Positions 1 through 64,000 of a stretch of DNA of 64,000 nucleotides are shown one piece after another. The position numbers and the translations under genes are program-made. Source of the DNA: a virus; IMG/VR virus record IMGVR_UViG_3300005527_000042, positions 91,714 through 155,713 of that record; one strand, 5' to 3'. Numbering within the stretch: the stretch's first letter is position 1; each line of letters starts with the position of its first letter. Below the pieces are notes generated by a model. The model saw only the letters and a list, made by a program, of their open reading frames with translations, ran no database searches and was not told the DNA's origin.

Positions 1-321
1 TGCATAATTAATAAAATCATTTAAAACTGTAAAACTATAATTAAGACTTTCATTGTATTTGGTAAGTTGTTCCGTGTAATCAATATAAATAATTCTGTCT
101 TGGTCAATGTTATACTTGTTCATTTTTTCTTTCATACCCTCAACATCATCAGTATAAAGATGTAAAATACTTTTTCTATTCTTATCAATAAATGAAGCAT
201 AAGATGCTGATGAATAATCAGATATAAACTCTTTATTTTTGTAGACATCAAACGCCCATTTCCGACCGATTTGGGACATTTTATTTAAGTCATAATTATA
301 ATTTAATGCAATAAATTTCAT
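1..321 (-). CDS. Partial ORF, distal gene of the sugar operon
   Basis: The frame opens at an ATG at 321 and runs off the left edge without a stop, giving 107 residues starting MKFIALNYNYDLNKMSQIGR. The start overlaps the TGA of the upstream gene as ATGA, so it is translationally coupled to the operon. No catalytic motif is visible in the fragment. By position it is probably another sugar-handling protein, but that is only context. Confidence 0.7.
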   Translation of the reverse strand, partial: MKFIALNYNYDLNKMSQIGRKWAFDVYKNKEFISDYSSASYASFIDKNRKSILHLYTDDVEGMKEKMNKYNIDQDRIIYIDYTEQLTKYNESLNYSFTVLNDFINYA

Positions 322-992
322 GGTATATATACGTTGTATTTTATTCTATAATCGAGACAATAATCAAATTTTAAATTATGTTTCACAACCAAGTTAGTTA
401 ATATACTTTGGTCATTTCTATGGAATTGCCAATTTGGAAAATTCTCACCAATTTGATTTGGTTCATTGTCAACTATCTGTTTAATACTACAATACTTAAA
501 ATAATCGTGAACAAATTCCATCATTTGTTTGGTTTTTTTAATGATGATAAATCCTGCTTCCATCTGTGGTGTTTCATGAAACTTTTCTTCATCACAATCC
601 ATCAAGATAAAACAGTCTCTTTTTGTACATATTTTTTGAGGCCAACGATTTCCATTCCAATTTGTAAAATAATAATCATTATCTTTCAAATAATTTGCAA
701 TCGTATTATAATCAACATCAACTAAATCACCGGCATCGGTATAAATTAATGCATCCCCATCTTCTAATTCATTCAAAATATCTAAAATAATTTTTGGTTT
801 CCACAACCAAAATCCATCACCCGTTTCACAATCTAATATTTCTTTATGGTTTTCATAAAAAATACCTTTCTTAACATCTTCAGATTTAAATCCTCGGATA
901 TCATTGAAACCACGTGAATTATAATATCCGATTAATTTTTGAACGGTGTTACTAAATTTATTGTTGGTGTAAAAAGATAGAACAATTTTCAT
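318..992 (-). CDS. Putative glycosyltransferase, GT-A-like
   Basis: A 224-residue protein. Residues about 60-90 carry GFWLWKPKII followed by a DGDALIYTDAGD stretch. This arrangement (a WLWKP segment, then an acidic D-A-G-D in a hydrophobic strand) is typical of small GT-A-like transferases in viral and capsule clusters, where the aspartates bind the metal and nucleotide sugar. It starts 2 bp after the upstream gene and overlaps the next gene by ATGA. Donor and acceptor cannot be read from the sequence. Confidence 0.65.
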   Translation of the reverse strand: MKIVLSFYTNNKFSNTVQKLIGYYNSRGFNDIRGFKSEDVKKGIFYENHKEILDCETGDGFWLWKPKIILDILNELEDGDALIYTDAGDLVDVDYNTIANYLKDNDYYFTNWNGNRWPQKICTKRDCFILMDCDEEKFHETPQMEAGFIIIKKTKQMMEFVHDYFKYCSIKQIVDNEPNQIGENFPNWQFHRNDQSILTNLVVKHNLKFDYCLDYRIKYNVYIP

Positions 993-994
993 TA

Positions 995-1696
995 TTAATG
1001 TATCCCCCGAACATTTACGTTTATTTCATATTCATTTATTAATGGAGAGAGTTCATTAGGGTATTCAGATAAATTCCATTTACCTCTAACTAAAGCCGTT
1101 GCTATATATGGATAAACAGAACTATCAAAATGATTCAACCCCCTTTTGTTTTCACCATCGTAATGATATAAACCTTTGATGTTGTTTTCTATCATAAAAT
1201 TTCTATATGTTTCATTCTCTAACCACATATTATTTTTGGTACCTTTCATGATTTTAATGTAATCATCTTTTTTCCAAATAGTTGGTTGCATAGAAAATAT
1301 ATCTTTATTGTCGGATTCTATTTCATATAAGGTCTCATAAATTTTTTTATCTTTAACAGACCCCGATTTTAACAATCTAATGAACGAATATTCTTGGTTA
1401 TCATGTAAAAAATCGAGGTAATTAAAAATTTTATCATGACTGACATTGTTATAAAGAATAAAGTCTTCTTGTAAGTATATAAAATAGTCATATGGTATTG
1501 AAGATAAACACTTTAACCATGATTCATAATAAGGTTCTTGATTTTCATATAAAAAACAAATTTGCTCGGGTATCATTACATCTGTAATAAAATACATCGG
1601 TAAGTTTGTGTACTTTTTTTGTTCTAACAAGAACATATCCAAAATATCTGAACATTTTGAATTTGTATAAGTAACGTAACAAATTTTATTATCCAT
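995..1696 (-). CDS. Putative glycosyltransferase with LQEDF motif
   Basis: A 233-residue protein with YFIYLQEDFILYN at about 70-82: an acidic motif at the end of a hydrophobic strand, as in DxD-type GT-A transferases. The N-terminal YVTYTNSKCSDIL resembles the first strand and loop of this fold. It overlaps the upstream FkbM methyltransferase by 8 bp, so the two are probably co-translated. Exact family not recognised. Confidence 0.6.
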   Translation of the reverse strand: MDNKICYVTYTNSKCSDILDMFLLEQKKYTNLPMYFITDVMIPEQICFLYENQEPYYESWLKCLSSIPYDYFIYLQEDFILYNNVSHDKIFNYLDFLHDNQEYSFIRLLKSGSVKDKKIYETLYEIESDNKDIFSMQPTIWKKDDYIKIMKGTKNNMWLENETYRNFMIENNIKGLYHYDGENKRGLNHFDSSVYPYIATALVRGKWNLSEYPNELSPLINEYEINVNVRGIH

Positions 1697-2423
1697 AAGG
1701 TGTTAAATTTTTGTTGATATAAACCACATCCATTTCTGTGTTTGAAGATTCTGGCGACTCGTCTATTGGTATAAACCTATTTAGTTTTTCATCTAGTTCA
1801 GATTTACTTGTAGAACCACGATATAATTCCTGTAACCCTACTTCGGTGGTTATTATTTTTACATCATTTAAATATTCTTTTAGAGAGTCTAATACGATAT
1901 TTTCTGCACCTTGAACATCCATCCAAATCAAATCAACACTTTTAATATCATTTTCTTTTAACCAATCACTAAGAACAATACAGTCAACCTCAGTTTCCTT
2001 TTGGGCCCACTGAGATGAACGCCAGTGGTTTGTTGTCTGTAATAAAGAACTGGCACCCACATTTCCATTATAAACTTCGTAAAATTTAGTTTTACCGTTG
2101 TAATTGTTTATTGCGTATTGGTAAACTTTTATGTTATTAATTTTCTCAACGTTCTTAACTGTAAATTCGTAGTTTTCTTTTACTGGTTCAAACGCATATA
2201 TTTTAGCATGTGGAAACCATCTATTTAACTCTAAACTTTGGCAACCATCTCTTGACCCAATATCTAATATTGTGTTGACATCATTAAAGTCAATTTTATC
2301 TTTTATAACATTAATCATTTTTGTTGTCCATAATGGACATCTACCATTCAAATCGGTAAAGGCACCCCTATTTAATTCATCTTGAGTAAATGCGTCGTCA
2401 ATAAATTTTGAATTATCTATCAT
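1689..2423 (-). CDS. FkbM-family SAM-dependent methyltransferase
   Basis: A 244-residue protein. TILDIGSRDG (about 52-61) is the SAM-binding glycine loop; KIYAFEPVKENYEF is motif II with its acidic ribose-binding residue; a VDLIWMDVQGAE segment near 160 is the diagnostic FkbM core. FkbM enzymes O-methylate sugars or related hydroxyls, so inside a sugar operon it probably caps or modifies the glycan. Full length for the family. Confidence 0.88.
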   Translation of the reverse strand: MIDNSKFIDDAFTQDELNRGAFTDLNGRCPLWTTKMINVIKDKIDFNDVNTILDIGSRDGCQSLELNRWFPHAKIYAFEPVKENYEFTVKNVEKINNIKVYQYAINNYNGKTKFYEVYNGNVGASSLLQTTNHWRSSQWAQKETEVDCIVLSDWLKENDIKSVDLIWMDVQGAENIVLDSLKEYLNDVKIITTEVGLQELYRGSTSKSELDEKLNRFIPIDESPESSNTEMDVVYINKNLTPYG

Positions 2424-2434
2424 TTTTATAATTT

Positions 2435-3025
2435 TTAAATCACCACCATACTATAACATGGTGCGTCTTTATATGTGGACAAATTAATATTTCGTTTTAA
2501 CCAAAAAATTTCATTATCATTACTTAATTCGCCACCCATAAAGTTTATATTTTTATAGTTAAGTGATATTATATTTTCCGTGATTATTTTTTCCGAATAC
2601 TCATCGTGTATGGTAGATACATTCCAAATATCAAACACCGTATCTATTTCACCCTCCACAAAATAATCAACAAAATATTTTCCTTCATTATGCCAAGTCA
2701 AAAAATTTACACACTCTTTTTTAAATGTGGAAACTAATCTATTTGCATTAGATGGTAGTAAATCACTTCTCCATTTAAGGACTCTGTTGTAACCTATTTC
2801 TTTGGCTTTCATTATTCCATTCAAAGTTGATATTTTTTGTAGTGCTATATTTTGTACACCCCTATCGTGTGGAATACTGTTGAATAAGACAACATCATTA
2901 GTATCGTATTTTGATTCTTCACCTTGCCATGTTGACCAAATCAAATCATAACCAGTCCAAGCGTTTTTTAATTCTTTAACGTAGTCTGAAGGTCCTTGTA
3001 CTATGACACAAAAATCATTATTCAT
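2435..3025 (-). CDS. WavE-like glycosyltransferase
   Basis: A 196-residue protein. The N-terminal CVIVQGPS, the LIWSTWQGEE segment and the AKEIGYNRVLKWRSDLLPS stretch match the pattern of WavE-type lipopolysaccharide glycosyltransferases, in which the RSD residues lie at the sugar-nucleotide site. Shorter than typical WavE proteins and without an obvious C-terminal extension. Probably transfers a residue during outer-core or O-chain-like glycan assembly; substrate unknown. Confidence 0.7.
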   Translation of the reverse strand: MNNDFCVIVQGPSDYVKELKNAWTGYDLIWSTWQGEESKYDTNDVVLFNSIPHDRGVQNIALQKISTLNGIMKAKEIGYNRVLKWRSDLLPSNANRLVSTFKKECVNFLTWHNEGKYFVDYFVEGEIDTVFDIWNVSTIHDEYSEKIITENIISLNYKNINFMGGELSNDNEIFWLKRNINLSTYKDAPCYSMVVI

Positions 3026-3031
3026 ACTGAA

Positions 3032-3751
3032 TTAAAATTTTGATATGTGATTATGATATTGTGACCCTTCATACATGTATGGTCTAGTTATTTTATTATG
3101 TATGAATACATCTAATGCGGAACCAAAATCAATATAAGTGTTATTACTATTATTTGTAAACATATGTTTTATGATAACAGCAGATGTTGGTCCACAACAT
3201 ACGATAAATAAAGTATCTTTATATTTTGAAGAAACATTGTATATTTTTTCTAAAAACGAATCTCTATGTTCTTCCCAATAGTTTACACAATCATTAGGGA
3301 ACGGTACAAATTCTGATACACTAAATGGTATGTTTTTTAAATCACAATTTTCATTACAAATTAAAACAACATCTCGATTTATATTTCTTATTCTTGATAT
3401 ATTTTCTTTGTAATTTGCGTTAATCCATAGGTTAGCAAATGTAATGTTTGATTTATTTTGTATTCTATCATATAAAAAATTATAGTCTCTAATACTATCA
3501 GTTTTGGAGGATATTGCAAAATAAAAATTTGGGTCGTTCAACCCTATACATTCATTTAAATCCACACCTAATTTGGTTTGTCCCCCACTCGAAAACCATT
3601 TATCGTTTTGATACGCTTGTGTATTCTTTTCTATCGGTGAATTATTCATTAACATCACTTCACCATCGGCATATCTAACAAAAGAAAAGTTAGTTCGACT
3701 ATCTATCTTTTCCCAAAACGAATTAAAATCTTCAATATACTTTTCAATCAT
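3032..3751 (-). CDS. GT-D fold glycosyltransferase (DUF1792-like)
   Basis: A 239-residue protein. FSFVRYADGEVMLMN near the N-terminus matches the RYxDGE signature of GT-D fold transferases (the DGT1/GalT1 group described in streptococcal glycosylation), and the C-terminal DTLFIVCCGPTSAVII followed by YIDFGSALDVF matches their second conserved block. The Asp-Gly-Glu residues are expected to bind donor and metal. It overlaps the upstream GT2 gene by 8 bp. Confidence 0.78.
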   Translation of the reverse strand: MIEKYIEDFNSFWEKIDSRTNFSFVRYADGEVMLMNNSPIEKNTQAYQNDKWFSSGGQTKLGVDLNECIGLNDPNFYFAISSKTDSIRDYNFLYDRIQNKSNITFANLWINANYKENISRIRNINRDVVLICNENCDLKNIPFSVSEFVPFPNDCVNYWEEHRDSFLEKIYNVSSKYKDTLFIVCCGPTSAVIIKHMFTNNSNNTYIDFGSALDVFIHNKITRPYMYEGSQYHNHISKF

Positions 3752-4472
3752 TTAATATTGTCTTAAATCCTTTATTTACATACCCACGGTAAACTTCACC
3801 CATTAAATTCATATTTGAATGATTTACGGAAATTGCGTTGGAATCAGTTCCATGTTCCCATGCATATTCTGGTATACTACCCCACATTTCTCTATTTTCT
3901 TTAGGATGGGGAGGAACGTAAGTTCCGATATTTGCGTATTTCTGTAATGTATATGAAAAGTGCATATCCTCACCAACTAATTTACTCTGATTGATTTCAG
4001 GTAATTCTCTCCAAAATATCGATAACCATTCTCTTTTAAAGAACCACGAGTGACCAACAATGTCGACCTTTTCAATTTCTTCGTTAGGTTGGTCCCAACC
4101 GACTCTTGTTGCTGGCCAATAAGAGTTTTTTGTGTGAAATTTTACACCGATAGTTCCTAATAAACCTTCTTGAATTTTCATGGTGTTTAGACAGTTTTCT
4201 AACCATAGTTTACCCGGTATTGTGTCATCATCAAAAACACAAATATATTCTGTGTTGGCATTTAAAGCAAATGCAAATCTTGCCCACACACCTAAATTAC
4301 TATTACAAGATGCGTGAATTAAATCTTTGGTTAGTCCCTCATCAAATTGAGAACCAGAATTTTGCCAAAATAAAATTGATTCGGGTTGGACACTTTGATT
4401 TCTAATTGATTCCAATTGTTTTTGGAGAACATGTGGTCTTTTATACCCATTTAATATTACCGTTATACTCAT
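3744..4472 (-). CDS. GT2-like glycosyltransferase
   Basis: A 242-residue protein. The start ITVILNGYKRP and an ICVFDDDTIPG motif (residues about 76-86) form the nucleotide-sugar and metal-binding parts of a GT-A domain. A later LVGEDMHFSYTLQK supplies the usual acidic acceptor-site residues. Its start overlaps the stop of the epimerase gene by 4 bp. Likely acts in the cytoplasm on the same glycan as its neighbours. Confidence 0.75.
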   Translation of the reverse strand: MSITVILNGYKRPHVLQKQLESIRNQSVQPESILFWQNSGSQFDEGLTKDLIHASCNSNLGVWARFAFALNANTEYICVFDDDTIPGKLWLENCLNTMKIQEGLLGTIGVKFHTKNSYWPATRVGWDQPNEEIEKVDIVGHSWFFKREWLSIFWRELPEINQSKLVGEDMHFSYTLQKYANIGTYVPPHPKENREMWGSIPEYAWEHGTDSNAISVNHSNMNLMGEVYRGYVNKGFKTILND

Positions 4473-5461
4473 ACAATTTTTCTAAATATTTCAATGATTC
4501 TTTCACAAGAATTACCATCACCAAAAGGACAATCATATTCTGTTTGGAAATCGTTAATAATATCGTAAAAAATACCTTCTAAGTCAATGGGTTTTTTACA
4601 TATAAAAGACGTTTTACCCAAGGACTCAGGTCTCTCAGTTTTTTCTCTACATACAATAACTTTCTTATTTAGGAACGACGCCTCTTCTTGAACACCCCCA
4701 CTATCTGAAATTAGTAATTTACAGGATTTGAATTCCTCAATAAATTTATCATGGGTTAATGGTTCAATAACATCAACATGTGTCAATATATGTTTGTGTT
4801 TTATGACGTTTGGGTTTGGGTGTATTGGAAGAATGAATTTTAATTCAGGATTATTCTTTGCTAATCGATTGATAACATCAAACCACTCCGACATCATCTC
4901 ATGATTCTCTCTTCTATGTAAAGTGATTAAGACTTTATTTTCGTATGTAATATTTTCTTTATTAAGATTATCTAATACGGTATTGCCAACTACAAAATTT
5001 TTACCCTGAACTTTTTCATTTTCTAAGTTCATCTTGTTACTTTCTGTTGGGCAAAGATTATAGTTTGAAATTCTACTAATTAACTGCCGATACATTTCTT
5101 CGGGGTAAGGGTGATTGTAGTCATATGTCCGTAATCCCGCTTCTAAATGAATCACTTCTTTTTTATGGTGTAATCCTATTAGGGATAATGAAAGAGCGGT
5201 TGCGGTGTCCCCTTGGATAAGTATATGTGTAACCCCTTCCAAAAATTCTTTTTTAAAATTTAAAAATACGGATGACATAATACTATCCAATCTATTTTCA
5301 CACGTATCATCAATGGATAATTTATAATCAAAATCACCCAATACAATATCTTTGTGTTGGGTAACATATAAAATTTTATGGGGAATACTTTCCCCACACA
5401 TTTCTATTAATTTTTTTATTTTAATATACTCAGGTCTTGTGCCGTAACAAAATAATATCAT
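4469..5461 (-). CDS. wecB: UDP-N-acetylglucosamine 2-epimerase
   Basis: A 330-residue protein carrying the family signatures in order: CYGTRPEYIK at the N-terminus, LIQGDTATAL, HLEAGLRTYD followed by PEEMYR, LITLHRRENHE, PIHPNPNV, and LLISDSGGVQEEA with TERPESLG. These are the UDP-binding and catalytic residues of non-hydrolysing epimerases that make UDP-ManNAc. Slightly shorter than bacterial WecB (about 370). It is the only sugar-nucleotide enzyme in the operon, which implies that ManNAc or a derivative enters the glycan. Confidence 0.92.
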   Translation of the reverse strand: MILFCYGTRPEYIKIKKLIEMCGESIPHKILYVTQHKDIVLGDFDYKLSIDDTCENRLDSIMSSVFLNFKKEFLEGVTHILIQGDTATALSLSLIGLHHKKEVIHLEAGLRTYDYNHPYPEEMYRQLISRISNYNLCPTESNKMNLENEKVQGKNFVVGNTVLDNLNKENITYENKVLITLHRRENHEMMSEWFDVINRLAKNNPELKFILPIHPNPNVIKHKHILTHVDVIEPLTHDKFIEEFKSCKLLISDSGGVQEEASFLNKKVIVCREKTERPESLGKTSFICKKPIDLEGIFYDIINDFQTEYDCPFGDGNSCERIIEIFRKIV

Positions 5462-6279
5462 ATATAAGTTGAAATGATTTCTAAATTTTTTAAAGTGTTA
5501 GTTTCTAAGAAATCAATTAATTCATCACCTGATAACCTATTAAACCATTCTTCTAAACTTGCACCATAATTTTGTGTCGTTATTACTTCCAAACCTAAAC
5601 ATTTTGCCTCAACAACCAGTCTACAAAAAGTTTCTCTTGCTATCGGGAAAAACACAATACCTTTACATTTGGCCATATTACTTAAAAATTCAACTCTGTC
5701 TTTAGATTCTTTAAGAATATGGACCGGTAATTTATTTTCAGAACAATACTTCAGACTACCTTGGGTGTTCTTTATCCAATTATTTGTATAGTAAACAGAA
5801 TATTTGTCGTTTTTAACATTGTTGGATTTATTTAAATTCCTCAATAATTCTAAGTCCTCATTTGACCATATCGAACTATTCAGATTTATAAAATTAGCAA
5901 CAACATCGTTTTTAAGATAAACGTTCATGTGGTCGGTTGTTTGAACAAATACCGCTTTTGCATTCCGGTAAAGAGAATAGTTGGTTCTTTCCTCAATCGG
6001 AATTATGTTGTCGGTATATCTCCATGGGTGTCTACTTGCACATATTTTATAATCGTTTTCAATAATGACGTAGTTCAAATTTTGTATTTGATTAACCAAG
6101 TTTGGGTTCATCAAAGAAATATTTGATATAATATACAGGGCGTTGTAATCAAATGACTTGACTTGGTTTGAATATTCAAACTCAAGATTAAATCTATCAA
6201 TTAAAACTTGATTCACCCATTCAGAACCACCGTGAGGTACTTCTTTAATGGTAAAATCCGATATAAGTATTTTCCTCAT
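5458..6279 (-). CDS. GT-B-like glycosyltransferase
   Basis: A 273-residue protein. The C-terminal half contains GIVFFPIARETFCRLVVEAKCLG, resembling the E-x7-E type donor site of GT4 enzymes, followed by LEVITTQNYGA. The N-terminal half has short Rossmann-like strands (KILISDFT, LNYVIIENDYK). Linked to the flanking genes by 4-bp overlaps on both sides. Donor and acceptor unknown. Confidence 0.65.
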   Translation of the reverse strand: MRKILISDFTIKEVPHGGSEWVNQVLIDRFNLEFEYSNQVKSFDYNALYIISNISLMNPNLVNQIQNLNYVIIENDYKICASRHPWRYTDNIIPIEERTNYSLYRNAKAVFVQTTDHMNVYLKNDVVANFINLNSSIWSNEDLELLRNLNKSNNVKNDKYSVYYTNNWIKNTQGSLKYCSENKLPVHILKESKDRVEFLSNMAKCKGIVFFPIARETFCRLVVEAKCLGLEVITTQNYGASLEEWFNRLSGDELIDFLETNTLKNLEIISTYI

Positions 6280-6998
6280 ATAACTTGATAATTTTCTTTT
6301 AACATGCTGTCCATGTAATTGAATGGTAAATTAAAATAATGTTCACCGAATTTATGTTGTTTATTGAACGATGACAATCTCTTTGCTCTTGAAATGTAAA
6401 TGTTCTTCACGTAGTCTTTACCCAAGAATTTATAGTGAAGAAGTTTTATTTCCCGCTCATCCGAAAATTTACCATCAACAGAATTAAAACTGTGACCACC
6501 AATGCCGTATTTTATATCTAAATCAGGATGAAAAATTATATTTTTACACATTGGTTCATACGTTTGTGAACCTGTTTTAATTTTTGTTGTAATGAATTCA
6601 CCGTCGTATATTGGAAATTCAGTACTAACCATGTCGTGACCGTCTATTCTTGGGACGGTTATACCCATTTCTTTGTACTCTTGAAGTTTATCCATAAGAT
6701 TTTCATGGTATATAAACTCATCACAGTCACAAACTATAACCCAATCAACACCCTGACCTCTACTTCTTTTTTTATACTCTTCGGATTTAATGTTTACGTA
6801 ATTAATTTCATTTATTTCATTACCACTATCCCATTTAATAACCTCAACTTTTGGGTACCTCTTATAAATCTCATCAGAGGAGTCCGTTGACATATTATCG
6901 TATATGAATATTTTTTCACAGATTGTACTATAGTAATCCAATGTGAATGGTAATATTTTTTCTTCATTCCATGACAGTATATGTGCGTGTATCTTCAT
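6276..6998 (-). CDS. GT2/GT92-like glycosyltransferase
   Basis: A 240-residue protein starting HAHILSWNEEKILP, with FIYDNMSTDSSDE (the IxDNxSxDxT pattern of GT2 enzymes) and WVIVCDCDEFIYH (the metal-binding DxDEF motif). This combination is common in the glycosyltransferase family 2/92 clan. The stop of the upstream gene is 1 bp from its start. Confidence 0.8.
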   Translation of the reverse strand: MKIHAHILSWNEEKILPFTLDYYSTICEKIFIYDNMSTDSSDEIYKRYPKVEVIKWDSGNEINEINYVNIKSEEYKKRSRGQGVDWVIVCDCDEFIYHENLMDKLQEYKEMGITVPRIDGHDMVSTEFPIYDGEFITTKIKTGSQTYEPMCKNIIFHPDLDIKYGIGGHSFNSVDGKFSDEREIKLLHYKFLGKDYVKNIYISRAKRLSSFNKQHKFGEHYFNLPFNYMDSMLKENYQVI

Positions 6999-6999
6999 T

Positions 7000-7779
7000 T
7001 TAAAATATGTTTTTCCAAAGTGTTAATATCTCTTCGTTACTTAATTTAGAAACTTCATTCATAGTCTCTTCATTACCATAAAACTCTGTACCGGTTAAAT
7101 AACATTCATCTTTAACCAAACAAGCAACCTCACCCTTTGATGAGTGATATACCTTACCAATCATATCGTACATTTCTTGTTTATTGGTGGTGTGACCGTA
7201 ATGAATTACTCTTGGATTCATTAAAGGTTTTACCAATTTGTCAAAATAGTTTTGGTCACCGATGTGACCGAACAAATAGATTTTTTCACACCTGTCTTTT
7301 AATGCTCTTTGTATTGACACATGGGTCTGTTTTCTGTCTTCAATTGTACCAATAATTCCTGCAATATTTCTTACCAGCTCTTTATTTGAAATAATTAAAT
7401 TTTCTTTGATGTTTGGTATTATTACATAATCACCCCTGTAATCCGAGTGATATTTTCGATGCTCTTCATGTAAAAACACGCACAGGTCCCAATACTGTTT
7501 AATTTTACCAACAGGGAACCACCATTTTTCATGACAAGACAAAATAACTTTTTTAACAGGTGGTCTTTCCTGTAGTTGTAAAAAATGGGTAATTACAATA
7601 TCATCAGATTCATACTTTAAATCTTTTTCAATGTTCCCTGATTTACATTTGTCTAAATGGTAATTCTGATTACCGTAAAATGTGCAATCAATACCATTTT
7701 CATTTAAGAAATTTGTTAAGTTTATAAAAAAAGTGGTAGAACCACCTTTTTCTGTAAATCCCGATACAATTTTTATCAT
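7000..7779 (-). CDS. GT-B-like glycosyltransferase
   Basis: A 259-residue protein. The N-terminus IVSGFTEKGGSTTFFINL resembles the GGxx acceptor loop of GT4 enzymes; IAGIIGTIEDRKQTH and KIYLFGHIG resemble the start of the second Rossmann domain. The usual C-terminal E-x7-E is not obvious, so this assignment rests on the N-terminus and context. Overlaps the upstream gene by ATGA. Confidence 0.55.
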   Translation of the reverse strand: MIKIVSGFTEKGGSTTFFINLTNFLNENGIDCTFYGNQNYHLDKCKSGNIEKDLKYESDDIVITHFLQLQERPPVKKVILSCHEKWWFPVGKIKQYWDLCVFLHEEHRKYHSDYRGDYVIIPNIKENLIISNKELVRNIAGIIGTIEDRKQTHVSIQRALKDRCEKIYLFGHIGDQNYFDKLVKPLMNPRVIHYGHTTNKQEMYDMIGKVYHSSKGEVACLVKDECYLTGTEFYGNEETMNEVSKLSNEEILTLWKNIF

Positions 7780-9233
7780 CTTAATTGTTTGATATTTTTT
7801 CTAATTTCAGGTGAGTTTATGTACTGACCTAAGACTTGTTTTAATTCAACATCAACCTTTTCAAATTTTGATGCCATATCAATCATTACCACACTGTTTG
7901 TGTCAATGAATGTTTTACGTTTTTTAAGTAAAGTTTTCAACGCAAAATCTAAGTTATAAATTGATGTTTCTAAATTAATATCAAACCAATCAATCATTTT
8001 TAAATTTGTAGATGTAGTGGCAAAAAAGTCACTAATACTACCAAAATTGTTTGGAAAGTGTCCGTGTAAAATATTGAAAAAAGATGATTTGTTTTTAAAA
8101 ATTAAATTGAACTGTTCGTTGTTTTGAACTATATCCAATCCATTTGAAAAAATTGTTCGGTCGTTTTCTAATACTGTAGGAAAGACGCACCCAAAAGTAT
8201 TTTTTTCACTCTTAAATATTGAATACATACTTGAGAAAACGTCGTTCAATACGGTAACAGTATCATTACTGAAAAATAACAAATCTGTTTTTGATTCCAT
8301 AAACGATTCATCCCATTTCAGTACTGATAAGTTTTTATTTAATGTATCAAAAAAACCCTCGTAAATTTTAATATTTTCAGATTCAAATTCTCTAATATTG
8401 TCTATATTGGTATCCGTCGAGATGAGTGAAATCTGTAAACTATCAAACACTGGTAATTTTTTTATGTTTTCAAAAAACTGAATTAAATTTTCATTATCGT
8501 TTGATGTTTGAACTATTAAATTAAATTTATCTTTAAACTGTTTTGGTTTGGTTATGTCATAATCAATTTTTGGTGTTATATTAATTGGTAGGTTCTCTTT
8601 AAATTTTTCAATGTAAAATTCCCTATTCTTTTCCCAAGAATCATTGGTCATTCCGATTGATTTGTGAGTGATTCTTATGTTGTATATAACACCGATGTTT
8701 ACCTCACTTAAGTGATTGCTAGTACAGAATACCATATCATAAAAATGAAAACCCGGTACTGACTCATCAAAAGTGTGTTTTATTCTGTTTTTGTGGATTC
8801 CAATGAATAAACCATCCACTAAACAAACTTCGTGAATTGAATTTGGGATTCCATTTGCATATCTCGATTCCCATTTTTTACCCTCATTTTCATGATTAAC
8901 AATACCAACCATTTTGGTATTATCTGTCCACCACCTACCACTCTCATGAATATTGGTTGTACCGGCAACACCGAGAATCCCGTAGTCAGATTCTTCAAAA
9001 TGTTTGACTAATTTTCTACCCCACGAAGTCGTATTAAAGTAAATGTCATCATGACAAAGTACGACAATATCATGAATCGACTCTTGAATAATTTCATTGT
9101 AAGTTTGTGAAAGACTTTTTTCACCATTGTTTACTTTTTCAATAACTTGAACTTTGGGGTGTCCACAAGTTTTTTTTAAATATTCTTGAAATTTTGGGTT
9201 GGACTCTCTTGTACTGTAACCTATTGTAATCAT
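7776..9233 (-). CDS. Two-part glycosyltransferase, first gene of the sugar operon
   Basis: A 485-residue protein. Residues 1-210 look like a GT-A domain of the Glyco_tranf_2_5 type: ITIGYSTRESNP start, SLSQTYNEII, DIVVLCHDDIYFN with the metal-binding HDD, and VDGLFIGIHKNR. Residues about 240-485 form a second alpha/beta region with repeated strand patterns (LIVQTSNDNENLIQ, TDLLFFSNDTVT) that may be a second, diverged GT-A domain. It leads the operon. No good TTTGG/TAnnTTTG promoter is visible upstream, so it may be co-transcribed with the small gene at 9,283-9,483. Confidence 0.75.
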   Translation of the reverse strand: MITIGYSTRESNPKFQEYLKKTCGHPKVQVIEKVNNGEKSLSQTYNEIIQESIHDIVVLCHDDIYFNTTSWGRKLVKHFEESDYGILGVAGTTNIHESGRWWTDNTKMVGIVNHENEGKKWESRYANGIPNSIHEVCLVDGLFIGIHKNRIKHTFDESVPGFHFYDMVFCTSNHLSEVNIGVIYNIRITHKSIGMTNDSWEKNREFYIEKFKENLPINITPKIDYDITKPKQFKDKFNLIVQTSNDNENLIQFFENIKKLPVFDSLQISLISTDTNIDNIREFESENIKIYEGFFDTLNKNLSVLKWDESFMESKTDLLFFSNDTVTVLNDVFSSMYSIFKSEKNTFGCVFPTVLENDRTIFSNGLDIVQNNEQFNLIFKNKSSFFNILHGHFPNNFGSISDFFATTSTNLKMIDWFDINLETSIYNLDFALKTLLKKRKTFIDTNSVVMIDMASKFEKVDVELKQVLGQYINSPEIRKNIKQLR

Positions 9234-9282
9234 TTTTTTGTTTTAAAATATTGATGATAATATAAGAAATAAAATTCACAAC

Positions 9283-9483
9283 TTAAAATTTGGAACCGTT
9301 TGGTGCAAGACCGTTGTGATTATCAATTTGTTTTCTAAAATCTTCTCTAGTGTTATATAGGTCAAGAGCTCGGTTTACTAATTTTTGTAGATTGATTGAA
9401 CCATCTACACTTTTTATCTTAAATCTTTTATAAACATCATCTATGATGTTAACGCTGGTTAGTTTTGTTTGTTGTTTAGGCAT
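9283..9483 (-). CDS. Small ribbon-helix-helix-like protein
   Basis: A 66-residue protein starting MPKQQTKLTSVNIIDDVYKR. A frame further upstream encodes 13 residues rich in Tyr and Ile that look non-coding, so I chose the Met at 9,483. The pattern (basic strand, then VYKRFKIKS, then INLQKLVNRALDLY) fits a small strand-helix-helix DNA-binding protein. Placed just before the sugar operon it could regulate it. Inference only. Confidence 0.55.
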   Translation of the reverse strand: MPKQQTKLTSVNIIDDVYKRFKIKSVDGSINLQKLVNRALDLYNTREDFRKQIDNHNGLAPNGSKF

Positions 9484-9527
9484 AATATAAGTATATAAAT
9501 TTATATATATTATAAAAGACAAAAAAT

Positions 9528-9554
9528 ATCGGACAATTTATTAGACTGTCCGAT
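9528..9554 (-). terminator. Rho-independent terminator
   Basis: Perfect 8-bp inverted repeat ATCGGACA (9,528-9,535) and TGTCCGAT (9,547-9,554) with an 11-nt loop, followed on the minus strand by a T-rich run. It lies just after the stop of the gene at 9,560-9,745. Confidence 0.8.
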
Positions 9555-9559
9555 ACAAT

Positions 9560-9745
9560 TTATTGTCCTTCTGTGTTTTCTTCGTTAGTTTGATTGTTAA
9601 TCTCCTCAACCTTTTTTATGATTTGGTCAAGTTGTTGTTCCATAATTGTAATCTCCTGTGGAGGTGTTGAACCACCTTCGGTTAGTTGAATGTTTACCGT
9701 TTGATTACTAACAGGTTGGTTTCTTTTTTTACATCCGCATCCCAT
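9560..9745 (-). CDS. Small cysteine-headed coiled-coil protein
   Basis: A 61-residue protein starting MGCGCKKRNQPVSNQ. The CGCKK head could bind metal. Residues 33-55 form a heptad-like EQQLDQIIKKVEEINNQ helix. Transcribed divergently from the DNA methyltransferase. Function unknown. Confidence 0.7.
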   Translation of the reverse strand: MGCGCKKRNQPVSNQTVNIQLTEGGSTPPQEITIMEQQLDQIIKKVEEINNQTNEENTEGQ

Positions 9746-9832
9746 GATTTTAAGTTTTTTTATAAATATTTTGGTTTATTGTTTTTTATTCGTTATCTTT
9801 TGTAATAATAATAAATAGAAAACAATTTGTCA

Positions 9833-10681
9833 ATGGAAATGAATAAAATTTATCAGGGTGACTGCTTAGAACTGTTTAAGGAGTTAAATGACGGTACTGT
9901 AGACCTCTTTGTTACGAGTCCACCGTACAATGTCGGTATTAGTTATGATGTGCACAAAGACGATGCTCCGATGGATGAGTATTTTGAGTGGTGTAAGAAA
10001 TGGTTATCCGAAGTTTACCGTACATTAAAAGATGATGGTAGAATTGCCTTGAATATACCATATGAAATAAACGTTAGAGAAAGAGGTGGGAGAATTTTCT
10101 TAGTATCTGAATATTGGCAGATGATGAAAGAGATTGGTTTTGGATTCTTTGGTGTTGTGGACTTAGAGGAGGATTCTCCACACCGTTCTAAAACAACCGC
10201 TTGGGGTTCTTGGATGTCACCATCATCACCATACATATACAATCCAAAAGAATGTGTAATTCTTGCATATAAGAAAGATTACAAAAAGAAAGAAAAAGGT
10301 ATATCTCAATGGTCTTATAATCAGATTGAGGTCGAAAACGAGGAAGGTAATTTTAAAAACAAAAGGGTTTATTCAGATAAAGACAAAAACGAATTCATGG
10401 AATTAGTCTTTGGTCAATGGAAATACTTCAACGACACAAAATCTTTAACTAAAGCCACATTCTCCATGGACATCCCAATGAAAGCAATAAAAATACTTTC
10501 CTATCAAAATGACCTGATTGTTGATTGTTTTTCAGGAAGTGGAACCACCGCTTTGTCAGCTAAGAAGCTGAATAGAAATTATATTGGTTTTGAGTTATCA
10601 GAATCTTACACAAAGATATCTCAACAGAGATTGATTGATTATGATAACCAAAAGAAACAACTGGTAATGTTTGAAGAATAA
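9833..10681 (+). CDS. DNA methyltransferase, beta class (N4-C or N6-A)
   Basis: A 282-residue protein from the ATG at 9,833 (a TTG two codons earlier is less likely). Catalytic motif IV is TSPPYN near residue 28 and the SAM-binding motif I, DCFSGSGTTALSA, lies near residue 230; this order defines the beta class. The Ser-Pro-Pro-Tyr form leans towards N4-cytosine, but N6-adenine enzymes also use it. A solitary phage methyltransferase with no restriction partner nearby, so probably for protection against host restriction. Confidence 0.92.
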   Translation: MEMNKIYQGDCLELFKELNDGTVDLFVTSPPYNVGISYDVHKDDAPMDEYFEWCKKWLSEVYRTLKDDGRIALNIPYEINVRERGGRIFLVSEYWQMMKEIGFGFFGVVDLEEDSPHRSKTTAWGSWMSPSSPYIYNPKECVILAYKKDYKKKEKGISQWSYNQIEVENEEGNFKNKRVYSDKDKNEFMELVFGQWKYFNDTKSLTKATFSMDIPMKAIKILSYQNDLIVDCFSGSGTTALSAKKLNRNYIGFELSESYTKISQQRLIDYDNQKKQLVMFEE

Positions 10682-10683
10682 AA

Positions 10684-11052
10684 TTAACGGACAGGATTCA
10701 TAGGTGTTCCCAAATACATATTAACTCGGTCACCTTCTTTAAATTTATCAGTAACACCGGCGGGAAACTCAATAACATGGTCACCTATGCCGGTGTATCT
10801 TTTTGGGTTCAATTCATTTTGACCAGCGGGTTCACAATTTCTATGTATTTTACTGATTCTATTTTTCAATACAAAAACAATATCCAAAGGTATTAAACAG
10901 TTTTTCATCCAAAAAGAATGGTGACCAACACCACCCATATTAAAAACCATACAACCATTTAAATTATCTCTACCCATCATACCTTGACTAATTTCTTCAG
11001 GTTCGGATAGGTATTCCGCAGGGAACTTTGTATTATTAATAATCACTGACAT
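10684..11052 (-). CDS. DUF192-family protein
   Basis: A 122-residue protein. FPAEYLSEPEEISQGMMGRDNL, then HHSFWMKNCLIPLDIVFV and VIEFPAGVTDKFKEGDRV match the DUF192 pattern (compact beta-barrel with conserved MGR, FWMKN and PLDI). The start MSVIINNTKFP fits the family better than the upstream in-frame Met at 11,079. Most cellular homologues are secreted; no signal peptide is seen here. Function unknown. Confidence 0.85.
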   Translation of the reverse strand: MSVIINNTKFPAEYLSEPEEISQGMMGRDNLNGCMVFNMGGVGHHSFWMKNCLIPLDIVFVLKNRISKIHRNCEPAGQNELNPKRYTGIGDHVIEFPAGVTDKFKEGDRVNMYLGTPMNPVR

Positions 11053-11103
11053 ATTTTTATAAATATTTGACTTTATCATATTTGTTTACTATATTTTAAT
11101 ATC

Positions 11104-11349
11104 ATGAAAGGACTATTCAACGACCAATTAAATTTTGACAATAATGATGAATTGGAAATGGTTTTAGATAATTTAAACCCACAGATGGCAATTCAAATTA
11201 TTGAAATGGGTTTACAACATGGTCATTATTCCGGTGTTTTTAACATGAGGGAAACACACACGTTATATAAAACAATTCAATACTTAAAAACATATGAATA
11301 TAAGGACAATAATTTACGTACTGATGATTCTGACGGGAATCATAATTGA
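11104..11349 (+). CDS. Hypothetical protein
   Basis: An 81-residue acidic, helical protein (DNNDELEMVLDNLNP at the N-terminus). Not recognised. First of a chain of short overlapping genes leading into the glutamine synthetase gene. Confidence 0.6.
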   Translation: MKGLFNDQLNFDNNDELEMVLDNLNPQMAIQIIEMGLQHGHYSGVFNMRETHTLYKTIQYLKTYEYKDNNLRTDDSDGNHN

Positions 11350-11470
11350 AAAATACGGAATGAACACCAGTAATCCCGAGATTGAAAAATATTTTGGATT
11401 TGGTATAATTTCTCTTGGTTCATTCAATATAGTTTTAGATTATTTAAAAAAGAAAAAAAATGTCAAATAA
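11324..11470 (+). CDS. Tiny predicted membrane-associated protein
   Basis: A 48-residue ORF starting MILTGIIIEKYGMN and containing the apolar stretch FGFGIISLGSFNIVLDYL before a lysine-rich tail. It overlaps the end of the upstream gene and the start of the next, in a third frame, as is common for coupled phage genes. Unknown function. Confidence 0.45.
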   Translation: MILTGIIIEKYGMNTSNPEIEKYFGFGIISLGSFNIVLDYLKKKKNVK

Positions 11471-11669
11471 AGAAAAGAAATACATCACGGATTTTTTTGT
11501 AATAAGAAAGAAATACCATTGGTTTCTTTTACCAACTCCCATATTTTACTACCGTAAAGACACGTTTTTTGAAACCGGTGCAACCTCACCAAGCTGGGGT
11601 TTGGCTTTGAGATTCTTAATTTTTATGGTCGGTATTCAGATACAGAAAAACATATATTATAAAAAATGA
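11460..11669 (+). CDS. Small predicted membrane protein
   Basis: A 69-residue basic protein with two apolar aromatic segments (WFLLPTPIFYY and LALRFLIFMVGIQI). Its stop overlaps the glutamine synthetase start by 4 bp. Not recognised. Confidence 0.55.
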   Translation: MSNKEKKYITDFFVIRKKYHWFLLPTPIFYYRKDTFFETGATSPSWGLALRFLIFMVGIQIQKNIYYKK

Positions 11670-12790
11670 AAACAAAAGTAGAATACGTATGGCTTGATGG
11701 GTATTCCCCTGAGCCAAATCTCAGAAGTAAAATAAAAATTGTGGACCTACCGGCACCATTTGAATTGAAACACATCCCCAATTGGGGGTTTGACGGAAGC
11801 TCAACTAAACAAGCGGAAGGTAACTTTTCAGATTGTTATCTTAAGCCAGTAAAATTATATCATACAAATAGTTCACTTGATACAGTATATGTATTATGTG
11901 AGGTTTTAGATGGTAATAATGAAATTCATCCATCAAATCATAGAGCAAAAGTAGGTGAGGAAGATGTAAATTTTTGGGTTGGATTTGAACAGGAATATTT
12001 TATTCGTTCTTCACATAATAATCCAATTCTTGGATTTGAAAGAAATGGTATCATTGACGGTCAAGGAATTTATTATTGTGGTGTAGGTGGACATATTGTT
12101 GGTCGAAATATTTCTGATGAACATTTGAACATGTGTTTAAAATATGACATCAATGTGGAGGGAACCAATTCAGAGGTTGCATTAGGTCAATGGGAATACC
12201 AAATTTTTGCAACAGGTAAAATTGCCGCTTCTGATGATTTATGGATGAGTAGATATTTTTTACATAAAATTGCTGAGAAATATGGTCGTTCTATTGAGTT
12301 ACATCCCAAACCGATGACCCACGGAGAATGGAACGGTTCAGGTTTACATACAAATTTCTCAAATCAAAAAATGAGAGAAGAGGGTGGTGAACAATACTTC
12401 AATGCAATTTTTAGGTCTTTTGAATCAAGAACACAAGAACATATTGACTCTTATGGTTCTGATAACCATTTGAGATTAACAGGTCATTTTGAGACACAAT
12501 CTATTGATAAATTTAGTTGGGGTGTCTCAGACAGAGGTGCATCTATCCGTGTACCAAAATCCGTTGGTGAGACATGGAAGGGTTATCTTGAAGACAGGAG
12601 ACCAGCATCACACGCGGACCCATATAAAATCGTTAAAGTGATTAGTGATAGTTTATCATTAGCCGAAGAATTAAATAATGTTCATCACATGATGAATGTT
12701 GAAATAGACACCGAAAAAATTGTAAATAAATACGGTACACTTTCAGGGGAGGAACTCTTGGAAAGTTATCGAAAAGATGAAGAAGAATAA
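11666..12790 (+). CDS. glnA: Glutamine synthetase, type II (eukaryote-like)
   Basis: A 374-residue protein that condenses ammonia and glutamate using ATP. EYVWLDGYSPEPNLRSK at the N-terminus, WGFDGSSTKQAEG, FWVGFEQEYF, EVALGQWEYQIF, WNGSGLHTNFS, RLTGHFETQSIDKF with GVSDRGASIR, and GYLEDRRPAS contain the expected nucleotide, metal and glutamate ligands, all intact. The YVWLDG start and length (about 340-370) mark the GSII type found in Bacteroidota and eukaryotes, not the 450-residue GSI. About 30 extra C-terminal residues form an acidic helix. A host-derived metabolic gene, probably redirecting nitrogen into nucleotide synthesis. Confidence 0.95.
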   Translation: MKTKVEYVWLDGYSPEPNLRSKIKIVDLPAPFELKHIPNWGFDGSSTKQAEGNFSDCYLKPVKLYHTNSSLDTVYVLCEVLDGNNEIHPSNHRAKVGEEDVNFWVGFEQEYFIRSSHNNPILGFERNGIIDGQGIYYCGVGGHIVGRNISDEHLNMCLKYDINVEGTNSEVALGQWEYQIFATGKIAASDDLWMSRYFLHKIAEKYGRSIELHPKPMTHGEWNGSGLHTNFSNQKMREEGGEQYFNAIFRSFESRTQEHIDSYGSDNHLRLTGHFETQSIDKFSWGVSDRGASIRVPKSVGETWKGYLEDRRPASHADPYKIVKVISDSLSLAEELNNVHHMMNVEIDTEKIVNKYGTLSGEELLESYRKDEEE

Positions 12791-12796
12791 AATACC

Positions 12797-12961
12797 ATGG
12801 GAAAAAAAGACAAAGAACATAGAAAAAAAGTTCAAGCTCGTAATCAAAGATTAAAGAGAGAAGAGTCCACATTGATGAATTTATTTAAGAAAATGCAAGA
12901 GACTAAAAATTCTGAATCAATAAATCAAGAATCGGAATCAAATAAAAATCAAGAAATATAA
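12797..12961 (+). CDS. Small basic helical protein
   Basis: A 54-residue ORF starting MGKKDKEHRKKVQARNQ, strongly basic at the N-terminus and Ser/Asn/Glu-rich at the C-terminus. It starts 6 bp after the glutamine synthetase stop. Could bind nucleic acid. No recognised family. Confidence 0.55.
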   Translation: MGKKDKEHRKKVQARNQRLKREESTLMNLFKKMQETKNSESINQESESNKNQEI

Positions 12962-12968
12962 ATTAATT

Positions 12969-13139
12969 ATGGTAAGTCAACAAATTTTAGATACGTTCAT
13001 TTATGAAACATTAAACGGACAATTTGGTGTGTCCGACCCAACAGAATTTGACCAAACTATTGGGGTTTTTGCAACTAAAATAGAAGCGGAAAACGCATTA
13101 AAAGAATACATTATTAGAGAACAAATAACTTTTGAGTAA
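12969..13139 (+). CDS. Hypothetical protein
   Basis: A 56-residue ORF starting MVSQQILDTFIYETLNGQFG. Its TAA overlaps the ATG of the thioesterase gene, so it is probably coupled. Not recognised. Confidence 0.55.
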   Translation: MVSQQILDTFIYETLNGQFGVSDPTEFDQTIGVFATKIEAENALKEYIIREQITFE

Positions 13140-13567
13140 TGGAATTTTTGAATTCACACCCCATAAAAAAGTCGGATTTAGGATTCCACGGAAATTTATT
13201 CGGTGGAAAACTTTTAGCGTGGATTGACGCGGCGGCTGCGGGATACTCCATGCAATTGTGTGATTCACCAAGATTAGTTACCGTATCAATTGATAAATGT
13301 TTTTTTGAAAAACCAGCCAAAGAGGGTCAGTTGATTAAAATTTACGGGTCACCAAGTAAATTAGGGAATACTTCAGTTACCTTGTATATGGAAGCAAGAG
13401 CACATAATGTTTACACAGGTAACCAAATTGTCATCTTGAAAACAAACATAAGGTTTGTTAGGATTGATGAAGAAGGTAATCCGGTACCAATTGGTGAAAA
13501 AGGTAGGAGTAGAATTCAAAAATTAATTGACATAAGAGATTCTGAACAAAACGATGTCAACCCTTAA
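13139..13567 (+). CDS. Acyl-CoA thioesterase, hotdog fold (YciA/Acot-like)
   Basis: A 142-residue single hotdog domain. HGNLFGGKLLAWIDAAAAGY carries the conserved Asp and following helix of acyl-CoA thioesterases; VTVSIDKCFFEKPAKEGQL and EARAHNVYTGNQIVI match later strands. Such enzymes hydrolyse acyl-CoA to free acid and CoA in the cytoplasm. Unusual in a phage. It may release fatty acid or CoA pools for membrane or envelope changes; that role is inferred. Confidence 0.85.
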   Translation: MEFLNSHPIKKSDLGFHGNLFGGKLLAWIDAAAAGYSMQLCDSPRLVTVSIDKCFFEKPAKEGQLIKIYGSPSKLGNTSVTLYMEARAHNVYTGNQIVILKTNIRFVRIDEEGNPVPIGEKGRSRIQKLIDIRDSEQNDVNP

Positions 13568-13727
13568 AAGACAATATAAAATTTACATTAAACAAAATCC
13601 CAACTCAAATCTTTCTTATGAGGAATGGGAAAAAAATTTTTTGGAAAATTTGAAATTGGGTATGGAATTAGGTGACGATTTTTCAGATTGGGACGTAACT
13701 TTAATGGACGGTTTGGAGGATGAATAA
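13554..13727 (+). CDS. Hypothetical protein
   Basis: A 57-residue ORF starting MSTLKRQYKIYIKQNPNSNL, with an acidic C-terminus. It overlaps both neighbours by 8-14 bp. Not recognised. Confidence 0.55.
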   Translation: MSTLKRQYKIYIKQNPNSNLSYEEWEKNFLENLKLGMELGDDFSDWDVTLMDGLEDE

Positions 13728-14124
13728 AAAGAAACCTGATATTGTTGTTTGGGATGAAACAAATGGGTACGACGCTAATAGAAAGCATTATCCTACCAGT
13801 ATCGGTTCGCCAAAATTTGAATTACCTAATGTGGGTCTCGTAAAAAAAGAGTCCTCAAAAAAAATGATTGATGTCTTTAATCGTCAAAGAGAAGAAATCA
13901 TTCAATCAATAGAAAAACTTCAAAGAGAGTATGTGGATTCAATAATGGTTTGGGAATCAAAAATTTCTTTTGACCCAATTGTTGGTGAAACATATTACTT
14001 ATATAATTTTAATGGTGTAAATACATTATCATTATTATCACCAAAAGATTGGAATCGGGGTGACGATTTTATTGGTGCTTTTACATTAAATTCAGATAGA
14101 AAATGGGTTAGAAATGAAAGGTAA
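13720..14124 (+). CDS. DUF2452-like protein
   Basis: A 134-residue protein. The KPDIVVWDETNGYDANRK start, YPTSIGSPKFELP, FDPIVGETYYLY and the ending GAFTLNSDRKW match from memory the DUF2452 proteins common in Bacteroidota. The function of that family is unknown. Supports a Bacteroidota host as gene donor. Confidence 0.65.
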   Translation: MNKKKPDIVVWDETNGYDANRKHYPTSIGSPKFELPNVGLVKKESSKKMIDVFNRQREEIIQSIEKLQREYVDSIMVWESKISFDPIVGETYYLYNFNGVNTLSLLSPKDWNRGDDFIGAFTLNSDRKWVRNER

Positions 14125-14728
14125 ATTAATATATCAAAAAAAATCTGACGAACTTATTAACAGTGTCGAAGGATGGTTTATTGTTTCTGAAGATTCATCA
14201 AAGAATTTTGAAGCATCAAAAGAAACTTTAGAAAAAATAAAAAGCGGAAAATATGATGTAAAAGACGGTGATGAAGTCGAGTATGTTTTAAAAACAAATT
14301 GTCAAGTAATGTACGATGATATTTTTCATAGTACAATTGCTGACATCATAATAACGCAAAAAATGGTTAGTCGGGTTTTTCTGATTGATATTGATGGGAC
14401 AATTTGTGACGACATTAAAAATGAAGATTCACATCTTTATCCGACAGCTAACCATTACCCAAACGCGTTGGGTATCATCAACAAATGGTACGATGAGGGA
14501 AATGTAATTACATTTTTTACCGCTCGTGAAAGTAAAGACCGTGAAGTAACCGAAACATGGTTAAAAGAAAAAGGTTTTAAATATCACGGATTGGTTATGG
14601 ACAAACCAAGAATCAAAGATGACCAAGAATATGTGTGGATTGATAATAGAAAAGTCAGAGCGATTACGTATCTTGGAACGTGGTCTGAATTAAAAGAAGT
14701 AGACGCAAAAATTCAAACATTTGAGTAA
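14114..14728 (+). CDS. HAD-superfamily phosphatase with extra N-terminal domain
   Basis: A 204-residue protein. Residues 84-204 are a small HAD domain: MVSRVFLIDIDGTICDD (nucleophile and acid Asp), FFTARESKDREVTETWL (Thr motif) and YVWIDNRKVRAITY (distal acidic motif). Residues 1-83 form a separate alpha/beta region ending in TQKM, not recognised. An internal Met at 14,363 could start the HAD domain alone, so this is either a fusion or has two start sites. It overlaps the thymidylate synthase start by 1 bp, suggesting a nucleotide-related role. Confidence 0.75.
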   Translation: MKGKLIYQKKSDELINSVEGWFIVSEDSSKNFEASKETLEKIKSGKYDVKDGDEVEYVLKTNCQVMYDDIFHSTIADIIITQKMVSRVFLIDIDGTICDDIKNEDSHLYPTANHYPNALGIINKWYDEGNVITFFTARESKDREVTETWLKEKGFKYHGLVMDKPRIKDDQEYVWIDNRKVRAITYLGTWSELKEVDAKIQTFE

Positions 14729-16053
14729 TGAACAAATTAGATAAACAATACACAGACTTACTCCAAACTATTATAGATTATGGGGTAGAAAAGAAAGACC
14801 GTACAGGTACAGGAACCAAATCTATTTTTGGTTATACAATCCGTCATAAAATGTCCGATGGGTTTCCATTACTTACAACCAAGAAAATGGCGTGGAAGAC
14901 GATGGTAACCGAATTGTTATGGTTCCTTCGTGGTGATACAAACATCAAGTTCCTTGTTGATAACAATTGTCATATTTGGGATGGTGATGCGTATAAGAAC
15001 TATCTAATTGAAGATGCCAAAATCTTACCTAATATGTCAAAAGAAAAAATGTTAGAGTTAGGATTTCGATTAACAAAAGAAGAATTCATCAACAAAATAA
15101 AAACCGATGATGAGTTTGCTAAGAAGTGGGGTGACCTCGGACCTGTGTATGGTAAGCAATGGAGAAGATGGGGTAGAAAGAATGTGACTAATTACGACTT
15201 AAAGGATGTAAAAGGTTCTGACCAACACAGAGTACTAAAAGCAATTGAAATCGGTGAAGATGTTACCAAGTATGGTGTCAAAATAGAATACCAAAACAAT
15301 TCAATAGACCAAATCACAAACCTAATCAACGACCTTAAAACAAATCCAGACTCAAGACGATTAATGGTCAATGCTTGGAATGTTGGAGAGCTGGACCAAA
15401 TGGTTCTTCCACCTTGTCATTATGGATTTCAAGTTTATACGAGAGAGTTGAGTTTAGATGAAAGGATTAATTATTATAACTCAACAAAAGACCCTTTAAA
15501 TCAAAGTAGTGATTATCACGATGTTCACATGGATAGTTTAAGAGTTCCTAAACGAGCAATCTCTTTAATGTGGAATCAACGCTCAGTAGACACATTCTTA
15601 GGTCTACCATTCAATATTGCTTCTTACGGTTTGTTACTTGAGATTATTGCTAAAGAAGTAAATATGGTACCTGATGAGTTGATTGGTAATTTAGGTGATA
15701 CTCATTTGTATAGTAACCATGTTGAACAAGCAAGAGAACAAATCGGTAGAAAGTATACACATGAAGAGAGAGAAGGTATGTTAAAAGAGGCGATGGGTCC
15801 TAATGGTTATAAAAGTGCGTTGAAAGACTTAGCACCATTTGGTGGAGGTATGTCTGAATATTATGAGATATATAAAATACCACGATACACAAGAGAACCT
15901 TATAAATTACCCAAACTAAAACATATGAAGACCGATGAATTTTATAAATCATTATCTGAAGACTCATCTTTAATAACTCATTTGGAAAATAAGGATTTTC
16001 AAATCGAAAATTATCAATCACACCCATCGATTAAAGCACCCTTAAGTAATTAA
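14728..16053 (+). CDS. thyA: Thymidylate synthase with large insertions
   Basis: A 441-residue protein, long compared with the usual 264-316. KKDRTGTGTKSIFG, GFPLLTTKK, WFLRGDTN, GPVYGKQWRRWG, PDSRRLMVNAWN, the catalytic LPPCHYGFQV, MWNQRSVDTFLGLPFNIASY and GDTHLYSNHVEQ are all present. Extra segments lie after the WDGDAYKNYL block, between the GKQWRRWG and DQITNL blocks, and around DYHDVHMDS. Methylates dUMP to dTMP with methylene-tetrahydrofolate to support phage DNA synthesis. Confidence 0.95.
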   Translation: MNKLDKQYTDLLQTIIDYGVEKKDRTGTGTKSIFGYTIRHKMSDGFPLLTTKKMAWKTMVTELLWFLRGDTNIKFLVDNNCHIWDGDAYKNYLIEDAKILPNMSKEKMLELGFRLTKEEFINKIKTDDEFAKKWGDLGPVYGKQWRRWGRKNVTNYDLKDVKGSDQHRVLKAIEIGEDVTKYGVKIEYQNNSIDQITNLINDLKTNPDSRRLMVNAWNVGELDQMVLPPCHYGFQVYTRELSLDERINYYNSTKDPLNQSSDYHDVHMDSLRVPKRAISLMWNQRSVDTFLGLPFNIASYGLLLEIIAKEVNMVPDELIGNLGDTHLYSNHVEQAREQIGRKYTHEEREGMLKEAMGPNGYKSALKDLAPFGGGMSEYYEIYKIPRYTREPYKLPKLKHMKTDEFYKSLSEDSSLITHLENKDFQIENYQSHPSIKAPLSN

Positions 16054-16056
16054 ACT

Positions 16057-16212
16057 ATGAAAATAAGTATTGACAAAGTTGTATATCAATCTTATATTTT
16101 ACCATATGTTAAAATAACATATAACAGTTGGTTAAATGGTGATTATGAATTAATAATTGGTTGGTTTAGTTATCAATTGGTTATTGGTTATACACCAAAA
16201 CATAACAGATAA
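16057..16212 (+). CDS. Hypothetical protein
   Basis: A 51-residue ORF starting MKISIDKVVYQSYILPYVKI, rich in aromatic and beta-branched residues. Starts 3 bp after the thymidylate synthase stop. Not recognised. Confidence 0.45.
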   Translation: MKISIDKVVYQSYILPYVKITYNSWLNGDYELIIGWFSYQLVIGYTPKHNR

Positions 16213-16225
16213 TTGAAAAATATAG

Positions 16226-16474
16226 ATGATTAAATTTTTAAAACTGCTATTGATGAAACTTAGGCGTTTAAATTCCCCAACAATAGTTGAACCAGTAAAA
16301 TGGTCAGTAGAGGATTTTAATAAAGCCAAAAAATGGGCCCAATCAAGATTACACCCTTCTTATAATGATAGAACAATATGGGACGTGGTTTATAGTGTAA
16401 GATATGATACTGCCGAAGTTCTTCACGAAATAAATAAGTTCATAGTTATAGAAAATAAAAATAAAAACAAATAA
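16226..16474 (+). CDS. Hypothetical protein
   Basis: An 82-residue protein: basic amphipathic N-terminus (MIKFLKLLLMKLRRLN), middle WSVEDFNKAKKWAQSRL, basic tail. Possibly membrane-surface associated. Not recognised. Confidence 0.55.
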   Translation: MIKFLKLLLMKLRRLNSPTIVEPVKWSVEDFNKAKKWAQSRLHPSYNDRTIWDVVYSVRYDTAEVLHEINKFIVIENKNKNK

Positions 16475-16478
16475 AAAA

Positions 16479-17855
16479 ATGAAAATTACAAAAACACTAT
16501 TATTAATTTTAGGATTGTTTACAATCGTATACTCATGTTCTGACACGAGTAAAACAATTAAACCACAAGAGTTCCCAACGGACTTAGGTATTTCGGGATT
16601 CAATTTTCCTGAAGACTCTACGAAAATTTACGGATGGTTAGAGAATCAAGATACAACCAGTATTGTAAATCACGCGTGGGGTATTTGGGCTGGACTTACT
16701 CAACCAACAAAACAAAAATACAATGGTCAAACATTGTTGGTTTTTGAAACTTGGATGGGTGTTCAAGAACTATCTGCAATGTCTGCACAGGGTCAAGTTT
16801 CAAGTTCAATGGAAAAATCAAACAGAACTGAACTTAACATCCCGAAACAATTTGTACATGGTAAACTTTTCGCGGGACAAAAGATTGACACAAACTTCAC
16901 TGTGTTGGAAACAGTTTCTTATGACCCATCTGCGGCACATTTTGCAACATCAAACAAATTATTTAATCAATCGTCATTGAACAAATATTTGGTAAAAGAT
17001 GGAATTGGTGCGGTACCTGAATTTCCTAATACTTCAATCACCACCAAACCAACATATTATGCTGGTGTACCAAGTAAAAACGGTTTGATTAGAGTACCTG
17101 TTTGGGTATCACCAAATCCGGCCAAAGCGTATAGATATAATGAATGGCAACAATGGGTTTACGCCGATGTTAATAATAAACAGGAACCGAATAAAAAGTT
17201 AGTACCTGTAACAACATCAAATCCCACAGAGGAACAAATTAAAGATGCGACCTGTAACGTAAATGATTTTATTAATTATAAAATTGATAGAGTAGGTGCG
17301 GACTATCTCAATAGTCACCAAGACGTTGGAACTACACCAAGTAGACAATTTATCGAAGGTGACTATGTGTTGTTGGTAGCCATGCACGTAACAACAAAAG
17401 AATTTAAAAATTGGACATGGCAAACTTATTTTTGGTGCCCTGACCCGTCTAACCCTCCTTCACCAAGTTCTAAATTTGAAGCAGGTCTTAGACCTAAAGA
17501 ACTTAAAGGCGCCGCTTCACACTACGCAGTTAGTACAGCATACGCAATGGTTTGGCCGAATCAACCTGTGAGTGGCGGTTCTGACAACAACGCTAGACCG
17601 ATACTTGCTTTCAATCCTTATTTAGAGGGTGGATTTGGTCCAAAAGTTTTCAGTTTACAAAACAAATTCAGACCTGATTTTGTGTATGGAATGCAAACAA
17701 ACTGTATGTCATGTCACGCATTGTCGACTATGACGGGTAAGAATGGATACACCACAAATCAATACATTGATATGATGGACACATCGTTATTTAAGAATGA
17801 TGTTAAATTAGATTTCACATGGTCAATTCAAGGTAACTTGAATTCTGATAAGTAA
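16479..17855 (+). CDS. Lipoprotein with a single c-type heme motif
   Basis: A 458-residue protein. The signal sequence MKITKTLLLILGLFTIVYSC ends in a lipobox (VYSC), predicting lipid anchoring after export. Near the C-terminus, TNCMSCHALSTMTGK holds one CxxCH heme-attachment motif. The middle (WAGLTQPTKQKYNGQTLL, FETWMGVQELS, DYVLLVAMHVTTKEFKNWTW) is a beta-rich region seen in periplasmic cytochrome-c-like proteins of unknown function. Heme attachment would need host maturation machinery. It starts 4 bp after the upstream gene. Phages rarely carry c-type cytochromes; function unknown. Confidence 0.8.
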   Translation: MKITKTLLLILGLFTIVYSCSDTSKTIKPQEFPTDLGISGFNFPEDSTKIYGWLENQDTTSIVNHAWGIWAGLTQPTKQKYNGQTLLVFETWMGVQELSAMSAQGQVSSSMEKSNRTELNIPKQFVHGKLFAGQKIDTNFTVLETVSYDPSAAHFATSNKLFNQSSLNKYLVKDGIGAVPEFPNTSITTKPTYYAGVPSKNGLIRVPVWVSPNPAKAYRYNEWQQWVYADVNNKQEPNKKLVPVTTSNPTEEQIKDATCNVNDFINYKIDRVGADYLNSHQDVGTTPSRQFIEGDYVLLVAMHVTTKEFKNWTWQTYFWCPDPSNPPSPSSKFEAGLRPKELKGAASHYAVSTAYAMVWPNQPVSGGSDNNARPILAFNPYLEGGFGPKVFSLQNKFRPDFVYGMQTNCMSCHALSTMTGKNGYTTNQYIDMMDTSLFKNDVKLDFTWSIQGNLNSDK

Positions 17856-17874
17856 TAACATAAAATAACAACAA

Positions 17875-18186
17875 GTGAAGCTCCGTAAAATCGTAAAAGA
17901 ATATAAAAATGCTACAACTTATGAGATATGGGAAGGAATTAGAGACAATTTTACTTTCGGTTTCATCGGAGCGACACTTGTTGTTTTTATTGCAACAAGA
18001 ACCGACTTTGCTGTTCTTATCGGTTATATTGTCTACTATTATTACATGGGTCGGATAGTTAATCGACCAAAGTACGTTACAGATTTAGGTAAGTTGATAG
18101 TTTTCCCAATCCCTTCGGCATTGGGTGCGTTCACAGGGTATAAGTTATCTTATACTTTAATTGGGTTATTGGGGAGTATTTTTTAA
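17875..18186 (+). CDS. Predicted membrane protein, about three segments
   Basis: A 103-residue protein using a GTG start (no usable ATG in frame). Apolar segments lie at about 27-42, 45-58 and 77-102, after a basic N-terminus MKLRKIVKEYKNATTY. Possibly an inner-membrane protein acting with the upstream heme lipoprotein. Its stop overlaps the stop of the convergent gene. Confidence 0.6.
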   Translation: MKLRKIVKEYKNATTYEIWEGIRDNFTFGFIGATLVVFIATRTDFAVLIGYIVYYYYMGRIVNRPKYVTDLGKLIVFPIPSALGAFTGYKLSYTLIGLLGSIF

Positions 18187-18335
18187 TTAGTTCTCCTACC
18201 CTGTCCACGGTAGTTTTTCTCACTTTTATCGTGTTTATTAAAAGATTTTTTAGCTTTACCTAATCTTCTTTTACCAAAATTCACCTTTATAGATGCGTTT
18301 GATGATTTACCTTTTGAACTTTTTCCTGCTGCCAT
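18183..18335 (-). CDS. Very basic small protein
   Basis: A 50-residue ORF starting MAAGKSSKGKSSNASIKVNF and continuing with many Lys and Arg. Convergent with the upstream membrane gene. The composition suggests nucleic-acid binding, like small phage histone-like proteins. No family recognised. Confidence 0.6.
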   Translation of the reverse strand: MAAGKSSKGKSSNASIKVNFGKRRLGKAKKSFNKHDKSEKNYRGQGRRTN

Positions 18336-18358
18336 GTTAATAATTTTATAAAAATAAA

Positions 18359-18389
18359 TATGGATATCATTAAAAAAGTGGTATATTTG
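18359..18389 (+). promoter_or_regulatory. Bacteroidota-type promoter
   Basis: TATATTTG at 18,382-18,389 preceded by TATGG ending at 18,363 (18-bp spacer). Sits 15 bp upstream of the ATG at 18,405. Confidence 0.75.
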
Positions 18390-18404
18390 TAAAAAATATC
18401 AAAA

Positions 18405-20240
18405 ATGCAACTCATCAAACAAAGATTTTCTTATTTCAGAATAGATTTAGTTAGGGATAATTGTATGTTGTCTGAAGATAGACCAATACCAATTGTTGTA
18501 TCTGATGGTAAAGAACTGGATGATGATTTTTTATTTACTGAACAGGTTAAGACACTTGAGCCCGTTGTAAATAGGGATACCAAATTTGAAACCATAAAAT
18601 TGGAACCAAGACCATCAAAGGGTGCGAGGACAAAATATTTTTATGGTGAAAAAGAAAAAGAATACGTTTCTTTCATAAAATTGACAAAAGAACCTTGTTA
18701 CACAACAAGTGAAAAACATTTAAAAAGACATTATGGGAATCCTTTCTCATCAATACAAATTGTAACATTTGAAAGAACAATAGAACTTAGAGAAGGTAAA
18801 CTTTACATAAGGTGTTACAAGAATACCAGATATCGTGATTTTAATTGGAAATATTTCCGTAAATCTTCCAAGGTAATGACGTTAACAATTGATTTACAGA
18901 AGGGAGATTTTACGATTGGGGATATGAATTTTGGAAAGATAAAATCCAAAAGATTTAGAAAAAATTCATTTACTACGTTAGAAATCTTGTTGGGTTCAAA
19001 CAGTCTTTTCAATTTAAAAAAAGAGTTTAGTAACAATCTTAAAATCGCTAAGGAATTTGATGACACATTTAATGAACACGAATTTGTAAATGTTATTAAA
19101 AATCACATTCCAAACTTACCTACTAACGTTGGAAACTTATTTGATAAACATTTTTTTATAACTAGTTTTATTGAATTCTTTGCGGAAAAGAAAAAAATAA
19201 AAACACCAAACGACTTTGTACCACTTATTAAAATACATTACCCAACTGAAAAATACCTTAAAAAGAATCAGAGAAAATTAATGCAATCTATTTTGGATAG
19301 TTACGGAATAAATTCAAAATTTACCTTGAAACTTTTCCATGAAAATCCAAAATTAAATTTACAAGAGTTTTCATGTATGTGTGATTTACTTGGAAAGGAT
19401 TATCCAAAATACCTCGGTTCTTTGAAAAGTGAATGTTTTAATCTTTTTATGGTAGATAATGGTAATGCACATTCTATGGTACCGCTTGAATTGAGAGGTG
19501 CTAAAAATCACCACCGACACCTGTTTATTGATAATGTTGATAGGGAAAATATCATTAAAATTTTAAATTCCCTGATTCCCAAACCGGCAGGAGACCATTC
19601 AGTATCGTCGGTTACTCGAGGTATATACACTTTGATAAAAGACCACTTCGATATGATTGAAAAGATTCGTGAATTTGACCCTAACATAAAAATGAGGGCA
19701 ACAAATTACACGGACTTTCATACAGAGCACATTGAACTATCCAAGACATGTTCATTAATCAAAAAGGGTTGGTCAATCGAATATCAATATGACAACAGAA
19801 TGGTGAGATTAGTGGAGGAACAAATAAAGACTCGATTTGAGAACGACAATCATATTTTTTCTCCTGTGATATTAAAGAGAGAAGAAGAATATTCGGAAGA
19901 GGGTACATTTATGCACCACTGTGTTGCCAGTTACGCAAACAAAGAATCATCAATGATAATTTCATTGAGGACCAACGGTGGTTCAGATAGAGTAACATGT
20001 GAGTTTAACAAAAAAACAGGTGACTGTATTCAGGAGAGACATTTTTGTAATAAGTTACCACCTGAGTATTTTGGTGAATCATTAGAAATATTAAAACAAA
20101 GAGTTAGAAAATTTGCGTCACAAAGATTATTGAACCACATTGATATTAAAAAGGTGAAAGTTAAAATAAATGGGAAGGAAGTCAACCAAAGAGAACCTGA
20201 TTTATTTGAACAACTGATGAATGGTGACATAGAGTTTTAA
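18405..20240 (+). CDS. PcfJ-like protein, paralogue 1
   Basis: A 611-residue protein. The C-terminal part (about 490-590) matches the PcfJ-like domain pattern: REEEYSEEGTFMHHCVASYA, then MIISLRTNGG, VTCEFNKKTGDCIQ and FCNKLPPEYF. The central LMQSILDSYGINSKF and FSCMCDLLGKDYPKYL segments recur in the next gene. PcfJ was named on an enterococcal conjugative plasmid; its biochemical role is unknown. The CV-SY cysteine and HH pair suggest a binding or catalytic site. Own promoter. Confidence 0.78.
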   Translation: MQLIKQRFSYFRIDLVRDNCMLSEDRPIPIVVSDGKELDDDFLFTEQVKTLEPVVNRDTKFETIKLEPRPSKGARTKYFYGEKEKEYVSFIKLTKEPCYTTSEKHLKRHYGNPFSSIQIVTFERTIELREGKLYIRCYKNTRYRDFNWKYFRKSSKVMTLTIDLQKGDFTIGDMNFGKIKSKRFRKNSFTTLEILLGSNSLFNLKKEFSNNLKIAKEFDDTFNEHEFVNVIKNHIPNLPTNVGNLFDKHFFITSFIEFFAEKKKIKTPNDFVPLIKIHYPTEKYLKKNQRKLMQSILDSYGINSKFTLKLFHENPKLNLQEFSCMCDLLGKDYPKYLGSLKSECFNLFMVDNGNAHSMVPLELRGAKNHHRHLFIDNVDRENIIKILNSLIPKPAGDHSVSSVTRGIYTLIKDHFDMIEKIREFDPNIKMRATNYTDFHTEHIELSKTCSLIKKGWSIEYQYDNRMVRLVEEQIKTRFENDNHIFSPVILKREEEYSEEGTFMHHCVASYANKESSMIISLRTNGGSDRVTCEFNKKTGDCIQERHFCNKLPPEYFGESLEILKQRVRKFASQRLLNHIDIKKVKVKINGKEVNQREPDLFEQLMNGDIEF

Positions 20241-20261
20241 TACTACATAATTAAATTTAGT

Positions 20262-20282
20262 CCATGTATATTTTATACATGG
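20262..20282 (+). promoter_or_regulatory. Perfect hairpin covering two candidate start codons
   Basis: CCATGTATA (20,262-20,270) and TATACATGG (20,274-20,282) form a 9-bp perfect stem with a TTT loop. ATG at 20,264 and ATG at 20,279, the two possible starts of the second PcfJ-like gene, lie in the opposite arms. Such a stem could block initiation or serve as an operator. Confidence 0.6.
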
Positions 20283-21667
20283 ATTTGTTACTTAGACATT
20301 ATCAAAACAAAAAATCCAAAACGAACAATTCGGTTTCGATTTGTGAATTACAGTTGTATCAATATGATAGTTTGATACACTATATCGCGGATTTTTCTTT
20401 CGATTATTTACGATACGGAATAAAAAACATCCTTACCATCCATCACGGGTTCACGGTTAATTTAAAAAACGGGGACATAAATACTTACTACCAATTATCA
20501 AACTATTCAGTGAGTGAAGGTGATAAAGGTAGAAGTAAAAATAATAGAAAGAAGAATAATTTTGATTCAATACTTGCACTAATAGAAAACGGCATGTACA
20601 AGGGTGAAAAGAGAAAAGATTATTGGGGTAAAAGGTATAATAAATCAATTCAGGACATTATTAATATTTTAATATCCAAAATACAATCTGAGTCAAATTT
20701 TAATATTGAAAAGAATTATCAAGAGAAATGCTATATTAATCCACTATATGATTTGTTAGTTGATTTTCATTTATCAAAGAAAAATATAAAATACCATGAT
20801 ACTGTTTACACCACAATTCAACAAGAGTATCCACAGAAAAAATGGTTAAAATTAAATGATAATAAATTTTTACCTTCTATTTTAGATTCGTATGGAATTA
20901 AATCAAAGTACTTGATTGCTGAATTAAATAAACCACAAAACTTTGATGTGAATATTAAAAGTCTAAGCTTTCTATGTAAACTTTTTGGTGATGGTTACGT
21001 TGATTATTTAAGACAAACTAAGTGGCACGACATTGTAAAACGTAATTCTAATTTCAGAAAATTCCACACTTTGAAAAATGATAAAGAAAAATCCATGATG
21101 GTCAAGGTTATTAATGATTGGGAAACCACAAACCTATATAAAGATAATTTTGTTGAGTTGGTGAACAAATTAATGAATCTTCGAGAATTCATAGAATCCA
21201 AAAATATCCCCTGTAAATTTAATGCGAGCGATTCCGACTCTGTAGAATTACTTTTAAATAAATTTGAAAACATAAAAAATCATTTTAAAAGGGGTTACAA
21301 AACAAGATATTCATTTAATGAGGAGTTCATAAATGAAATAGAATCTGACATTATAATTGACAATAAAGTTTTTCAAACCAAAATACTCAAAACCGAAGAG
21401 GATTTTTTCACTGAAGGATTTATGATGAAAAATTGTATGTCTAAACAATTCAGCAAAGGTGTGGTCTATATCTATCTTTCCATGAAATGTAATCGAACAA
21501 AGATTAATTTAGAATATAAAAAAGGTAGTTTGATAATGTCTTTTGGTAAGGCCAATAGTCCTGTTGAGTCTTATTTCAATCCCGCAATAAATGAAATATC
21601 AAAAAAAATGATGAAATATTCCAATATGACATGGACTAAAGAAAAATATGAATATATTTCAAAATAA
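20264..21667 (+). CDS. PcfJ-like protein, paralogue 2
   Basis: A 467-residue protein (or 462 from the Met at 20,279). FLPSILDSYGIKSKY and LSFLCKLFGDGYVDYL align with the upstream paralogue, and KTEEDFFTEGFMMKNCMSKQ is its version of the PcfJ-type cysteine block. The N-terminal third is shorter and diverged, and the HH of paralogue 1 is replaced by KN. An ancient tandem duplication. It starts only 23 bp after paralogue 1, so it is probably co-transcribed, with start-codon control by the hairpin. Confidence 0.72.
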   Translation: MYILYMDLLLRHYQNKKSKTNNSVSICELQLYQYDSLIHYIADFSFDYLRYGIKNILTIHHGFTVNLKNGDINTYYQLSNYSVSEGDKGRSKNNRKKNNFDSILALIENGMYKGEKRKDYWGKRYNKSIQDIINILISKIQSESNFNIEKNYQEKCYINPLYDLLVDFHLSKKNIKYHDTVYTTIQQEYPQKKWLKLNDNKFLPSILDSYGIKSKYLIAELNKPQNFDVNIKSLSFLCKLFGDGYVDYLRQTKWHDIVKRNSNFRKFHTLKNDKEKSMMVKVINDWETTNLYKDNFVELVNKLMNLREFIESKNIPCKFNASDSDSVELLLNKFENIKNHFKRGYKTRYSFNEEFINEIESDIIIDNKVFQTKILKTEEDFFTEGFMMKNCMSKQFSKGVVYIYLSMKCNRTKINLEYKKGSLIMSFGKANSPVESYFNPAINEISKKMMKYSNMTWTKEKYEYISK

Positions 21668-21679
21668 TTTTAGGATTTT

Positions 21680-21711
21680 TTTGGAAATCAAATTTTTCTT
21701 TTCTATATTTG
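21680..21711 (+). promoter_or_regulatory. Bacteroidota-type promoter
   Basis: TTTGG at 21,680-21,684, 19-bp spacer, TATATTTG at 21,704-21,711; 20 bp upstream of the ATG at 21,732. Confidence 0.82.
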
Positions 21712-21731
21712 GTTGGTAAAACCCCTTAATC

Positions 21732-21896
21732 ATGGAACCAAAAGAATCAAAATCTAATTCTCACTTCAATATAAGTTTGGCCAAGTCAGGTTTGAGAATC
21801 GTGGCTTGTTATTTCTTATTTTTTACCAATTTAGAAACTGCGGCAATTTTATTTTTTGTGGCGGAGATACTCGGTATCGCGGAAGAAATCTTTTAA
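21732..21896 (+). CDS. Small membrane protein
   Basis: A 54-residue ORF starting MEPKESKSNSHFNISLAKSG, followed by two apolar segments (LRIVACYFLFFTNL and AAILFFVAEILGI). It sits directly behind a strong promoter, which supports it as a real gene. Function unknown. Confidence 0.6.
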   Translation: MEPKESKSNSHFNISLAKSGLRIVACYFLFFTNLETAAILFFVAEILGIAEEIF

Positions 21897-21908
21897 ATTG
21901 TATTAACC

Positions 21909-22181
21909 ATGAAATTCATTCAAGATATCAAATTTTATTTGGTACTCACCATGTTGTTTGCCATCTCTATGGGTATTCTTCTCCAAAAATCCATACATAG
22001 AGAAAATAAATTAAAAACGGAACTATCAAGAACCAAACAGGAAATGGATAGTTTACAAACCTATCTATTTTTATTTGAAACTGAATATAATAGGTTCGCG
22101 ATGGCGTATGATATGTTCTATGAAAGAAACCCAAAAGCTGCCGAAGAATTTGACCACATATTATCAAATGAGACAGAATAA
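21909..22181 (+). CDS. Membrane-anchored coiled-coil protein
   Basis: A 90-residue protein with one N-terminal membrane segment (FYLVLTMLFAISMGILL) and a coiled-coil stretch RENKLKTELSRTKQEMDSL. The shape resembles an inner-membrane spanin subunit, but no lysis gene is adjacent. Overlaps the next gene. Confidence 0.6.
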   Translation: MKFIQDIKFYLVLTMLFAISMGILLQKSIHRENKLKTELSRTKQEMDSLQTYLFLFETEYNRFAMAYDMFYERNPKAAEEFDHILSNETE

Positions 22182-22542
22182 GACAAAACAAAAAGTCGAA
22201 CCACAAAAAGAAGAAGAGATGATAGTTGTTGACCCATCAAATGAAAACAATCAGGATATTGGTATTAGTGGTGAATGGATTAATATTAGAAAATCAACAA
22301 TAATCACCCTAAATGATTATTTGGTAGTTCAACACGATGAGGGACCAGTTTCTTTACGAGTTGAAATAAAGGCAGACTTTAATACTATACCACCTGAATA
22401 CCATGAAATATTTTTAAATGTTTTATCTTCAAGATATCAAGGAAGAGTAAATTTTGGGGACAATCCGTTCTCAAAATGTAAACCAATCCAAAAGAGAAAA
22501 TGGTATCAATTTTGGAGGTCAAAATATTTTGTCGGACCTTAA
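22168..22542 (+). CDS. Hypothetical protein
   Basis: A 124-residue protein from the ATG at 22,168, which overlaps the previous gene by 14 bp; an in-frame Met further upstream would lie inside that gene. Middle GISGEWINIRKSTIITLNDY, basic aromatic C-terminus (KRKWYQFWRSKYF). Not recognised. Confidence 0.6.
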   Translation: MRQNKTKQKVEPQKEEEMIVVDPSNENNQDIGISGEWINIRKSTIITLNDYLVVQHDEGPVSLRVEIKADFNTIPPEYHEIFLNVLSSRYQGRVNFGDNPFSKCKPIQKRKWYQFWRSKYFVGP

Positions 22543-22553
22543 TATTTATTTTC

Positions 22554-22700
22554 ATGAAAAGTCCAAAAGAAATTAATAATCAGGTCATTAAAGAAGATAA
22601 CCCAATTGTAAATGATGAAATAATTCAGGAGAATTATGAATCAGATAATGATTATACTTGGGACGATAATAAACAACATACCGAACAAAATTTCTACTAA
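22554..22700 (+). CDS. Hypothetical acidic protein
   Basis: A 48-residue ORF starting MKSPKEINNQVIKEDNPIVN; strongly acidic. Convergent with the next gene, overlapping it by 4 bp at the stops. Confidence 0.45.
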   Translation: MKSPKEINNQVIKEDNPIVNDEIIQENYESDNDYTWDDNKQHTEQNFY

Positions 22701-23164
22701 AACCAAGGAGGTACATCTCTATTTTTCCATGTTGTGAATTTTGATTTTGCACCCCTGTAGTAGTTTCTGTAAGATTCAATCACACAATCTGTTTTATACT
22801 CTATTGGCATTGCTTTTGGTGGTGTAGTCAAACCTTTGTCACAAATTTTTAATTTATTTGTGACACACCACTCAATAACTTCTTGAGATTTATGACGTTT
22901 ACCATAACGGTAAGTGTACTCTTTACAAAGTTCTAAACCCAATTCACAGAGTATTAGATAGTTTGTCAAGGATTCTCTTACCCATATTGAACACGGGTGA
23001 TTTTTATGTGACAACTTGTACGGTACTTGACCGGTTACTTGTTCGGTCATGTGATGAGCCCCACACAAAAGTTGTGCAGTTTCCAATATCATTTTCACAA
23101 CGTGTTTGTCGCAATGATATTCGGCACATTTTTTTACATCTTTATCAAGAAAGAATATATTCAC
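22697..23164 (-). CDS. Conserved large-virus protein of unknown function
   Basis: A 155-residue protein with a GTG start. The N-terminal MNIFFLDKDVKKCAEYHCDK then HVVKMILETAQLLCGAHH, followed by NHPCSIWVRESLTNYL and ELCKEYTYRYGKRHKS, is a pattern I associate with a conserved protein of jumbo phages and large DNA viruses. The clustered His and Cys (YHCDKH, GAHH) suggest a metal site. Activity unknown. Confidence 0.7.
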   Translation of the reverse strand: MNIFFLDKDVKKCAEYHCDKHVVKMILETAQLLCGAHHMTEQVTGQVPYKLSHKNHPCSIWVRESLTNYLILCELGLELCKEYTYRYGKRHKSQEVIEWCVTNKLKICDKGLTTPPKAMPIEYKTDCVIESYRNYYRGAKSKFTTWKNRDVPPWF

Positions 23165-23168
23165 AAGT

Positions 23169-23176
23169 CAAATATA
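23169..23176 (-). promoter_or_regulatory. Minus-strand -7 element abutting a GTG start
   Basis: CAAATATA on the plus strand reads TATATTTG on the minus strand, only 4 nt upstream of the GTG at 23,164, so the transcript is probably leaderless. No clear TTTGG is found at the usual distance. Confidence 0.5.
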
Positions 23177-23222
23177 GTGATAATTTGAAAAAAAATAGTT
23201 ATATTTACTAAAAAATCTTAAA

Positions 23223-23909
23223 ATGATGCGTATTTCAAATTCATTAATTGAAGGTGAAGTGAGAGAAATAAAACCTTTCATATTTGCTGTTATCGTTAAA
23301 AACCAATATGATAGGTCTAGCTTGTTTTGTAGATACCAAGAATTTTACGAATCTCCATACCCACAGATTAGAGGTAAGTTTTTCACTTTAGAACAATACA
23401 TGAAGTTGTACATTGATACAAATAAAAAACCTCATTTTACGTATCCAAGCGATTGGACTGGTTATAATATACCCTCGAAAGTTCTTTTAGAGGCAAAAAA
23501 TACGTTTGGTTTACCTCGAACCCAATATGATTATACTATGTATGAAATTATTGAATACTGTGAAAGAGAGTGTAGAATAAAGAATCGTGGTGAACAACAT
23601 TCTTGGTATCTTATCGGCGCTGATAAAGTAAAAAGTGGTGTAATGAATCATGAAATAGCTCACGGATTTTATTATACAAACCCACAATACAAAGTTGAGG
23701 TCGATTATTTAATTGGAGATATTAATCATAGAGATTATGAACATTTGAAAAAAGTTTTAATTAAAGGTGGATATTCTGACGACAAAACGATTATTGATGA
23801 CGAGATTCAAGCATACATGTCAACAGGTAAACATCATGAATGGAAAGATTCTGTCTATGAAAAATATTCGTCAGACTTTATTAAAATATTTAAAAGATTC
23901 AATAAATGA
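23223..23909 (+). CDS. Putative zinc metallopeptidase (HExxH)
   Basis: A 228-residue protein. SGVMNHEIAHGFYYTNPQYK (about 140-160) has an HExxH zinc-binding helix, followed by acidic residues in EVDYL that could be the third ligand. The rest (YEIIEYCERECRIKNRG, QHSWYLIGADK) is not recognised. A promoter-like TATATTTA lies at 23,200-23,207. Overlaps the HAD gene by 4 bp. Confidence 0.6.
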   Translation: MMRISNSLIEGEVREIKPFIFAVIVKNQYDRSSLFCRYQEFYESPYPQIRGKFFTLEQYMKLYIDTNKKPHFTYPSDWTGYNIPSKVLLEAKNTFGLPRTQYDYTMYEIIEYCERECRIKNRGEQHSWYLIGADKVKSGVMNHEIAHGFYYTNPQYKVEVDYLIGDINHRDYEHLKKVLIKGGYSDDKTIIDDEIQAYMSTGKHHEWKDSVYEKYSSDFIKIFKRFNK

Positions 23910-24478
23910 AAGTTATATTTTTAGACCACGACGGTGTAATTTGTTTGTCGTCAGAATGGGGTGGTCGATTCAAGAAACAAGAAAAATGGGGTGGTCGTAA
24001 ATTATCTATGACAACATCAGAAATGCCACTAGAATACCGATTTGATAATTTCAATCAAAAAGCGGTTAAGGTATTAAACCAAATCATCGAAAAAACAGGT
24101 GCGGAAATTGTAACGTCATCTGATTGGAAGAGGTGGGCAAATCTCGAAGAAATGGGTGAATACTACGAATCAAAAGGTATCTCTAAAAAACCAATCGCTC
24201 TCACACCTAATTTAGGTCAGTGTAATTGGTATAATGATAAAGTATGGGTTTGGTCACCGAGATGGGATTTGGAGATGACTCGCGTTATCGAGATTAAACA
24301 ATTTTTACACGACCACCCTGAAGTTACTCATTGGGTTTCTGTTGATGATTTGGATATGGGTAAAAATGGAGAGGACTGGAAAGATTGGGGTTTAGATAAT
24401 TTTGTATTAACTCCATCATCTACTTTAGGTATCAAACAATCTGGTATAAAACAAAAGATTATCGATTACCTTACTTAA
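23906..24478 (+). CDS. HAD-domain protein (Swiss-army-knife RNA-repair type)
   Basis: A 190-residue protein. VIFLDHDGVICLSSEWGG (nucleophile motif), TGAEIVTSSDWKRWANLEEM (Ser motif) and HWVSVDDLDMG (acidic motif) match the stand-alone HAD family linked to RNA-repair proteins, common in phages. It may remove 3' or 5' phosphates from nucleic acid ends. Substrate is inferred. Confidence 0.8.
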   Translation: MKVIFLDHDGVICLSSEWGGRFKKQEKWGGRKLSMTTSEMPLEYRFDNFNQKAVKVLNQIIEKTGAEIVTSSDWKRWANLEEMGEYYESKGISKKPIALTPNLGQCNWYNDKVWVWSPRWDLEMTRVIEIKQFLHDHPEVTHWVSVDDLDMGKNGEDWKDWGLDNFVLTPSSTLGIKQSGIKQKIIDYLT

Positions 24479-24529
24479 TTACACCGTTTCTAAACGTAGG
24501 GATATTTATTTAAGTATAGAATTGTTTTA

Positions 24530-25858
24530 ATGAAAAAACCCACACTACAAGAAGAATTACAACGAATCCATGAAATTACCTACGGTAAATCAATGGTAAA
24601 TGAAAATTTTATCGATGATTTATTGGGTAAAATTGGGTTAGGTAAAAAAGACGAAAAAAAAATAGACGACCCCAAAAAGGCGGACTTAGTTTCACCTGAC
24701 GTTGCAGAATTTTATAAGACATTAGAAGATACCGCAGCTCAGGGTGGGTTATCAGAACAACCAAGAGGTTCTATGGAATATCAAAAAGGTGTCGAAACTA
24801 TGCAAATTGGTTTAATACTCTTGGGTTATGAGTTACCTAAATTTGGTGTTGATGGTTTATTTGGTCCTGAAACCGCAAGTGCTGTTAGAAAATTCAAATC
24901 AGATAATTCTGTAATCAAAGAAAGTGCCGATTCATTAAGAGATAAATTAGATGATTTAGGTTACACCGAAAAAGGTAATGAGTTAACCAGTGGTGGTTCT
25001 ATTAATGACAAACTCACAGATATTGTTAGTCAAATTCTTGACAAGTACAGTCAAAGTAATCCTGATGTTGAGGTTACCATAACCGCAGGTAACGATAAAT
25101 TCCACCATAATTTAAATTACGTAAGTCAACACACCAAAGGAAATGCAATTGATTTGGTTTTAAATCCATATAATTCAAAAAACGCTTCCGATTTTATAAA
25201 ATTACTCAACTCAACAAAAAGTAGTGATGGTAATTTTTCATACATAGATGAATACACCAATCCAACCAAAGCCGCAACTGGTGGTCATTTTCATTTACAA
25301 TATGGTGGTAAATCATCTTCTAGTAGTGGTACTTCTGAAAATGCCACACCTGAAATGTTAAATAAGTTATTGGAATTATTAAAAGCTAAAGGTGTTAAAT
25401 CCGAAGAGTTAAAACAATACCTTGACCAAGCGGCTAAAAATTCACAAATCAATGTTGACGGTTTAACGGACATCAATTTTTATAAAAAACTACTTGAAAA
25501 TTTAGGTGCACCCGAAAGTGAGGAAAACTTAAAATTCTTATACGCTTGGAGACAGTCAGAAGGTTCGGGTGGAAAATATAATCCATTTAATACCACATGG
25601 GATTTACCGGGTTCCACTAACGCAAATAGTGTTGGTGTTAAAAATTACAAATCTTTAGAAGACGGTATGAAAGCAACCATCAAAACATTGAGAAATGGTC
25701 TTTATACTTGTATTGTTGATGGTTTGGTAAATGATATTGGTGCTGCGGAAATTGCTAAGTGTGAATCACTTAAGACTTGGGGTACTGGTACTTTGGTTGC
25801 CAAAGTTGTAGATGGTTACGAAAGAGGTGCCAGTCCAAAAATCAAATCTTTAGCGTAA
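24530..25858 (+). CDS. Three-domain peptidoglycan hydrolase with capsid-leader-like N-terminus
   Basis: A 442-residue protein. The N-terminus MKKPTLQEELQRIHEITYGK resembles a cleavable leader (I-H-E). Residues about 83-126 form a peptidoglycan-binding domain (MQIGLILLGYELPKFGVDGL then GPETASAVRKF). Residues about 155-260 look like an M15-type zinc peptidase (SQHTKGNAIDLVL and GGHFHLQYGG supply His/Asp ligands). After a Ser-rich linker, residues about 340-440 resemble phage-tail lysozyme domains (AWRQSEGSGGKYNPFNTTWD, then NYKSLEDGMKATIKTL). Probably virion-associated, for wall penetration at infection. Confidence 0.75.
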   Translation: MKKPTLQEELQRIHEITYGKSMVNENFIDDLLGKIGLGKKDEKKIDDPKKADLVSPDVAEFYKTLEDTAAQGGLSEQPRGSMEYQKGVETMQIGLILLGYELPKFGVDGLFGPETASAVRKFKSDNSVIKESADSLRDKLDDLGYTEKGNELTSGGSINDKLTDIVSQILDKYSQSNPDVEVTITAGNDKFHHNLNYVSQHTKGNAIDLVLNPYNSKNASDFIKLLNSTKSSDGNFSYIDEYTNPTKAATGGHFHLQYGGKSSSSSGTSENATPEMLNKLLELLKAKGVKSEELKQYLDQAAKNSQINVDGLTDINFYKKLLENLGAPESEENLKFLYAWRQSEGSGGKYNPFNTTWDLPGSTNANSVGVKNYKSLEDGMKATIKTLRNGLYTCIVDGLVNDIGAAEIAKCESLKTWGTGTLVAKVVDGYERGASPKIKSLA

Positions 25859-25913
25859 AAAATTAATTTTACTTTTTCTTTTTCTTTCATATCTTTTCAT
25901 AAAACAAAAAGTT

Positions 25914-26138
25914 ATGGCAAAAGATACCTGTGTAATTTGTGGTGTTGAGACACCATATGAATTTGAAACTCATATTGATTTGAGATACGGTTACGTTGAG
26001 GGATTAGGTCAATTGTGTGAGAAATGTAATCGTTCCGATGAGACTAAAAACTTATGTGTTCCAATTGATTTAATTAGGGATACACCAAACGATATGGAAT
26101 TGGGTGAAAAAGTCAGAAGATTGTCCGATAAGTATTAA
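25914..26138 (+). CDS. Small zinc-binding protein
   Basis: A 74-residue protein with CVICG and CEKCN pairs, forming one four-cysteine zinc site (TCVICGVETPYE ... LGQLCEKCNRSD). Preceded by a TATCTTTT-like element. Probably a small zinc-ribbon protein; partner unknown. Confidence 0.7.
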   Translation: MAKDTCVICGVETPYEFETHIDLRYGYVEGLGQLCEKCNRSDETKNLCVPIDLIRDTPNDMELGEKVRRLSDKY

Positions 26139-26181
26139 CAATTCTGTTTTTGGTTGTATTTATATGTAAAGAATTATTTCT

Positions 26182-27375
26182 ATGGATAAATTAACCGAAA
26201 AATATTTAAGACGTATCATTTCTGAATCTTATATCTCTGATGTGGAGGAAATGGCATACAAACAAAAGGGTGTCAGGGATGACAAAGGTAAACTAGTAAA
26301 ATATAAACCTTTCTTCAAAGAAGATAATGACACAGATATCCCTGATTATTGGATTGCAAACCCCACCTTACAAGAGGGTGGTGAGATATTAGTGGTACCA
26401 TTAGATTGTCAGGAACTTGAAGCGTTTAAAAATGCAAACAAAGAATTCTTAGAAAAAATCAAAGAACTCCACAATTTAGAACCACAATTAGCCGCTTGTA
26501 AGAGAGGAAAGTACCATAGACCTATTGAAAAATATGTTGAGGGTGGATATAAACCCACAGGTGACACATATAAAGAACAAGAAACAATTAAGAGAAGACT
26601 ATTCACAATCATTGCAAATACTTTTGAAGACGAATCGTTTGTTCAAGAACTTAACAAAAGAAGTATTCCTGCTGTGGTTGCTAGAGATAGAAAGAATGTC
26701 GACCAATATGGTAAATTTACAAATCAATTAATTGAATACTCAACACATAACTATAATGCTTACCCAACAGTAAGGGATTTTTTATTATCGGCAGTGGCTC
26801 GAGTTCAGGGTAAAGATACTGATGAAATGAAAACATTTTATATGGCTCGTCAGTACAATAAAAATTACAATAACTGGAGAGCAGACAAAAAAATGTTGAA
26901 ACAATATGCTGGTAAAACACCAAAATATATGTTAGACGCATATGGTCTTGAGGAAAAAAACATAGACGTTACAGTTAGAATGGATTTTGAACTTAAAGGA
27001 GAATTAATTGGTGAAAATAGTTTTGCGTGGACCGCTAGAGCTCAAACCAAGTTAGGTAAAAAACTTGAAAGCGAAAGTGGATTAAAAGGTGGGTTTCTCG
27101 ATGATAAATTAATTCAATCATCTGCAACCGCACAACTTAGACCTGGAACAACATTCAATGATAATTATACGGTAATGAACGATAAACAAGTTGTGGATGC
27201 GTTAATGGAAGTTATTAATGATTTAAAAACACAGATTTTATCATTAAATCCAAAAGACAATCTTAAAAGCGCAACAGTAAAAAGATACCAAGTTGGGGGT
27301 CCAAACCAAAATGAACTTAACGAATCAATAAAAAATAAATTGGTGAGTCGAATAGTTCAAAAAGTGGTCAAATAA
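26182..27375 (+). CDS. Unknown protein with capsid-leader-like N-terminus
   Basis: A 397-residue protein starting MDKLTEKYLRRIISESYISD, where I-S-E followed by Ser fits the T4 prohead protease site (L/I-x-E then small residue). The body is hydrophilic and mostly helical (EQETIKRRLFTIIANTFEDE) with a beta-rich C-terminal third. The C-terminus ESIKNKLVSRIVQKVVK repeats the amphipathic pattern. Probably an internal or structural virion protein. A terminator follows. Confidence 0.65.
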   Translation: MDKLTEKYLRRIISESYISDVEEMAYKQKGVRDDKGKLVKYKPFFKEDNDTDIPDYWIANPTLQEGGEILVVPLDCQELEAFKNANKEFLEKIKELHNLEPQLAACKRGKYHRPIEKYVEGGYKPTGDTYKEQETIKRRLFTIIANTFEDESFVQELNKRSIPAVVARDRKNVDQYGKFTNQLIEYSTHNYNAYPTVRDFLLSAVARVQGKDTDEMKTFYMARQYNKNYNNWRADKKMLKQYAGKTPKYMLDAYGLEEKNIDVTVRMDFELKGELIGENSFAWTARAQTKLGKKLESESGLKGGFLDDKLIQSSATAQLRPGTTFNDNYTVMNDKQVVDALMEVINDLKTQILSLNPKDNLKSATVKRYQVGGPNQNELNESIKNKLVSRIVQKVVK

Positions 27376-27390
27376 ATTAAAACCAAATTA

Positions 27391-27417
27391 AATCCCGAGA
27401 AATCGGGATTTTTTTTT
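27391..27417 (+). terminator. Rho-independent terminator
   Basis: AATCCCGA (27,391-27,398), GAAA loop, TCGGGATT (27,403-27,410), then a T run to 27,417. Follows the gene ending at 27,375. Confidence 0.92.
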
Positions 27418-27424
27418 GCAATAT

Positions 27425-27456
27425 TTTGGTATATCCAAAATTATTTCATATATTTG
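27425..27456 (+). promoter_or_regulatory. Bacteroidota-type promoter
   Basis: TTTGG at 27,425-27,429, 19-bp spacer, TATATTTG at 27,449-27,456. It overlaps an upstream TTG of the next frame, so the gene must start at the ATG at 27,475. Confidence 0.88.
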
Positions 27457-27474
27457 GCCCATATTAATTTTAAA

Positions 27475-27981
27475 ATGGGTACAAATTATTATCGTATACC
27501 GACCGCAGAGGAAATGGAGTCACGTAAATCACGTCTCCAAAGAGATATAGAAAAGATGACAATGTCACCTAGTGATATTGAACGTGGATTTCCCTTTATT
27601 GACCCATTTAAAGAATCTTGGGAGATAGTTAGCCCTTGGGACATATTCAGAGATGGTACATCAATTCATTTAGGTAAAAGAAGTGGTGGGTGGAAGTTTT
27701 GTTGGAATTTTCATAATAATAAACATTATTCAAATAAAGAAGAACTACTTTCATTTATTCGTTCAGGAAGAATTGTGGATGAATATGGTGAAGAATGGAA
27801 TGTTGAAGAGTTTATCACCATGGCTCTTGAGTGGGGTCAACCAGATGGTTGGGTTGTAAATGAAGAATACAGGAGAGACCAAAGGTCGAAAGGCCACGGA
27901 ATGTTTTGGATGGACAACGAAAAATATGATGATTTAATAATCGATGGACTTCGTGTGAGTACATCAGTTGATTTTAGTTAA
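27475..27981 (+). CDS. MGTNYY-family phage protein
   Basis: A 168-residue protein starting MGTNYYRIPTAEEME. IHLGKRSGGWKFCWNFHNNK (about 68-87) and the WGQPDGWVVNEEY region match a family widespread in phages and of unknown function. The start is fixed by the promoter. Its stop is 1 bp from the next start. Confidence 0.8.
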   Translation: MGTNYYRIPTAEEMESRKSRLQRDIEKMTMSPSDIERGFPFIDPFKESWEIVSPWDIFRDGTSIHLGKRSGGWKFCWNFHNNKHYSNKEELLSFIRSGRIVDEYGEEWNVEEFITMALEWGQPDGWVVNEEYRRDQRSKGHGMFWMDNEKYDDLIIDGLRVSTSVDFS

Positions 27982-27982
27982 T

Positions 27983-28639
27983 ATGTTAAGAATAGATAAC
28001 AATAGAAAAGTTTGGATAACGTCTGACACGCATTACTCACATACTAATATATGTAGAGGAATTACTAATTGGAGAATGCCTGACGGTAGTATTCCCGTTA
28101 ATCAAACGAGAGACTTCGCAACTCTTGATAAGATGAACGCCGCGATTGTAAACAACATCAATGAGGTTGTTGGACAGGATGATGTTTTGATTCACTTGGG
28201 TGATTGGTCATTCGGTGGGTTTGATAATATAGCGGAATTCAGACATAGAATCGTTTGTCAAGAGATTCACATCCTATTGGGTAACCATGACCATCACATT
28301 GAAAGAAACCGTGAGAATTGTCAGAGTTTATTTACCAGTGTAAGTCATTACAATAGACTTGAATACCAAGGGCATTCATTCGAGATGTTACATTATCCTA
28401 TCAGTTCGTGGAACAATCTGAGAAAGGGTAGAATCCATTTACACGGACACTGTCATTTACCTAACCACTTAAAAGTTAGTGGTGGGAGAAGAATGGATGT
28501 TGGTATGGATGGACACCCTGAGTTCAGACCATATGACTTTGTACATGAGGTTTTAAATCCAATGTTGAAGGTTCCGATTGGTTCTGAATTGGGGGATATA
28601 GACCATCACAATGACGACATGAAAAATGTTGTAGGTTAA
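27983..28639 (+). CDS. Calcineurin-like metallophosphoesterase
   Basis: A 218-residue protein. WITSDTHYSHTN (Asp and His ligands), DDVLIHLGDWSFGG (Gly-Asp), ILLGNHDHHI (Gly-Asn-His-Asp) and RIHLHGHCHLP (Gly-His-x-His) give the full two-metal centre. Start is the ATG at 27,983 rather than an upstream TTG inside the previous gene. Related phage enzymes act on phosphodiesters; substrate unknown. Confidence 0.9.
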   Translation: MLRIDNNRKVWITSDTHYSHTNICRGITNWRMPDGSIPVNQTRDFATLDKMNAAIVNNINEVVGQDDVLIHLGDWSFGGFDNIAEFRHRIVCQEIHILLGNHDHHIERNRENCQSLFTSVSHYNRLEYQGHSFEMLHYPISSWNNLRKGRIHLHGHCHLPNHLKVSGGRRMDVGMDGHPEFRPYDFVHEVLNPMLKVPIGSELGDIDHHNDDMKNVVG

Positions 28640-28677
28640 ATTTTTTACTTTAAAAAATATTTCATATAATTTAATTA

Positions 28678-29022
28678 ATGAACATGTTAAACAAAATCTT
28701 CACCAATATTATAAAATCCAAAACAACGATTACCTTTTTGGTATTTTTCTTCATTGGAATTTCTTATCAATTTTTAATCTTTCCTGGATTAACCGTTGCA
28801 AATACGATAATCAACATAATCTCAGCGATTTTTTCGGTGGGTACGGCAATGTTTGCGGTTTTTTATATTAGGTTTATGTACTTTAATGATGAACCTTTTG
28901 AACTCTTCACACCGGACCCAAATAAAACACCTGAGACGGAATTGGATTATAATCCAAAGAAAGTTACCAAAAAAGAAAGAAAATCTAAAACAACAATTAA
29001 AATTAAAAAACAAACTAAATAA
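28678..29022 (+). CDS. Two-segment membrane protein with basic tail
   Basis: A 114-residue protein with membrane segments at about 17-35 and 43-65, then a Lys-rich tail (KKVTKKERKSKTTIKIKKQT). It ends 3 bp before the SPFH gene, so the two are probably partners. Not recognised. Confidence 0.65.
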   Translation: MNMLNKIFTNIIKSKTTITFLVFFFIGISYQFLIFPGLTVANTIINIISAIFSVGTAMFAVFYIRFMYFNDEPFELFTPDPNKTPETELDYNPKKVTKKERKSKTTIKIKKQTK

Positions 29023-29025
29023 ATT

Positions 29026-29877
29026 ATGGAACCATTTTTGAAACGATTAATTTTCGGAATTTTAGGATTCATTATCCTAACCTTATTGTTTTTCTCTTGT
29101 GAGAGAATTGACGCCGGTCACGTCGGTGTAAAAGTAAATCTATATGGTGATGGAAAGGGTGTTGATGATGTCACCGAATGTACAGGTATGGTATTCTACA
29201 ACCCCTTCACAACAAAGATTTATGAATTCCCAACCTATATTCAACACAAAGAGTATAAGAAAACTGAGGAATCTGATAATTCATTTGTTGTAAACTCAAA
29301 AGACGGTTCTGAGTTTCAAGTATCCCCAATTATGAACTATTCGGTTCAAAGAGAAAAAGTACCCACAATATTTTCAAAGTATCGTAGGTCATTACCTGAA
29401 ATTGAGGAGGGATTTTTAAAGACCGCAGTATATGACGCGTTTCGTTTAGCAACAAATAAGTACACTGCTGATGAACTAATCTCGAATAGGGCGGTGTTTG
29501 AAGTTGAGGTTCGTAAACTATTGGAAAGTCAACTTTTAAAAGAAGGGTTTGTGATAAACCAATTCACCTCAAATTTGATTTACCCTGAGACATTTAAGAA
29601 GTCCATTGAAGCCAAGAACAATGCGGTCCAAGCAGCGTTAAGGGCGGAAAATGAGGTAAAAACTGCGGAAGCTCAAGCCAAGATTAAAATTGCAACCGCC
29701 AATGGTAATGCTCAAGCAATGTTGACCGCGGCTAAAGCGGAATCCGAAGCCAATCGGATGAAACAACAAACAATTACACCTTTACTCCTACAACTTGAAT
29801 GGATTAATAAATGGAATGGGAAGTTACCCGAAACCATGTTAGGTGACAAAAATAATACGATGATAGGTATTAAATAA
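29026..29877 (+). CDS. SPFH/prohibitin-domain membrane protein
   Basis: A 283-residue protein with one N-terminal membrane segment (LIFGILGFIILTLLFFSC). The SPFH domain runs from about 36 to 190 (IDAGHVGVKVNLYGDGKG, GMVFYNPFTTKIYEFP) and is followed by an Ala/Glu-rich helix (AEAQAKIKIATANGNAQA) as in prohibitins. Such proteins form ring or cage assemblies in membranes and regulate FtsH-type proteases. In a phage it may protect or reorganise the host membrane; that is inference. Confidence 0.88.
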   Translation: MEPFLKRLIFGILGFIILTLLFFSCERIDAGHVGVKVNLYGDGKGVDDVTECTGMVFYNPFTTKIYEFPTYIQHKEYKKTEESDNSFVVNSKDGSEFQVSPIMNYSVQREKVPTIFSKYRRSLPEIEEGFLKTAVYDAFRLATNKYTADELISNRAVFEVEVRKLLESQLLKEGFVINQFTSNLIYPETFKKSIEAKNNAVQAALRAENEVKTAEAQAKIKIATANGNAQAMLTAAKAESEANRMKQQTITPLLLQLEWINKWNGKLPETMLGDKNNTMIGIK

Positions 29878-29881
29878 AAAG

Positions 29882-29905
29882 AACCCCTCGAAAGAGGGGT
29901 TTTTT
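29882..29905 (+). terminator. Rho-independent terminator
   Basis: AACCCCTC (29,882-29,889), GAAA loop, GAGGGGTT (29,894-29,901), then T run. Follows the SPFH gene. Confidence 0.93.
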
Positions 29906-29938
29906 GTTTACATACGATATTTATAGATAAAAGAAAAA

Positions 29939-30172
29939 ATGAAAAAAGTAGTTAAATTATCAATCAAAGATTTAGAAAATATTGTAAAAAGAACAATCAA
30001 CGAAGCTGAGTTTGATGATTTCGATACTCAAGCACAGCCCGAGGAATTACCAGGTGCTCAGGAGTACGAAGATGAACAAGAATTAAAAAGAACTGTGGCT
30101 ATTGGTAAAGGTGACGATGGAAAAATATACGTAACTGATGTTGAAACCGGTGAAATAATTGCAACCAAGTAA
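29939..30172 (+). CDS. Small acidic protein with capsid-leader-like N-terminus
   Basis: A 77-residue protein. The first 22 residues form a basic amphipathic leader (MKKVVKLSIKDL then ENIVKRTINE) followed by Ala at an I-N-E/A site matching the T4 prohead-protease consensus; the rest is acidic (FDTQAQPEELPG, YEDEQELKR). Similar small proteins are common in marine myovirus-like genomes. Probably an internal head or scaffold-associated protein. Confidence 0.6.
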   Translation: MKKVVKLSIKDLENIVKRTINEAEFDDFDTQAQPEELPGAQEYEDEQELKRTVAIGKGDDGKIYVTDVETGEIIATK

Positions 30173-30173
30173 A

Positions 30174-30674
30174 TTATTGGTCCTTAACTTTTTTCTTCAA
30201 GTTCCTTATCATCCCAATTAATTTCTCATCCCTTTTATTATTAATAATAGTGGTGGTGTTAGATGATTCAGGAAGCATCGCCATCACTCTTACGGAACTA
30301 TCATCATTAATATTATAGGTTTTACGAGACATTGAGTTTACTACTCTTGTCTCGTTTTTCATTTTATTGGTATAGTTTTCAATATCACTTATAATAGTTA
30401 ATATCTCATTTTCCCTTTTAACCATTTCATTGGTACACTCTCTTTGATTTTCTATTACTTGGTTGTTTAACTCATCAATTCTATTGTTTAGTTGTACAAT
30501 CTGATTGTTTTGGGATTCTATCCTTAATTTCAGTTCTTCGTCATTATATGTTAAAGACTCAGTGATTTTGGGTCCAACCGAGATAATTATAATTGAAAAT
30601 AACAAAATTGACAGAGCAACAATTCTTTGTCTCTGTGTGAATTTTGATAATATTTCAGATATATACTTAAACAT
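30174..30674 (-). CDS. Membrane-anchored coiled-coil protein, spanin-like shape
   Basis: A 166-residue protein: membrane segment at about 18-35 (IVALSILLFSIIIISVGP), then a long coiled coil (IESQNNQIVQLNNRIDEL and continuing). This is the layout of an inner-membrane spanin (Rz-like), but no outer lipoprotein partner overlaps. Encoded opposite to its neighbours. Confidence 0.6.
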   Translation of the reverse strand: MFKYISEILSKFTQRQRIVALSILLFSIIIISVGPKITESLTYNDEELKLRIESQNNQIVQLNNRIDELNNQVIENQRECTNEMVKRENEILTIISDIENYTNKMKNETRVVNSMSRKTYNINDDSSVRVMAMLPESSNTTTIINNKRDEKLIGMIRNLKKKVKDQ

Positions 30675-30700
30675 ATAATAATAAATATTTCATAATTAAA

Positions 30701-31039
30701 ATGGCAAACAAAAAAGGATTAAATACTCGAGTAATTACTGTTTTTCATCCAGACACTGACGAGGAATTTGAATTATTCGTAACCTATGAATACATAAATA
30801 AAGATGATTCAGATGAAGATGATAATTTATTTATGGATAACAATGAGGTTGATATTAAATCATATGAACCAAACAACGAAGTTGATGAATTACCAACTTG
30901 GTTAACAGAAGATATGGTCTACGAGGCCTTGTACGCTGAATTGGAGATAGATGAATTCGAGGGGGAAGAACTCACAGAAGAAGAGGAAGACACCTACTAC
31001 AATGATTTTGTTGAGGATTCTGACAATGATGATTATTAA
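30701..31039 (+). CDS. Very acidic hypothetical protein
   Basis: A 112-residue protein with a short folded-looking start (TRVITVFHPDTDEEFELFVT) and long Asp/Glu-rich stretches, including a run of EEEED-type residues at the C-terminus. Might mimic DNA or act as a chaperone-like partner. Not recognised. Confidence 0.65.
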   Translation: MANKKGLNTRVITVFHPDTDEEFELFVTYEYINKDDSDEDDNLFMDNNEVDIKSYEPNNEVDELPTWLTEDMVYEALYAELEIDEFEGEELTEEEEDTYYNDFVEDSDNDDY

Positions 31040-31103
31040 AATTACTCTTTAAAATTTTTTATTTTAAAAATTTATTCTTATACTTGTCATAGAAGTATTT
31101 CAA

Positions 31104-31583
31104 ATGACAAAGTATACTATTTTTTGTGATTTAGATGGGGTCTTAATAGATTTCAACCAAGGTTATAAAGACCTTACTGGTATTGATTTGAACAAAGACG
31201 AACATCGTAACGACTCACAATTTTGGGCACCAATAGAAAAGGCGGGATATGATTTTTGGGTCAATTTGAAATGGATTGAACCTGACGGTCACATTTTGTG
31301 GGAACACATTTCCAAGTATAATCCAACCCTTTTATCTGCACCATCAAGACAAGTTGAATCCCGTATTGGGAAAATGGAATGGGTAAACAGGGAGTTACCC
31401 GGTGTTGCTTTAATATTAAGAAGTGCTAAACATAAAAAAGATTTCGCGGCTCCATACACAATATTAATCGACGATAGGAAAGATACTATAGACGGTTGGA
31501 ATGAAAACGGTGGTGAAGGTATTCTTCATACTTCCGCGGAAGAAACAATCAAAATATTAAAAGAAAAATATAATTTACACTAA
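31104..31583 (+). CDS. HAD-like phosphatase
   Basis: A 159-residue protein. TIFCDLDGVLIDFNQGY (nucleophile and acid Asp), PTLLSAPSRQ (Ser/Thr motif) and TILIDDRKDTIDGWNENGG (acidic motif) give a small HAD enzyme, similar to phage 5'-nucleotidase-like proteins. A TATACTTG element lies at 31,079-31,086. Its stop directly precedes the next ATG. Confidence 0.82.
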   Translation: MTKYTIFCDLDGVLIDFNQGYKDLTGIDLNKDEHRNDSQFWAPIEKAGYDFWVNLKWIEPDGHILWEHISKYNPTLLSAPSRQVESRIGKMEWVNRELPGVALILRSAKHKKDFAAPYTILIDDRKDTIDGWNENGGEGILHTSAEETIKILKEKYNLH

Positions 31584-31774
31584 TGGCAGAAAATAGTTCG
31601 TCATCAGGAGGAGTGGGATTCTTCGGTCTGATGTTTTTAATTTTTATGACACTTAAACTTACTGGTGTTATTGATTGGTCGTGGTGGTGGGTGACCGCAC
31701 CACTATGGGGTGGGTTTGCCCTCATCTTTATTGTCATCATGATTGTTGTAGTTGTAAAAGCACTTGACCGATGA
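31583..31774 (+). CDS. Small two-segment membrane protein
   Basis: A 63-residue protein with two apolar segments (VGFFGLMFLIFMTLKL and FALIFIVIMIVVVVKAL) joined by a Trp-rich loop. Overlaps neighbours by 1-4 bp. Unknown function. Confidence 0.6.
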   Translation: MAENSSSSGGVGFFGLMFLIFMTLKLTGVIDWSWWWVTAPLWGGFALIFIVIMIVVVVKALDR

Positions 31775-32439
31775 TATATGTATCAATAGACATTGAGACT
31801 TCAGGTCTCGAACCGTTAAACAATAGTGTGTTGTCTTTTGGTGCTATCATAGAAGACACCACTAATAAATTACCATACGAGAAATTACCAAAGTTTAACG
31901 CCATCGTACTTCAAAACCAAATTACCGGTTCACCGAGAGCGATTTCCATGAACAAAGAAATCATATCATTAATTGGTGAATATAAAGAAGGTAACGAAGA
32001 GGATAGGGCAAACTTGGAACATCATAGTGATTATGTATTTTTGGAAGAAAATGAACTGGCACAAAAATTCTATGACTTTTTATTCTTAAATGGTATCTAC
32101 CCAAATTCATCATTTCTAAATAATCATGTTAGAAATGTCAATGGAACAATGATACCGGCTTTTAACAATCACACACCATCACTTACAATTAATGTTGCCG
32201 GTAAAAATTTTGGAACCTTTGATAAATTGTTCTTGGAAGAATTACCGTGGTGGAAAAAACTCATAAAAATCAGACAAAGAATTATTGACCCTTCCGTTTT
32301 GTATTGTATATGGGATGAGGATAACGCAATTCCAAGTCTTAAAAAATGTAAAGAACGTGCTGGAATTGACGGAGAAGTCGCTCACACCGCTCTTGAGGAC
32401 GCTTGGGACGTGGTTCAAATGTTACGTAAATTTTATTAA
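31771..32439 (+). CDS. DnaQ-like 3'-5' exonuclease (DEDDh)
   Basis: A 222-residue protein. VSIDIETSGLEPLNN is ExoI, NFGTFDKLFLEELPWW is the second acidic motif, and AHTALEDAWDVVQ carries the ExoIII His and Asp. Likely an exoribonuclease or proofreading-type nuclease. The WWKKLIKIRQRIIDP region resembles the oligoribonuclease-type group. Overlaps the upstream gene by ATGA. Confidence 0.88.
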   Translation: MIYVSIDIETSGLEPLNNSVLSFGAIIEDTTNKLPYEKLPKFNAIVLQNQITGSPRAISMNKEIISLIGEYKEGNEEDRANLEHHSDYVFLEENELAQKFYDFLFLNGIYPNSSFLNNHVRNVNGTMIPAFNNHTPSLTINVAGKNFGTFDKLFLEELPWWKKLIKIRQRIIDPSVLYCIWDEDNAIPSLKKCKERAGIDGEVAHTALEDAWDVVQMLRKFY

Positions 32440-32458
32440 TAAACTAAATTAAAACAAT

Positions 32459-33499
32459 ATGTCACGAATCAAAGAACTAAAACAAAATCCTGACAACAAC
32501 ATAAATATGGTTGATGTCTTTCAAATCTTTTGCCCTGAGGGTAAATCTAAGTACATCGAATTTTTAATTCGACTTTCAAAAAACACGAAACATTTAGACA
32601 TGTACGTCAATGAAGTTCGTGAGAATCTAAAAAGAGAATTTGGAATTACAGATGACCACTTTAAAGGAATGACCCCATTTCAAATTTTTAGCTCTTACAG
32701 ATTTTTGGAACAGAGTTTTAATTTTTCAGATTTAAAAACATTCCAAAAATTTTGTGATTACAATGAAAGAGGATTGATTCAAGATAATGACTTATCTAAA
32801 TTTAAATCTTTTGACGATGTAATGACGGCGACTAGTCTCGCTGAGATTAAAGCTTTCGAGAAAGATTTGGAAAAACAAATTCACACATTGTTCACTTCAG
32901 ATGAGTGGATTGTTTTAAGACCTTTAACGTTTTACGCCTCAAAGAAATATGGGTCATCAACAAAATGGTGTACGTCGTCTGAGAATAACCCGGATTATTT
33001 CCTAAGATACTCCAAAAGAGGTATCCTTATTTATGTGATTAATAAATTAACAGGATTAAAAGTTGGTTGCTTTAAATCACTCGACTCAGACCCTGAATTT
33101 TCTTTTTGGAATCAAATTGATTCTCGTATCGATTCATTAGAAAGTGGTTTACCTGATTTTATATTGGGTGTCATTAAAAATGAAGTTAGTGAAAACCCAG
33201 TAACCAACAACTCTTTGTTGACTGAAGAAGATAGAATCAAAGAGGATGTGTTACTGAAAGAGTTTACCAAAATGGAGGTACTACCAGAACCAACGGATAT
33301 GGAATCCCCAATGGGTGAAGCTGATATGGATATGAGAAATGTGGATATAAGAGAAGAGAGAGAATGGGTAGTTGAACGTGATGTTGAAGCGGTTGTGGAA
33401 GAAAGGGCGTACGAGACAAGTGGAATGATGTCGGAAGGACCGAGAGAAATCTTACGAGGAACCTATGACAATGAAAATGCCACCTTGAGGAGAATTTAA
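32459..33499 (+). CDS. Phage protein with YGSSTKWCT motif
   Basis: A 346-residue protein. Residues about 155-200 read TFYASKKYGSSTKWCTSSEN followed by YFLRYSKRGILIYVINK, a module seen in many large-phage proteins of unknown function and reminiscent of the PcfJ-like cysteine block. The C-terminal 100 residues are acidic and low-complexity (repeated MESP, DMDMRN, EEREW). A terminator follows. Confidence 0.6.
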   Translation: MSRIKELKQNPDNNINMVDVFQIFCPEGKSKYIEFLIRLSKNTKHLDMYVNEVRENLKREFGITDDHFKGMTPFQIFSSYRFLEQSFNFSDLKTFQKFCDYNERGLIQDNDLSKFKSFDDVMTATSLAEIKAFEKDLEKQIHTLFTSDEWIVLRPLTFYASKKYGSSTKWCTSSENNPDYFLRYSKRGILIYVINKLTGLKVGCFKSLDSDPEFSFWNQIDSRIDSLESGLPDFILGVIKNEVSENPVTNNSLLTEEDRIKEDVLLKEFTKMEVLPEPTDMESPMGEADMDMRNVDIREEREWVVERDVEAVVEERAYETSGMMSEGPREILRGTYDNENATLRRI

Positions 33500-33524
33500 T
33501 TACAATCAAATCTAAATTTGTAAG

Positions 33525-33550
33525 GAGGGATTTCGGTCCCTCTTTTTTTT
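33525..33550 (+). terminator. Rho-independent terminator
   Basis: GAGGGA (33,525-33,530), TTTCGG loop, TCCCTC (33,537-33,542), then eight T. Confidence 0.9.
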
Positions 33551-33559
33551 GAAAAAAAA

Positions 33560-33591
33560 TTTGGATATCTCAAATACTAGTAATATATTTG
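33560..33591 (+). promoter_or_regulatory. Bacteroidota-type promoter
   Basis: TTTGG at 33,560-33,564, 19-bp spacer, TATATTTG at 33,584-33,591; 17 bp upstream of the ATG at 33,609. Confidence 0.9.
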
Positions 33592-33608
33592 TATGTAAAT
33601 CATAAAAA

Positions 33609-34076
33609 ATGAAAAAATTCTTAATGATATTTTGTATGCTGTTGATGAACAACACATGGGCACAAGGGTTAAGAGTACCCCAAAGAATATTCAATTATGG
33701 ATTATCTTATGGTCCTAGAGGTAATTCATCATATTATTCCGCGGGTTACGAATTCTCCAAAGAAAAAACAAATGCCTTTATTGGAATTGGTTATGGTAAA
33801 TTGATGGCCGAATTAAATTTATTTAACCCCAATACTTTAACAATCAATGGTAGACCTGAAGAAATTTATGTTGTTTTAAATTACGTTTACACAAATAAAG
33901 ATTATAAATGGTTAATTTTAACAGGTGGGGCGGGTTTATCTGTTGATGGTGGTAATCAAATTATATTGAAGACCGCTGCAAATTTGAAATTATCATATCC
34001 CTTGTACTTAACTTTAAGTTTTTATCAAACCGATAAACCTCAGTTTATGATTGGGGGTAGGTTGTTTATTTTTTGA
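33609..34076 (+). CDS. Secreted outer-membrane beta-barrel-like protein
   Basis: A 155-residue protein with a cleavable signal peptide (MKKFLMIFCMLLMNNTWAQG, cleavage near WAQ). Alternating aromatic strands follow (YGLSYGPRGN, AFIGIGYGKLMAELNL, KLSYPLYLTLSFYQTD) and the C-terminus is GGRLFIF, with a final Phe as in outer-membrane porins. It may exclude superinfecting phage or alter permeability. Own promoter; overlaps nothing upstream. Confidence 0.7.
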   Translation: MKKFLMIFCMLLMNNTWAQGLRVPQRIFNYGLSYGPRGNSSYYSAGYEFSKEKTNAFIGIGYGKLMAELNLFNPNTLTINGRPEEIYVVLNYVYTNKDYKWLILTGGAGLSVDGGNQIILKTAANLKLSYPLYLTLSFYQTDKPQFMIGGRLFIF

Positions 34077-34078
34077 TT

Positions 34079-34453
34079 ATGAAAATAGCACTCATAGCAC
34101 ACGACGGTAAGAAGGCGGACATGGTTGCCTTTGTAATGAAACGATTAGATTTTTTTAATCGAACCGATGTTGATATTGTTGCAACGGGTACGACAGGTAA
34201 AAGAATAATGTTTGCTGGTGTTACAAAGGTTGAACAAGTCAATTCAGGACCAATGGGTGGAGACGCGGAAATTGCTGCAATGGTCTCGAGAAAAGAAATC
34301 GATGCGGTTATATTTTTTAGGGACCCATTGGATAAACACCCGCACGAACCTGATGTACAAATGTTAATGAGGGTTTGTGATGTGCACGAAGTGGCATTAG
34401 CTACAAACTACTCAAGTGCAAGAATGGTCGTGGACCATTTTACGAAAAGTTAA
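34079..34453 (+). CDS. mgsA: Methylglyoxal synthase
   Basis: A 124-residue protein. ALIAHDGKKADMVAFV, VATGTTGKRI, NSGPMGGDAEIAAMV, AVIFFRDPLDKHPHEPDVQM and ALATNYSSA match MgsA throughout, including the catalytic Asp of GGD, the Asp of FFRDPL and the His of HPHEPD. It converts dihydroxyacetone phosphate to methylglyoxal and phosphate. Start is the ATG at 34,079, 2 bp after the previous stop. Slightly shorter than E. coli MgsA (152) and apparently complete. Confidence 0.93.
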   Translation: MKIALIAHDGKKADMVAFVMKRLDFFNRTDVDIVATGTTGKRIMFAGVTKVEQVNSGPMGGDAEIAAMVSRKEIDAVIFFRDPLDKHPHEPDVQMLMRVCDVHEVALATNYSSARMVVDHFTKS

Positions 34454-34494
34454 ATTTTGGAACAATAATTGTCTAACACTCAAACACTAAAATT

Positions 34495-35061
34495 ATGTTT
34501 TACAAATATGATAACTCTCTACTCCTTTGGAAAAAGGATTGGAAAAAAGTAAAAATCGCGTTGTCGGTTGTAATTGTTTTGGTAATCTCTTCATTTATTT
34601 TAGGTCGTTTTATACGGTTTAAAAGTTTGGACAGTTACGAAAAAGAATTAATCGTAATTTCATTAGAAAAAGAAAAAAATAAATTTTCAGAGGATAAGTT
34701 TGTATCAGAACTAAAAAGATTAAACGTTAAATTTCCACATATTGTTATGGCTCAAGCCATTGCTGAGACGGGACATTACAAAAGTCAAGTTTTCAAGGAA
34801 AATAATAATCTGTTTGGTATGAAACAGGCGACAGTTAGAATCAACACCGCCAAAGGAACTCAAAACGGTCACGCGTTTTATGATAACTGGTACCAATCTG
34901 TTTATGATTATGCGTTTTACCAATGCCGATACCTTGGTCAGATTAATACTGAAAATGAATACTATTTGTATTTATCAAATACCTACGCCGAAGCGGGTGA
35001 AGGGTATGTTAAATTATTGAAAGACATAATTCAAACTGAAAAATTAAAAGAAAAATTTTAA
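34495..35061 (+). CDS. Membrane-anchored glucosaminidase (lysis candidate)
   Basis: A 188-residue protein with an N-terminal membrane segment (VKIALSVVIVLVISSFILG) and a glucosaminidase/FlgJ-type domain: IVMAQAIAETGHYKSQVFKE (catalytic Glu), NNLFGMKQ, AFYDNWYQSVYDYAFY. This clan cuts the glycan strand of peptidoglycan. The uncleaved anchor fits a signal-arrest-release type endolysin, but a structural role cannot be excluded. Confidence 0.83.
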   Translation: MFYKYDNSLLLWKKDWKKVKIALSVVIVLVISSFILGRFIRFKSLDSYEKELIVISLEKEKNKFSEDKFVSELKRLNVKFPHIVMAQAIAETGHYKSQVFKENNNLFGMKQATVRINTAKGTQNGHAFYDNWYQSVYDYAFYQCRYLGQINTENEYYLYLSNTYAEAGEGYVKLLKDIIQTEKLKEKF

Positions 35062-35063
35062 TC

Positions 35064-35420
35064 ATGGATATAAAACAAGTCAGGATTCTTTTGGCGTTTA
35101 TAACGGTCATAATTTTCACTGGTATTCTTCATTTTAATAAAGAAAAGATACATAACTATATTACAGATGAAAATATAGTTGAGGAAGAAATAAGTGAGGA
35201 AGTTATACCAAGGAGCGAAAAAGAGTGGTATCCTGTACCGGTAGTATCCTGTGAAGAAATATTCCAAAATCAATATCATATAACATTTGAAAATGGTGTC
35301 ACAATACTAACCAATAAACCCGCCAAAATTGGTGATACCACAAAATGTTGGATAAATGGGTGGTATAATTCCAAAATAGATGAGTCCTTAGACTCGTTGA
35401 CATTTGAAAATCCATATTAA
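35064..35420 (+). CDS. Single-pass membrane protein
   Basis: A 118-residue protein with a membrane segment at about 6-24 and a periplasmic-type domain (PVPVVSCEEIFQNQYHITFE). It starts 2 bp after the glucosaminidase gene and ends before a terminator, so the pair forms a unit. Could assist lysis; not recognised. Confidence 0.6.
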   Translation: MDIKQVRILLAFITVIIFTGILHFNKEKIHNYITDENIVEEEISEEVIPRSEKEWYPVPVVSCEEIFQNQYHITFENGVTILTNKPAKIGDTTKCWINGWYNSKIDESLDSLTFENPY

Positions 35421-35423
35421 TTT

Positions 35424-35449
35424 AATCCCCGAAAGGGGATTTTTTTTTA
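35424..35449 (+). terminator. Rho-independent terminator
   Basis: AATCCCC (35,424-35,430), GAAA loop, GGGGATT (35,435-35,441), then T run. Closes the lysis-like pair. Confidence 0.93.
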
Positions 35450-35455
35450 TTAATT

Positions 35456-35488
35456 TTTGGAAATACGATTTCTTTTTATTATATTTTG
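35456..35488 (+). promoter_or_regulatory. Bacteroidota-type promoter
   Basis: TTTGG at 35,456-35,460, 19-bp spacer, TATATTTTG at 35,480-35,488; reads towards the aminotransferase start at 35,521. Confidence 0.72.
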
Positions 35489-35520
35489 TTAGTGGTAAGT
35501 ACAGACTAACTTAGAATATA

Positions 35521-36630
35521 ATGAAAGTAAATATATCGAATGCAACCTTCTCTTCGATAGTAGGGATTGGTCAGAAAGTTAAAAGGGCGGCAAAAGAATC
35601 AGGTAATTCATATCTCGAATTAAATAGAGGTGTAAACGCTGTTACGGAAATCGATTTGACGGGAGTTATGAAACAAATTGATTTTAACTCAAAAGAGTTT
35701 CAAGTATATGCACCTAACTTGGGTATTGAAACATTTAGACATTCTATCGTTTCAGAATATTTTCCTTCATTTGCAAATTCACCTAATTTCATCAATAATA
35801 TTGCAATCACACCAGGTGGTATGCCTGCGTTAGATTTGGTTATCCAATTATTAAATGTAGAAAATATTTATTTCCCAAAATTTTATTGGGGTTCTTATTC
35901 TAAAATGGCAACAATTAGACAAAAGTCTTTTTCATTTTATGAATCATTAGAATCTTTAGAAGCATCCAATTTTAGTGAATCATCTTGTATTTTTATTTGT
36001 GACCCAAATAATCCTACAGGTGTAAAAATAGATGACAACATTCTTTTCAGAAAGATTTATGAGATATCGATGACAGGTGCGATTATAATATTTGATTCAC
36101 CATACCGTAAGTTATTTTATGAAGATGATTTCTTTGATAAAGTTGCCCATCTTGATAATGTTATTATCACCGAATCTTTTTCAAAATGGGTAGGTTTATC
36201 GGGTTTAAGAATGGGTTTCATTTTTTGTAAGGACAAGGATTTTAATTCAGAATTAAACATTCGTTTACTTTATGAATTCAATGCCGTATGTTCCCCATCT
36301 CAAATGATTATTGAGAAAGTTTTAACCACACCCGAAGGAAGAAGTTCATTAGAACAATTTAAAAATATAACAACTAATAATATCTTTAAGAATGTAAATT
36401 ACCTAAAAGAGAAAAACCTACTGGTTGAAGAAATTTACCAAGGTGGTCAACCATTAGGTATCTTCGCGGTTATAAATAAATCGGAAGATTACTTATTTCA
36501 ACATAGAATCGGTGCTGTTGGTCTTGATAAGTTTGTTTATCACGATAAGGACTTATGGTCATCATATTCTAGAATCTGCGTGTCAGTTGAGCACGAATTA
36601 TTTAAAAAATATTTACTAAACATAAAATAA
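35521..36630 (+). CDS. PLP-dependent aminotransferase, class I/II
   Basis: A 369-residue protein. IAITPGGMPALDLVIQL, FICDPNNPTGVKI, IIFDSPYRKLFYE and TESFSKWVGLSGLRMGF (Schiff-base Lys in SFSK) are the fold type I aminotransferase landmarks in order. Shorter than the usual ~400 because the N-terminal arm is brief. Substrate unknown; in the window it could supply an amino sugar or amino acid. Own promoter, not in the sugar operon. Confidence 0.87.
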   Translation: MKVNISNATFSSIVGIGQKVKRAAKESGNSYLELNRGVNAVTEIDLTGVMKQIDFNSKEFQVYAPNLGIETFRHSIVSEYFPSFANSPNFINNIAITPGGMPALDLVIQLLNVENIYFPKFYWGSYSKMATIRQKSFSFYESLESLEASNFSESSCIFICDPNNPTGVKIDDNILFRKIYEISMTGAIIIFDSPYRKLFYEDDFFDKVAHLDNVIITESFSKWVGLSGLRMGFIFCKDKDFNSELNIRLLYEFNAVCSPSQMIIEKVLTTPEGRSSLEQFKNITTNNIFKNVNYLKEKNLLVEEIYQGGQPLGIFAVINKSEDYLFQHRIGAVGLDKFVYHDKDLWSSYSRICVSVEHELFKKYLLNIK

Positions 36631-36636
36631 ATAAAA

Positions 36637-36855
36637 ATGCAAACATTAATTTTTAACACAACAACAAAAGAAGTTAAGCTTTACGAAGGTCCAAAAGAAT
36701 CTTCAAAATTATTAGAAATGATTACAGATGCACCAACTGTTAGAATAAGTGACAGTGGTTACTATGAAGTCATGAAGAAATTGGATGGAGATGAAAAAAA
36801 TATTCCTGTTTTAAGAGTACCAATTTCAAATACAAACATGTTTATCGAAAAGTAA
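36637..36855 (+). CDS. Hypothetical protein
   Basis: A 72-residue protein starting MQTLIFNTTTKEVKLYEGPK, with several short strands. Similar small beta proteins occur in many large phages. It sits between the aminotransferase and helicase genes with gaps of 6 and 1 bp. Confidence 0.6.
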   Translation: MQTLIFNTTTKEVKLYEGPKESSKLLEMITDAPTVRISDSGYYEVMKKLDGDEKNIPVLRVPISNTNMFIEK

Positions 36856-36856
36856 T

Positions 36857-38770
36857 ATGTCTAAATTTACACCCAGCAAATATCAAAAAGATATTTTCAA
36901 TTTTATTTTAAAAGATACTCGAAACGCAGTAGTTTCTGCTGTTGCTGGTAGTGGTAAAACGACGACACTATTAAAAGCTTTGGACTTAATACCTGATGAT
37001 AAATCAGTATTGTTTTTGGCATTCAATGTTAGTATACGAGATGAATTAAAAAGAAGGATTCCCGAAAATAAGAACATTGATGTCAAAACGGTCCATGGTT
37101 TCGGTTACACAATCATGAGGAATAACTATGATTGTGGTGTTGACGAAAAAAGTTTAAAGTATCGAAATCTTTTTTGGGACATCATTAATTTTTACAGTGG
37201 TGAAAAACCCGATAGTTTAGACAAATACGGATTCAACGAAGAACAAAACAAGTACATTCAAGGCATCCATGATTCTGTTCAAGGTGAGAATATTGACAGG
37301 TATAAATTTGTTACCGATGTTGTAACTCTGTGTAATTTATCGAGACAACATTTAGTAAATTTTGATATCAAACCAATTGGTGTTGGTGAGATAAATAAAA
37401 TTGCAGAGTTTCATTCTGTGAACAATCAAGATGGTGAATCCACTGCCGCATGGTATCTGTCTAAATTGGGTATGTCTTATCTAAAGGTTCTCGATTATAC
37501 CGACATGATTTCTTTACCAATCATTTTGAACCATTCGGGAGATAATTACGATTTTGTTTTTATAGACGAATGTCAAGATTTGAATTCTTGTCACCGTTTA
37601 TTGATGCAAAAAGCAATGAAACCTGATGGTGGTAGATTCATTGCTGTAGGTGACCCTAAACAAGCGATATATGGTTTTGCAGGTGCTGACCATGAGTCAT
37701 ATCAAAAATTGAAAGAACTACCAAACACGGTTGAATTACCATTGTCTTTTACATATAGAGTCTCGCCTGAGATTTTAAATTTGGTTCGACACATAAATCC
37801 AGCAATCATTGCTCATTCTAAAAATAGGTCAGGTAGAGTAATTGAAAACTTCTCCTATAAAGATATTATGGATGGGGACATGGTTTTGTGTAGAAATACA
37901 TTTCCGGTTGTCTCATTGTGTATCAAATTATTAAGTGAAGGTAAAAAATCTTATATAATTGGTTCTGATATTGGTAAGTCTTTGAAAACCATGATACTTT
38001 CTTGCAACAAGAAGAATGAAGAATATAACATGACAAACGTAATATGTTGTCTTCTTAAGGACAAAGAAAAGTTGATTGAAAAAACAATGACAAATCACAC
38101 AATGAAAAGAAGTGAAGCGTTAGAGGATAACCAAGTAATTCTATTTGGTGAAAAGATACAAGTAATAGAAGCGTTATCCCACGGGATAGATGACCCCGCA
38201 ATTGTTGTAAAGAAAATCGATGATATCTTTTCAGATGATAAAAAAAGTGGAATATGCTTGAGTAACGTACATAAATCTAAAGGTCTTGAATCAGAAAGGG
38301 TTTTTATTATCCACCCAGAATTATTTCCATCGAAATTTGCAACCTTACCATGGCAAATTGAACAAGAAAAAAATTTAGAATACGTTGCTTACACAAGAGC
38401 CAAAACCACTTTAGGATTTGTAACCGACTTTGATGCATTTGTTAACCACAAATCAAGGGACATTGACGAATCCAAATTAAAGGTGAGTAAATTTGTCGGT
38501 AGTCCTGGTATGAAAATTTATTTTGAACTAACTGTTACCGATATTAGAACCGTGAATGGTCTTTATGGGCCAACAACTGTCTATGATTTGGTTGACAAAA
38601 ATGGTAACATATTTTCTAAATTTGGTGAAATTAATACTGAATACCTAACAACTAATTTACATAAGAGCGTTTCAATTAATTCAAAGGTGTCTTTTTACGG
38701 CATAATAAAGGAACACTCAGAATTTAGGGGAAACAAGGTTACTAAATTGGGTAAGATATCTCAGTACTAA
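36857..38770 (+). CDS. UvrD/Dda-like superfamily 1 helicase
   Basis: A 637-residue protein. AVVSAVAGSGKTTTLLKAL is Walker A (motif I), DFVFIDECQDLNS is motif II, AVGDPKQAIYGFAGAD is motif III, LPLSFTYRVSP is motif IV, ICLSNVHKSKGLESERVFII is motif V and EYVAYTRAKTTLGFV is motif VI. About 110 C-terminal residues form an extra beta-rich domain (MKIYFELTVTDIRTVNG, SKVSFYGIIKE). Likely helps initiate replication or recombination, as Dda does in T4. Confidence 0.93.
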   Translation: MSKFTPSKYQKDIFNFILKDTRNAVVSAVAGSGKTTTLLKALDLIPDDKSVLFLAFNVSIRDELKRRIPENKNIDVKTVHGFGYTIMRNNYDCGVDEKSLKYRNLFWDIINFYSGEKPDSLDKYGFNEEQNKYIQGIHDSVQGENIDRYKFVTDVVTLCNLSRQHLVNFDIKPIGVGEINKIAEFHSVNNQDGESTAAWYLSKLGMSYLKVLDYTDMISLPIILNHSGDNYDFVFIDECQDLNSCHRLLMQKAMKPDGGRFIAVGDPKQAIYGFAGADHESYQKLKELPNTVELPLSFTYRVSPEILNLVRHINPAIIAHSKNRSGRVIENFSYKDIMDGDMVLCRNTFPVVSLCIKLLSEGKKSYIIGSDIGKSLKTMILSCNKKNEEYNMTNVICCLLKDKEKLIEKTMTNHTMKRSEALEDNQVILFGEKIQVIEALSHGIDDPAIVVKKIDDIFSDDKKSGICLSNVHKSKGLESERVFIIHPELFPSKFATLPWQIEQEKNLEYVAYTRAKTTLGFVTDFDAFVNHKSRDIDESKLKVSKFVGSPGMKIYFELTVTDIRTVNGLYGPTTVYDLVDKNGNIFSKFGEINTEYLTTNLHKSVSINSKVSFYGIIKEHSEFRGNKVTKLGKISQY

Positions 38771-38771
38771 A

Positions 38772-38802
38772 TTGACATTTTAAAAATTATTAATTATATT
38801 TG
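38772..38802 (+). promoter_or_regulatory. Promoter abutting a start codon
   Basis: TTGACA at 38,772-38,777 and TATATTTG at 38,795-38,802; only 4 nt separate the -7 element from the ATG at 38,807, predicting a leaderless or nearly leaderless mRNA. Confidence 0.72.
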
Positions 38803-38806
38803 AATC

Positions 38807-39292
38807 ATGGGATGTGATATTCATGTGTATTTGGAAAAATACACTTCAGTAAATGGTGAAAATAAATGGGTCAATGTTGACCATTGGCAAATAAATCCAC
38901 ATTTTGGAATGAACGATTCCGAAAGGGAGTACGACCACGTTGCTTTTTATTGGGGAAGAAATTATGATTTATTCTCAATTCTTGCGGAGGTCAGAGGTTC
39001 AATGGACCCGATTGCGGACCCAAGGGGTTTACCTGAGGATGTGACTGAGACAACAAGAAAGGAATATGAAAGAGGTGATATGGTCCATACAGCTTCTTAC
39101 TACACCTTAAAAGAACTCAAAGATTATCTGTACAATAATTCAGATAATGAAGAAATCGTTGAGAACTTAAAATATTTTGTTGACTCTATGGACAATAGGT
39201 TTAAAGAAGAATTTTGGATAACAAATGATGACCAAAAGAGGTATACGATTAAAGAGAATGGTTTTAGAGTTGTCTTTTGGTTTGACAACTAA
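38807..39292 (+). CDS. MGCDIH-family phage protein
   Basis: A 161-residue protein starting MGCDIHVYLEKYTSVNGENK, with YWGRNYDLFSILAEVRG and ADPRGLPEDVT segments typical of a conserved phage family of unknown function. Confidence 0.8.
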   Translation: MGCDIHVYLEKYTSVNGENKWVNVDHWQINPHFGMNDSEREYDHVAFYWGRNYDLFSILAEVRGSMDPIADPRGLPEDVTETTRKEYERGDMVHTASYYTLKELKDYLYNNSDNEEIVENLKYFVDSMDNRFKEEFWITNDDQKRYTIKENGFRVVFWFDN

Positions 39293-39300
39293 TTCTAATA

Positions 39301-39525
39301 ATGATAACAACAACCACAAAAGATTATTATGAATGTGTGAGATGTGGTATTAACACCTCATTCGAATATAGAATTTGTCCATGTAACAGAAAACCATGTG
39401 ATGCGATAAAAAAAGGAATTATTACAATCACAAAAAATATTACACTGGATGATGATAATTTTAAAGCCGACGGTAGGGACAGGAATGATGATATAGGACA
39501 AATGTTGGCATCATGGAATGTTTAA
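39301..39525 (+). CDS. Small cysteine-rich, zinc-ribbon-like protein
   Basis: A 74-residue protein with CVRCGINTSFEYRICPCNRK then PCD: a rubredoxin-like four-cysteine cluster plus one extra Cys. Function unknown. Confidence 0.65.
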   Translation: MITTTTKDYYECVRCGINTSFEYRICPCNRKPCDAIKKGIITITKNITLDDDNFKADGRDRNDDIGQMLASWNV

Positions 39526-39528
39526 AAT

Positions 39529-39783
39529 ATGGAAGAAAAATTATATAGTGCAGCAAAAGACTTCGTAAAGAGGTATGGACAAGATGATGTTAGTGAACAC
39601 ATCATCAACATCATTGTATCGGTAATGAGAACAAGAGATGGGGTTGGACCCATTGGGGGTAGTTTCGTTCAATCTGTTGTGAATAACGATTTGTGTGGTG
39701 CGGTAGTTAGGGCCGACAATGAATGTTTAAAACACATCAAGTTAATCGCTCTTTCAAGAAACAATTGTTTCTGTGAAGATTAA
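39529..39783 (+). CDS. Hypothetical protein
   Basis: An 84-residue helical protein (KLYSAAKDFVKRYGQDDVSE) with GPIGGSFVQSVVNNDLCGAV in the middle, followed by two Cys near the end. It resembles small phage proteins; not further recognised. Confidence 0.6.
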   Translation: MEEKLYSAAKDFVKRYGQDDVSEHIINIIVSVMRTRDGVGPIGGSFVQSVVNNDLCGAVVRADNECLKHIKLIALSRNNCFCED

Positions 39784-39815
39784 TTTTGTTTTATCAAAAA
39801 AATCATTTATATTTA
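39784..39815 (+). promoter_or_regulatory. Promoter abutting a lipoprotein start codon
   Basis: TTTTG at 39,784-39,788, 19-bp spacer, TATATTTA at 39,808-39,815 (one mismatch to TAnnTTTG); the ATG is at 39,820, 4 nt away. Confidence 0.6.
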
Positions 39816-39819
39816 GAAT

Positions 39820-40074
39820 ATGAAAAATCTAACATTTGTAATTTTTTTGGGTCTAATATTAATGTCTTGCAAGTACAAGACACAATATACTGACACTAAA
39901 ATCCCATGTATTGTTGATTCTGTTGAATATCATGGAATTGGTTGTGACAATACTTTACAAACAACTCCATATTGGAAATTGTATCTAAAAAACCCCGAAA
40001 TGAAAATAACATCGTACAGGTCATATGAAAAAGGTGATACTGTGTATGTAATCGAAAGAAAAATAAAAAAATAA
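39820..40074 (+). CDS. Small lipoprotein
   Basis: An 84-residue protein with signal MKNLTFVIFLGLILMSCKYK and a lipobox at LMSC. Two more Cys (IPC, GIGC) could pair. Function unknown; it would be anchored in the inner or outer membrane. Confidence 0.7.
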   Translation: MKNLTFVIFLGLILMSCKYKTQYTDTKIPCIVDSVEYHGIGCDNTLQTTPYWKLYLKNPEMKITSYRSYEKGDTVYVIERKIKK

Positions 40075-40077
40075 AAT

Positions 40078-40950
40078 ATGATTAATAGAATTTTTACTCC
40101 TGAATGGAAACTATGGATTTGGTCTAATATTGTGAATGGATATGATAGAGAGTCCATTTTTAATGTTTTACTTAATAATGGATTTGATTACAATTTAATT
40201 AAAAGAGAACTTGAAATTGAACCAACTAACGCGTTAATTTGGCAAAGACAATATTCACAGGAAAACCTTAATCAACCTTACGAAGTTGAACTTTATCCGT
40301 TCAATAAATCTCTATGTGATAACCCAAGAGCTTATAGAGTTGAAAATAATTTAGTTGAAATTTATCATTACCCTGAATTATTAACATTAATTGAATGTGA
40401 TGATTTGATATCGATTACAGACAAAAAATTAAACTCACAGAAAAAATCTAAGGACTTGCAATCACCCATGATTCATAAGTTAGATAAAAAGTCTGAGATT
40501 TATAAAACAGTAAATGAGAGAATCAATTCTGTTATTGGTATTCGAGATTCATTTGGTGAAGATGTTTTTATTCAAAAAATAACACCCGAATTCAATTATG
40601 AGGAAAAATACGATTTTCTACTACCTAATCAAATATCGGAGGACAAATTGTTTACAAACATGGGTAATAGATTGTGGAGTGTCCAAATATCATTGAATAA
40701 CATTACTGAGGGTGGACATCTAACTTTTAATTCAATTGAAAGAAGTGTAAAACCTGTAAAAGGAGATGGAGTAATTTGGAAAAATTTATACCATGATTTT
40801 CAACTAAACCCTTACACCAAACATACACATTTTAAAACAACCGAAGGCGATAAATACGTTTTGTTTAAGTATTATAGAATGGCTGACGGTAGTCAAGTCG
40901 TAAAAGAAGGACAACAAGAAATTGAAATTCAATTAGATGAGATTAAGTAG
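40078..40950 (+). CDS. 2-oxoglutarate/Fe(II) oxygenase-like protein (P4H type)
   Basis: A 290-residue protein. Residues about 165-265 follow the prolyl-4-hydroxylase layout: FNYEEKYDFLLP where HxD is expected, WSVQISLNNITEGGHLTFNS, VKPVKGDGVIWKN, and THFKTTEGDKYVLFKYYRM with the distal His and 2OG-binding Lys. The first metal His is replaced by Lys (K-Y-D), so activity is doubtful. Residues 1-60 form a helical N-terminal extension. Overlaps the next lipoprotein gene by 14 bp. Confidence 0.72.
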   Translation: MINRIFTPEWKLWIWSNIVNGYDRESIFNVLLNNGFDYNLIKRELEIEPTNALIWQRQYSQENLNQPYEVELYPFNKSLCDNPRAYRVENNLVEIYHYPELLTLIECDDLISITDKKLNSQKKSKDLQSPMIHKLDKKSEIYKTVNERINSVIGIRDSFGEDVFIQKITPEFNYEEKYDFLLPNQISEDKLFTNMGNRLWSVQISLNNITEGGHLTFNSIERSVKPVKGDGVIWKNLYHDFQLNPYTKHTHFKTTEGDKYVLFKYYRMADGSQVVKEGQQEIEIQLDEIK

Positions 40951-41164
40951 TATTATTTTATTTGTTTTACTCGTCACATCATGTTCTGAACCAAACACAA
41001 AACAAGTTGTAAACGATAGGAATAACCCCCAAACTATTAAACTTAGTAATCAATCCGAATACAGAGTTTTTGAATGGGAACATAAGGGACATACTTATCT
41101 CATAATCGATAGAAGTCATGGTTCAGGAATCACACACGCAGGACATTGTCCCTGTGGAAAATAA
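40937..41164 (+). CDS. Small lipoprotein
   Basis: A 75-residue protein with signal MRLSSIILFVLLVTSCSEPN (lipobox VTSC) and a C-terminal HAGHCPCG. It overlaps the genes on both sides; the HCPC tail could bind metal. Unknown function. Confidence 0.65.
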   Translation: MRLSSIILFVLLVTSCSEPNTKQVVNDRNNPQTIKLSNQSEYRVFEWEHKGHTYLIIDRSHGSGITHAGHCPCGK

Positions 41165-41255
41165 ACTTACTTCTGAACAAGAAGAGATTTTATGGTGGGA
41201 ACACTATGAGAAAATGTATTTAACCAGCGAAGATGGGGAATCTGAATTTTCATGA
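41118..41255 (+). CDS. Hypothetical small protein in overlap
   Basis: A 45-residue ORF starting MVQESHTQDIVPVENKLTSE and continuing QEEILWWEHYEK. It covers the 68 bp between the lipoprotein and the nuclease and overlaps both. Confidence 0.45.
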   Translation: MVQESHTQDIVPVENKLTSEQEEILWWEHYEKMYLTSEDGESEFS

Positions 41256-41772
41256 AGATATAAAAATCGGTCAAACTAATGAACAAGTAGTCATTGATGT
41301 ATTTGAAAGAGAATACAATGCTATTTGTGTTGGGAAGAGTGAAAAAGAAAATGGTAATTTAAAAGAGTTCGATTTAATATTCAATTTCCCAACTAAAACC
41401 CATGTGGTTGCAGAAGTCAAGACAGAAGACAAATGGGTACAACCCGGTAGAACATTACCAAACGGTGCCTATTTTCCCGGTATAGATACTGGTAACCTAT
41501 GTATTGAATTTAGGATGCACGGTAAGGACAGTGGAATAATGGTAACCAAATCAGATTTGTGGGTAATAGTTTTTATGAACATCAAAGAGATTTGGGTGAT
41601 TAAAACTAATAAATTAAGAAAATTAATTTCAGAAAATAATTTCAAAGTAAAGATAGGTGGTGACGAGGTTTATGCTGGAACTAACGTATTGATTCCTGAA
41701 GAGAAAAGGTCACATATGTATTTGATTCCAAGAAAAAACTTTGAGTCTCATTTTACAGTTTTAAAATACTAA
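41233..41772 (+). CDS. PD-(D/E)XK-type nuclease
   Basis: A 179-residue protein. KEFDLIFNFPTKTHVVAEVK has the core Asp and the ExK pair on adjacent strands, preceded by TNEQVVIDVFEREYN, where the first helix Glu lies. Residues IEFRMHGKDSGIMVTKSDLW resemble the later helix and strand. Could degrade host DNA or resolve phage DNA; specificity unknown. Confidence 0.75.
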   Translation: MGNLNFHEDIKIGQTNEQVVIDVFEREYNAICVGKSEKENGNLKEFDLIFNFPTKTHVVAEVKTEDKWVQPGRTLPNGAYFPGIDTGNLCIEFRMHGKDSGIMVTKSDLWVIVFMNIKEIWVIKTNKLRKLISENNFKVKIGGDEVYAGTNVLIPEEKRSHMYLIPRKNFESHFTVLKY

Positions 41773-42185
41773 CCAAATCTTTCTCTCACGAAATCTTGCA
41801 TTATCTTACCCATAATGTTTGCAAAATTTAATTCAGATAACTCACTTTGAGTTACAAATCTAAGATACTGACCCTCATTTAGTGGAATTTCTTCAATAGG
41901 TTTGTCAATCACACCGTGAAATATATATTTAATATTTGGGGACACATCACCCTCAATACAGACATACTTCTTCCAAAAAGAAAATCTAACTAAACTGCTC
42001 GAGTCAGTTTCAATTTCTTCTATCATTTCTCTTTTCAACGCTTCTAATGGTGTTTCTCTTTTTTCAACGTGACCACCTATAAGGTCCCAATGATTTGGAA
42101 AGGGGATATCTGGGTTGTTGTCTCTTAAATACACCAAGTATTTACCTTCAGGGTTTTGAAGAATGATTTGAGATATTTGTATCAT
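41769..42185 (-). CDS. NUDIX hydrolase
   Basis: A 138-residue protein. GGHVEKRETPLEALKREMIE then EI matches the Nudix box (G-x5-E-x7-R-E-x2-E-E). The start QISQIILQNPEGKYLVYLRD is the usual strand pair before it. Hydrolyses nucleoside diphosphate derivatives. Encoded opposite to its neighbours, convergent with the nuclease. Confidence 0.93.
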   Translation of the reverse strand: MIQISQIILQNPEGKYLVYLRDNNPDIPFPNHWDLIGGHVEKRETPLEALKREMIEEIETDSSSLVRFSFWKKYVCIEGDVSPNIKYIFHGVIDKPIEEIPLNEGQYLRFVTQSELSELNFANIMGKIMQDFVRERFG

Positions 42186-42223
42186 AATTTTGATTTATAA
42201 AGATAAATATTTATACTTTACGT

Positions 42224-42403
42224 ATGAAAATAGTTTTATTAACATTTGGTATATTGTTTCTAATTGTAACCTGGTTGTTTGCAACTGCAACAACCATAAA
42301 CGGAGAGCACAATCGAACAGCATTTAAAATTAAATCATTATTTTATTGGGTTGCTGTGACCTCATCATTTTGTTTGGGGTATATGATTGCCTCAAAATTT
42401 TAA
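42224..42403 (+). CDS. Small two-segment membrane protein
   Basis: A 59-residue ORF: MKIVLLTFGILFLIVTWLFA forms the first membrane segment and FYWVAVTSSFCLGYMIA the second. Unknown function. Confidence 0.6.
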   Translation: MKIVLLTFGILFLIVTWLFATATTINGEHNRTAFKIKSLFYWVAVTSSFCLGYMIASKF

Positions 42404-42414
42404 ATCGACAATAA

Positions 42415-42618
42415 ATGAACAACGCAGAAACTCACGAATTTTATGGATGGATGGCTTTTAATGAAGGATTCTTTCACGAGTGGAGAGATGAGGTTGCGAA
42501 CAGACTTTTAAAATTAAGTCCCCATGAGTGTGCTAGAGATGATTTTAGGGCGAATTTGTCAATTGAGGTTTTTAACGAAATGACTAAACGCAAAAATAAT
42601 CTTGAGTTAGGGGAATAA
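42415..42618 (+). CDS. Hypothetical protein
   Basis: A 67-residue protein starting MNNAETHEFYGWMAFNEGFF, with LLKLSPHECARDDFRANLS. Directly abuts the next gene. Not recognised. Confidence 0.55.
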   Translation: MNNAETHEFYGWMAFNEGFFHEWRDEVANRLLKLSPHECARDDFRANLSIEVFNEMTKRKNNLELGE

Positions 42619-43083
42619 ATGGTGGATATGACTTTTTTAGAAAAAATAAAAGTAGTTGTTGATAGAAGATATAATTCCGAATTGTTAAAAAGGCACGACG
42701 GTGATTTCTTTTGTAATAAATGGTGGTGCTTTAAAGTCAAAGTAGAGACAATACCAATGTCCGAAATTAAAACAAGAGTAAAATCAATTCATTTAAAACC
42801 AATACATAAACAAATTGAATTAGATATAATAGAAAGAGGGTTTGATTATAATAAGGGTCACATCTATCTAACAAACAAAAATTATATTTTTGATGGTTAT
42901 CATAGGTACTTTATTTTAAAAAGACATTTTGACGATTCACTATTAATTACCGTTTATAGGTTGACAAATGTCAGTAGCGGATTCACATATGCATTTAAAA
43001 TGTCTATTATACATTTGTTTGTAAAAATTTATAGATTTTTGTTTAAAAGAGATAAAGGACAAATCATAGAAATAAATTTGTAA
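42619..43083 (+). CDS. ParB-like/sulfiredoxin-fold protein
   Basis: A 154-residue protein. HLKPIHKQIELDIIERG and YLTNKNYIFDGYHRYFILK match the ParB-like nuclease fold, where the D-G-Y-H-R-Y turn binds nucleotide. The C-terminus is basic and apolar (IIHLFVKIYRFLFKRD). A second Met at 42,628 is also possible. Function unknown. Confidence 0.6.
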   Translation: MVDMTFLEKIKVVVDRRYNSELLKRHDGDFFCNKWWCFKVKVETIPMSEIKTRVKSIHLKPIHKQIELDIIERGFDYNKGHIYLTNKNYIFDGYHRYFILKRHFDDSLLITVYRLTNVSSGFTYAFKMSIIHLFVKIYRFLFKRDKGQIIEINL

Positions 43084-43108
43084 TCATTTAATTGAGATAA
43101 TTATAGAT

Positions 43109-43804
43109 ATGAAAATAGATGCACTTTTTATTTCAGATGTTCACCTTGGTACTAAGGGTAGTAATTCTGAAATGGTGCTTGAAGTCCTAAAAAAATATGA
43201 ACCAACTTATTTGTTTTTAGTTGGTGATATCATAGATGGTTGGATGTTACAGAGGAAGTTCAGATGGAAACAAAACGACACCAATGTGATAAGAAAAATA
43301 TTATCACATTCCAAAAGAGGTACTCAAGTAATTTATGTTACTGGTAATCATGATGAATTTTTAAGACAATATACGGACTTATCTTTTGGTAACATTGAAA
43401 TTTGTAATGAATACAAATATGGTAATGTATTTATTACCCATGGAGACCTTTATGATGGTGTGGTTAAGTTAAAATGGTTAGGTATTTTAGGTTCCATTGG
43501 TTACGATATTGCGATTTCTATAGATAGGACTCTAAAAAAATTTGGACATAAGAGGTCCCTTTCTAAATTTTTAAAGGACAGTGTTAAAGAGGCTGTTAAA
43601 TTTATTACGAGTTTTGAGGTAGAACTGGTTAGACAGGCAAAAAAAAGAGAGTGTGACACTGTGATATGTGGTCACATACACAATCCTGAAGATAAAATTA
43701 TTGAGGGTGTGAGGTATTTAAATTGTGGGGATTGGATAGAAAACAATACTTACATAATACATCATAACGGGGATTTTAAACTTCAGAGATATGCCACTTT
43801 ATAA
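43109..43804 (+). CDS. LpxH-like metallophosphoesterase
   Basis: A 231-residue protein. ALFISDVHLGTKGSNSE, LFLVGDIIDGWMLQRKFRWK, YVTGNHDEFLRQYTDL, VFITHGDLYDG and TVICGHIHNPED follow the UDP-2,3-diacylglucosamine pyrophosphatase-type pattern, including the basic RKFRWK insertion that differs from generic calcineurin-like enzymes. It may act on lipid A precursors or polar lipids. Overlaps the next glycosyltransferase gene by 14 bp. Confidence 0.85.
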   Translation: MKIDALFISDVHLGTKGSNSEMVLEVLKKYEPTYLFLVGDIIDGWMLQRKFRWKQNDTNVIRKILSHSKRGTQVIYVTGNHDEFLRQYTDLSFGNIEICNEYKYGNVFITHGDLYDGVVKLKWLGILGSIGYDIAISIDRTLKKFGHKRSLSKFLKDSVKEAVKFITSFEVELVRQAKKRECDTVICGHIHNPEDKIIEGVRYLNCGDWIENNTYIIHHNGDFKLQRYATL

Positions 43805-44528
43805 ACCAACAAAAATAAAAAACAAACTAACCATTGTAATTCCATGTTACAATGAAGACAAGTATATTAAGAAGACTCTCGACTCAATACACAAACAAGT
43901 TTTAATTGATGGTACAAGAGTAATCATTGCTGATAACCATTCAACAGACCGAACAAGGGCGATTATCAATAATATGTCTATGATGTACTCTGATAGACTT
44001 AAGATAGAAATGATTGACGGTGGTAAAGTTGGTGAAGCAAGAAATTTAGGGAGTGATTTGGTTAATACTGAATATGTTTTATTTGTGGATGCTGACATCC
44101 AATTCTTCAATTCAATTACAATTCACGACTGTATTGAGGAAATGATTTTGGAAGATTTGGATTTGATGACATGTAAAATAAAATCAACATCTAAAAATTG
44201 GAAGTCCAAATTGGTATTCGTTTGTTTTAATTCCGTTAATAATATTATTAGTAAATTCAGTCCATTCGCTGTTGGTACCTTTTTCTTGACAAAAACTGAT
44301 AAATTTAGAGAATTAGGTAAATTTAATGAGGAATACCAACACAGTGAAGACTATGGTTTAAGTAGGAAATACAATTCAAAAAAGTTTAAAATATCCGAAC
44401 ATTACGTTGGTCAAGATGACCGTAGATTCAAGAAAATGGGGTATTTGGGAATGATTAAACTAATCATTAAGTCCTTTTTGAATAGGGAAAACGAAGAATA
44501 TTTCAAAAAAGATATTGGTTATTGGTGA
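43791..44528 (+). CDS. GT2 glycosyltransferase
   Basis: A 245-residue protein. LTIVIPCYNEDKYIKKTLDS, ADNHSTDRTRA, GGKVGEARNLG and YVLFVDADIQF are the GT2 signatures (DADxxF metal site), with HSEDYGLSRKY as the acceptor-side acidic motif and a basic C-terminus (MIKLIIKSFLNRENEE). Paired with the LpxH-like enzyme, it probably glycosylates an envelope lipid. Confidence 0.88.
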   Translation: MPLYKPTKIKNKLTIVIPCYNEDKYIKKTLDSIHKQVLIDGTRVIIADNHSTDRTRAIINNMSMMYSDRLKIEMIDGGKVGEARNLGSDLVNTEYVLFVDADIQFFNSITIHDCIEEMILEDLDLMTCKIKSTSKNWKSKLVFVCFNSVNNIISKFSPFAVGTFFLTKTDKFRELGKFNEEYQHSEDYGLSRKYNSKKFKISEHYVGQDDRRFKKMGYLGMIKLIIKSFLNRENEEYFKKDIGYW

Positions 44529-44576
44529 TTTCAAAAAAAATTTTGAAATTTAAAATATTCTTCTTAATATTGACTC

Positions 44577-44648
44577 ATGATTGTACTTTTATTATTTATC
44601 ATTTGCATACTTTTGTATGCAATCAATGAAAACATCCGAAAAAAATAA
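44577..44648 (+). CDS. Candidate 23-residue membrane peptide
   Basis: MIVLLLFIICILLYAINENI and three more residues. Preceded by a TAATATTG element. Short, but the apolar composition and start position fit other micro-membrane genes here. Confidence 0.3.
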   Translation: MIVLLLFIICILLYAINENIRKK

Positions 44649-44654
44649 ATCACT

Positions 44655-44963
44655 ATGCTTCACACCAACATTGAGGTATACGAGTATTTACAACCACACT
44701 ACAAGTGGAATTTAGTATCTATTGCATTCTGTGATAGAATGTTGATGGTGTTGATTTCAAAAGGTTGTAGTGATAAGGAGATATTAGATTTAAAAAAATA
44801 CCTAAACAAAAATCAGTTCTATGAATATGAAGAAACTAATCTATACTACCGTTTAAAAAGTAGGTCGGGTGAATTTGTAGAACCTCCAATATTTGACAGG
44901 GAGAATGGTGAAGTTAGGGTTGAGATGGCGAAAAGATTTATCGGTAGAACACAACAATTTTAA
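44655..44963 (+). CDS. Hypothetical protein
   Basis: A 102-residue protein starting MLHTNIEVYEYLQPHYKWNL. Mixed alpha/beta pattern with DKEILDLKKYLNKNQF. Not recognised. Confidence 0.55.
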   Translation: MLHTNIEVYEYLQPHYKWNLVSIAFCDRMLMVLISKGCSDKEILDLKKYLNKNQFYEYEETNLYYRLKSRSGEFVEPPIFDRENGEVRVEMAKRFIGRTQQF

Positions 44964-44975
44964 TATTATCTTTGT

Positions 44976-45272
44976 ATGGTGGTACACAAAAAAGTCAAAG
45001 AAGCATACCAAGAATATATCAAGTGGTATGATAACTTAGGTATAAATAGGGAATACCTGAGAGAAGTAAAAATCAAGAGTCTTACTGAATTTGCACAAAG
45101 GATAATCAATGATTATGAACTTTGGTATATGTTCGGTGAGGATTGTACCTTACCACTGTCACTTTTGGAAAGACAAGAAATATTCAAGGAAAGACATCCA
45201 AGTTCATGGGATATTTTATCTCATAAACATTATGATGATTTTTTAATACCAACAGTAAAATTAATAAGATAA
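44976..45272 (+). CDS. Hypothetical protein
   Basis: A 98-residue, largely helical basic protein starting MVVHKKVKEAYQEYIKWYDN. A perfect TATCTTTG lies 1 bp before its ATG (44,967-44,974), which is too close for a normal promoter. Unknown function. Confidence 0.55.
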   Translation: MVVHKKVKEAYQEYIKWYDNLGINREYLREVKIKSLTEFAQRIINDYELWYMFGEDCTLPLSLLERQEIFKERHPSSWDILSHKHYDDFLIPTVKLIR

Positions 45273-45274
45273 AC

Positions 45275-45859
45275 ATGAAGTATACGCTAAAAACTTATGG
45301 ATGGAGCGCCGAGTTTATCGGTAAAAAACTCACTGACGAACAGGTTGAACAAATTGAACTCTTAAAAGAAGAAAAAGAGTACGATGAACTTTGGGAAACT
45401 AGATTTGACTTGGAAAGTTTAGATATTGACATTTACGATGGTGACATCTTTCACGTAAACAAAGCATTGGATAACCAAACAATGACCTTTGAACTTGAAG
45501 ATGAAAATGGTAACAACGTACTATCTTTTGGTATTGAAGATATTCAAACAATCTCTTCAGTGAATGAGGATTGGGATGATTATATTTCACACCGAGCATT
45601 CCCAATGGAAAAGGGTGAAAATATCTATGTGAGTGTTGACGAAAACAAAGGTGGTATTTGGGAATATGAAATTGAATCTGAAACGGTTCCAACCATTGAA
45701 GATTTTACCTACTGTCACGGTTCTGTCGACTTTCCTGATGGGGACTGGGATTACATCGATAGAATATTTTTTAAGGGTGAATCCATGGAACCCTCTGATT
45801 TTTTGGACAACTGGGGTAAATCCTCTCAGGTAGACATTTTTAAATTTGAAGAAAACTAG
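45275..45859 (+). CDS. Acidic hypothetical protein
   Basis: A 194-residue acidic protein starting MKYTLKTYGWSAEFIGKKLT, with alternating strands (MTFELEDENGNNVLSFGIED, ENIYVSVDENKGG). Starts 2 bp after the previous stop. Not recognised. Confidence 0.6.
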   Translation: MKYTLKTYGWSAEFIGKKLTDEQVEQIELLKEEKEYDELWETRFDLESLDIDIYDGDIFHVNKALDNQTMTFELEDENGNNVLSFGIEDIQTISSVNEDWDDYISHRAFPMEKGENIYVSVDENKGGIWEYEIESETVPTIEDFTYCHGSVDFPDGDWDYIDRIFFKGESMEPSDFLDNWGKSSQVDIFKFEEN

Positions 45860-46034
45860 TTCACCTTGTAAGGAATGTCCATGGGTTGTCAGAAATAATA
45901 ATAATGACACCATCATCCATTTTTCTAAACGAATGGGTAAATCACACGCTTGTCATATGGTTCAAAAAAACATATGGGACGTTTCCAAAGACAATATTTG
46001 TGAAGGTAGTAAAAGACACTTCAAAAAAAATTAA
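45846..46034 (+). CDS. Small cysteine protein, DUF6283-like
   Basis: A 62-residue protein using a TTG start that overlaps the upstream gene by 14 bp. SPCKECPWVVRNNNND, MGKSHACHMV and DNICEGSK resemble DUF6283-type proteins (CxxCPW followed by a later Cys pair), probably a metal site. Confidence 0.55.
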   Translation: MKKTSSPCKECPWVVRNNNNDTIIHFSKRMGKSHACHMVQKNIWDVSKDNICEGSKRHFKKN

Positions 46035-46040
46035 AATATT

Positions 46041-46071
46041 TTTGCATATTAAAAAATATACATTATATTTG
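46041..46071 (+). promoter_or_regulatory. Bacteroidota-type promoter
   Basis: TTTGC at 46,041-46,045, 18-bp spacer, TATATTTG at 46,064-46,071; drives the 35-residue gene at 46,086 and probably the structured RNA behind it. Confidence 0.72.
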
Positions 46072-46085
46072 TATCAAAATTAATT

Positions 46086-46193
46086 ATGACAGTTATTTTA
46101 GTATACATAGGATTCTCTCTTTGGTTTCTCGCTGGTTACAAAGTAGGGGAATATAGAACAAGAAAAGAATATCTAAAGAAACGTTCCGATTAA
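46086..46193 (+). CDS. 35-residue membrane protein
   Basis: MTVILVYIGFSLWFLAGYKV followed by a basic tail. Its stop immediately precedes the structured RNA candidate, so the two share a transcript. Unknown function. Confidence 0.5.
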   Translation: MTVILVYIGFSLWFLAGYKVGEYRTRKEYLKKRSD

Positions 46194-46400
46194 TCATCGG
46201 ATAGTGTGCCTCACATGATGAGAAACGGTGTGATAACCGTAGAGGACTGATAATAAGACAACGTCTTATTCGGACTGACTATCCGCGGGGAATACCAAAA
46301 GGGTGATAAAGAACAACGTGCCCCTGTAAGTCTATTCCTAACCCGGCAACGGGGACAACCATAACACCTGAAAGTTGGATAAATTAGGGTGTTTTTTTTT
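46194..46400 (+). ncRNA. GC-rich structured RNA candidate
   Basis: About 200 nt between two tiny genes, noticeably richer in GC than its surroundings. Helices visible by eye: an 8-bp closing stem CGGATAGT (46,198-46,205) with ACTATCCG (46,278-46,285); inside it CCTC/GAGG enclosing ACGGT/ACCGT, and AATAAGAC/GTCTTATT with a 3-nt loop; then GGAATA (46,289-46,294) with TATTCC (46,333-46,338), a CCCG-GCAA-CGGG hairpin (46,342-46,353) with a GNRA loop, and a terminator stem. No long ORF and no tRNA, RNase P, tmRNA or hammerhead signature. Probably a trans-acting or cis-regulatory phage RNA. Confidence 0.65.
46363..46400 (+). terminator. Terminator of the structured RNA
   Basis: AACACC (46,363-46,368) pairs with GGTGTT (46,388-46,393) across a 19-nt loop, followed by a run of T to 46,400. 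Confidence 0.75.
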
Positions 46401-46408
46401 GTGATTTT

Positions 46409-46439
46409 TTTGGATTTCACAAAAAAATTTTTATATTTG
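46409..46439 (+). promoter_or_regulatory. Bacteroidota-type promoter
   Basis: TTTGG at 46,409-46,413, 18-bp spacer, TATATTTG at 46,432-46,439; the first ATG (46,447) is followed at once by TGA, so the gene starts at 46,455. Confidence 0.85.
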
Positions 46440-46454
46440 AAGAAAAATGTGATT

Positions 46455-46541
46455 ATGGAAAGATATCCCTTTTGGTTGAACAACTTGGTGTACTTCTTAG
46501 CAGGTATAGGATTTGGATTTTTAATCTTTATGTATCTATGA
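46455..46541 (+). CDS. 28-residue membrane protein
   Basis: MERYPFWLNNLVYFLAGIGF then GFLIFMYL: a single membrane segment. Stop overlaps the next ATG (ATGA), and a strong promoter lies upstream, which supports it despite the size. Confidence 0.45.
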   Translation: MERYPFWLNNLVYFLAGIGFGFLIFMYL

Positions 46542-46738
46542 ACACATTTTATATAGGTCAACGGGTTTTATACAAACAAATGGACTGTGTTGTGACTAAT
46601 GCATCCATTGCTCGTGGAAAAAAGTATGAAGTTTCTCCTGTTGGTCGTAATCAATACTTCATCGTGGGGTATTGGGAGATTGAAACACCTAAAACTACAT
46701 ACAATGGACAACCAAGGAAAGAGGAAGGAACAAATTGA
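46538..46738 (+). CDS. Hypothetical protein
   Basis: A 66-residue beta-rich protein starting MNTFYIGQRVLYKQMDCVVT. The frame extends upstream to a TTG, but that part overlaps the membrane peptide, so I use the ATG at 46,538. GQRVLYKQMDCVVTNASIAR resembles small SH3-like phage proteins. Confidence 0.55.
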   Translation: MNTFYIGQRVLYKQMDCVVTNASIARGKKYEVSPVGRNQYFIVGYWEIETPKTTYNGQPRKEEGTN

Positions 46739-46817
46739 ATTTAGTGAAAAAATGGCTTTTTGGTCATTAATTGGTATTATCGTAATTATTGTGACTTTGA
46801 TAATACTTAATAGGTGA
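46704..46817 (+). CDS. 37-residue membrane protein
   Basis: Charged start (MDNQGKRKEQIEFSEKMAFW) followed by a membrane segment (LIGIIVIIVTLIIL). Overlaps the previous gene by 35 bp. Unknown function. Confidence 0.45.
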   Translation: MDNQGKRKEQIEFSEKMAFWSLIGIIVIIVTLIILNR

Positions 46818-46831
46818 AGGAAAACCAAACT

Positions 46832-47092
46832 ATGAGAATATACAAATCAAACAACTTAGAGAAAGAAACTATGTGCACTGGTACAATTTACAAATTTAAA
46901 GACCGATGGTTCTTTAGATACATCTTAATGTTCGACGATGAATATACAGAAATACCTGTTAATGAGGAATCAATTCCAAAATCTAAATGGATGTCGGAAT
47001 TTTACTCTTCAGGTGTAAGAGTAAACGCTCAAATTGTTACAAAACAAAGAGAGGATGGTAGTATGTTTGACGAAGCAATTCTTGCAGAATAA
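46832..47092 (+). CDS. Hypothetical protein
   Basis: An 86-residue protein from the ATG at 46,832 (a GTG at 46,814 is an alternative). MRIYKSNNLEKETMCTGTIY, then DRWFFRYILMFDDEYTEIP. Beta-rich; not recognised. Confidence 0.55.
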   Translation: MRIYKSNNLEKETMCTGTIYKFKDRWFFRYILMFDDEYTEIPVNEESIPKSKWMSEFYSSGVRVNAQIVTKQREDGSMFDEAILAE

Positions 47093-47107
47093 AACTAATT
47101 TAATTAT

Positions 47108-47377
47108 ATGAAAACATTTAACGATTTAGAATTCGAACAAATCGATGAATCCCCATTTATGGTTGGTAAAAAGGTACGTACACAATTTGATAATGGATAC
47201 GGGGTATCTGTCGTTTCTCACACATACTCCTACGGTGGTAAGGATGGTTTGTATGAACTTGCGGTCTTAGATAAAAATGGTGACCTCACCTACGAAACAC
47301 CAATAACCAGCGATGTCCTTGGTTATTTAGAACCTGAACAAGTTACAGAGATTATGAAAAAAGTACAGTCTCTGTAA
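47108..47377 (+). CDS. Hypothetical protein
   Basis: An 89-residue protein starting MKTFNDLEFEQIDESPFMVG. GYGVSVVSHTYSYGGKDGLY followed by ELAVLDKNGDLTYETPI gives a small beta fold common in large phages. Overlaps the next gene by 1 bp. Confidence 0.6.
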   Translation: MKTFNDLEFEQIDESPFMVGKKVRTQFDNGYGVSVVSHTYSYGGKDGLYELAVLDKNGDLTYETPITSDVLGYLEPEQVTEIMKKVQSL

Positions 47378-48024
47378 TGATAGATAATATAGAATTAGTT
47401 AAGTCATTACTCAACTTCGAAAACGAGGGTGACTTCTATATGCTCTACATTTTCAAACGAAAGAAAGACCAACCCGAAGGGGAGAGAGATAATCACCAAT
47501 CGGTGAGAACAATTAAGACTTACTGTATTGAAAGTATCGAACATCTTGAACGTAGGTACGATGAGATTAAACAACTGTGTGAGATGTTTAAGGCGAGGGC
47601 ATACATCCACGTTCAAAAACAAAATCACTTTGATGTTTCATTGAATATGATGGTTGACCTCGCTCAACGTATTCAGAATGGACAACATAATCAGAAAGGA
47701 TTATTTGATAGCGTTGTTGGTCAGTTAAAGACACAGGAGAAACGTTGGATAGTGGATGTTGATGATGTAAAAGAGATGAGTCCAATGATGGTTGCATTTA
47801 TTGAATATGAATGTAAACCATTTACTGAAGTTGAATTTGATGAAGCCGGTGTTCCAATTGGTTACAAGGTGGGACCAAAGGTTGAGGCTGTAATCCCAAC
47901 AAAGAACGGACACCACTTAATTACCAAAAAATTTGATGTGATGAAGTTTAAGGAGAGATACCCTGAATTAGATATTCAAAAGAAAAACCCCACACTACTT
48001 TATTTACCAAATTCATTAGATTAA
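47377..48024 (+). CDS. Conserved phage protein, function unknown
   Basis: A 215-residue protein. KEMSPMMVAFIEYECKPF and the preceding KRWIVDVDDV (acidic strand) and IPTKNGHHLITKKFDVM (His-containing turn) occur in this order. The D-V-D and G-H-H spacing loosely recalls primase-type folds, but the similarity is too weak to name a function. Abuts the zinc-finger gene. Confidence 0.55.
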   Translation: MIDNIELVKSLLNFENEGDFYMLYIFKRKKDQPEGERDNHQSVRTIKTYCIESIEHLERRYDEIKQLCEMFKARAYIHVQKQNHFDVSLNMMVDLAQRIQNGQHNQKGLFDSVVGQLKTQEKRWIVDVDDVKEMSPMMVAFIEYECKPFTEVEFDEAGVPIGYKVGPKVEAVIPTKNGHHLITKKFDVMKFKERYPELDIQKKNPTLLYLPNSLD

Positions 48025-48025
48025 T

Positions 48026-48721
48026 ATGATAAAAGAAAATCCAAATTACGTAAGGTTCGTAGAATCTTGGTCGTCAAAAGATGATTGGAGAGACCCAATC
48101 ATGAAACCTGTTTGTTATGAAAATGGGTGGGTAGTTTCAACCAACTCATACAAAGCGTTGTGGTTTCATGATGTCGACTACATTAATAATGAAAACATAC
48201 ATGACCACAGCAAAGGTAATGGTGTCAACGCCCAACCTGTCATGTTTGAGTTTCGTAAATTTTATGAAGGTGATTCAAAACCATTCGGGAGAATTAAAGT
48301 ATCTGACCTTGAAAAAGTTTATGAAGACATCAAGATGATTCCTGAGTTTGACAAAAAATATAAGGAATGTTATCAATGTGATGGACACGGGACTGTTGAG
48401 TGTAATTGTTGTGGACACGAAACCGAATGTGATGACTGTGATGGGGAAGGTAAGGTAGAATGTGGTGAAGAAGAAAATGGTGAGTACACTTATCCCAATA
48501 AACACTTCATTGTTGTTCACGGTGTTCATTTGTCATTATATGAGATGAGAGAACTCATCGATAATGTCAAGTTTATTGGTGTGGATGAATTGGAAGTTTA
48601 TCCAACCGATAGTGATATTAAATCGTTATTTGGTATTCCAAATGAAAAAATGTATATTTTGATTATGGGTAATATGACTAACGATGTCGAAAAAACCTAC
48701 AAAGTAAGAGTTAATTGTTAA
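48026..48721 (+). CDS. DnaJ-type zinc-finger protein
   Basis: A 231-residue protein. Residues about 110-150 read CYQCDGHGTVECNCCGHETE then CDDCDGEGKVECGEE: CxxCxGxG-like repeats as in the DnaJ cysteine-rich domain, binding two zinc ions. The flanking regions (WVVSTNSYKALWFHDVDY; HGVHLSLYEMRELIDNV) are not DnaJ-like and no J domain is present. May bind unfolded protein or RNA. Confidence 0.72.
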   Translation: MIKENPNYVRFVESWSSKDDWRDPIMKPVCYENGWVVSTNSYKALWFHDVDYINNENIHDHSKGNGVNAQPVMFEFRKFYEGDSKPFGRIKVSDLEKVYEDIKMIPEFDKKYKECYQCDGHGTVECNCCGHETECDDCDGEGKVECGEEENGEYTYPNKHFIVVHGVHLSLYEMRELIDNVKFIGVDELEVYPTDSDIKSLFGIPNEKMYILIMGNMTNDVEKTYKVRVNC

Positions 48722-48725
48722 TATT

Positions 48726-48833
48726 ATGGAAAATTTACATCCAGTAGCACAAGTAGTTGGAATAATCGTAATCGGTTTATGCGTTTGTATTGCGTTGTTA
48801 TCACTATTCACAACTTATTTTGATAAAGAATAA
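48726..48833 (+). CDS. 35-residue membrane protein
   Basis: MENLHPVAQVVGIIVIGLCV followed by CIALLSLFTTYFDKE. One membrane segment. Lies directly before the ABC membrane-domain gene. Confidence 0.5.
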   Translation: MENLHPVAQVVGIIVIGLCVCIALLSLFTTYFDKE

Positions 48834-48851
48834 AATAAATCTCATTTCACT

Positions 48852-49499
48852 TTGCGGTACGTTTATAAAATTATTGAAAAATATAAGAGGTCATTATTAT
48901 TAATATACTTCTACATCTTTATTGCACAAATCATTTTCTTGGTTGAACCCTATGTGTTGGGTAAATCAATAGATGGTTTATTGAATAAGGAGTATTATTG
49001 GATTGGGGTTTTTCTTTTAATAGAATCTCTCTCCAATTTTTTCATTTATAAACGTATGGTATTTGACACCAAGATTTACACATCTATCTACAATGATATT
49101 GTGTTTAACTATTTGGATAGTTCAGAGGATTCGGATGTCTCAACGAGGTTGGGTAGAACGGATTTAGCACATAGTATTGTGGATTTCTTGGAACACCACA
49201 TACACTATTATATAATGTCAATACTTTCCATAATTGGAACATTGTTTTTTATATTCATGTCCCACGTGGTTACTGGTTTTATTGTATTGTTATGTGCTCC
49301 GTTCATTTGTTTTATTGTATGGAAGTTCTACGGTAAGATTGCTCAGTCCACAAAAATTAGTCACAACCAACACGAAAAGAAAATGGATGTGCTCAACACA
49401 AACGATAGAGGATTGATTCATTCTTTAAAAGGAGAAGAAGGATTTGGATTTCAGCATCCACCCTACAAGGAAAGAATTGGACTTCACTCAATATGGTAA
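48852..49499 (+). CDS. ABC transporter membrane domain, first part
   Basis: A 215-residue product from a TTG start (no ATG available in frame). IAQIIFLVEPYVLGKSIDGL and VSTRLGRTDLAHSIVDFLEH match the first four membrane helices of ABC exporters. After residue 193 the frame diverges into an unrelated tail. At 49,424-49,430 a T TTA AAA heptamer in register would allow a -1 shift into the next ORF, restoring helices 5-6. No ATP-binding domain is encoded nearby. Confidence 0.7.
   Translation: MRYVYKIIEKYKRSLLLIYFYIFIAQIIFLVEPYVLGKSIDGLLNKEYYWIGVFLLIESLSNFFIYKRMVFDTKIYTSIYNDIVFNYLDSSEDSDVSTRLGRTDLAHSIVDFLEHHIHYYIMSILSIIGTLFFIFMSHVVTGFIVLLCAPFICFIVWKFYGKIAQSTKISHNQHEKKMDVLNTNDRGLIHSLKGEEGFGFQHPPYKERIGLHSIW
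49424..49430 (+). other. Candidate -1 frameshift site
   Basis: T TTA AAA in the zero frame (codons 191-193 of the ABC membrane-domain gene), followed by a purine-rich stretch. A -1 slip joins 193 residues to 86 residues of the following frame, giving 279 residues. Confidence 0.5.
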
Positions 49500-49690
49500 A
49501 GACCATCTTCTTGGTTTTATCATTAATCATTTTCACTCACGAAAATGTGAAACTAACACAAGGTGAAGCCATTGCAATGTATTCTTATATAAATCAATTT
49601 TTGGTTTCCCTCTTATCCATCCCTGTGGGTATGGAAATGTTTACAAGAATGACCGATATAATAAAAAGATTAAAAAATACAAATGAGTAA
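49430..49690 (+). CDS. ABC transporter membrane domain, second part (-1 frame)
   Basis: The -1 frame is open from 49,430. From the Met at 49,493 it reads MVKTIFLVLSLIIF and then LTQGEAIAMYSYINQFLVSL and SIPVGMEMFTRM, the last two helices of an ABC exporter membrane domain. It has no start of its own that would give a sensible protein, so it is either made by frameshifting or is the 3' part of a frame-shifted gene. Ends 8 bp into the next gene. Confidence 0.65.
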   Translation, partial: RRRRIWISASTLQGKNWTSLNMVKTIFLVLSLIIFTHENVKLTQGEAIAMYSYINQFLVSLLSIPVGMEMFTRMTDIIKRLKNTNE

Positions 49691-49871
49691 CGAAAAACTA
49701 ACACCGGTAAATTGGTTAATCACCAAACTTCAATTGGATACGAGGTATAGTGGAATTTATGACGATATACTAAACGAAGCAAGAAAAATGGAAGATGACC
49801 ATTATGAAAAACTGAAAGATTTTGATAATTGGAAAGATTGGAAAAACGGTATAGAAACTAAATCAGAGTAA
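49683..49871 (+). CDS. Hypothetical protein
   Basis: A 62-residue charged helical protein starting MSNEKLTPVNWLITKLQLDT. Coupled to the ABC gene by an 8-bp overlap. Confidence 0.55.
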   Translation: MSNEKLTPVNWLITKLQLDTRYSGIYDDILNEARKMEDDHYEKLKDFDNWKDWKNGIETKSE

Positions 49872-49872
49872 T

Positions 49873-50052
49873 ATGTTTCATGATTTGATGGATGAACTTA
49901 TGGCGGGGGAATTGGGTGTTGATGTAGAAACATACATTGATGTCATTGAAGATAAGTGCACAATGGAAGAAGCCAAGTTTATTATTGATAACATCTTTCA
50001 AGAAAAAGATAAAGAGAAGGCCATAGAATTGTTTAACAGTAAATTAGAATAA
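49873..50052 (+). CDS. Acidic helical hypothetical protein
   Basis: A 59-residue ORF starting MFHDLMDELMAGELGVDVET. Helical with regular acidic spacing. Starts 1 bp after the previous stop. Confidence 0.55.
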   Translation: MFHDLMDELMAGELGVDVETYIDVIEDKCTMEEAKFIIDNIFQEKDKEKAIELFNSKLE

Positions 50053-50053
50053 T

Positions 50054-50275
50054 ATGTATAAATCATTCAAACTAACAAAGAGATATAGTATTGCGTTTAA
50101 TACTTTTCCTAAGTCGGCTAAAAGTATCGAGACCAAAATACCGGCATATCACACGGGGATTTGTAAATCAACCGATGAGATAAATGAATTTGATACATAC
50201 TTTTTTGTTTTGGGTACTTTTAGAATAATGTGGTATGTTGAACACAAACACAAGTGTGGTGTAACCAATGGATAA
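50054..50275 (+). CDS. Hypothetical protein
   Basis: A 73-residue protein starting MYKSFKLTKRYSIAFNTFPK; basic first half, HKHKCG near the end. Not recognised. Confidence 0.5.
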   Translation: MYKSFKLTKRYSIAFNTFPKSAKSIETKIPAYHTGICKSTDEINEFDTYFFVLGTFRIMWYVEHKHKCGVTNG

Positions 50276-50283
50276 AAATCAAT

Positions 50284-50472
50284 ATGGAAAAGATTATTAC
50301 ATTCGGTTGTCAGAAAAATGTTTTTGTATATAAGGAAGGTTGTGGGTTATTACCAAATCCTCCTTACAGAAAACACGAAACGGTGGAAATGGCAATCCAA
50401 CATTTAAAAGAAAAAGGAATACAGGAACCAAAAGTAATAGAACATGACACAAAAAGAACAAGCATTAAATGA
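50284..50472 (+). CDS. Hypothetical protein
   Basis: A 62-residue protein from the ATG at 50,284. MEKIITFGCQKNVFVYKEGC; the Met 10 residues upstream lies inside the previous gene. Overlaps the next gene. Confidence 0.5.
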   Translation: MEKIITFGCQKNVFVYKEGCGLLPNPPYRKHETVEMAIQHLKEKGIQEPKVIEHDTKRTSIK

Positions 50473-50665
50473 CACCAAAAACCGATTCACAAATCTGTTG
50501 GATGGTTGTGTAAGGTCTGGTGTAAGTGTATCAGAAATCATTCGTTACTACGAATCAAGATTGAACAACCAACCAGTACCTGAAACCAAAAGGTCGTCGG
50601 GAATTGTAGATAATTTTATCGAGGACTATCTCAAACATATGGAGAACGAAGATGGAGGATTTTAA
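50444..50665 (+). CDS. Hypothetical protein
   Basis: A 73-residue helical protein starting MTQKEQALNDTKNRFTNLLD. Overlaps both neighbours. Not recognised. Confidence 0.55.
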   Translation: MTQKEQALNDTKNRFTNLLDGCVRSGVSVSEIIRYYESRLNNQPVPETKRSSGIVDNFIEDYLKHMENEDGGF

Positions 50666-50813
50666 ATTATTAAGGGGATATGCCGACCCGTTGGTAAGTT
50701 TAAGAATGACCATAGAAAGTTTAGCCAGAGTCATGGAGAATTACAATTACAGTTTGATTCAATTGAACAACTCTTTAGAACAATTAAACAATACCTTACG
50801 AGAAAATAATTAA
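50652..50813 (+). CDS. Small coiled-coil protein
   Basis: A 53-residue ORF starting MEDFKLLRGYADPLVSLRMT, ending in a leucine/asparagine heptad stretch (SLIQLNNSLEQLNNTL). Overlaps the previous gene by 14 bp. Confidence 0.55.
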   Translation: MEDFKLLRGYADPLVSLRMTIESLARVMENYNYSLIQLNNSLEQLNNTLRENN

Positions 50814-50818
50814 GATTT

Positions 50819-50850
50819 TTTGGAATATTCAAATTAATTGGTTATTTTTG
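50819..50850 (+). promoter_or_regulatory. Bacteroidota-type promoter
   Basis: TTTGG at 50,819-50,823, 19-bp spacer, TATTTTTG at 50,843-50,850; 16 bp upstream of the ATG at 50,867. Confidence 0.8.
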
Positions 50851-50866
50851 TTAAAAACAAAAGGAC

Positions 50867-51082
50867 ATGGCTATCATCACCATCTTAATATCAATAATGT
50901 ACGGATTCTATATCTTAGTATCCCTATTGCGTAGAAGATGGAATGATTTTCTTTATGGGATATGTCTTGGTTTACTTATCATTTCAAATATTCCAACCAT
51001 TTCTTTCGTTATCAGTTTACTCGGTCTTATCATTTTACACAGGTACATAGAAGTAAGGGAAAAAAATACAAACGAATCATAA
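50867..51082 (+). CDS. Membrane protein with two or three segments
   Basis: A 71-residue protein: IITILISIMYGFYILVSLL, then RRRWNDFLYG, then apolar stretches to residue 58. Own promoter. Unknown function. Confidence 0.6.
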   Translation: MAIITILISIMYGFYILVSLLRRRWNDFLYGICLGLLIISNIPTISFVISLLGLIILHRYIEVREKNTNES

Positions 51083-51083
51083 T

Positions 51084-51275
51084 ATGCTTAAACACTATAA
51101 CATAAAAGTTTTATTACAATCGGCAACCACACAGTATTGGGCTGAGTACACAATATACGATGTGGTTAAATTCGAGGTAGGTAGAAACCATTATTTTTTA
51201 CAGACCGAGGATGGTGATGAGAACTATTTCCCCATAAACTTTTCAATCATCAAACAAATAGAAGACCACCGATAG
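51084..51275 (+). CDS. Hypothetical protein
   Basis: A 63-residue protein starting MLKHYNIKVLLQSATTQYWA; a small beta-rich domain. Overlaps the next frame by 1 bp. Confidence 0.55.
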   Translation: MLKHYNIKVLLQSATTQYWAEYTIYDVVKFEVGRNHYFLQTEDGDENYFPINFSIIKQIEDHR

Positions 51276-51364
51276 TGGAAAATATTTTCAAAAAACGTCG
51301 TTATAGTGGAAAAAATTCCCGGTTCCGGTGCCCGAGGTTCATTTTAATGGAAAAAATAAATAAT

Positions 51365-51757
51365 ATGGAACCACAAGATAAATGGGTATTCTTCAAAGAC
51401 ATTGATTGGGATTGTCCAAAGAACAATAAGTTTAATGTGGATACAAGGGATTTCCATGTGGGATATCATTGGAATGATGAAGGACATCCTGATATTTCTA
51501 CCATAAACAAATACCCACATTTCTTTTGGACCAAGGATGAACTAACCACATTACTGGAAAGATACTACGAAGAATCTGGTGGTGAGGGTGAATGGAGGTA
51601 TTTCTCATTGGAAACCTATCGCGATGGTTGGTATCTAAAGTACTTAAGAATATTCAGAACGGATATGGGATTCATCATATGTGATTCTGAGAATAAAGCG
51701 TTGAAGAAAGATATATTAAACGGAAAGGTTTACCAAGAATTATTGCATCATCATTAA
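51365..51757 (+). CDS. Hypothetical protein
   Basis: A 130-residue protein starting MEPQDKWVFFKDIDWDCPKN, with DFHVGYHWNDEGHPD and WTKDELTTLLERYYEESGGE. The open frame extends upstream to GTG at 51,275 (and a Met at 51,350), but the extra residues are basic and atypical, so the start is uncertain. Not recognised. Confidence 0.55.
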   Translation: MEPQDKWVFFKDIDWDCPKNNKFNVDTRDFHVGYHWNDEGHPDISTINKYPHFFWTKDELTTLLERYYEESGGEGEWRYFSLETYRDGWYLKYLRIFRTDMGFIICDSENKALKKDILNGKVYQELLHHH

Positions 51758-52110
51758 TGGATACAATTAACTTTACATTGTTAAGGGGAATAACCTATAA
51801 AAATCACCGTGAAATTCTTCGCCGTGGTGATATGACTATTATATTAAGATTCTTTGAAGAGTCCCCTGATTTTCGATTTGATACCCACGTGGAAATATGT
51901 CATAATAACGGAACCCGTGTAATTGAGGAAGGTGAGACTTTTAAAAGAAACGGAAACAGGGAAGACTATGTTAATTTTGCTAAAAGGATATTGGATACAT
52001 ATGAATACGTGGAAGGTAACATAGAAAACATGTACGATTATATTCGTTTGTTTTTGGGTACACTTTTAGTGATTAACGAATCGCTGGGGGAAATTAATGA
52101 AAATAACTAA
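51757..52110 (+). CDS. Hypothetical protein
   Basis: A 117-residue protein starting MDTINFTLLRGITYKNHREI. Alpha/beta; starts at the last base of the previous stop. Not recognised. Confidence 0.55.
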   Translation: MDTINFTLLRGITYKNHREILRRGDMTIILRFFEESPDFRFDTHVEICHNNGTRVIEEGETFKRNGNREDYVNFAKRILDTYEYVEGNIENMYDYIRLFLGTLLVINESLGEINENN

Positions 52111-52140
52111 AAAACAATAACTGGGGTTCCAACTAATAAT

Positions 52141-52395
52141 ATGAATAACGAAATTACATATAGAGTAATAATAGATACAACCATAAAAGATGGAAGATGT
52201 ATATATAATCTCTCAACTCCTACAGACCAACCTCAAATAACTTTAAATCAAATTACCAGTATACTATCAGGAGCACTATCTCTAAGTATAAGAGGTTCAG
52301 AAAATGAAGCACAAACAATGAGGGATGTAATAAATTACCTTAATGAAGAATTTGTTAGTATAGATTCATTTAAAGATATACATGTAAAGAAATGA
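52141..52395 (+). CDS. Hypothetical protein
   Basis: An 84-residue protein starting MNNEITYRVIIDTTIKDGRC, with ITLNQITSILSGALSLSIRG. Overlaps the next gene by 4 bp. Confidence 0.55.
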   Translation: MNNEITYRVIIDTTIKDGRCIYNLSTPTDQPQITLNQITSILSGALSLSIRGSENEAQTMRDVINYLNEEFVSIDSFKDIHVKK

Positions 52396-52760
52396 AAGGA
52401 ATACTGTATAAAGAAAATAATAATTGGATGGTAAGATGGTATGATGAAATAAACTCATCCACCGATTCAACCCAAATTGGAATAATCCCATTACACCCTG
52501 GTGATGTAAAGAATCATGGTCATATACTAAAGGAATATACTATGGTTGATTTTGATATCATTCCTGTATTTGTGGAAAAGGAAGGTGAAGAATGTGTAAA
52601 CGGGGAAGATGTTCCACACGCGAGGATTAAGAACACAGAGAACATTCTATATGGTTCTATAGAAGAATTGATTATTCGTTGGAATATTGATGGAACAAAA
52701 ACCGCTGGTAGTCTCACAAGAGAAATAATGGATATAATAAAAAAACATATTACGTTATGA
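52392..52760 (+). CDS. Hypothetical protein
   Basis: A 122-residue protein starting MKGILYKENNNWMVRWYDEI. The HGHILKEYTMVDFDIIPVFV block and basic helical C-terminus are not recognised. ATGA-coupled to the next gene. Confidence 0.55.
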   Translation: MKGILYKENNNWMVRWYDEINSSTDSTQIGIIPLHPGDVKNHGHILKEYTMVDFDIIPVFVEKEGEECVNGEDVPHARIKNTENILYGSIEELIIRWNIDGTKTAGSLTREIMDIIKKHITL

Positions 52761-53008
52761 TTACAGAACAGAATTTAATTGATTTGGGTTTTGAAAAGGT
52801 TGAAGGGAATCTTGAAGGACAAACAGAACCATGGTACTATTATAATTTGGATATAGATAATGTTAATCTAACTTCAGATGATAGTGACATGGTTAAAGAT
52901 GAACACTGGAATGTTCATGTATGGGAATTGGATTTGGTTATTAATAATATGTCTAACCTAAATGGTTTCATAAACATCATCACAAGAATAATAAGGGATA
53001 ACAAATGA
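52757..53008 (+). CDS. Hypothetical protein
   Basis: An 83-residue protein starting MITEQNLIDLGFEKVEGNLE. The ITEQNLIDLGFE start followed by a WYYYNLDIDNV strand is a pattern found in many small Bacteroidota phage proteins. Unknown function. Confidence 0.6.
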   Translation: MITEQNLIDLGFEKVEGNLEGQTEPWYYYNLDIDNVNLTSDDSDMVKDEHWNVHVWELDLVINNMSNLNGFINIITRIIRDNK

Positions 53009-53100
53009 AGTATATTAAAAAGTTAATGAACCACCTTTGGTGGTTAAAAAAACAGAAGGTAGAAAGTATGGTTTACTGCGGTAGACCCACATCGGTTTAA
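53005..53100 (+). CDS. Candidate 31-residue basic peptide
   Basis: MKYIKKLMNHLWWLKKQKVE and 11 more residues; ATGA overlap with the previous gene. Basic and tryptophan-rich. Weak support. Confidence 0.3.
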   Translation: MKYIKKLMNHLWWLKKQKVESMVYCGRPTSV

Positions 53101-53130
53101 ACAATTTGAAACCATAGTTGTTACATCTAT

Positions 53131-53340
53131 ATGAAAAAATTTATACTGTACAGACCACTCTCGGATATGGAATCTGATGGGGTTTATTTTGACGAATCGG
53201 TTAAGAAGAAACTGGTTGAAGAGAGAGAAAAACAGGTATGTCATTATAGTGGTTTACCCTCTGTTTGGATGTACAGTAGTGATAGGATTTTGACCCACGA
53301 TACCCCTAATGTAATACAGAAAGAGTTAAAAAACCCTTGA
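53131..53340 (+). CDS. Hypothetical protein
   Basis: A 69-residue protein starting MKKFILYRPLSDMESDGVYF. Not recognised. Confidence 0.5.
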   Translation: MKKFILYRPLSDMESDGVYFDESVKKKLVEEREKQVCHYSGLPSVWMYSSDRILTHDTPNVIQKELKNP

Positions 53341-53403
53341 TTTTAACCCTGTAATCCAGACATTTTTTGTCGTAAGGAATTTTTCTCAGATATATACGAA
53401 TGT

Positions 53404-53538
53404 ATGACAAGAAATCCCGCTGGTCGTATTACAATCCATAAAAGTGGATTAAAGTGGGAAATTGTGGGACATAGTAGGGGATTGACCCTTGTTCGAAATA
53501 AGAGTTATATTTTTATATTTTCAGAAAAACAGATGTAA
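53404..53538 (+). CDS. Hypothetical small basic protein
   Basis: A 44-residue ORF starting MTRNPAGRITIHKSGLKWEI. Last plus-strand gene before the strand switch. Confidence 0.4.
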   Translation: MTRNPAGRITIHKSGLKWEIVGHSRGLTLVRNKSYIFIFSEKQM

Positions 53539-53544
53539 ATAAAA

Positions 53545-53571
53545 AACCCCCAAGTGTCATACAAGGGGGTT
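53545..53571 (-). terminator. Terminator between convergent genes
   Basis: AACCCCC (53,545-53,551) and GGGGGTT (53,565-53,571), 13-nt loop. On the minus strand a TTTTTT run follows, so it ends the gene at 53,592-54,383. Confidence 0.85.
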
Positions 53572-53591
53572 AATGTATATACGTATATATG

Positions 53592-54383
53592 TCATACACG
53601 TCTCGTGTCGTCAATAAAAATTCTTACGTTGTGTTTCTCCCTGAACTTTTTTTCTAACTTATCAATAATATTATCTTGTAAGTTATAGGGGAAATCGGGA
53701 CTACCTTTTTCGATACCATCTATGGTTTTAAATTTTGAATCAATGAACGGAATTAAATCTTTTTCATTTTTTATATCTTTTTTCCCGCGTACCACAACTC
53801 TAATAACTGGGTTGTCTACGAGTTCATACTCATGGTCATCTATCTTTCCTTTTTTATATACGGTGTAATACACCGTCGCTCTCTTTATTAAAATTTTTAT
53901 CCACTCATCCATTTGGTCAAAAAACTTAGGTAATACATCTTGAGGTAATACAAGGGAATATTGGCCAGACAAAATGTACTGTATTGTTGGATTATCATAC
54001 CTGAGGTGATTGGTATAATTTCTGTCAAACGATTCTTCTAATAAATCAATAATTAAAGGTCCGTTAATAAGGTGAAGTGACCTTATACTTAACTTGAACG
54101 GAAATTCACCGAACCCAATCTCTTGAATTTTTCTGCCAACCAAAATGTAGATGTCATTAATCATCTCAGGATAAACCCTGTTAACATCAACAAATAGTTT
54201 CAATAGACATTCACTTATAAAAGGGACACCATCTATTGTTCCTTGGGTTGGGTCTTCAGCTACAACATATTTTATTGTAATGGTCCCATCGGTCAGTCCT
54301 TTAAGTGAGTCACCTATTTGTGGTAAAGCGTCGTGAAACTTTTGGACATCATCACCTTCTAAAGTTTCTGTTAGTTTAATCAT
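53592..54383 (-). CDS. Hypothetical protein
   Basis: A 263-residue protein from the Met at 54,383 (MIKLTETLEGDDVQKFHDAL). A Met 9 residues upstream is possible. Middle GEFPFKLSIRSLHLINGPLI and C-terminus KLEKKFREKHNVRIFID. It may be a virion or DNA-packaging related protein; not recognised. Confidence 0.6.
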   Translation of the reverse strand: MIKLTETLEGDDVQKFHDALPQIGDSLKGLTDGTITIKYVVAEDPTQGTIDGVPFISECLLKLFVDVNRVYPEMINDIYILVGRKIQEIGFGEFPFKLSIRSLHLINGPLIIDLLEESFDRNYTNHLRYDNPTIQYILSGQYSLVLPQDVLPKFFDQMDEWIKILIKRATVYYTVYKKGKIDDHEYELVDNPVIRVVVRGKKDIKNEKDLIPFIDSKFKTIDGIEKGSPDFPYNLQDNIIDKLEKKFREKHNVRIFIDDTRRV

Positions 54384-54416
54384 CTCATTTACTTTACATA
54401 TAAATACCATTCCCCC

Positions 54417-54590
54417 GCCAAACTAAATCGACCTCCTCAGGTCCCTGAACTAACAAGTGTTAGTTAGTTTGTGCCAAACAAAATCGGTACCGTCGGACGA
54501 TTCTGAGGATTCTGATTCCGCCAAACTAAATCGGTGGATTTATTGTTACAACATCAATTGTCTAAACAACCTTTCCGCCAAACTAAATTG
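54417..54590 (-). repeat. Four-copy array of the TTTGGC motif
   Basis: On the plus strand GCCAAACTAAAT or GCCAAACAAAAT occurs at 54,417, 54,473, 54,520 and 54,577. Copies 1 and 4 also share a downstream CTCAGGTCCC. No gene is visible in this 54,411-54,620 gap; it is GC-richer than its surroundings. Could be cassette remnants. Confidence 0.72.
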
Positions 54591-54623
54591 ACCATCTCAG
54601 GTCCCGTCGTCAGGATTCTCATT

Positions 54624-54658
54624 AAAAAAAAAATCCCGTGACGTTAATCACAGGATTT
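54624..54658 (-). terminator. Terminator of the histone-like gene
   Basis: AAATCCCGTGA (54,631-54,641) and TCACAGGATTT (54,648-54,658), with one mismatch and a 6-nt loop, followed on the minus strand by a long T run. Confidence 0.85.
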
Positions 54659-54681
54659 GGTTAAGAGACTTGAGTCGTCTA

Positions 54682-54951
54682 TTACATATTACTCAAGATA
54701 CTCTTACGGAACTCGAAAGCTTTCTTCTTGGAGGAGAAGTTCTGAGAGTAACGGGTTCCGTTAACGCTAGCACGTACACGGTAAGAGAAACCATCATAGT
54801 AGATGTGGTGTGAAACAGGTACGTAAGTACTTACGGTTGTTTTCATAGCCGGAGCTGCTACTGCTTTCTTCCCACCCTTTTTGGGGGCTGGAGCTGGTTT
54901 CGCCGCTGGTTTGCTGGCGGGTTTTTTAGTTGTGGACTTCTTTGTTGCCAT
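54682..54951 (-). CDS. Histone H1-like tail fused to an AP2/arm-binding-like domain
   Basis: An 89-residue protein. Residues 1-35 are Lys/Ala/Pro-rich (MATKKSTTKKPASKPAAKPA), like bacterial H1 tails. Residues about 47-85 (HHIYYDGFSYRVRASVNGTR then YSQNFSSKKKAFEFRKSIL) form three strands and a helix as in AP2 or integrase arm-binding domains. Probably a DNA-compacting or DNA-binding protein. Has its own promoter and terminator. The fusion is unusual. Confidence 0.72.
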   Translation of the reverse strand: MATKKSTTKKPASKPAAKPAPAPKKGGKKAVAAPAMKTTVSTYVPVSHHIYYDGFSYRVRASVNGTRYSQNFSSKKKAFEFRKSILSNM

Positions 54952-54972
54952 AATATATTGATTTTGATATAT

Positions 54973-55004
54973 AAAATATACACAAGAAAATCCTAAAAAC
55001 CAAA
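54973..55004 (-). promoter_or_regulatory. Minus-strand promoter
   Basis: TTTGG (plus-strand CCAAA at 55,000-55,004), 19-bp spacer, TATATTTT (54,973-54,980), upstream of 54,951. Confidence 0.72.
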
Positions 55005-55034
55005 TCCTATAAAAAAATCTTTCAAAGAACTAAT

Positions 55035-55046
55035 GCCAAACTAAAT
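55035..55046 (-). repeat. TTTGGC motif copy
   Basis: ATTTAGTTTGGC on the minus strand; its TAG is the stop codon of the gene ending at 55,041. Confidence 0.75.
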
Positions 55047-55361
55047 CCACAGTATGATTCCCTCCTCAGGGTTATCAGGGTACCGTGACTCTTCTAAACA
55101 TACACCACATGTGGATGGTAATAATTGCTGCTTACCTTTTATTCCATCTACCTGAAATTGCGATAGAGGTGCTGGTATACTGAATCCACATATGTGACAC
55201 TCTAACCTATATACGTTTAACTCACCCTTCCAATATAAATCAGTCAAGTTGAATTTCTTTCCCATCACTACGTTGTCATTAACGTCGGTAATGGTGTCTT
55301 CTATTATTTCACCTGTGGTAGGGTCCGTGAAGTATACCTTGTCCCTGATGAAGAGTTTCAT
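55041..55361 (-). CDS. Putative zinc-ribbon protein
   Basis: A 106-residue protein. CHICG and CGVC form a four-cysteine zinc ribbon in the second half (LECHICGFSIPAPLSQFQ, TCGVCLEESRYP). It ends EEGIILWI-stop inside the TTTGGC motif. The first half (KVYFTDPTTGEIIEDTI) is beta-rich. Function unknown. Confidence 0.65.
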   Translation of the reverse strand: MKLFIRDKVYFTDPTTGEIIEDTITDVNDNVVMGKKFNLTDLYWKGELNVYRLECHICGFSIPAPLSQFQVDGIKGKQQLLPSTCGVCLEESRYPDNPEEGIILWI

Positions 55362-55516
55362 TTACTCTTCCCCCTTTCTTCCAAACGTTGCAAATATTGT
55401 GAAAACATCTTGGCCGCCATTGCTAACCTTTGAGGTTTAAAACAATATTTCTTATTAAGTCTAGCCATTGCTATCCTCATGAACTGTTCCTGAATCCGTG
55501 GTTCTACTACTATCAT
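55358..55516 (-). CDS. Small basic helical protein
   Basis: A 52-residue ORF starting MIVVEPRIQEQFMRIAMARL. ATGA overlap with the zinc-ribbon gene downstream. Not recognised. Confidence 0.5.
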   Translation of the reverse strand: MIVVEPRIQEQFMRIAMARLNKKYCFKPQRLAMAAKMFSQYLQRLEERGKSK

Positions 55517-55530
55517 GACTTTAAATATTG

Positions 55531-55992
55531 CTACAGGTGAGTATTGAATACATCAAAATCCCTAATTCCCATATTTTGTCTCTCCACTCTTGCGTTGTGC
55601 TGTAAAAACGCTTGAATACCTTCACCGTGTGGTACGGCTTGAAATATTAGTTGCTGTTTAAATTGCTCTGAAGTAATAACTCGAACAACAGACAGTCCAA
55701 GTAATCTCATCCAAAATGGTTCGTCGACCATTACAGATTTAATCCTGAAATAGTTCACAGATTCTCGAGTCACACTGAAGACCCCTTTTCGTTCAATTAC
55801 ACAGTCATCATAGAATTCATACCTCCAACAATCTACTTCGAAATATTTGTAGATATAGATGACTACCGCCAATGCACATGCATATGGGTGTACGAAGTAA
55901 GTTGCTGGTACCATGGCCAGCCAACCAATATTCAACCACTGAGATGGGGTGAATATGTGAATCGGTTCTTGAGGTTTCTGTGTATTGAACAT
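55531..55992 (-). CDS. bPH2-domain membrane protein
   Basis: A 153-residue protein with an N-terminal membrane hairpin (WLNIGWLAMVPATYF then ACALAVVIYIYKYF) and a bacterial PH-like domain (WRYEFYDDCVIERKGVFSVT; YFRIKSVMVDEPFWMRLLG). This DUF304-type domain is common in Gram-positive and Bacteroidota membrane proteins. Unknown function. Confidence 0.72.
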   Translation of the reverse strand: MFNTQKPQEPIHIFTPSQWLNIGWLAMVPATYFVHPYACALAVVIYIYKYFEVDCWRYEFYDDCVIERKGVFSVTRESVNYFRIKSVMVDEPFWMRLLGLSVVRVITSEQFKQQLIFQAVPHGEGIQAFLQHNARVERQNMGIRDFDVFNTHL

Positions 55993-55996
55993 AATA

Positions 55997-56287
55997 CTAA
56001 GTTTTTGTTACAGTTTTATTTGCGGTTGTTCCTGCTGGTGAACATCCACATGGTGATGCTTTTCTACACATATTCATAAATGTCAGTGTATCCACTAAGT
56101 ATACCTTCATGGTATCACCATATGAACCTTTATCCCATTGGGGTTTAATTACTTCTCGGGTTATGTTGCAATCGATAAAGTAAACTTTGTGTCCACTTAC
56201 TAATGCCTTGTCCCCGTGTTGGATATATGTTCGATTGGTTCCACAACCAACTAATCCAAGTGCTGATATAAATAATATTTTTTTCAT
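55997..56287 (-). CDS. Small lipoprotein
   Basis: A 96-residue protein with signal MKKILFISALGLVGCGTNRT and lipobox LVGC; further Cys in FIDCNI, MCRK and SPCGCS. It ends Thr/Lys-rich. Unknown role in the envelope. Confidence 0.7.
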   Translation of the reverse strand: MKKILFISALGLVGCGTNRTYIQHGDKALVSGHKVYFIDCNITREVIKPQWDKGSYGDTMKVYLVDTLTFMNMCRKASPCGCSPAGTTANKTVTKT

Positions 56288-56311
56288 AACTCCAAATCTA
56301 AATAAAATTTA

Positions 56312-56914
56312 TTACTTCTCAATATGGATATCACGAAAAAATTCAAAATCAATTACTTCGTCTTCCTCCACCGCGAAGTCAACACACATTGCAATAATCT
56401 TTCCTCTTTTCTTTGCAACATATAATGTGTAAGAACCATCACCAAAACCAGATGAAGAAACTACTCCCTCGTCATACACACCGTATCGACTATCACCCAA
56501 GGTACGAGAACACATACTGATGTACCATTTTTCACCTTGTTCTTCCTCACGGGCCTCGGTCATTTCTTTCCAAGGTGTTACACCAAAGAATGAAATGTCA
56601 CCATCTCCCAAACCGATTCGTTCTGTAATAGAGTCGTCACGGTAAGATTCTTTGGAGAAGATTCCACACTGACCTGAGTCGACACCGATGGTTGCAGGAT
56701 AATCTTTCCAAACCAGTTTGTCGTCTTTATGGTCCTCGTGTATGACAAGTATCATTGAACTTCGGATACCCCAATCACCACAGTCGTGACGCTTAACATA
56801 GGTGTCATACATACCGGGTTTAACACCACTAACAATTCCCTGACACCAGGTTGGGATTGTGTAACAAGGGTCGGATACTACGACCTCAGTTCCTAATTTG
56901 ATTTTGTTTGTCAT
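56312..56914 (-). CDS. DUF4241-like phage protein
   Basis: A 200-residue protein from the Met at 56,914. EVVVSDPCYTIPTWCQG, GVDSGQCGIFSKESY and GFGDGSYTLYVAKKRGKIIA with MCVDF resemble DUF4241 proteins. Own promoter (TTTGG, 19 bp, TAATTTTG). Unknown function. Confidence 0.7.
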   Translation of the reverse strand: MTNKIKLGTEVVVSDPCYTIPTWCQGIVSGVKPGMYDTYVKRHDCGDWGIRSSMILVIHEDHKDDKLVWKDYPATIGVDSGQCGIFSKESYRDDSITERIGLGDGDISFFGVTPWKEMTEAREEEQGEKWYISMCSRTLGDSRYGVYDEGVVSSSGFGDGSYTLYVAKKRGKIIAMCVDFAVEEDEVIDFEFFRDIHIEK

Positions 56915-56943
56915 ACACCTATTGATTTTTAATGTTCTATATT

Positions 56944-56975
56944 CAAAATTAATACATTTACTAGAATATTCCAAA
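56944..56975 (-). promoter_or_regulatory. Minus-strand promoter
   Basis: Plus-strand CCAAA at 56,971-56,975, 19-bp spacer, CAAAATTA (TAATTTTG on the minus strand) at 56,944-56,951. Confidence 0.75.
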
Positions 56976-56993
56976 TTTTTCTAGAATATTTTT

Positions 56994-57005
56994 GCCAATC
57001 TAAAT
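56994..57005 (-). repeat. TTTGGC motif copy (degenerate)
   Basis: Minus-strand ATTTAGATTGGC, one mismatch to the consensus, immediately after the TGA of the gene ending at 57,006. Confidence 0.6.
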
Positions 57006-57305
57006 TCAGTACATCTCCTCCTTCAGTTGCTTTGCTTTCTCAAAGTGTTTCTTGATTTGGTTTGCAAAACTCACCAAACGAGCTTTGGTCTTTGCGTATG
57101 CGTAGAACTGACAATACTCACTGTCAAAATCGATTCCACTACAATTGATGTTTCTCTTGACACAGTCCTCGAAGTCATAGGCAGAGTCGTAGTCGTGACC
57201 AATTGCTTCTTTTTTAGGGAAACCAGTAAGTGTCCACTGTGCTCCATCCCAATCACCTTTGTAAATTGAGAGTCCAATACCTGTTGAAATTGTTTCTGTT
57301 TTCAT
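57006..57305 (-). CDS. Hypothetical protein
   Basis: A 99-residue protein from the Met at 57,305 (an upstream Met would overlap the previous gene). TGIGLSIYKGDWDGAQWTLT and YQ-type aromatic stretches. Not recognised. Confidence 0.55.
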   Translation of the reverse strand: MKTETISTGIGLSIYKGDWDGAQWTLTGFPKKEAIGHDYDSAYDFEDCVKRNINCSGIDFDSEYCQFYAYAKTKARLVSFANQIKKHFEKAKQLKEEMY

Positions 57306-57309
57306 ACCT

Positions 57310-57789
57310 CTACTTTTTAAATGTTGATTTGAATACTCGGATGTTTTCCTCAATCTCGAGGTCCATAGCCTGAGCTAACTTCATCTTGGCTTTGGTCATG
57401 AACTCCTTGTCGCCAGACAAAATCTCCAAATCCTCCTCAGGGTGAAACTCAATCTTGTCGACAATAACACGGACATCTTTTGACTTCTTATCCTTACGGT
57501 AGAAAGGAGTCCTTGCGTAGATGTACTCACGAACTTGAGTCAACTTGATATCACTGAGGTCCTCACGAATTCTCATTTGGATTATAATCTCCTCGAGTGA
57601 TGCTAGTTTTTCGAATGTTAATTTACTCTCAGTGATTAAGTTCTTATATAAACCAGTGAGCTCTTTAAGCTCCTTAGAATATTTCTTACCATCACCGTGG
57701 TTGATGAATTGGTCATATGAACTCAGTTCACTCTTTGACCCTACGATGTCAATGAAGACACCCTCGATTGTTTTATTTACTCGTCCCAT
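57310..57789 (-). CDS. Hypothetical protein
   Basis: A 159-residue helical protein starting MGRVNKTIEGVFIDIVGSKS, with a coiled-coil-like middle (LYKNLITESKLTFEKLASLE). Not recognised. Confidence 0.6.
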   Translation of the reverse strand: MGRVNKTIEGVFIDIVGSKSELSSYDQFINHGDGKKYSKELKELTGLYKNLITESKLTFEKLASLEEIIIQMRIREDLSDIKLTQVREYIYARTPFYRKDKKSKDVRVIVDKIEFHPEEDLEILSGDKEFMTKAKMKLAQAMDLEIEENIRVFKSTFKK

Positions 57790-57794
57790 AATCT

Positions 57795-58055
57795 TTAAAA
57801 GAAGTTTAATACAGATTTTAACATGCCAAACAAAATTCGGGGTTCGGCTGTCCCGTCGGAAAATTTTACTTCAGAGTTTTCCATTTCTCTTTTCATTTGA
57901 ATTGCTTCATCAACTTTAATCCGTTGCTCGATGGTTCTTGCGTGGTATTTGGATGAAACAATGACATTCTCTTGAGTTCTCAATGCGTCTACCCATTCTT
58001 GGTAGGTTAATTCTTCTTGAGGTTCTGCTGTCGATAATATTTTCAAATCTTCCAT
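57795..58055 (-). CDS. Hypothetical protein reading through a TTTGGC motif
   Basis: An 86-residue helical, acidic protein starting MEDLKILSTAEPQEELTYQE. Near the C-terminus AEPRILFGMLK is encoded by ATTTTGTTTGGC, the motif version with TTG instead of the TAG used as a stop in other genes, so the protein is extended by 12-13 residues. Confidence 0.55.
   Translation of the reverse strand: MEDLKILSTAEPQEELTYQEWVDALRTQENVIVSSKYHARTIEQRIKVDEAIQMKREMENSEVKFSDGTAEPRILFGMLKSVLNFF
57825..57836 (-). repeat. TTTGGC motif copy inside a coding region
   Basis: Minus-strand ATTTTGTTTGGC; encodes I-L-F-G within the gene at 57,795-58,055. Confidence 0.6.
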
Positions 58056-58061
58056 ATGAAT

Positions 58062-58676
58062 TTATTTTACTTTTTCCTTTAGTTCTTCTTCGTATATTCT
58101 ACGGATTTCTTTTGCGTCTTCCGTATCCACATAAGGGAATTGTGCAACGAAGTCATCAACACTAGTTTCGTTATCGATTGCATATTCCATCTCATTTTGG
58201 AAAAGGGATTCCCAAAAGTATTCTTCGTCAAAACGATAGTTACCTTCGAGATAACCATAATCATCCTCAACCACTCCGTTTTGATTAATGGTTGTTTTGC
58301 CACAGAAATCACTTCCACCCTCCGAGTAGAACAACTCCACATCCACACCATACATCTTGTGTAATACAACACCAAAGTTTATTGGTGGTGACCACGCCGT
58401 ATCAGGTGACATATAGATAACATCCTTCTCAAAAGTGAAGTTGCAGTCGGCGTATGACACATCCCATTTGGTACCATACCAACTGGTGTTTGCATTATAC
58501 CATCCACCTTGTTCGTATTCTTCTTTACTAATTTCAGGTTCACGACCGATTAAGGACTCAAACACGATACACTTTTCAGGTTCGGACTTTGGAACATCAT
58601 TAAGGATACGAGTGAGCAAACCAATCTGCTCTTCAGTACCTGTTATTGTTATTGAGTTTTGACACCAGTTCGGCAT
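58062..58676 (-). CDS. MPNWC-type (DUF1281/YubB-like) protein
   Basis: A 204-residue protein starting MPNWCQNSITITGTEEQIGL, the signature of YubB-like ferredoxin-fold proteins carried by plasmids and phages. WGP-like aromatic region WSPPINFGVVLHKMYGVDVE and acidic second half. Function unknown. Confidence 0.82.
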   Translation of the reverse strand: MPNWCQNSITITGTEEQIGLLTRILNDVPKSEPEKCIVFESLIGREPEISKEEYEQGGWYNANTSWYGTKWDVSYADCNFTFEKDVIYMSPDTAWSPPINFGVVLHKMYGVDVELFYSEGGSDFCGKTTINQNGVVEDDYGYLEGNYRFDEEYFWESLFQNEMEYAIDNETSVDDFVAQFPYVDTEDAKEIRRIYEEELKEKVK

Positions 58677-58708
58677 AATCTATCTATTTTAAGCTGTTCA
58701 TTAATACA

Positions 58709-58753
58709 AAGGTATAAAGAGGATACCATTTTACCAAACGATATCCTCTTTTT
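58709..58753 (-). promoter_or_regulatory. Promoter overlapping a 10-bp inverted repeat
   Basis: -33 TTTGG (plus-strand CCAAA 58,736-58,740) lies in the loop of a perfect stem AAAGAGGATA (58,718-58,727) / TATCCTCTTT (58,744-58,753); the -7 TACCTTTG (58,709-58,716) follows 19 bp after the -33. It combines the end of the upstream gene and the promoter for 58,676. A T run also follows the stem on the plus strand. Confidence 0.68.
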
Positions 58754-58759
58754 ATTTTT

Positions 58760-59305
58760 TTACCAGGATGATTGGTAGTAGAAATCTCCTTCCTTTTCCT
58801 CTAATAAGGGAGTGATTTGTTTGATGGTATCTTCTAAACCTTTTAGATACCACTCATCATATTCAGTTCCCCCGAAAAAGAAACCTGCTTGGGTTGGTAG
58901 TAGTTCTTCCGCAAGTTCGGTGTCGGTGTAGACATCGATGTCCTCATACAATTCCTTACCACCTTGCCAACCAACTTTCACCTGAACCTTCTTCGTCGGA
59001 GAATTTTTCAGGGTTGCTCTAACTTTCCCACAGGTATCCACCAACTCTTTGAGTTTTTCGCGGTCTACATAATACTCACCACAATCGTCCTCACCGTCCT
59101 GTACATTGTTTACAAACCATGCGTGGATGTGGTTGTCCTTTCTCCAATACGCCACCTGTTCCTCGATGGATGAAATTCTGTCGGGTTGAATTTCCTTAAC
59201 TACTTTCCCACCCTTCTTAACTGTCACCTTGTGAAGTTGTTCGGGTTCCATATGTGACCAATTTTTCACATAGGTTTTCTTCTTGAGATACATGTCTAAT
59301 CCCAT
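58760..59305 (-). CDS. MGLDMYL-family phage protein
   Basis: A 181-residue protein starting MGLDMYLKKKTYVKNWSHME. AYWRKDNHIHAWFVNNVQDG is the conserved block, followed by DDCGEYYVDREKLKELVDTC. A widespread phage family with unknown function. Starts 5 bp after the upstream gene, so in operon with it. Confidence 0.8.
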   Translation of the reverse strand: MGLDMYLKKKTYVKNWSHMEPEQLHKVTVKKGGKVVKEIQPDRISSIEEQVAYWRKDNHIHAWFVNNVQDGEDDCGEYYVDREKLKELVDTCGKVRATLKNSPTKKVQVKVGWQGGKELYEDIDVYTDTELAEELLPTQAGFFFGGTEYDEWYLKGLEDTIKQITPLLEEKEGDFYYQSSW

Positions 59306-59309
59306 TGTA

Positions 59310-59612
59310 TTATTGATTTAAGATGTTAAACAATTTTGTACCAAGACCAAATAACTTTTCGGCCTTATCTTCTCTTTTTCCTTCACTACACACGTAGATT
59401 GACTTATCAGGTAGAACACCCAAATCCAACATTCCAAATGTGTGTTCCCATTTACCATTGATGAATTGTTCACCTGTAAACCTTTCTTGTGCGTTGTACG
59501 CTTCGTAGGTCATTTTCAATTTGACATTATTCTCATTTTGAATAATTCTCATCTCATATGACTTATCTCTCAAGTGAGATGATACCGAGTGGATTACTTT
59601 TTCTTTTTTCAT
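59310..59612 (-). CDS. Hypothetical protein
   Basis: A 100-residue protein from the Met at 59,612 (MKKEKVIHSVSSHLRDKSYE). The promoter's -7 element ends only 4 nt upstream of this ATG, so an earlier in-frame Met is impossible. Not recognised. Confidence 0.6.
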   Translation of the reverse strand: MKKEKVIHSVSSHLRDKSYEMRIIQNENNVKLKMTYEAYNAQERFTGEQFINGKWEHTFGMLDLGVLPDKSIYVCSEGKREDKAEKLFGLGTKLFNILNQ

Positions 59613-59616
59613 AATA

Positions 59617-59678
59617 CAAAGATATAACAATTTTTCTTTTATACCAAATTTATTTTCAACTTTGTTGCCAAACTAAAT
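59617..59678 (-). repeat. Promoter cassette repeat, copy A
   Basis: 63-bp unit (from 59,616) containing TATCTTTG (-7), 19-bp spacer, TTTGG (-33) and, at its upstream end, the ATTTAGTTTGGC motif. Nearly identical to copies at 60,004 and 60,761. Confidence 0.85.
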
Positions 59679-59984
59679 GTCCTCGACGGTAAAGTCATCC
59701 GACTCAAGGATGTCTATGATGTGTGCGAGTTCATATATGTCCAATTCAACTAACGAGAGTTCTATACTATCACCAAAACTTTCCGACATCACAGTACCAT
59801 CAGGTAATATTCCATACGCCGCGTATTGAACTCTACCATCATCTTCGTACATACCTTCGGTAACCCAAACTCCAAACACATTTCTAAATGTGATTTGTTG
59901 GTTCTCACCAATAATGGTCGAACATTTGTTTTTAATTTTTTTGATTATTTCCTCTTGTAGGTCTTGAATTTTTTTCTTGTACAT
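59673..59984 (-). CDS. Hypothetical protein
   Basis: A 103-residue protein starting MYKKKIQDLQEEIIKKIKNK. Its last codons are FTVEDI-stop, with stop TAG inside the TTTGGC motif. Helical start, beta-rich middle. Not recognised. Confidence 0.6.
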   Translation of the reverse strand: MYKKKIQDLQEEIIKKIKNKCSTIIGENQQITFRNVFGVWVTEGMYEDDGRVQYAAYGILPDGTVMSESFGDSIELSLVELDIYELAHIIDILESDDFTVEDI

Positions 59985-60003
59985 AATAAAATGTTTTAGT
60001 AAT

Positions 60004-60066
60004 ACAAAGATATAACAATTTTTCTTTTATACCAAATTTATTTTCAACTTTGTTGCCAACCTAAAT
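60004..60066 (-). repeat. Promoter cassette repeat, copy B
   Basis: 63 bp, one difference from copy A (GCCAACCTAAAT instead of GCCAAACTAAAT). -7 at 60,005-60,012, -33 at 60,032-60,036; drives 59,984. Confidence 0.87.
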
Positions 60067-60110
60067 CAATGTCCATCCCATAATATATGTGTACGAGGTT
60101 TTTAATAAAA

Positions 60111-60132
60111 AACCCCACATTTCTGTGGGGTT
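60111..60132 (-). terminator. Terminator
   Basis: AACCCCACA (60,111-60,119) / TGTGGGGTT (60,124-60,132), 4-nt loop, T run on the minus strand. The stem sequence recurs near 63,624. Confidence 0.9.
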
Positions 60133-60147
60133 CTCTCCTTAAACCAA

Positions 60148-60738
60148 TCAATCATAAGTAATCCTCGCGTATTTTACTGTGACCCAGTTGTCCTTTACAA
60201 CAATCTTACCCATGTCCTCACCATCCTCGCCTTTCCAATAAACCTCACCATTTAATTTCACACCCCACTTCTCAAAGAAATGATTGATGATATATTTCAA
60301 CCACTCAACGTAGTTGTAAAACTTCTCACCACCATCCCATATTAGATGAGTTCCATTTTCATCCGTAGTCCACTGACACCATAAACCAGGTTGACATTTA
60401 CCCTCTCGTGTTCTCAAATCATTTTGTGTCCACCTTTCGTTGTAGTTAGTTGTTAGAAAATCTAGTTGACCTGGAGGTGTATTGTAATCGACAATACTAT
60501 CATCCTTGTCTTGACCTGCGAACCCATTACCACCAACAAAGTATTCACCATCGTTTCCGTAGGTTTCTTCTTTTGGTAGAAAAGGGTTTCCGTGTTCACC
60601 CTTAAATAACTCATAGAGTTTCTCAACATTTCGTTTCATTCTACGAGTGTTGTTGAACTTGGTGATGTAATTCTTTTCATCACTAGTAAGTGGACGACTG
60701 AATTCAAATCCACCTTCGAAATCGGTTGTGTATCCCAT
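60148..60738 (-). CDS. MGYTT-family phage protein
   Basis: A 196-residue protein starting MGYTTDFEGGFEFSRPLTSD. KCQPGLWCQWTTDENGTHLI then WDGGEKFYNYVEWLKYIINH matches a conserved phage family of unknown function. Its own promoter cassette (copy C) and terminator flank it. Confidence 0.82.
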   Translation of the reverse strand: MGYTTDFEGGFEFSRPLTSDEKNYITKFNNTRRMKRNVEKLYELFKGEHGNPFLPKEETYGNDGEYFVGGNGFAGQDKDDSIVDYNTPPGQLDFLTTNYNERWTQNDLRTREGKCQPGLWCQWTTDENGTHLIWDGGEKFYNYVEWLKYIINHFFEKWGVKLNGEVYWKGEDGEDMGKIVVKDNWVTVKYARITYD

Positions 60739-60760
60739 ACTTTTTTAATTTAATTGTATT

Positions 60761-60823
60761 ACAAAGATATAACAATTTTTCTTTTATACCAAATTTTTTT
60801 TCAACTTTGTCGCCAAACTAAAT
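60761..60823 (-). repeat. Promoter cassette repeat, copy C
   Basis: 63 bp, two differences from copy A. -7 TATCTTTG (60,762-60,769), -33 at 60,789-60,793; its upstream end ATTTAGTTTGGC holds the stop of the SprT gene. Confidence 0.87.
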
Positions 60824-61294
60824 CCCCCCTGTGAATATGGGGTTTGGTCTGAACTCCAATTTGTACTTTGGGTTGTAACTACCACCCGAACAATTGCTAC
60901 ATGAATAAGACCTACTTCTTAAACGATGGGCTTTGGATACCTTACCACAACCAACACATGTTGCAATATATTTTGCTTCGGGTGTTTCAACTACTTTACT
61001 ACTATAACAACGATGTCCATCACAACCTATTTCAATCGCTTTCGACCTCCATACATGGTTATGTTTTTGACCAGGACAAAGTGCGTGTGCAATCTCATGT
61101 AGAATAGTATTCTTTACATGACTTTCATCATTAAGTAATGTCAATACTTTGGATAGTGTAATTTGTTTAGGTCTGTATTTACAACACCCAAACCTACTTT
61201 TTGCATTGTCATACGCAAATGTCCACCCCTTAACATCTAACTTGTGTTTGTGAATTAACTTCTCTGCTAACCGTTGTGCTTTAATTAAGTCCAT
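60818..61294 (-). CDS. SprT-like zinc metallopeptidase
   Basis: A 158-residue protein. NTILHEIAHALCPGQKHNHV (HExxH and third His) followed by W is the SprT active site; CVGCGKVSKAHRLRSRSYSC then SNCSGG is a zinc ribbon. SprT domains are linked to DNA-protein crosslink repair. Ends FTGGI-stop in the TTTGGC motif. Confidence 0.9.
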   Translation of the reverse strand: MDLIKAQRLAEKLIHKHKLDVKGWTFAYDNAKSRFGCCKYRPKQITLSKVLTLLNDESHVKNTILHEIAHALCPGQKHNHVWRSKAIEIGCDGHRCYSSKVVETPEAKYIATCVGCGKVSKAHRLRSRSYSCSNCSGGSYNPKYKLEFRPNPIFTGGI

Positions 61295-61309
61295 GTTGTT
61301 TTATTTTAG

Positions 61310-61321
61310 GCCAAACTAAAT
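61310..61321 (-). repeat. TTTGGC motif copy
   Basis: Minus-strand ATTTAGTTTGGC, holding the stop of the gene at 61,316 and lying 16 nt before the ATG at 61,294. No promoter is visible in this gap. Confidence 0.72.
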
Positions 61322-61705
61322 TTCACCTTCACCTGTCGTGATGTACACTCCGTAATCGATGGTGTGCAATTGTGGTACTCCATCATTGTCCATGATGTGA
61401 CCATCGAATAACCAGTTGGGTTGAACTCGTGGATTGTATCGAACCCTACGACTTTCATCCTTGTATGGTTGACCTGTGTAAATCTTGATGTCCTTACAAA
61501 GTATCCACGCACATACTGTTTTATTACCACCATCGAAAATCTTCTGTGCTGTTTTCCTGTGGTTCTTAAATGTGCAACCTGTCATGACCAACTGATTATC
61601 TGTTGGACTGTAATACAATACACTACCATCAGGGTGTTGTACTTTCCACTTCATGTAGTTCTTACCTCTACCGAGATTGAACCTTACTTTAATACTTTTA
61701 CTCAT
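61316..61705 (-). CDS. Hypothetical protein
   Basis: A 129-residue protein from the Met at 61,705. VRFNLGRGKNYMKWKVQHPD, VMTGCTFKNHRKTAQKIFDG, CAWILCKDIKIY. Beta-rich with several basic residues; ends TGEGEI-stop. The start is fixed by the -7 element at 61,724-61,731. Confidence 0.6.
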   Translation of the reverse strand: MSKSIKVRFNLGRGKNYMKWKVQHPDGSVLYYSPTDNQLVMTGCTFKNHRKTAQKIFDGGNKTVCAWILCKDIKIYTGQPYKDESRRVRYNPRVQPNWLFDGHIMDNDGVPQLHTIDYGVYITTGEGEI

Positions 61706-61723
61706 CTTGATTGGTTTATAATA

Positions 61724-61755
61724 CAAATATAATACTAATTCTTTTATATTCCAAA
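61724..61755 (-). promoter_or_regulatory. Minus-strand promoter
   Basis: Plus-strand CCAAA at 61,751-61,755, 19-bp spacer, CAAATATA (TATATTTG) at 61,724-61,731. Confidence 0.88.
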
Positions 61756-61764
61756 TGTTTTTTT

Positions 61765-61794
61765 GCCAAACAAAAATCCCCCTGTGACGGGGGA
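61765..61794 (-). terminator. Terminator joined to a TTTGGC motif
   Basis: TCCCCC (61,777-61,782) / GGGGGA (61,789-61,794), then on the minus strand a short T run that continues straight into a GTTTGGC motif (61,765). Ends the gene at 61,800; the plus side also carries a T run. Confidence 0.75.
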
Positions 61795-61799
61795 CCTTT

Positions 61800-62402
61800 T
61801 TATTCTTTCAAATCAAAAATCAATTCGGTGTAATTCATCATCCCATTGGTTACGAGTGGACTATCTTTTTCTACCGAGATAACATCTCTTGCCCACGAAC
61901 CAACAATCTCATTTTCATCATCACCTCTAAAATCTCCCCCACCCATTCCGTTACCTTCACTAGTTAATAGTGGTAAAGGGTGAATTTTTACACCATCCCA
62001 TCCTTGAATTTCGGGAACTTTGTTTTTATCCACGAACATTTTTTTGGTGTGGTTTACAATGTAGGGGTATTCATCCGTTGATGACACTTTGGGTTTGATT
62101 TGGTTTTCATCATTACAAAGTGAATACAAATTTGCATCGTACTCCTTCCCTTCCGAAATGACTTTTACACCTGGTTCTTCTCCTGCGTAATCACCCGCCC
62201 ACACTACACGACTTTTGTAATGTTCACCTCTACGGGTTAATTGTTTTTCAAAAGTTGAAACGAAGTTGTTCCCTTGATAGGAATGCTCCATCAGTTTGAG
62301 TCCGTTGTCGTACTCGTGTGAATACATCCACGCTTTAACTGTTTCGTGTTCACCCTCTTTTGGGGTGTTACCTAAAATGATTGGTTTATAATATTGTCCC
62401 AT
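61800..62402 (-). CDS. MGQYYK-family phage protein
   Basis: A 200-residue protein starting MGQYYKPIILGNTPKEGEHE, with WMYSHEYDNGLKLMEHSYQG and RVVWAGDYAGEEPG: a family frequent in Bacteroidota phages, function unknown. Own promoter. Confidence 0.8.
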   Translation of the reverse strand: MGQYYKPIILGNTPKEGEHETVKAWMYSHEYDNGLKLMEHSYQGNNFVSTFEKQLTRRGEHYKSRVVWAGDYAGEEPGVKVISEGKEYDANLYSLCNDENQIKPKVSSTDEYPYIVNHTKKMFVDKNKVPEIQGWDGVKIHPLPLLTSEGNGMGGGDFRGDDENEIVGSWARDVISVEKDSPLVTNGMMNYTELIFDLKE

Positions 62403-62422
62403 TGTTATGTTGTTTTATGATA

Positions 62423-62454
62423 CAAATATAATACTGTTATTATTATATTCCAAA
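62423..62454 (-). promoter_or_regulatory. Minus-strand promoter
   Basis: Plus-strand CCAAA at 62,450-62,454, 19-bp spacer, CAAATATA (TATATTTG) at 62,423-62,430. Confidence 0.87.
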
Positions 62455-62483
62455 TAATTTTTTATCTTTTTTATTGTTTTCTT

Positions 62484-62578
62484 GCCAACCAAGTTTTTGG
62501 ATTAACCAGGGTCACCAGCAAAATGACCAGTAAAACTGGCTGTTGCAACCAGTCTGAAGCCAGGTGATTTTGGTTGGC
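62484..62578 (-). ncRNA. Structured RNA or DNA element, candidate
   Basis: GCCAACCAA (62,484-62,492) and TTGGTTGGC (62,570-62,578) form a 9-bp terminal stem. Inside, TCACC/GGTGA and the CCAGT-AAA-ACTGG hairpin (62,527-62,539) can pair, and an alternative CTGGC/GCCAG helix is possible. The region is GC-richer than its surroundings and has no ORF. It sits between the terminator at 62,673-62,691 and the promoter of 62,402. Confidence 0.45.
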
Positions 62579-62615
62579 ACAACTTAAAGTGTTGATTTTA
62601 TTAGGATTACAGAAT

Positions 62616-62628
62616 GCCAAACAAAATT
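62616..62628 (-). repeat. TTTGGC motif copy
   Basis: Minus-strand AATTTTGTTTGGC, the TTG variant, in the same gene-free gap (62,403-62,672). Confidence 0.65.
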
Positions 62629-62672
62629 CCGATGACCAGCATCATGCGCGCAACATCTTCAAGCAATAAAAA

Positions 62673-62691
62673 ACCCCTCATTGTGAGGGGT
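62673..62691 (-). terminator. Terminator containing the stop codon
   Basis: ACCCCTCA (62,673-62,680) / TGAGGGGT (62,684-62,691), 3-nt loop, T run on the minus strand; the TGA stop of the Gp88-like gene is in the stem. Confidence 0.9.
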
Positions 62692-63448
62692 CTACTATAA
62701 ACTTACTATCTTTTTGAGGTCGTTTTCGTGTGACTTTATATTTTAATCCCACAATAATGTCGTTCTCATCTCGATATCTCATATCATATAAGTCACCATC
62801 GATAACTTTTCTACCCCAAAACTTTTTGGGTATTTCTTTTTTGAAAACAACGGCAACTCGTATACCATTGTTCAACATACTAATACAATCTGAAAAGTTT
62901 GTACCACTAAATGAAAATGTTAAGTCGTAGTTCTTATACTTCTTAACTAACTCCATTCGTTTACCCACTTTGCTGTAGTCGTAAAACATAACATTAGGAA
63001 ACAATTGCAAAATGTTTTTTCTTTTACCATCTATCTCCATATGAAAAGATTCGGGTGAAATGTCTGAAGTGTTATTTAAACGAACACTAAAGTGATAACC
63101 TTGTTTTTCTGCCTTCTTTTTTGCCGCCTCAATTTCTGCAACCATCCATTGCATGAAATACTGGCGATGTTCGAAAAACAATTTTGTTTTTTTAATTCTA
63201 CTCTCAGTAATCATGTCATCTCTCATGTTCATTCGATTCATACCAGATTCGTTTAAACATAGTGCAGTACACTCCGCGTTTCTCATTGGGCAAACTTCGT
63301 AACCACTTAAGTCCGCGGGTGCGAGGTAAAGACTGTAGGTTAATTCATCATACTTGTACGCCTTAGCGTGTTTTGATGTCAGGTTAACTGAACCTAAATA
63401 ATTGATTCCAGTTTCCTTTCTGGCTTGGGTTTTATTTCTGTACTCCAT
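62678..63448 (-). CDS. Gp88-like phage protein
   Basis: A 256-residue protein from the Met at 63,448. YEVCPMRNAECTALCLNESG has a three-cysteine cluster, followed by SVRLNNTSDISPESFHM and DLTFSFSGTNFSDCISM. Matches the mycobacteriophage gp88 family of unknown function. The cysteine cluster may bind an iron-sulfur or zinc centre. Own promoter. Confidence 0.78.
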   Translation of the reverse strand: MEYRNKTQARKETGINYLGSVNLTSKHAKAYKYDELTYSLYLAPADLSGYEVCPMRNAECTALCLNESGMNRMNMRDDMITESRIKKTKLFFEHRQYFMQWMVAEIEAAKKKAEKQGYHFSVRLNNTSDISPESFHMEIDGKRKNILQLFPNVMFYDYSKVGKRMELVKKYKNYDLTFSFSGTNFSDCISMLNNGIRVAVVFKKEIPKKFWGRKVIDGDLYDMRYRDENDIIVGLKYKVTRKRPQKDSKFIVDPSQ

Positions 63449-63468
63449 ATAATATTGGTTTAACAATA

Positions 63469-63500
63469 CAAATATAAAACGAATTCTTTTATATTCCAAA
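63469..63500 (-). promoter_or_regulatory. Minus-strand promoter
   Basis: Plus-strand CCAAA at 63,496-63,500, 19-bp spacer, CAAATATA at 63,469-63,476. Confidence 0.87.
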
Positions 63501-63532
63501 TTTATTTTTATTTTTTTTCTTCAGGAGGGACC

Positions 63533-63615
63533 TGTTCTTCCCAGGGCGATATTGTTTGGCGGGCGCCAAACTAATTTAATAGACGAACTGTGCAGCTCCT
63601 CCGCACACATTCGAG
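63533..63615 (-). other. GC-rich gap with a palindromic TTTGGC motif
   Basis: GTTTGGCG (63,554-63,561), GG, CGCCAAAC (63,564-63,571): the motif forms an 8-bp inverted repeat here. The flanks hold CAGG-AGGGA-CCTG and a GGAGG/CCTCC pair. No ORF. Confidence 0.5.
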
Positions 63616-63623
63616 CAATAAAA

Positions 63624-63647
63624 AACCCCCACATTTCTGTGAGGGTT
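63624..63647 (-). terminator. Terminator
   Basis: CCC/GGG and CACA/TGTG stem around a 4-nt loop, nearly the same sequence as at 60,111; T run on the minus strand and TTTTT on the plus strand. Ends the gene at 63,680. Confidence 0.82.
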
Positions 63648-63679
63648 TTTCGAACCGAACATTAAATCAATATACTAAA

Positions 63680-64000
63680 CTAAAGAACCCCTTCTATTGA
63701 ATGTCCCTTTTTGGTGAGGTTTTTACCTTTACGTTCATAGTTGTTGTAGCCAACCAAAAACAAATCGTCTTTGGTCCCTAACACCATCGAACCTTCAAGT
63801 TTCATTCCACCATAAGTTACTTTCAGCTTACGCATAAAATCATTGAAAGAACGCTCAAGCTGTACACCAATCTTATCGGTAGGAGGAACTGGTGCATTTT
63901 CAATGTGATAACGAGTACCAACACGAGAAAATTTAATTCCCACCATTTCCTTTTTCTCAAAGTTTGGTAAACTCTCATTAAGGCATTCACGAATTTCGTG
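63680..64000 (-). CDS. Partial hypothetical protein at the right edge
   Basis: The frame is open to the window end. A Met at 63,946 (MVGIKFSRVGTRYHIENAPV) gives 88 residues, but in-frame codons upstream (ECLNESLPNFEKKE) read like protein, so the gene probably begins outside the window. C-terminal half KLKVTYGGMKLEGSMVLGTK. Not recognised. Confidence 0.6.
   Translation of the reverse strand, partial: HEIRECLNESLPNFEKKEMVGIKFSRVGTRYHIENAPVPPTDKIGVQLERSFNDFMRKLKVTYGGMKLEGSMVLGTKDDLFLVGYNNYERKGKNLTKKGHSIEGVL

Follow-up and report, generated by a model that had tools for sequence, protein, structure and literature searches.

The window analysed here, 64,000 nucleotides of a 155.7-kb contig from a large T4-like phage, probably of a Bacteroidota host, contains at 54–64 kb a block of minus-strand genes in which a 12-bp word, M, recurs. 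Each complete unit consists of ~24 bp of variable, G+C-rich DNA (W) followed by the M core, GATTTWGTTTGGC. The units lie around gene X, at the ends of a gene cassette and upstream of several -7 boxes, and some face an inverted copy, M' (Table 1).

Table 1 Features of the repeat-bearing block (window coordinates)
Feature	Position	Strand	Remarks
W-M unit, M exact (54417-54428)	54417-54452	-	Last of a four-unit tandem array behind gene X
W-M unit, M 54473-54484, 1 mismatch	54473-54508	-	Tandem array
W-M unit, M exact (54520-54531)	54520-54555	-	Tandem array
W-M unit, M exact (54577-54588)	54577-54612	-	Tandem array, behind gene X terminator
Gene X, 89 aa	54682-54951	-	M copies on both flanks
W-M unit, M exact (55035-55046), with TAG stop	55035-55070	-	54 bp before gene X -7-like box 54973-54980
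W-M unit, M 56994-57005, 1 mismatch	56994-57029	-	42 bp before -7-like box 56944-56951
W-M unit, M 57825-57836, 1 mismatch	57825-57860	-	Within 3' end of ORF 57795-58055
W-M unit, M exact (59667-59678), with TAG stop	59667-59702	-	42 bp before -7 box 59617-59624; cassette end
Gene cassette (promoter, ORF 59673-59984, M)	59667-60066	-	Compared at same-species locus L015:13435-13823
W-M unit, M 60055-60066, 1 mismatch	60055-60090	-	42 bp before -7 box 60005-60012
W-M unit, M exact (60812-60823), with TAG stop	60812-60847	-	42 bp before -7 box 60762-60769
W-M unit, M exact (61310-61321), with TAG stop	61310-61345	-	No -7 box within 90 bp
M 61765-61776, 2 mismatches	61765-61800	-	Directly behind terminator hairpin; 33 bp before -7 box 61724-61731
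Degenerate M 62484-62495, 4 mismatches, with flank	62484-62519	-	53 bp before -7 box 62423-62430
M', 2 mismatches	62567-62578	+	Convergent partner of 62616
M/M' spacer, 37 bp	62579-62615	-	Match to IHF consensus at ~62585-62597
W-M unit, M 62616-62627, 1 mismatch	62616-62651	-	Convergent with 62567
M', 2 mismatches	63549-63560	+	Convergent partner of 63565, 4-bp spacer
W-M unit, M 63565-63576, 1 mismatch	63565-63600	-	60 bp before -7-like box 63497-63504; outside distance clusters

M is confined to one block and mostly one strand

When up to two mismatches are allowed on both strands, the 64-kb window holds 32 matches to M against 8.98 expected (sd 3.40), and none of 100 shuffled windows reached this number, the largest shuffled count being 20. 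At no more than one mismatch, the entire contig contains 13 sites, all of which lie on the minus strand between window positions 54,417 and 63,576. The 12 of the 32 two-mismatch matches that lie left of 53 kb, six per strand, are at the level of chance. In a 288-kb relative, a relaxed pattern places 58 of 61 matches inside a single 25-kb block, with 45 on the minus and 16 on the plus strand overall. Scanning the contig and this relative thus revealed neither background frequency nor strand balance, and the original prediction of a recurrent motif local to the 54–64 kb block is borne out. Fourteen of its 15 listed copies were recovered at two mismatches or fewer, whereas the site at 62,484, which by eye reads AACTTGGTTGGC (its counterpart in L020 is AAATTGTTTGGC), carries four. 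The claim that copies occur on the minus strand only holds for the near-exact sites but has to be relaxed for the two plus-strand copies M', each the convergent partner of a minus-strand copy. Another plus-strand match with two mismatches, at 56,901, is without the GGC end, and minus-strand matches with two mismatches fall within coding sequence at 53,964, 54,135 and 57,412. Four exact copies include the TAG at which the ORF before them ends.

The G+C-rich flank is shared by lineages that use different words

In the matching block of related phages, different words (TTTACTGGG, TTACCGGGA) stand in place of M, and the G+C-rich flank precedes the word in all three lineages (A, which carries M, B and C). 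A GP88 tree, on which we rely solely for lineage B (support 100/99), places L027 oddly and flags L024, the extract of which is probably out of frame. Across three pairs of relatives, identity was 0.96, 0.96 and 0.94 within M, 0.77, 0.80 and 0.65 over the 22 bases before it, and 0.81, 0.85 and 0.79 at bases -60 to -36, such that the flank is less conserved than M, yet its excess of variation over other flanks is modest; the notion of a strongly hypervariable spacer was therefore dropped. An RNA hairpin as a general feature of the flank was also rejected, since folding at 128 lineage-A sites was hardly better than in shuffles of the same flanks (mean z -0.46; other strand, -0.55), with no consistent hairpin. 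Odd 5-bp dyads, counted as a check on whether the flank carries methylation or restriction words, were enriched in lineage A (306 versus 200.5, z 7.7); for lineages B and C no clear enrichment emerged (z 1.1 and 0.9, respectively). The strongest single folds in the flank include terminator-linked sites.

A scan of bacterial-chromosome contigs returned at least 120 matches to the element. Among the 80 listed, 60 belong to Candidatus Parabeggiatoa, where the two examined correspond to a REP-like repeat (CCAAACTTTAGTTTGG), and eight belong to Bacteroidota, each with one to three copies per stretch. The listed chromosomal matches were judged unrelated to the phage element.

M stands in helical register with promoters and with convergent partners

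In lineage A, the Bacteroidota -7 box (TAnnTTTG) follows M at distances that cluster at 31–33, 41–44 and 51–53 bp, with a period of 10.2. These clusters take in 60 of the 65 distinct cases and 42 of the 46 left after de-duplication (R 0.87), a phasing matched by 0 of 2000 uniform draws and by none of 36 control five-base words (median R 0.32). Sites from related phages are not fully independent, and stricter de-duplication leaves n = 22. A box lies within 120 bp of 82 of the 167 sense copies and of 0 of the 36 antisense copies, the other 85 sense copies having none within that distance; viewed from the promoters, 45 of 80 strong ones carry M within 90 bp upstream and 35 do not. The promoter-linked copies sit upstream of the predicted transcription start. 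Lineage B, in which the copies before promoters are mostly of opposite orientation, showed no significant phasing (R 0.55, a value reached by 59 of 1000 random sets), and lineage C provided 3 and 1 cases. The original prediction had described the copies as separate from the promoter boxes and as not explained by promoter function; for lineage A both statements are incorrect, because many copies keep fixed helical distances from the boxes.

Convergent M pairs are frequent and are likewise helically spaced (n = 18 after de-duplication, R 0.84, 0 of 2000 draws; n = 8 and 26 of 2000 at stricter de-duplication), with no significant spacing in lineages B (74/1000) and C (1000/1000). A helical spacing of tandem copies, seen by eye, was unsupported after de-duplication (49/2000 at 0.8; 475/2000 at 0.7). 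The helical spacing, both to the -7 box and between convergent pairs, points to action through a protein on double-stranded DNA rather than as an RNA signal. A processing or antitermination element, as originally suggested, or a 3'-end signal of leftward transcripts would account for the strong strand bias and for the copies that overlap stop codons or come after terminators. However, such an element would not explain DNA-helix spacing, copies upstream of the predicted start or flanks that fold hardly beyond their shuffles, and we consider an RNA role highly improbable.

Within the convergent pairs, 10 of 15 distinct 36–38-bp spacers contain a match to the IHF consensus. Pairs with a 4-bp spacer form palindromes with some resemblance to parS. 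Most M copies are not paired in this way and stand alone as asymmetric sites. The 37-bp spacer in the window is inverted in L020 and L024. Active inversion of such spacers was nevertheless rejected, because comparison of same-species contigs showed no such polymorphism: L013, L014, L016, L017 and L035–L038 are identical to L015 or differ by one indel near 18,877.

Gene cassettes differ at repeated M-plus-promoter units

L015 carries, and L020 lacks, a 388-bp gene cassette bounded by direct repeats of M plus promoter that share 72 of 85 bases, and a second, less clean presence/absence difference between the same two has repeats sharing 63 of 85. Repeated promoter-bearing units stand between accessory genes of this T4-like phage, as do the PeSLs of T4-type phages, which are reportedly proposed to let accessory genes shuffle. 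With M plus promoter recurring along the block, recombination between the repeats can add or remove cassettes. Is recombination then the reason for which M is kept? If M plus promoter were chiefly the end of a mobile cassette, retained for accessory-gene shuffling, the two cassette differences and the inverted M...M' spacer would follow. However, recombination requires neither the phasing, nor the fixed orientation, nor the concerted change of word, the same-species contigs show no inversion or cassette polymorphism, and no recombinase was identified. The original suggestion of a recombination seed therefore survives as a consequence of the repeats, and as the main role it is improbable. The GTTTGGC ends, together with the gene cassettes, raised the possibility of integron-like attC sites. 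These are unlikely given that most copies are single, that paired arms face inward and that the listed Pfam matches, covering 123 of 363 ORFs with up to 25 families per list, include no integrase.

Candidate reader proteins

The gene X product combines a Lys/Ala/Pro-rich tail with a small beta-beta-beta-alpha domain and is probably a DNA-binding protein. A role as the M-specific reader is unlikely, since homologs from lineage B, at 61–63% identity, resemble it about as much as do the homologs from the M-bearing L022 and L023 (64–65%). Its fold gave no significant match to AP2 or integrase arm domains (none at E <= 0.001), and the Pfam matches just described contain no repressor.

A ParB-like gene, located at 8438-9193 in L015, lies within the block in 6 of 16 records searched, all six of lineage A, and is missing from 9 of 9 B, C and D records searched, several of which are fragments. 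Its product matches PHROG 12305 (E 6e-22), and the predicted fold matches ParB with bound nucleotide at E 3.7e-4, with TM-scores of only ~0.3. It is a candidate reader of M. In an alternative reading, M would be where a ParB-like CTP clamp loads, either to spread along the DNA and silence it in the manner of KorB or to serve in partition. The location of the gene, the PHROG and fold matches and the parS-like palindromes are consistent with such a clamp. Against it, such elements occur in the B, C and D records in which the gene was missing, the majority of M copies are unpaired and asymmetric, the TM-scores are low, and the correlation between gene and M counts as one event because the distribution of the gene tracks phylogeny. 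For these reasons, we regard a clamp-loading site as quite improbable.

Discussion

What, then, reads M? Given the helix-turn distances and the presence of a different word in relatives, M is most likely a site at which a virus-specific protein binds to control genes. On the basis of sequence comparison, we favor, with some confidence, the hypothesis that M is the operator core for a phage-encoded, lineage-specific regulator of the host-polymerase promoters in the 25-kb block. This agrees with the original proposal of an operator, which the phasing to promoters and between convergent copies, together with the lineage-specific words, supports. The regulator would occupy, in fixed orientation, one of three positions that lie upstream of the -7 box at intervals of one helical turn, from which it could touch the polymerase and would most likely activate transcription. 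Convergent pairs may hold the regulator as cooperating partners whose register is kept when zero to three turns are added between them; the 36–38-bp spacers would perhaps be occupied by a protein that bends DNA, and recombination between M-plus-promoter copies would gain or lose gene cassettes. The sequences themselves show the restriction to one block, the orientation, the phasing in lineage A, the lineage-specific words, the G+C-rich flank and one clean cassette difference, whereas we infer the reader itself, activation over repression, cooperation, bending and timing.

A more speculative extension, which we put forward as a long shot, is a block-wide code in which cassettes bear an address word, M, and a variable G+C-rich flank, read by a phage protein in promoter register, lineages having swapped the word across the whole block and kept the layout; the reader in lineage A would perhaps be a CTP-switching ParB-like clamp. 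If true, a swap of word would keep related phages in the same cell from having their genes read by one another's regulators.

To our knowledge, from a literature search short of a full survey, little is known of gene control in large T4-like phages. The M sites form a defined set whose geometry, a register of ~10 bp relative to the -7 box, can be tested, and the three lineages, each with its own word in the corresponding block, offer a route to a phage regulator and its change of specificity. If the operator hypothesis is correct, these phages would possess a block-wide operator system, and they would also document, at the level of sequence, how accessory genes come and go at promoter elements that recur.

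Several known systems resemble these sites in part. CRP at class I promoters binds upstream sites in helical register with the promoter, and these sites are palindromic and dimer-bound. The distances of M upstream of the promoter similarly differ by one helical turn, but M is asymmetric, fixed in orientation and phage-borne. PeSLs are repeated promoter-terminator cassettes with a stem-loop that stand between accessory genes of T4-like phages and are tied to modular shuffling. M-plus-promoter units also repeat between accessory genes of a T4-like phage, with gene exchange at the units (L015/L020). In contrast to PeSLs, the conserved part at M is a word upstream of the promoter that is helically spaced and lineage-specific, and no conserved stem-loop was found in the flank. 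Terminators precede some units.

Mycobacteriophage stoperators are bound by a cognate repressor that is monomeric. Cluster A mycobacteriophages are described as carrying more than 20 asymmetric ~13-bp stoperators throughout the genome, at promoters and in short intergenic spaces and mostly in one orientation; the motif varies from one related phage to another (PMC9283540, PMC6550527). The M sites are like the stoperators and operators of these phages (L5, TipsytheTRex) in being many, asymmetric and mostly of one orientation. A phage repressor that blocks elongation as well as initiation from such transcription-oriented intergenic sites would accommodate the 12–13-bp asymmetric words, the short intergenic spaces, the sites that overlie stop codons or have no promoter behind them, and the variation of the word by lineage. 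However, blocking elongation needs no helical phasing upstream of promoters, M is restricted to one block, and convergent pairs are frequent. The M sites also differ from stoperators in their G+C-rich flank, in their register with promoters and partners, and in words that differ outright between lineages. Stoperators come with a cognate repressor and lysogeny; the Pfam families listed for 123 of the 363 ORFs show no repressor or integrase. We consider a stoperator-like role unlikely, though less so than the other alternatives to an operator.

KorB of plasmid RK2 is described as acting at many 16-bp operators near and far from promoters, at 4–10 bp or at 45 to >1,000 bp (PMC11790492). The M system shares with this ParB-family protein the large number of sites and, in lineage A only, a ParB-like protein encoded in the block, but differs in that many M sites are single, asymmetric and at phased distances; the ParB-like protein is a candidate reader. 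The M system is filed neither as a stoperator nor as a PeSL, these two being the closest kinds.

Results

Number and confinement of the motif

The original prediction, that copies of a recurrent 12-bp motif (M) cluster on the minus strand at 54-64 kb of the window, was borne out: with up to two mismatches M has 32 matches in the window vs 8.98 expected, a number reached in 0 of 100 shuffles, and with up to one mismatch 13 of 13 matches in the whole contig lie on the minus strand within window positions 54,417-63,576. In a 288-kb relative, a search with a relaxed pattern yields 61 matches, 45 on the minus and 16 on the plus strand; 58 fall within 210.7-235.7 kb and the other three near 113-116 kb. 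A stricter pattern gives 19 matches per contig, on a single strand, in nine same-species contigs (G001-G005, G022-G025). M is present in six relatives with 74-100% identical GP88 (the same-species locus L015, and L020, L024, L021, L022 and L023). A tandem-pattern scan of viral contigs returned 22 stretches, eight of them from contigs new to the analysis; two of these eight (L103, L114) have the element and the other six are unlike it. A match in Candidatus Parabeggiatoa (L157, L139) was rejected as a REP-like repeat, CCAAACTTTAGTTTGG, that has the same 11 bases by coincidence. A search of the openly licensed literature by title and abstract start found no published description of the element.

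By its base composition, the element extends beyond M. Across 127 sites, the 24 bp immediately 5' of M have a G+C content of 53-62%; the value is 25-35% in the sequence that follows M and 32-40% farther 5'. This flank has weak base preferences (e.g. A at -8, T at -6 and -12), A occupies -1 relative to M in 111/120, and folding of the flank revealed no conserved hairpin. The words GTATTAC, GTATGACA and GTAGTAC recur immediately behind M and between convergent copies in lineages A (the phages carrying M) and B (L015, L021, L026).

Virus and probable host

The source virus record is a contig of 155,713 bases, of which the window covers bases 91,714-155,713, up to the contig end. Contigs encoding a GP88 protein that is 100% identical are up to 288 kb long. 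ORF calling in the 288-kb relative gave 363 ORFs, 200 of them with 150-900 residues, and 123 of these 200 were scanned against Pfam (batches of 40, 47 and 36); T4-type capsid (Gp23), portal, gp32 and terminase proteins and a secretion-system sorting tail are among the matches listed. Among those listed for 36 proteins (L076-L079) are a RuBisCO large-chain domain (E 1.1e-31), IMP dehydrogenase and glycosyltransferases. The host is probably a member of the Bacteroidota, since promoters of the M-bearing block match TAnnTTTG, the -7 consensus reported for Bacteroides sigma-ABfr (PMC7366714).

Coordinates of genes and cassettes associated with the M-bearing block
Feature	Location	Remark
Gene X (89 aa)	window 54,682-54,951	M copies on both sides
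Gene in 388-bp unit	window 59,673-59,984	unit differs in presence/absence between L015 and L020
SprT-like protein	window 60818-61294	encoded in block
Relative of mycobacteriophage L5 gp82	window 61316-61726	encoded in block
GP88 protein	window 62678-63499	encoded in block
Second, less clean cassette case	L015 3,673-3,996	repeats 63/85; flanks 90-93% identical
ParB-like gene	L015:8438-9193	past window end; candidate reader of M

Helical register with promoters

In lineage A, phasing was measured as the distance separating the end of M and the first TAnnTTTG box found 18-80 bp away. Of 65 distinct cases, 60 fall at 31-33, 41-44 or 51-53 bp; the remaining five lie at 25, 58, 60, 73 and 74 bp. With sites more than 0.8 similar removed, 42/46 distances remain in these clusters (R 0.87, best period 10.2), and de-duplication at 0.7 leaves 18/22 (R 0.84); uniform draws were as high in 0/2000 at either level. 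The median R of 36 control five-base words is 0.32 and none attains 0.87, the top two, GGCAA (R 0.80) and TGGCA (R 0.74), overlapping M. Seven copies in the window precede TAnnTTT[GT] boxes by 33, 42, 42, 42, 42, 54 and 60 bp, and, judged by eye, a degenerate copy at 62,484 precedes one by 53 bp.

Convergent pairs

Lineage A has 33 distinct convergent pairs, with spacers of 4 bp (8), 14-15 bp (2), 23-27 bp (5) and 36-38 bp (15), and exceptions of 9, 10 and 45 bp. This spacing is periodic at 0.8 de-duplication (n=18, R 0.84, 0/2000 draws as high); at 0.7, n is 8 and 26/2000 draws are as high. Tandem copies are spaced 44-48 bp apart in 15/21 cases and 56-57 bp in 3/21, with no significant periodicity at the strictest de-duplication (475/2000 draws as high), and back-to-back copies 70-72 bp in 5/10.

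The IHF consensus is WATCAANNNNTTR. It is matched in 10 of the 15 distinct 36-38-bp spacers, which are not independent cases because they are related by descent, and 59 times on both strands of the whole 288-kb genome. Relative to L015, both L020 and L024 have the spacer behind GP88 in inverted orientation, with the IHF match at the mirror position.

Gene cassettes

Less probably than acting as an operator, M could serve mainly in cassette shuffling. The DNA flanking the 388-bp unit is 99-100% identical between L015 and L020, and the M-plus-promoter repeats that bound the unit in L015 have 72/85 bases in common.

Other lineages carry other words

Ten loci with GP88 63-67% identical were compared. 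Seven (L025, L026, L028-L032) carry the lineage B word, TTTACTGGG or ATTACTGGG, L034 carries the lineage C word, TTACCGGGA, ATCCGGTCAAC occurs in L033, where the layout differs, and L027 carries M, with 4-bp convergent pairs. The B word has 26/27 copies within the last 17 kb of a 176-kb contig and the C word 34/36 within the last 20 kb of a 269-kb contig. In long contigs, the TTTACTGGG-type word occurs 0 times in A and 0 in C, the TTACC-type word twice in A and 0 times in B, and the M-type word once in B and five times in C, these five scattered outside the C block. Blocks of different lineages have orthologous genes in common, and the G+C-rich flank also precedes the B and C words.

Some observations count against a common mechanism: B copies before promoters are mostly in the opposite orientation, B word-to-box phasing is not significant (R 0.55; 59/1000 as high), and neither B (74/1000) nor C (1000/1000) shows significant convergent spacing. 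Lineage C has too few cases for phasing.

L033 has, at 339-6743, ten one-strand copies of ATCCGGTCAA(C), close together and mostly behind terminator-like sequence, perhaps a related but different system. Further repeated words occur across B and C contigs (L080-L088; L089-L102), for example ACACCAACA, with 36 and 75 copies, both strands summed.

Candidate reader protein and gene X

Less probably, M could be part of a ParB-like system. A ParB-like gene occurs in six of 16 records searched, all six of lineage A, and was not found in any of nine records from B, C and D, several of which are fragments, or in the window's own contig, which stops short of the gene's place. Its product matches PHROG 12305 (E 6e-22), with no PDB sequence match and no Pfam match above cut-off (GmrSD_N, at E 1.3e-4, falls below). 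The predicted model (pLDDT 79.9) matches nucleotide-bound ParB at E 3.7e-4 with a TM-score of about 0.3. As a reader of M this protein is only a lead, because the distribution of its gene follows phylogeny. The small protein encoded by gene X combines a tail rich in Lys, Ala and Pro with a beta-beta-beta-alpha domain. Gene X is kept in lineages A and B and in L033, with a shorter, tailless form in B, and its sequence does not track the lineage word.

Discussion

We favor, with some reserve, the reading of M as an operator with an activator-type, cooperating DNA-binding protein, the phasing coming from one lineage only. An activator bound at M would contact the polymerase from a fixed helical distance upstream of the promoter, which fits the fixed orientation and helical distance of M, and the helical spacing of convergent pairs fits their occupation by a cooperating DNA-binding protein. 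Of the sense copies, 82/167 are followed by a box no more than 120 bp away, as are 0/36 antisense copies, and M is found up to 90 bp upstream of 45/80 strong promoters. A less probable alternative to activation from an operator is that the copies of M are used in a stoperator-like way.
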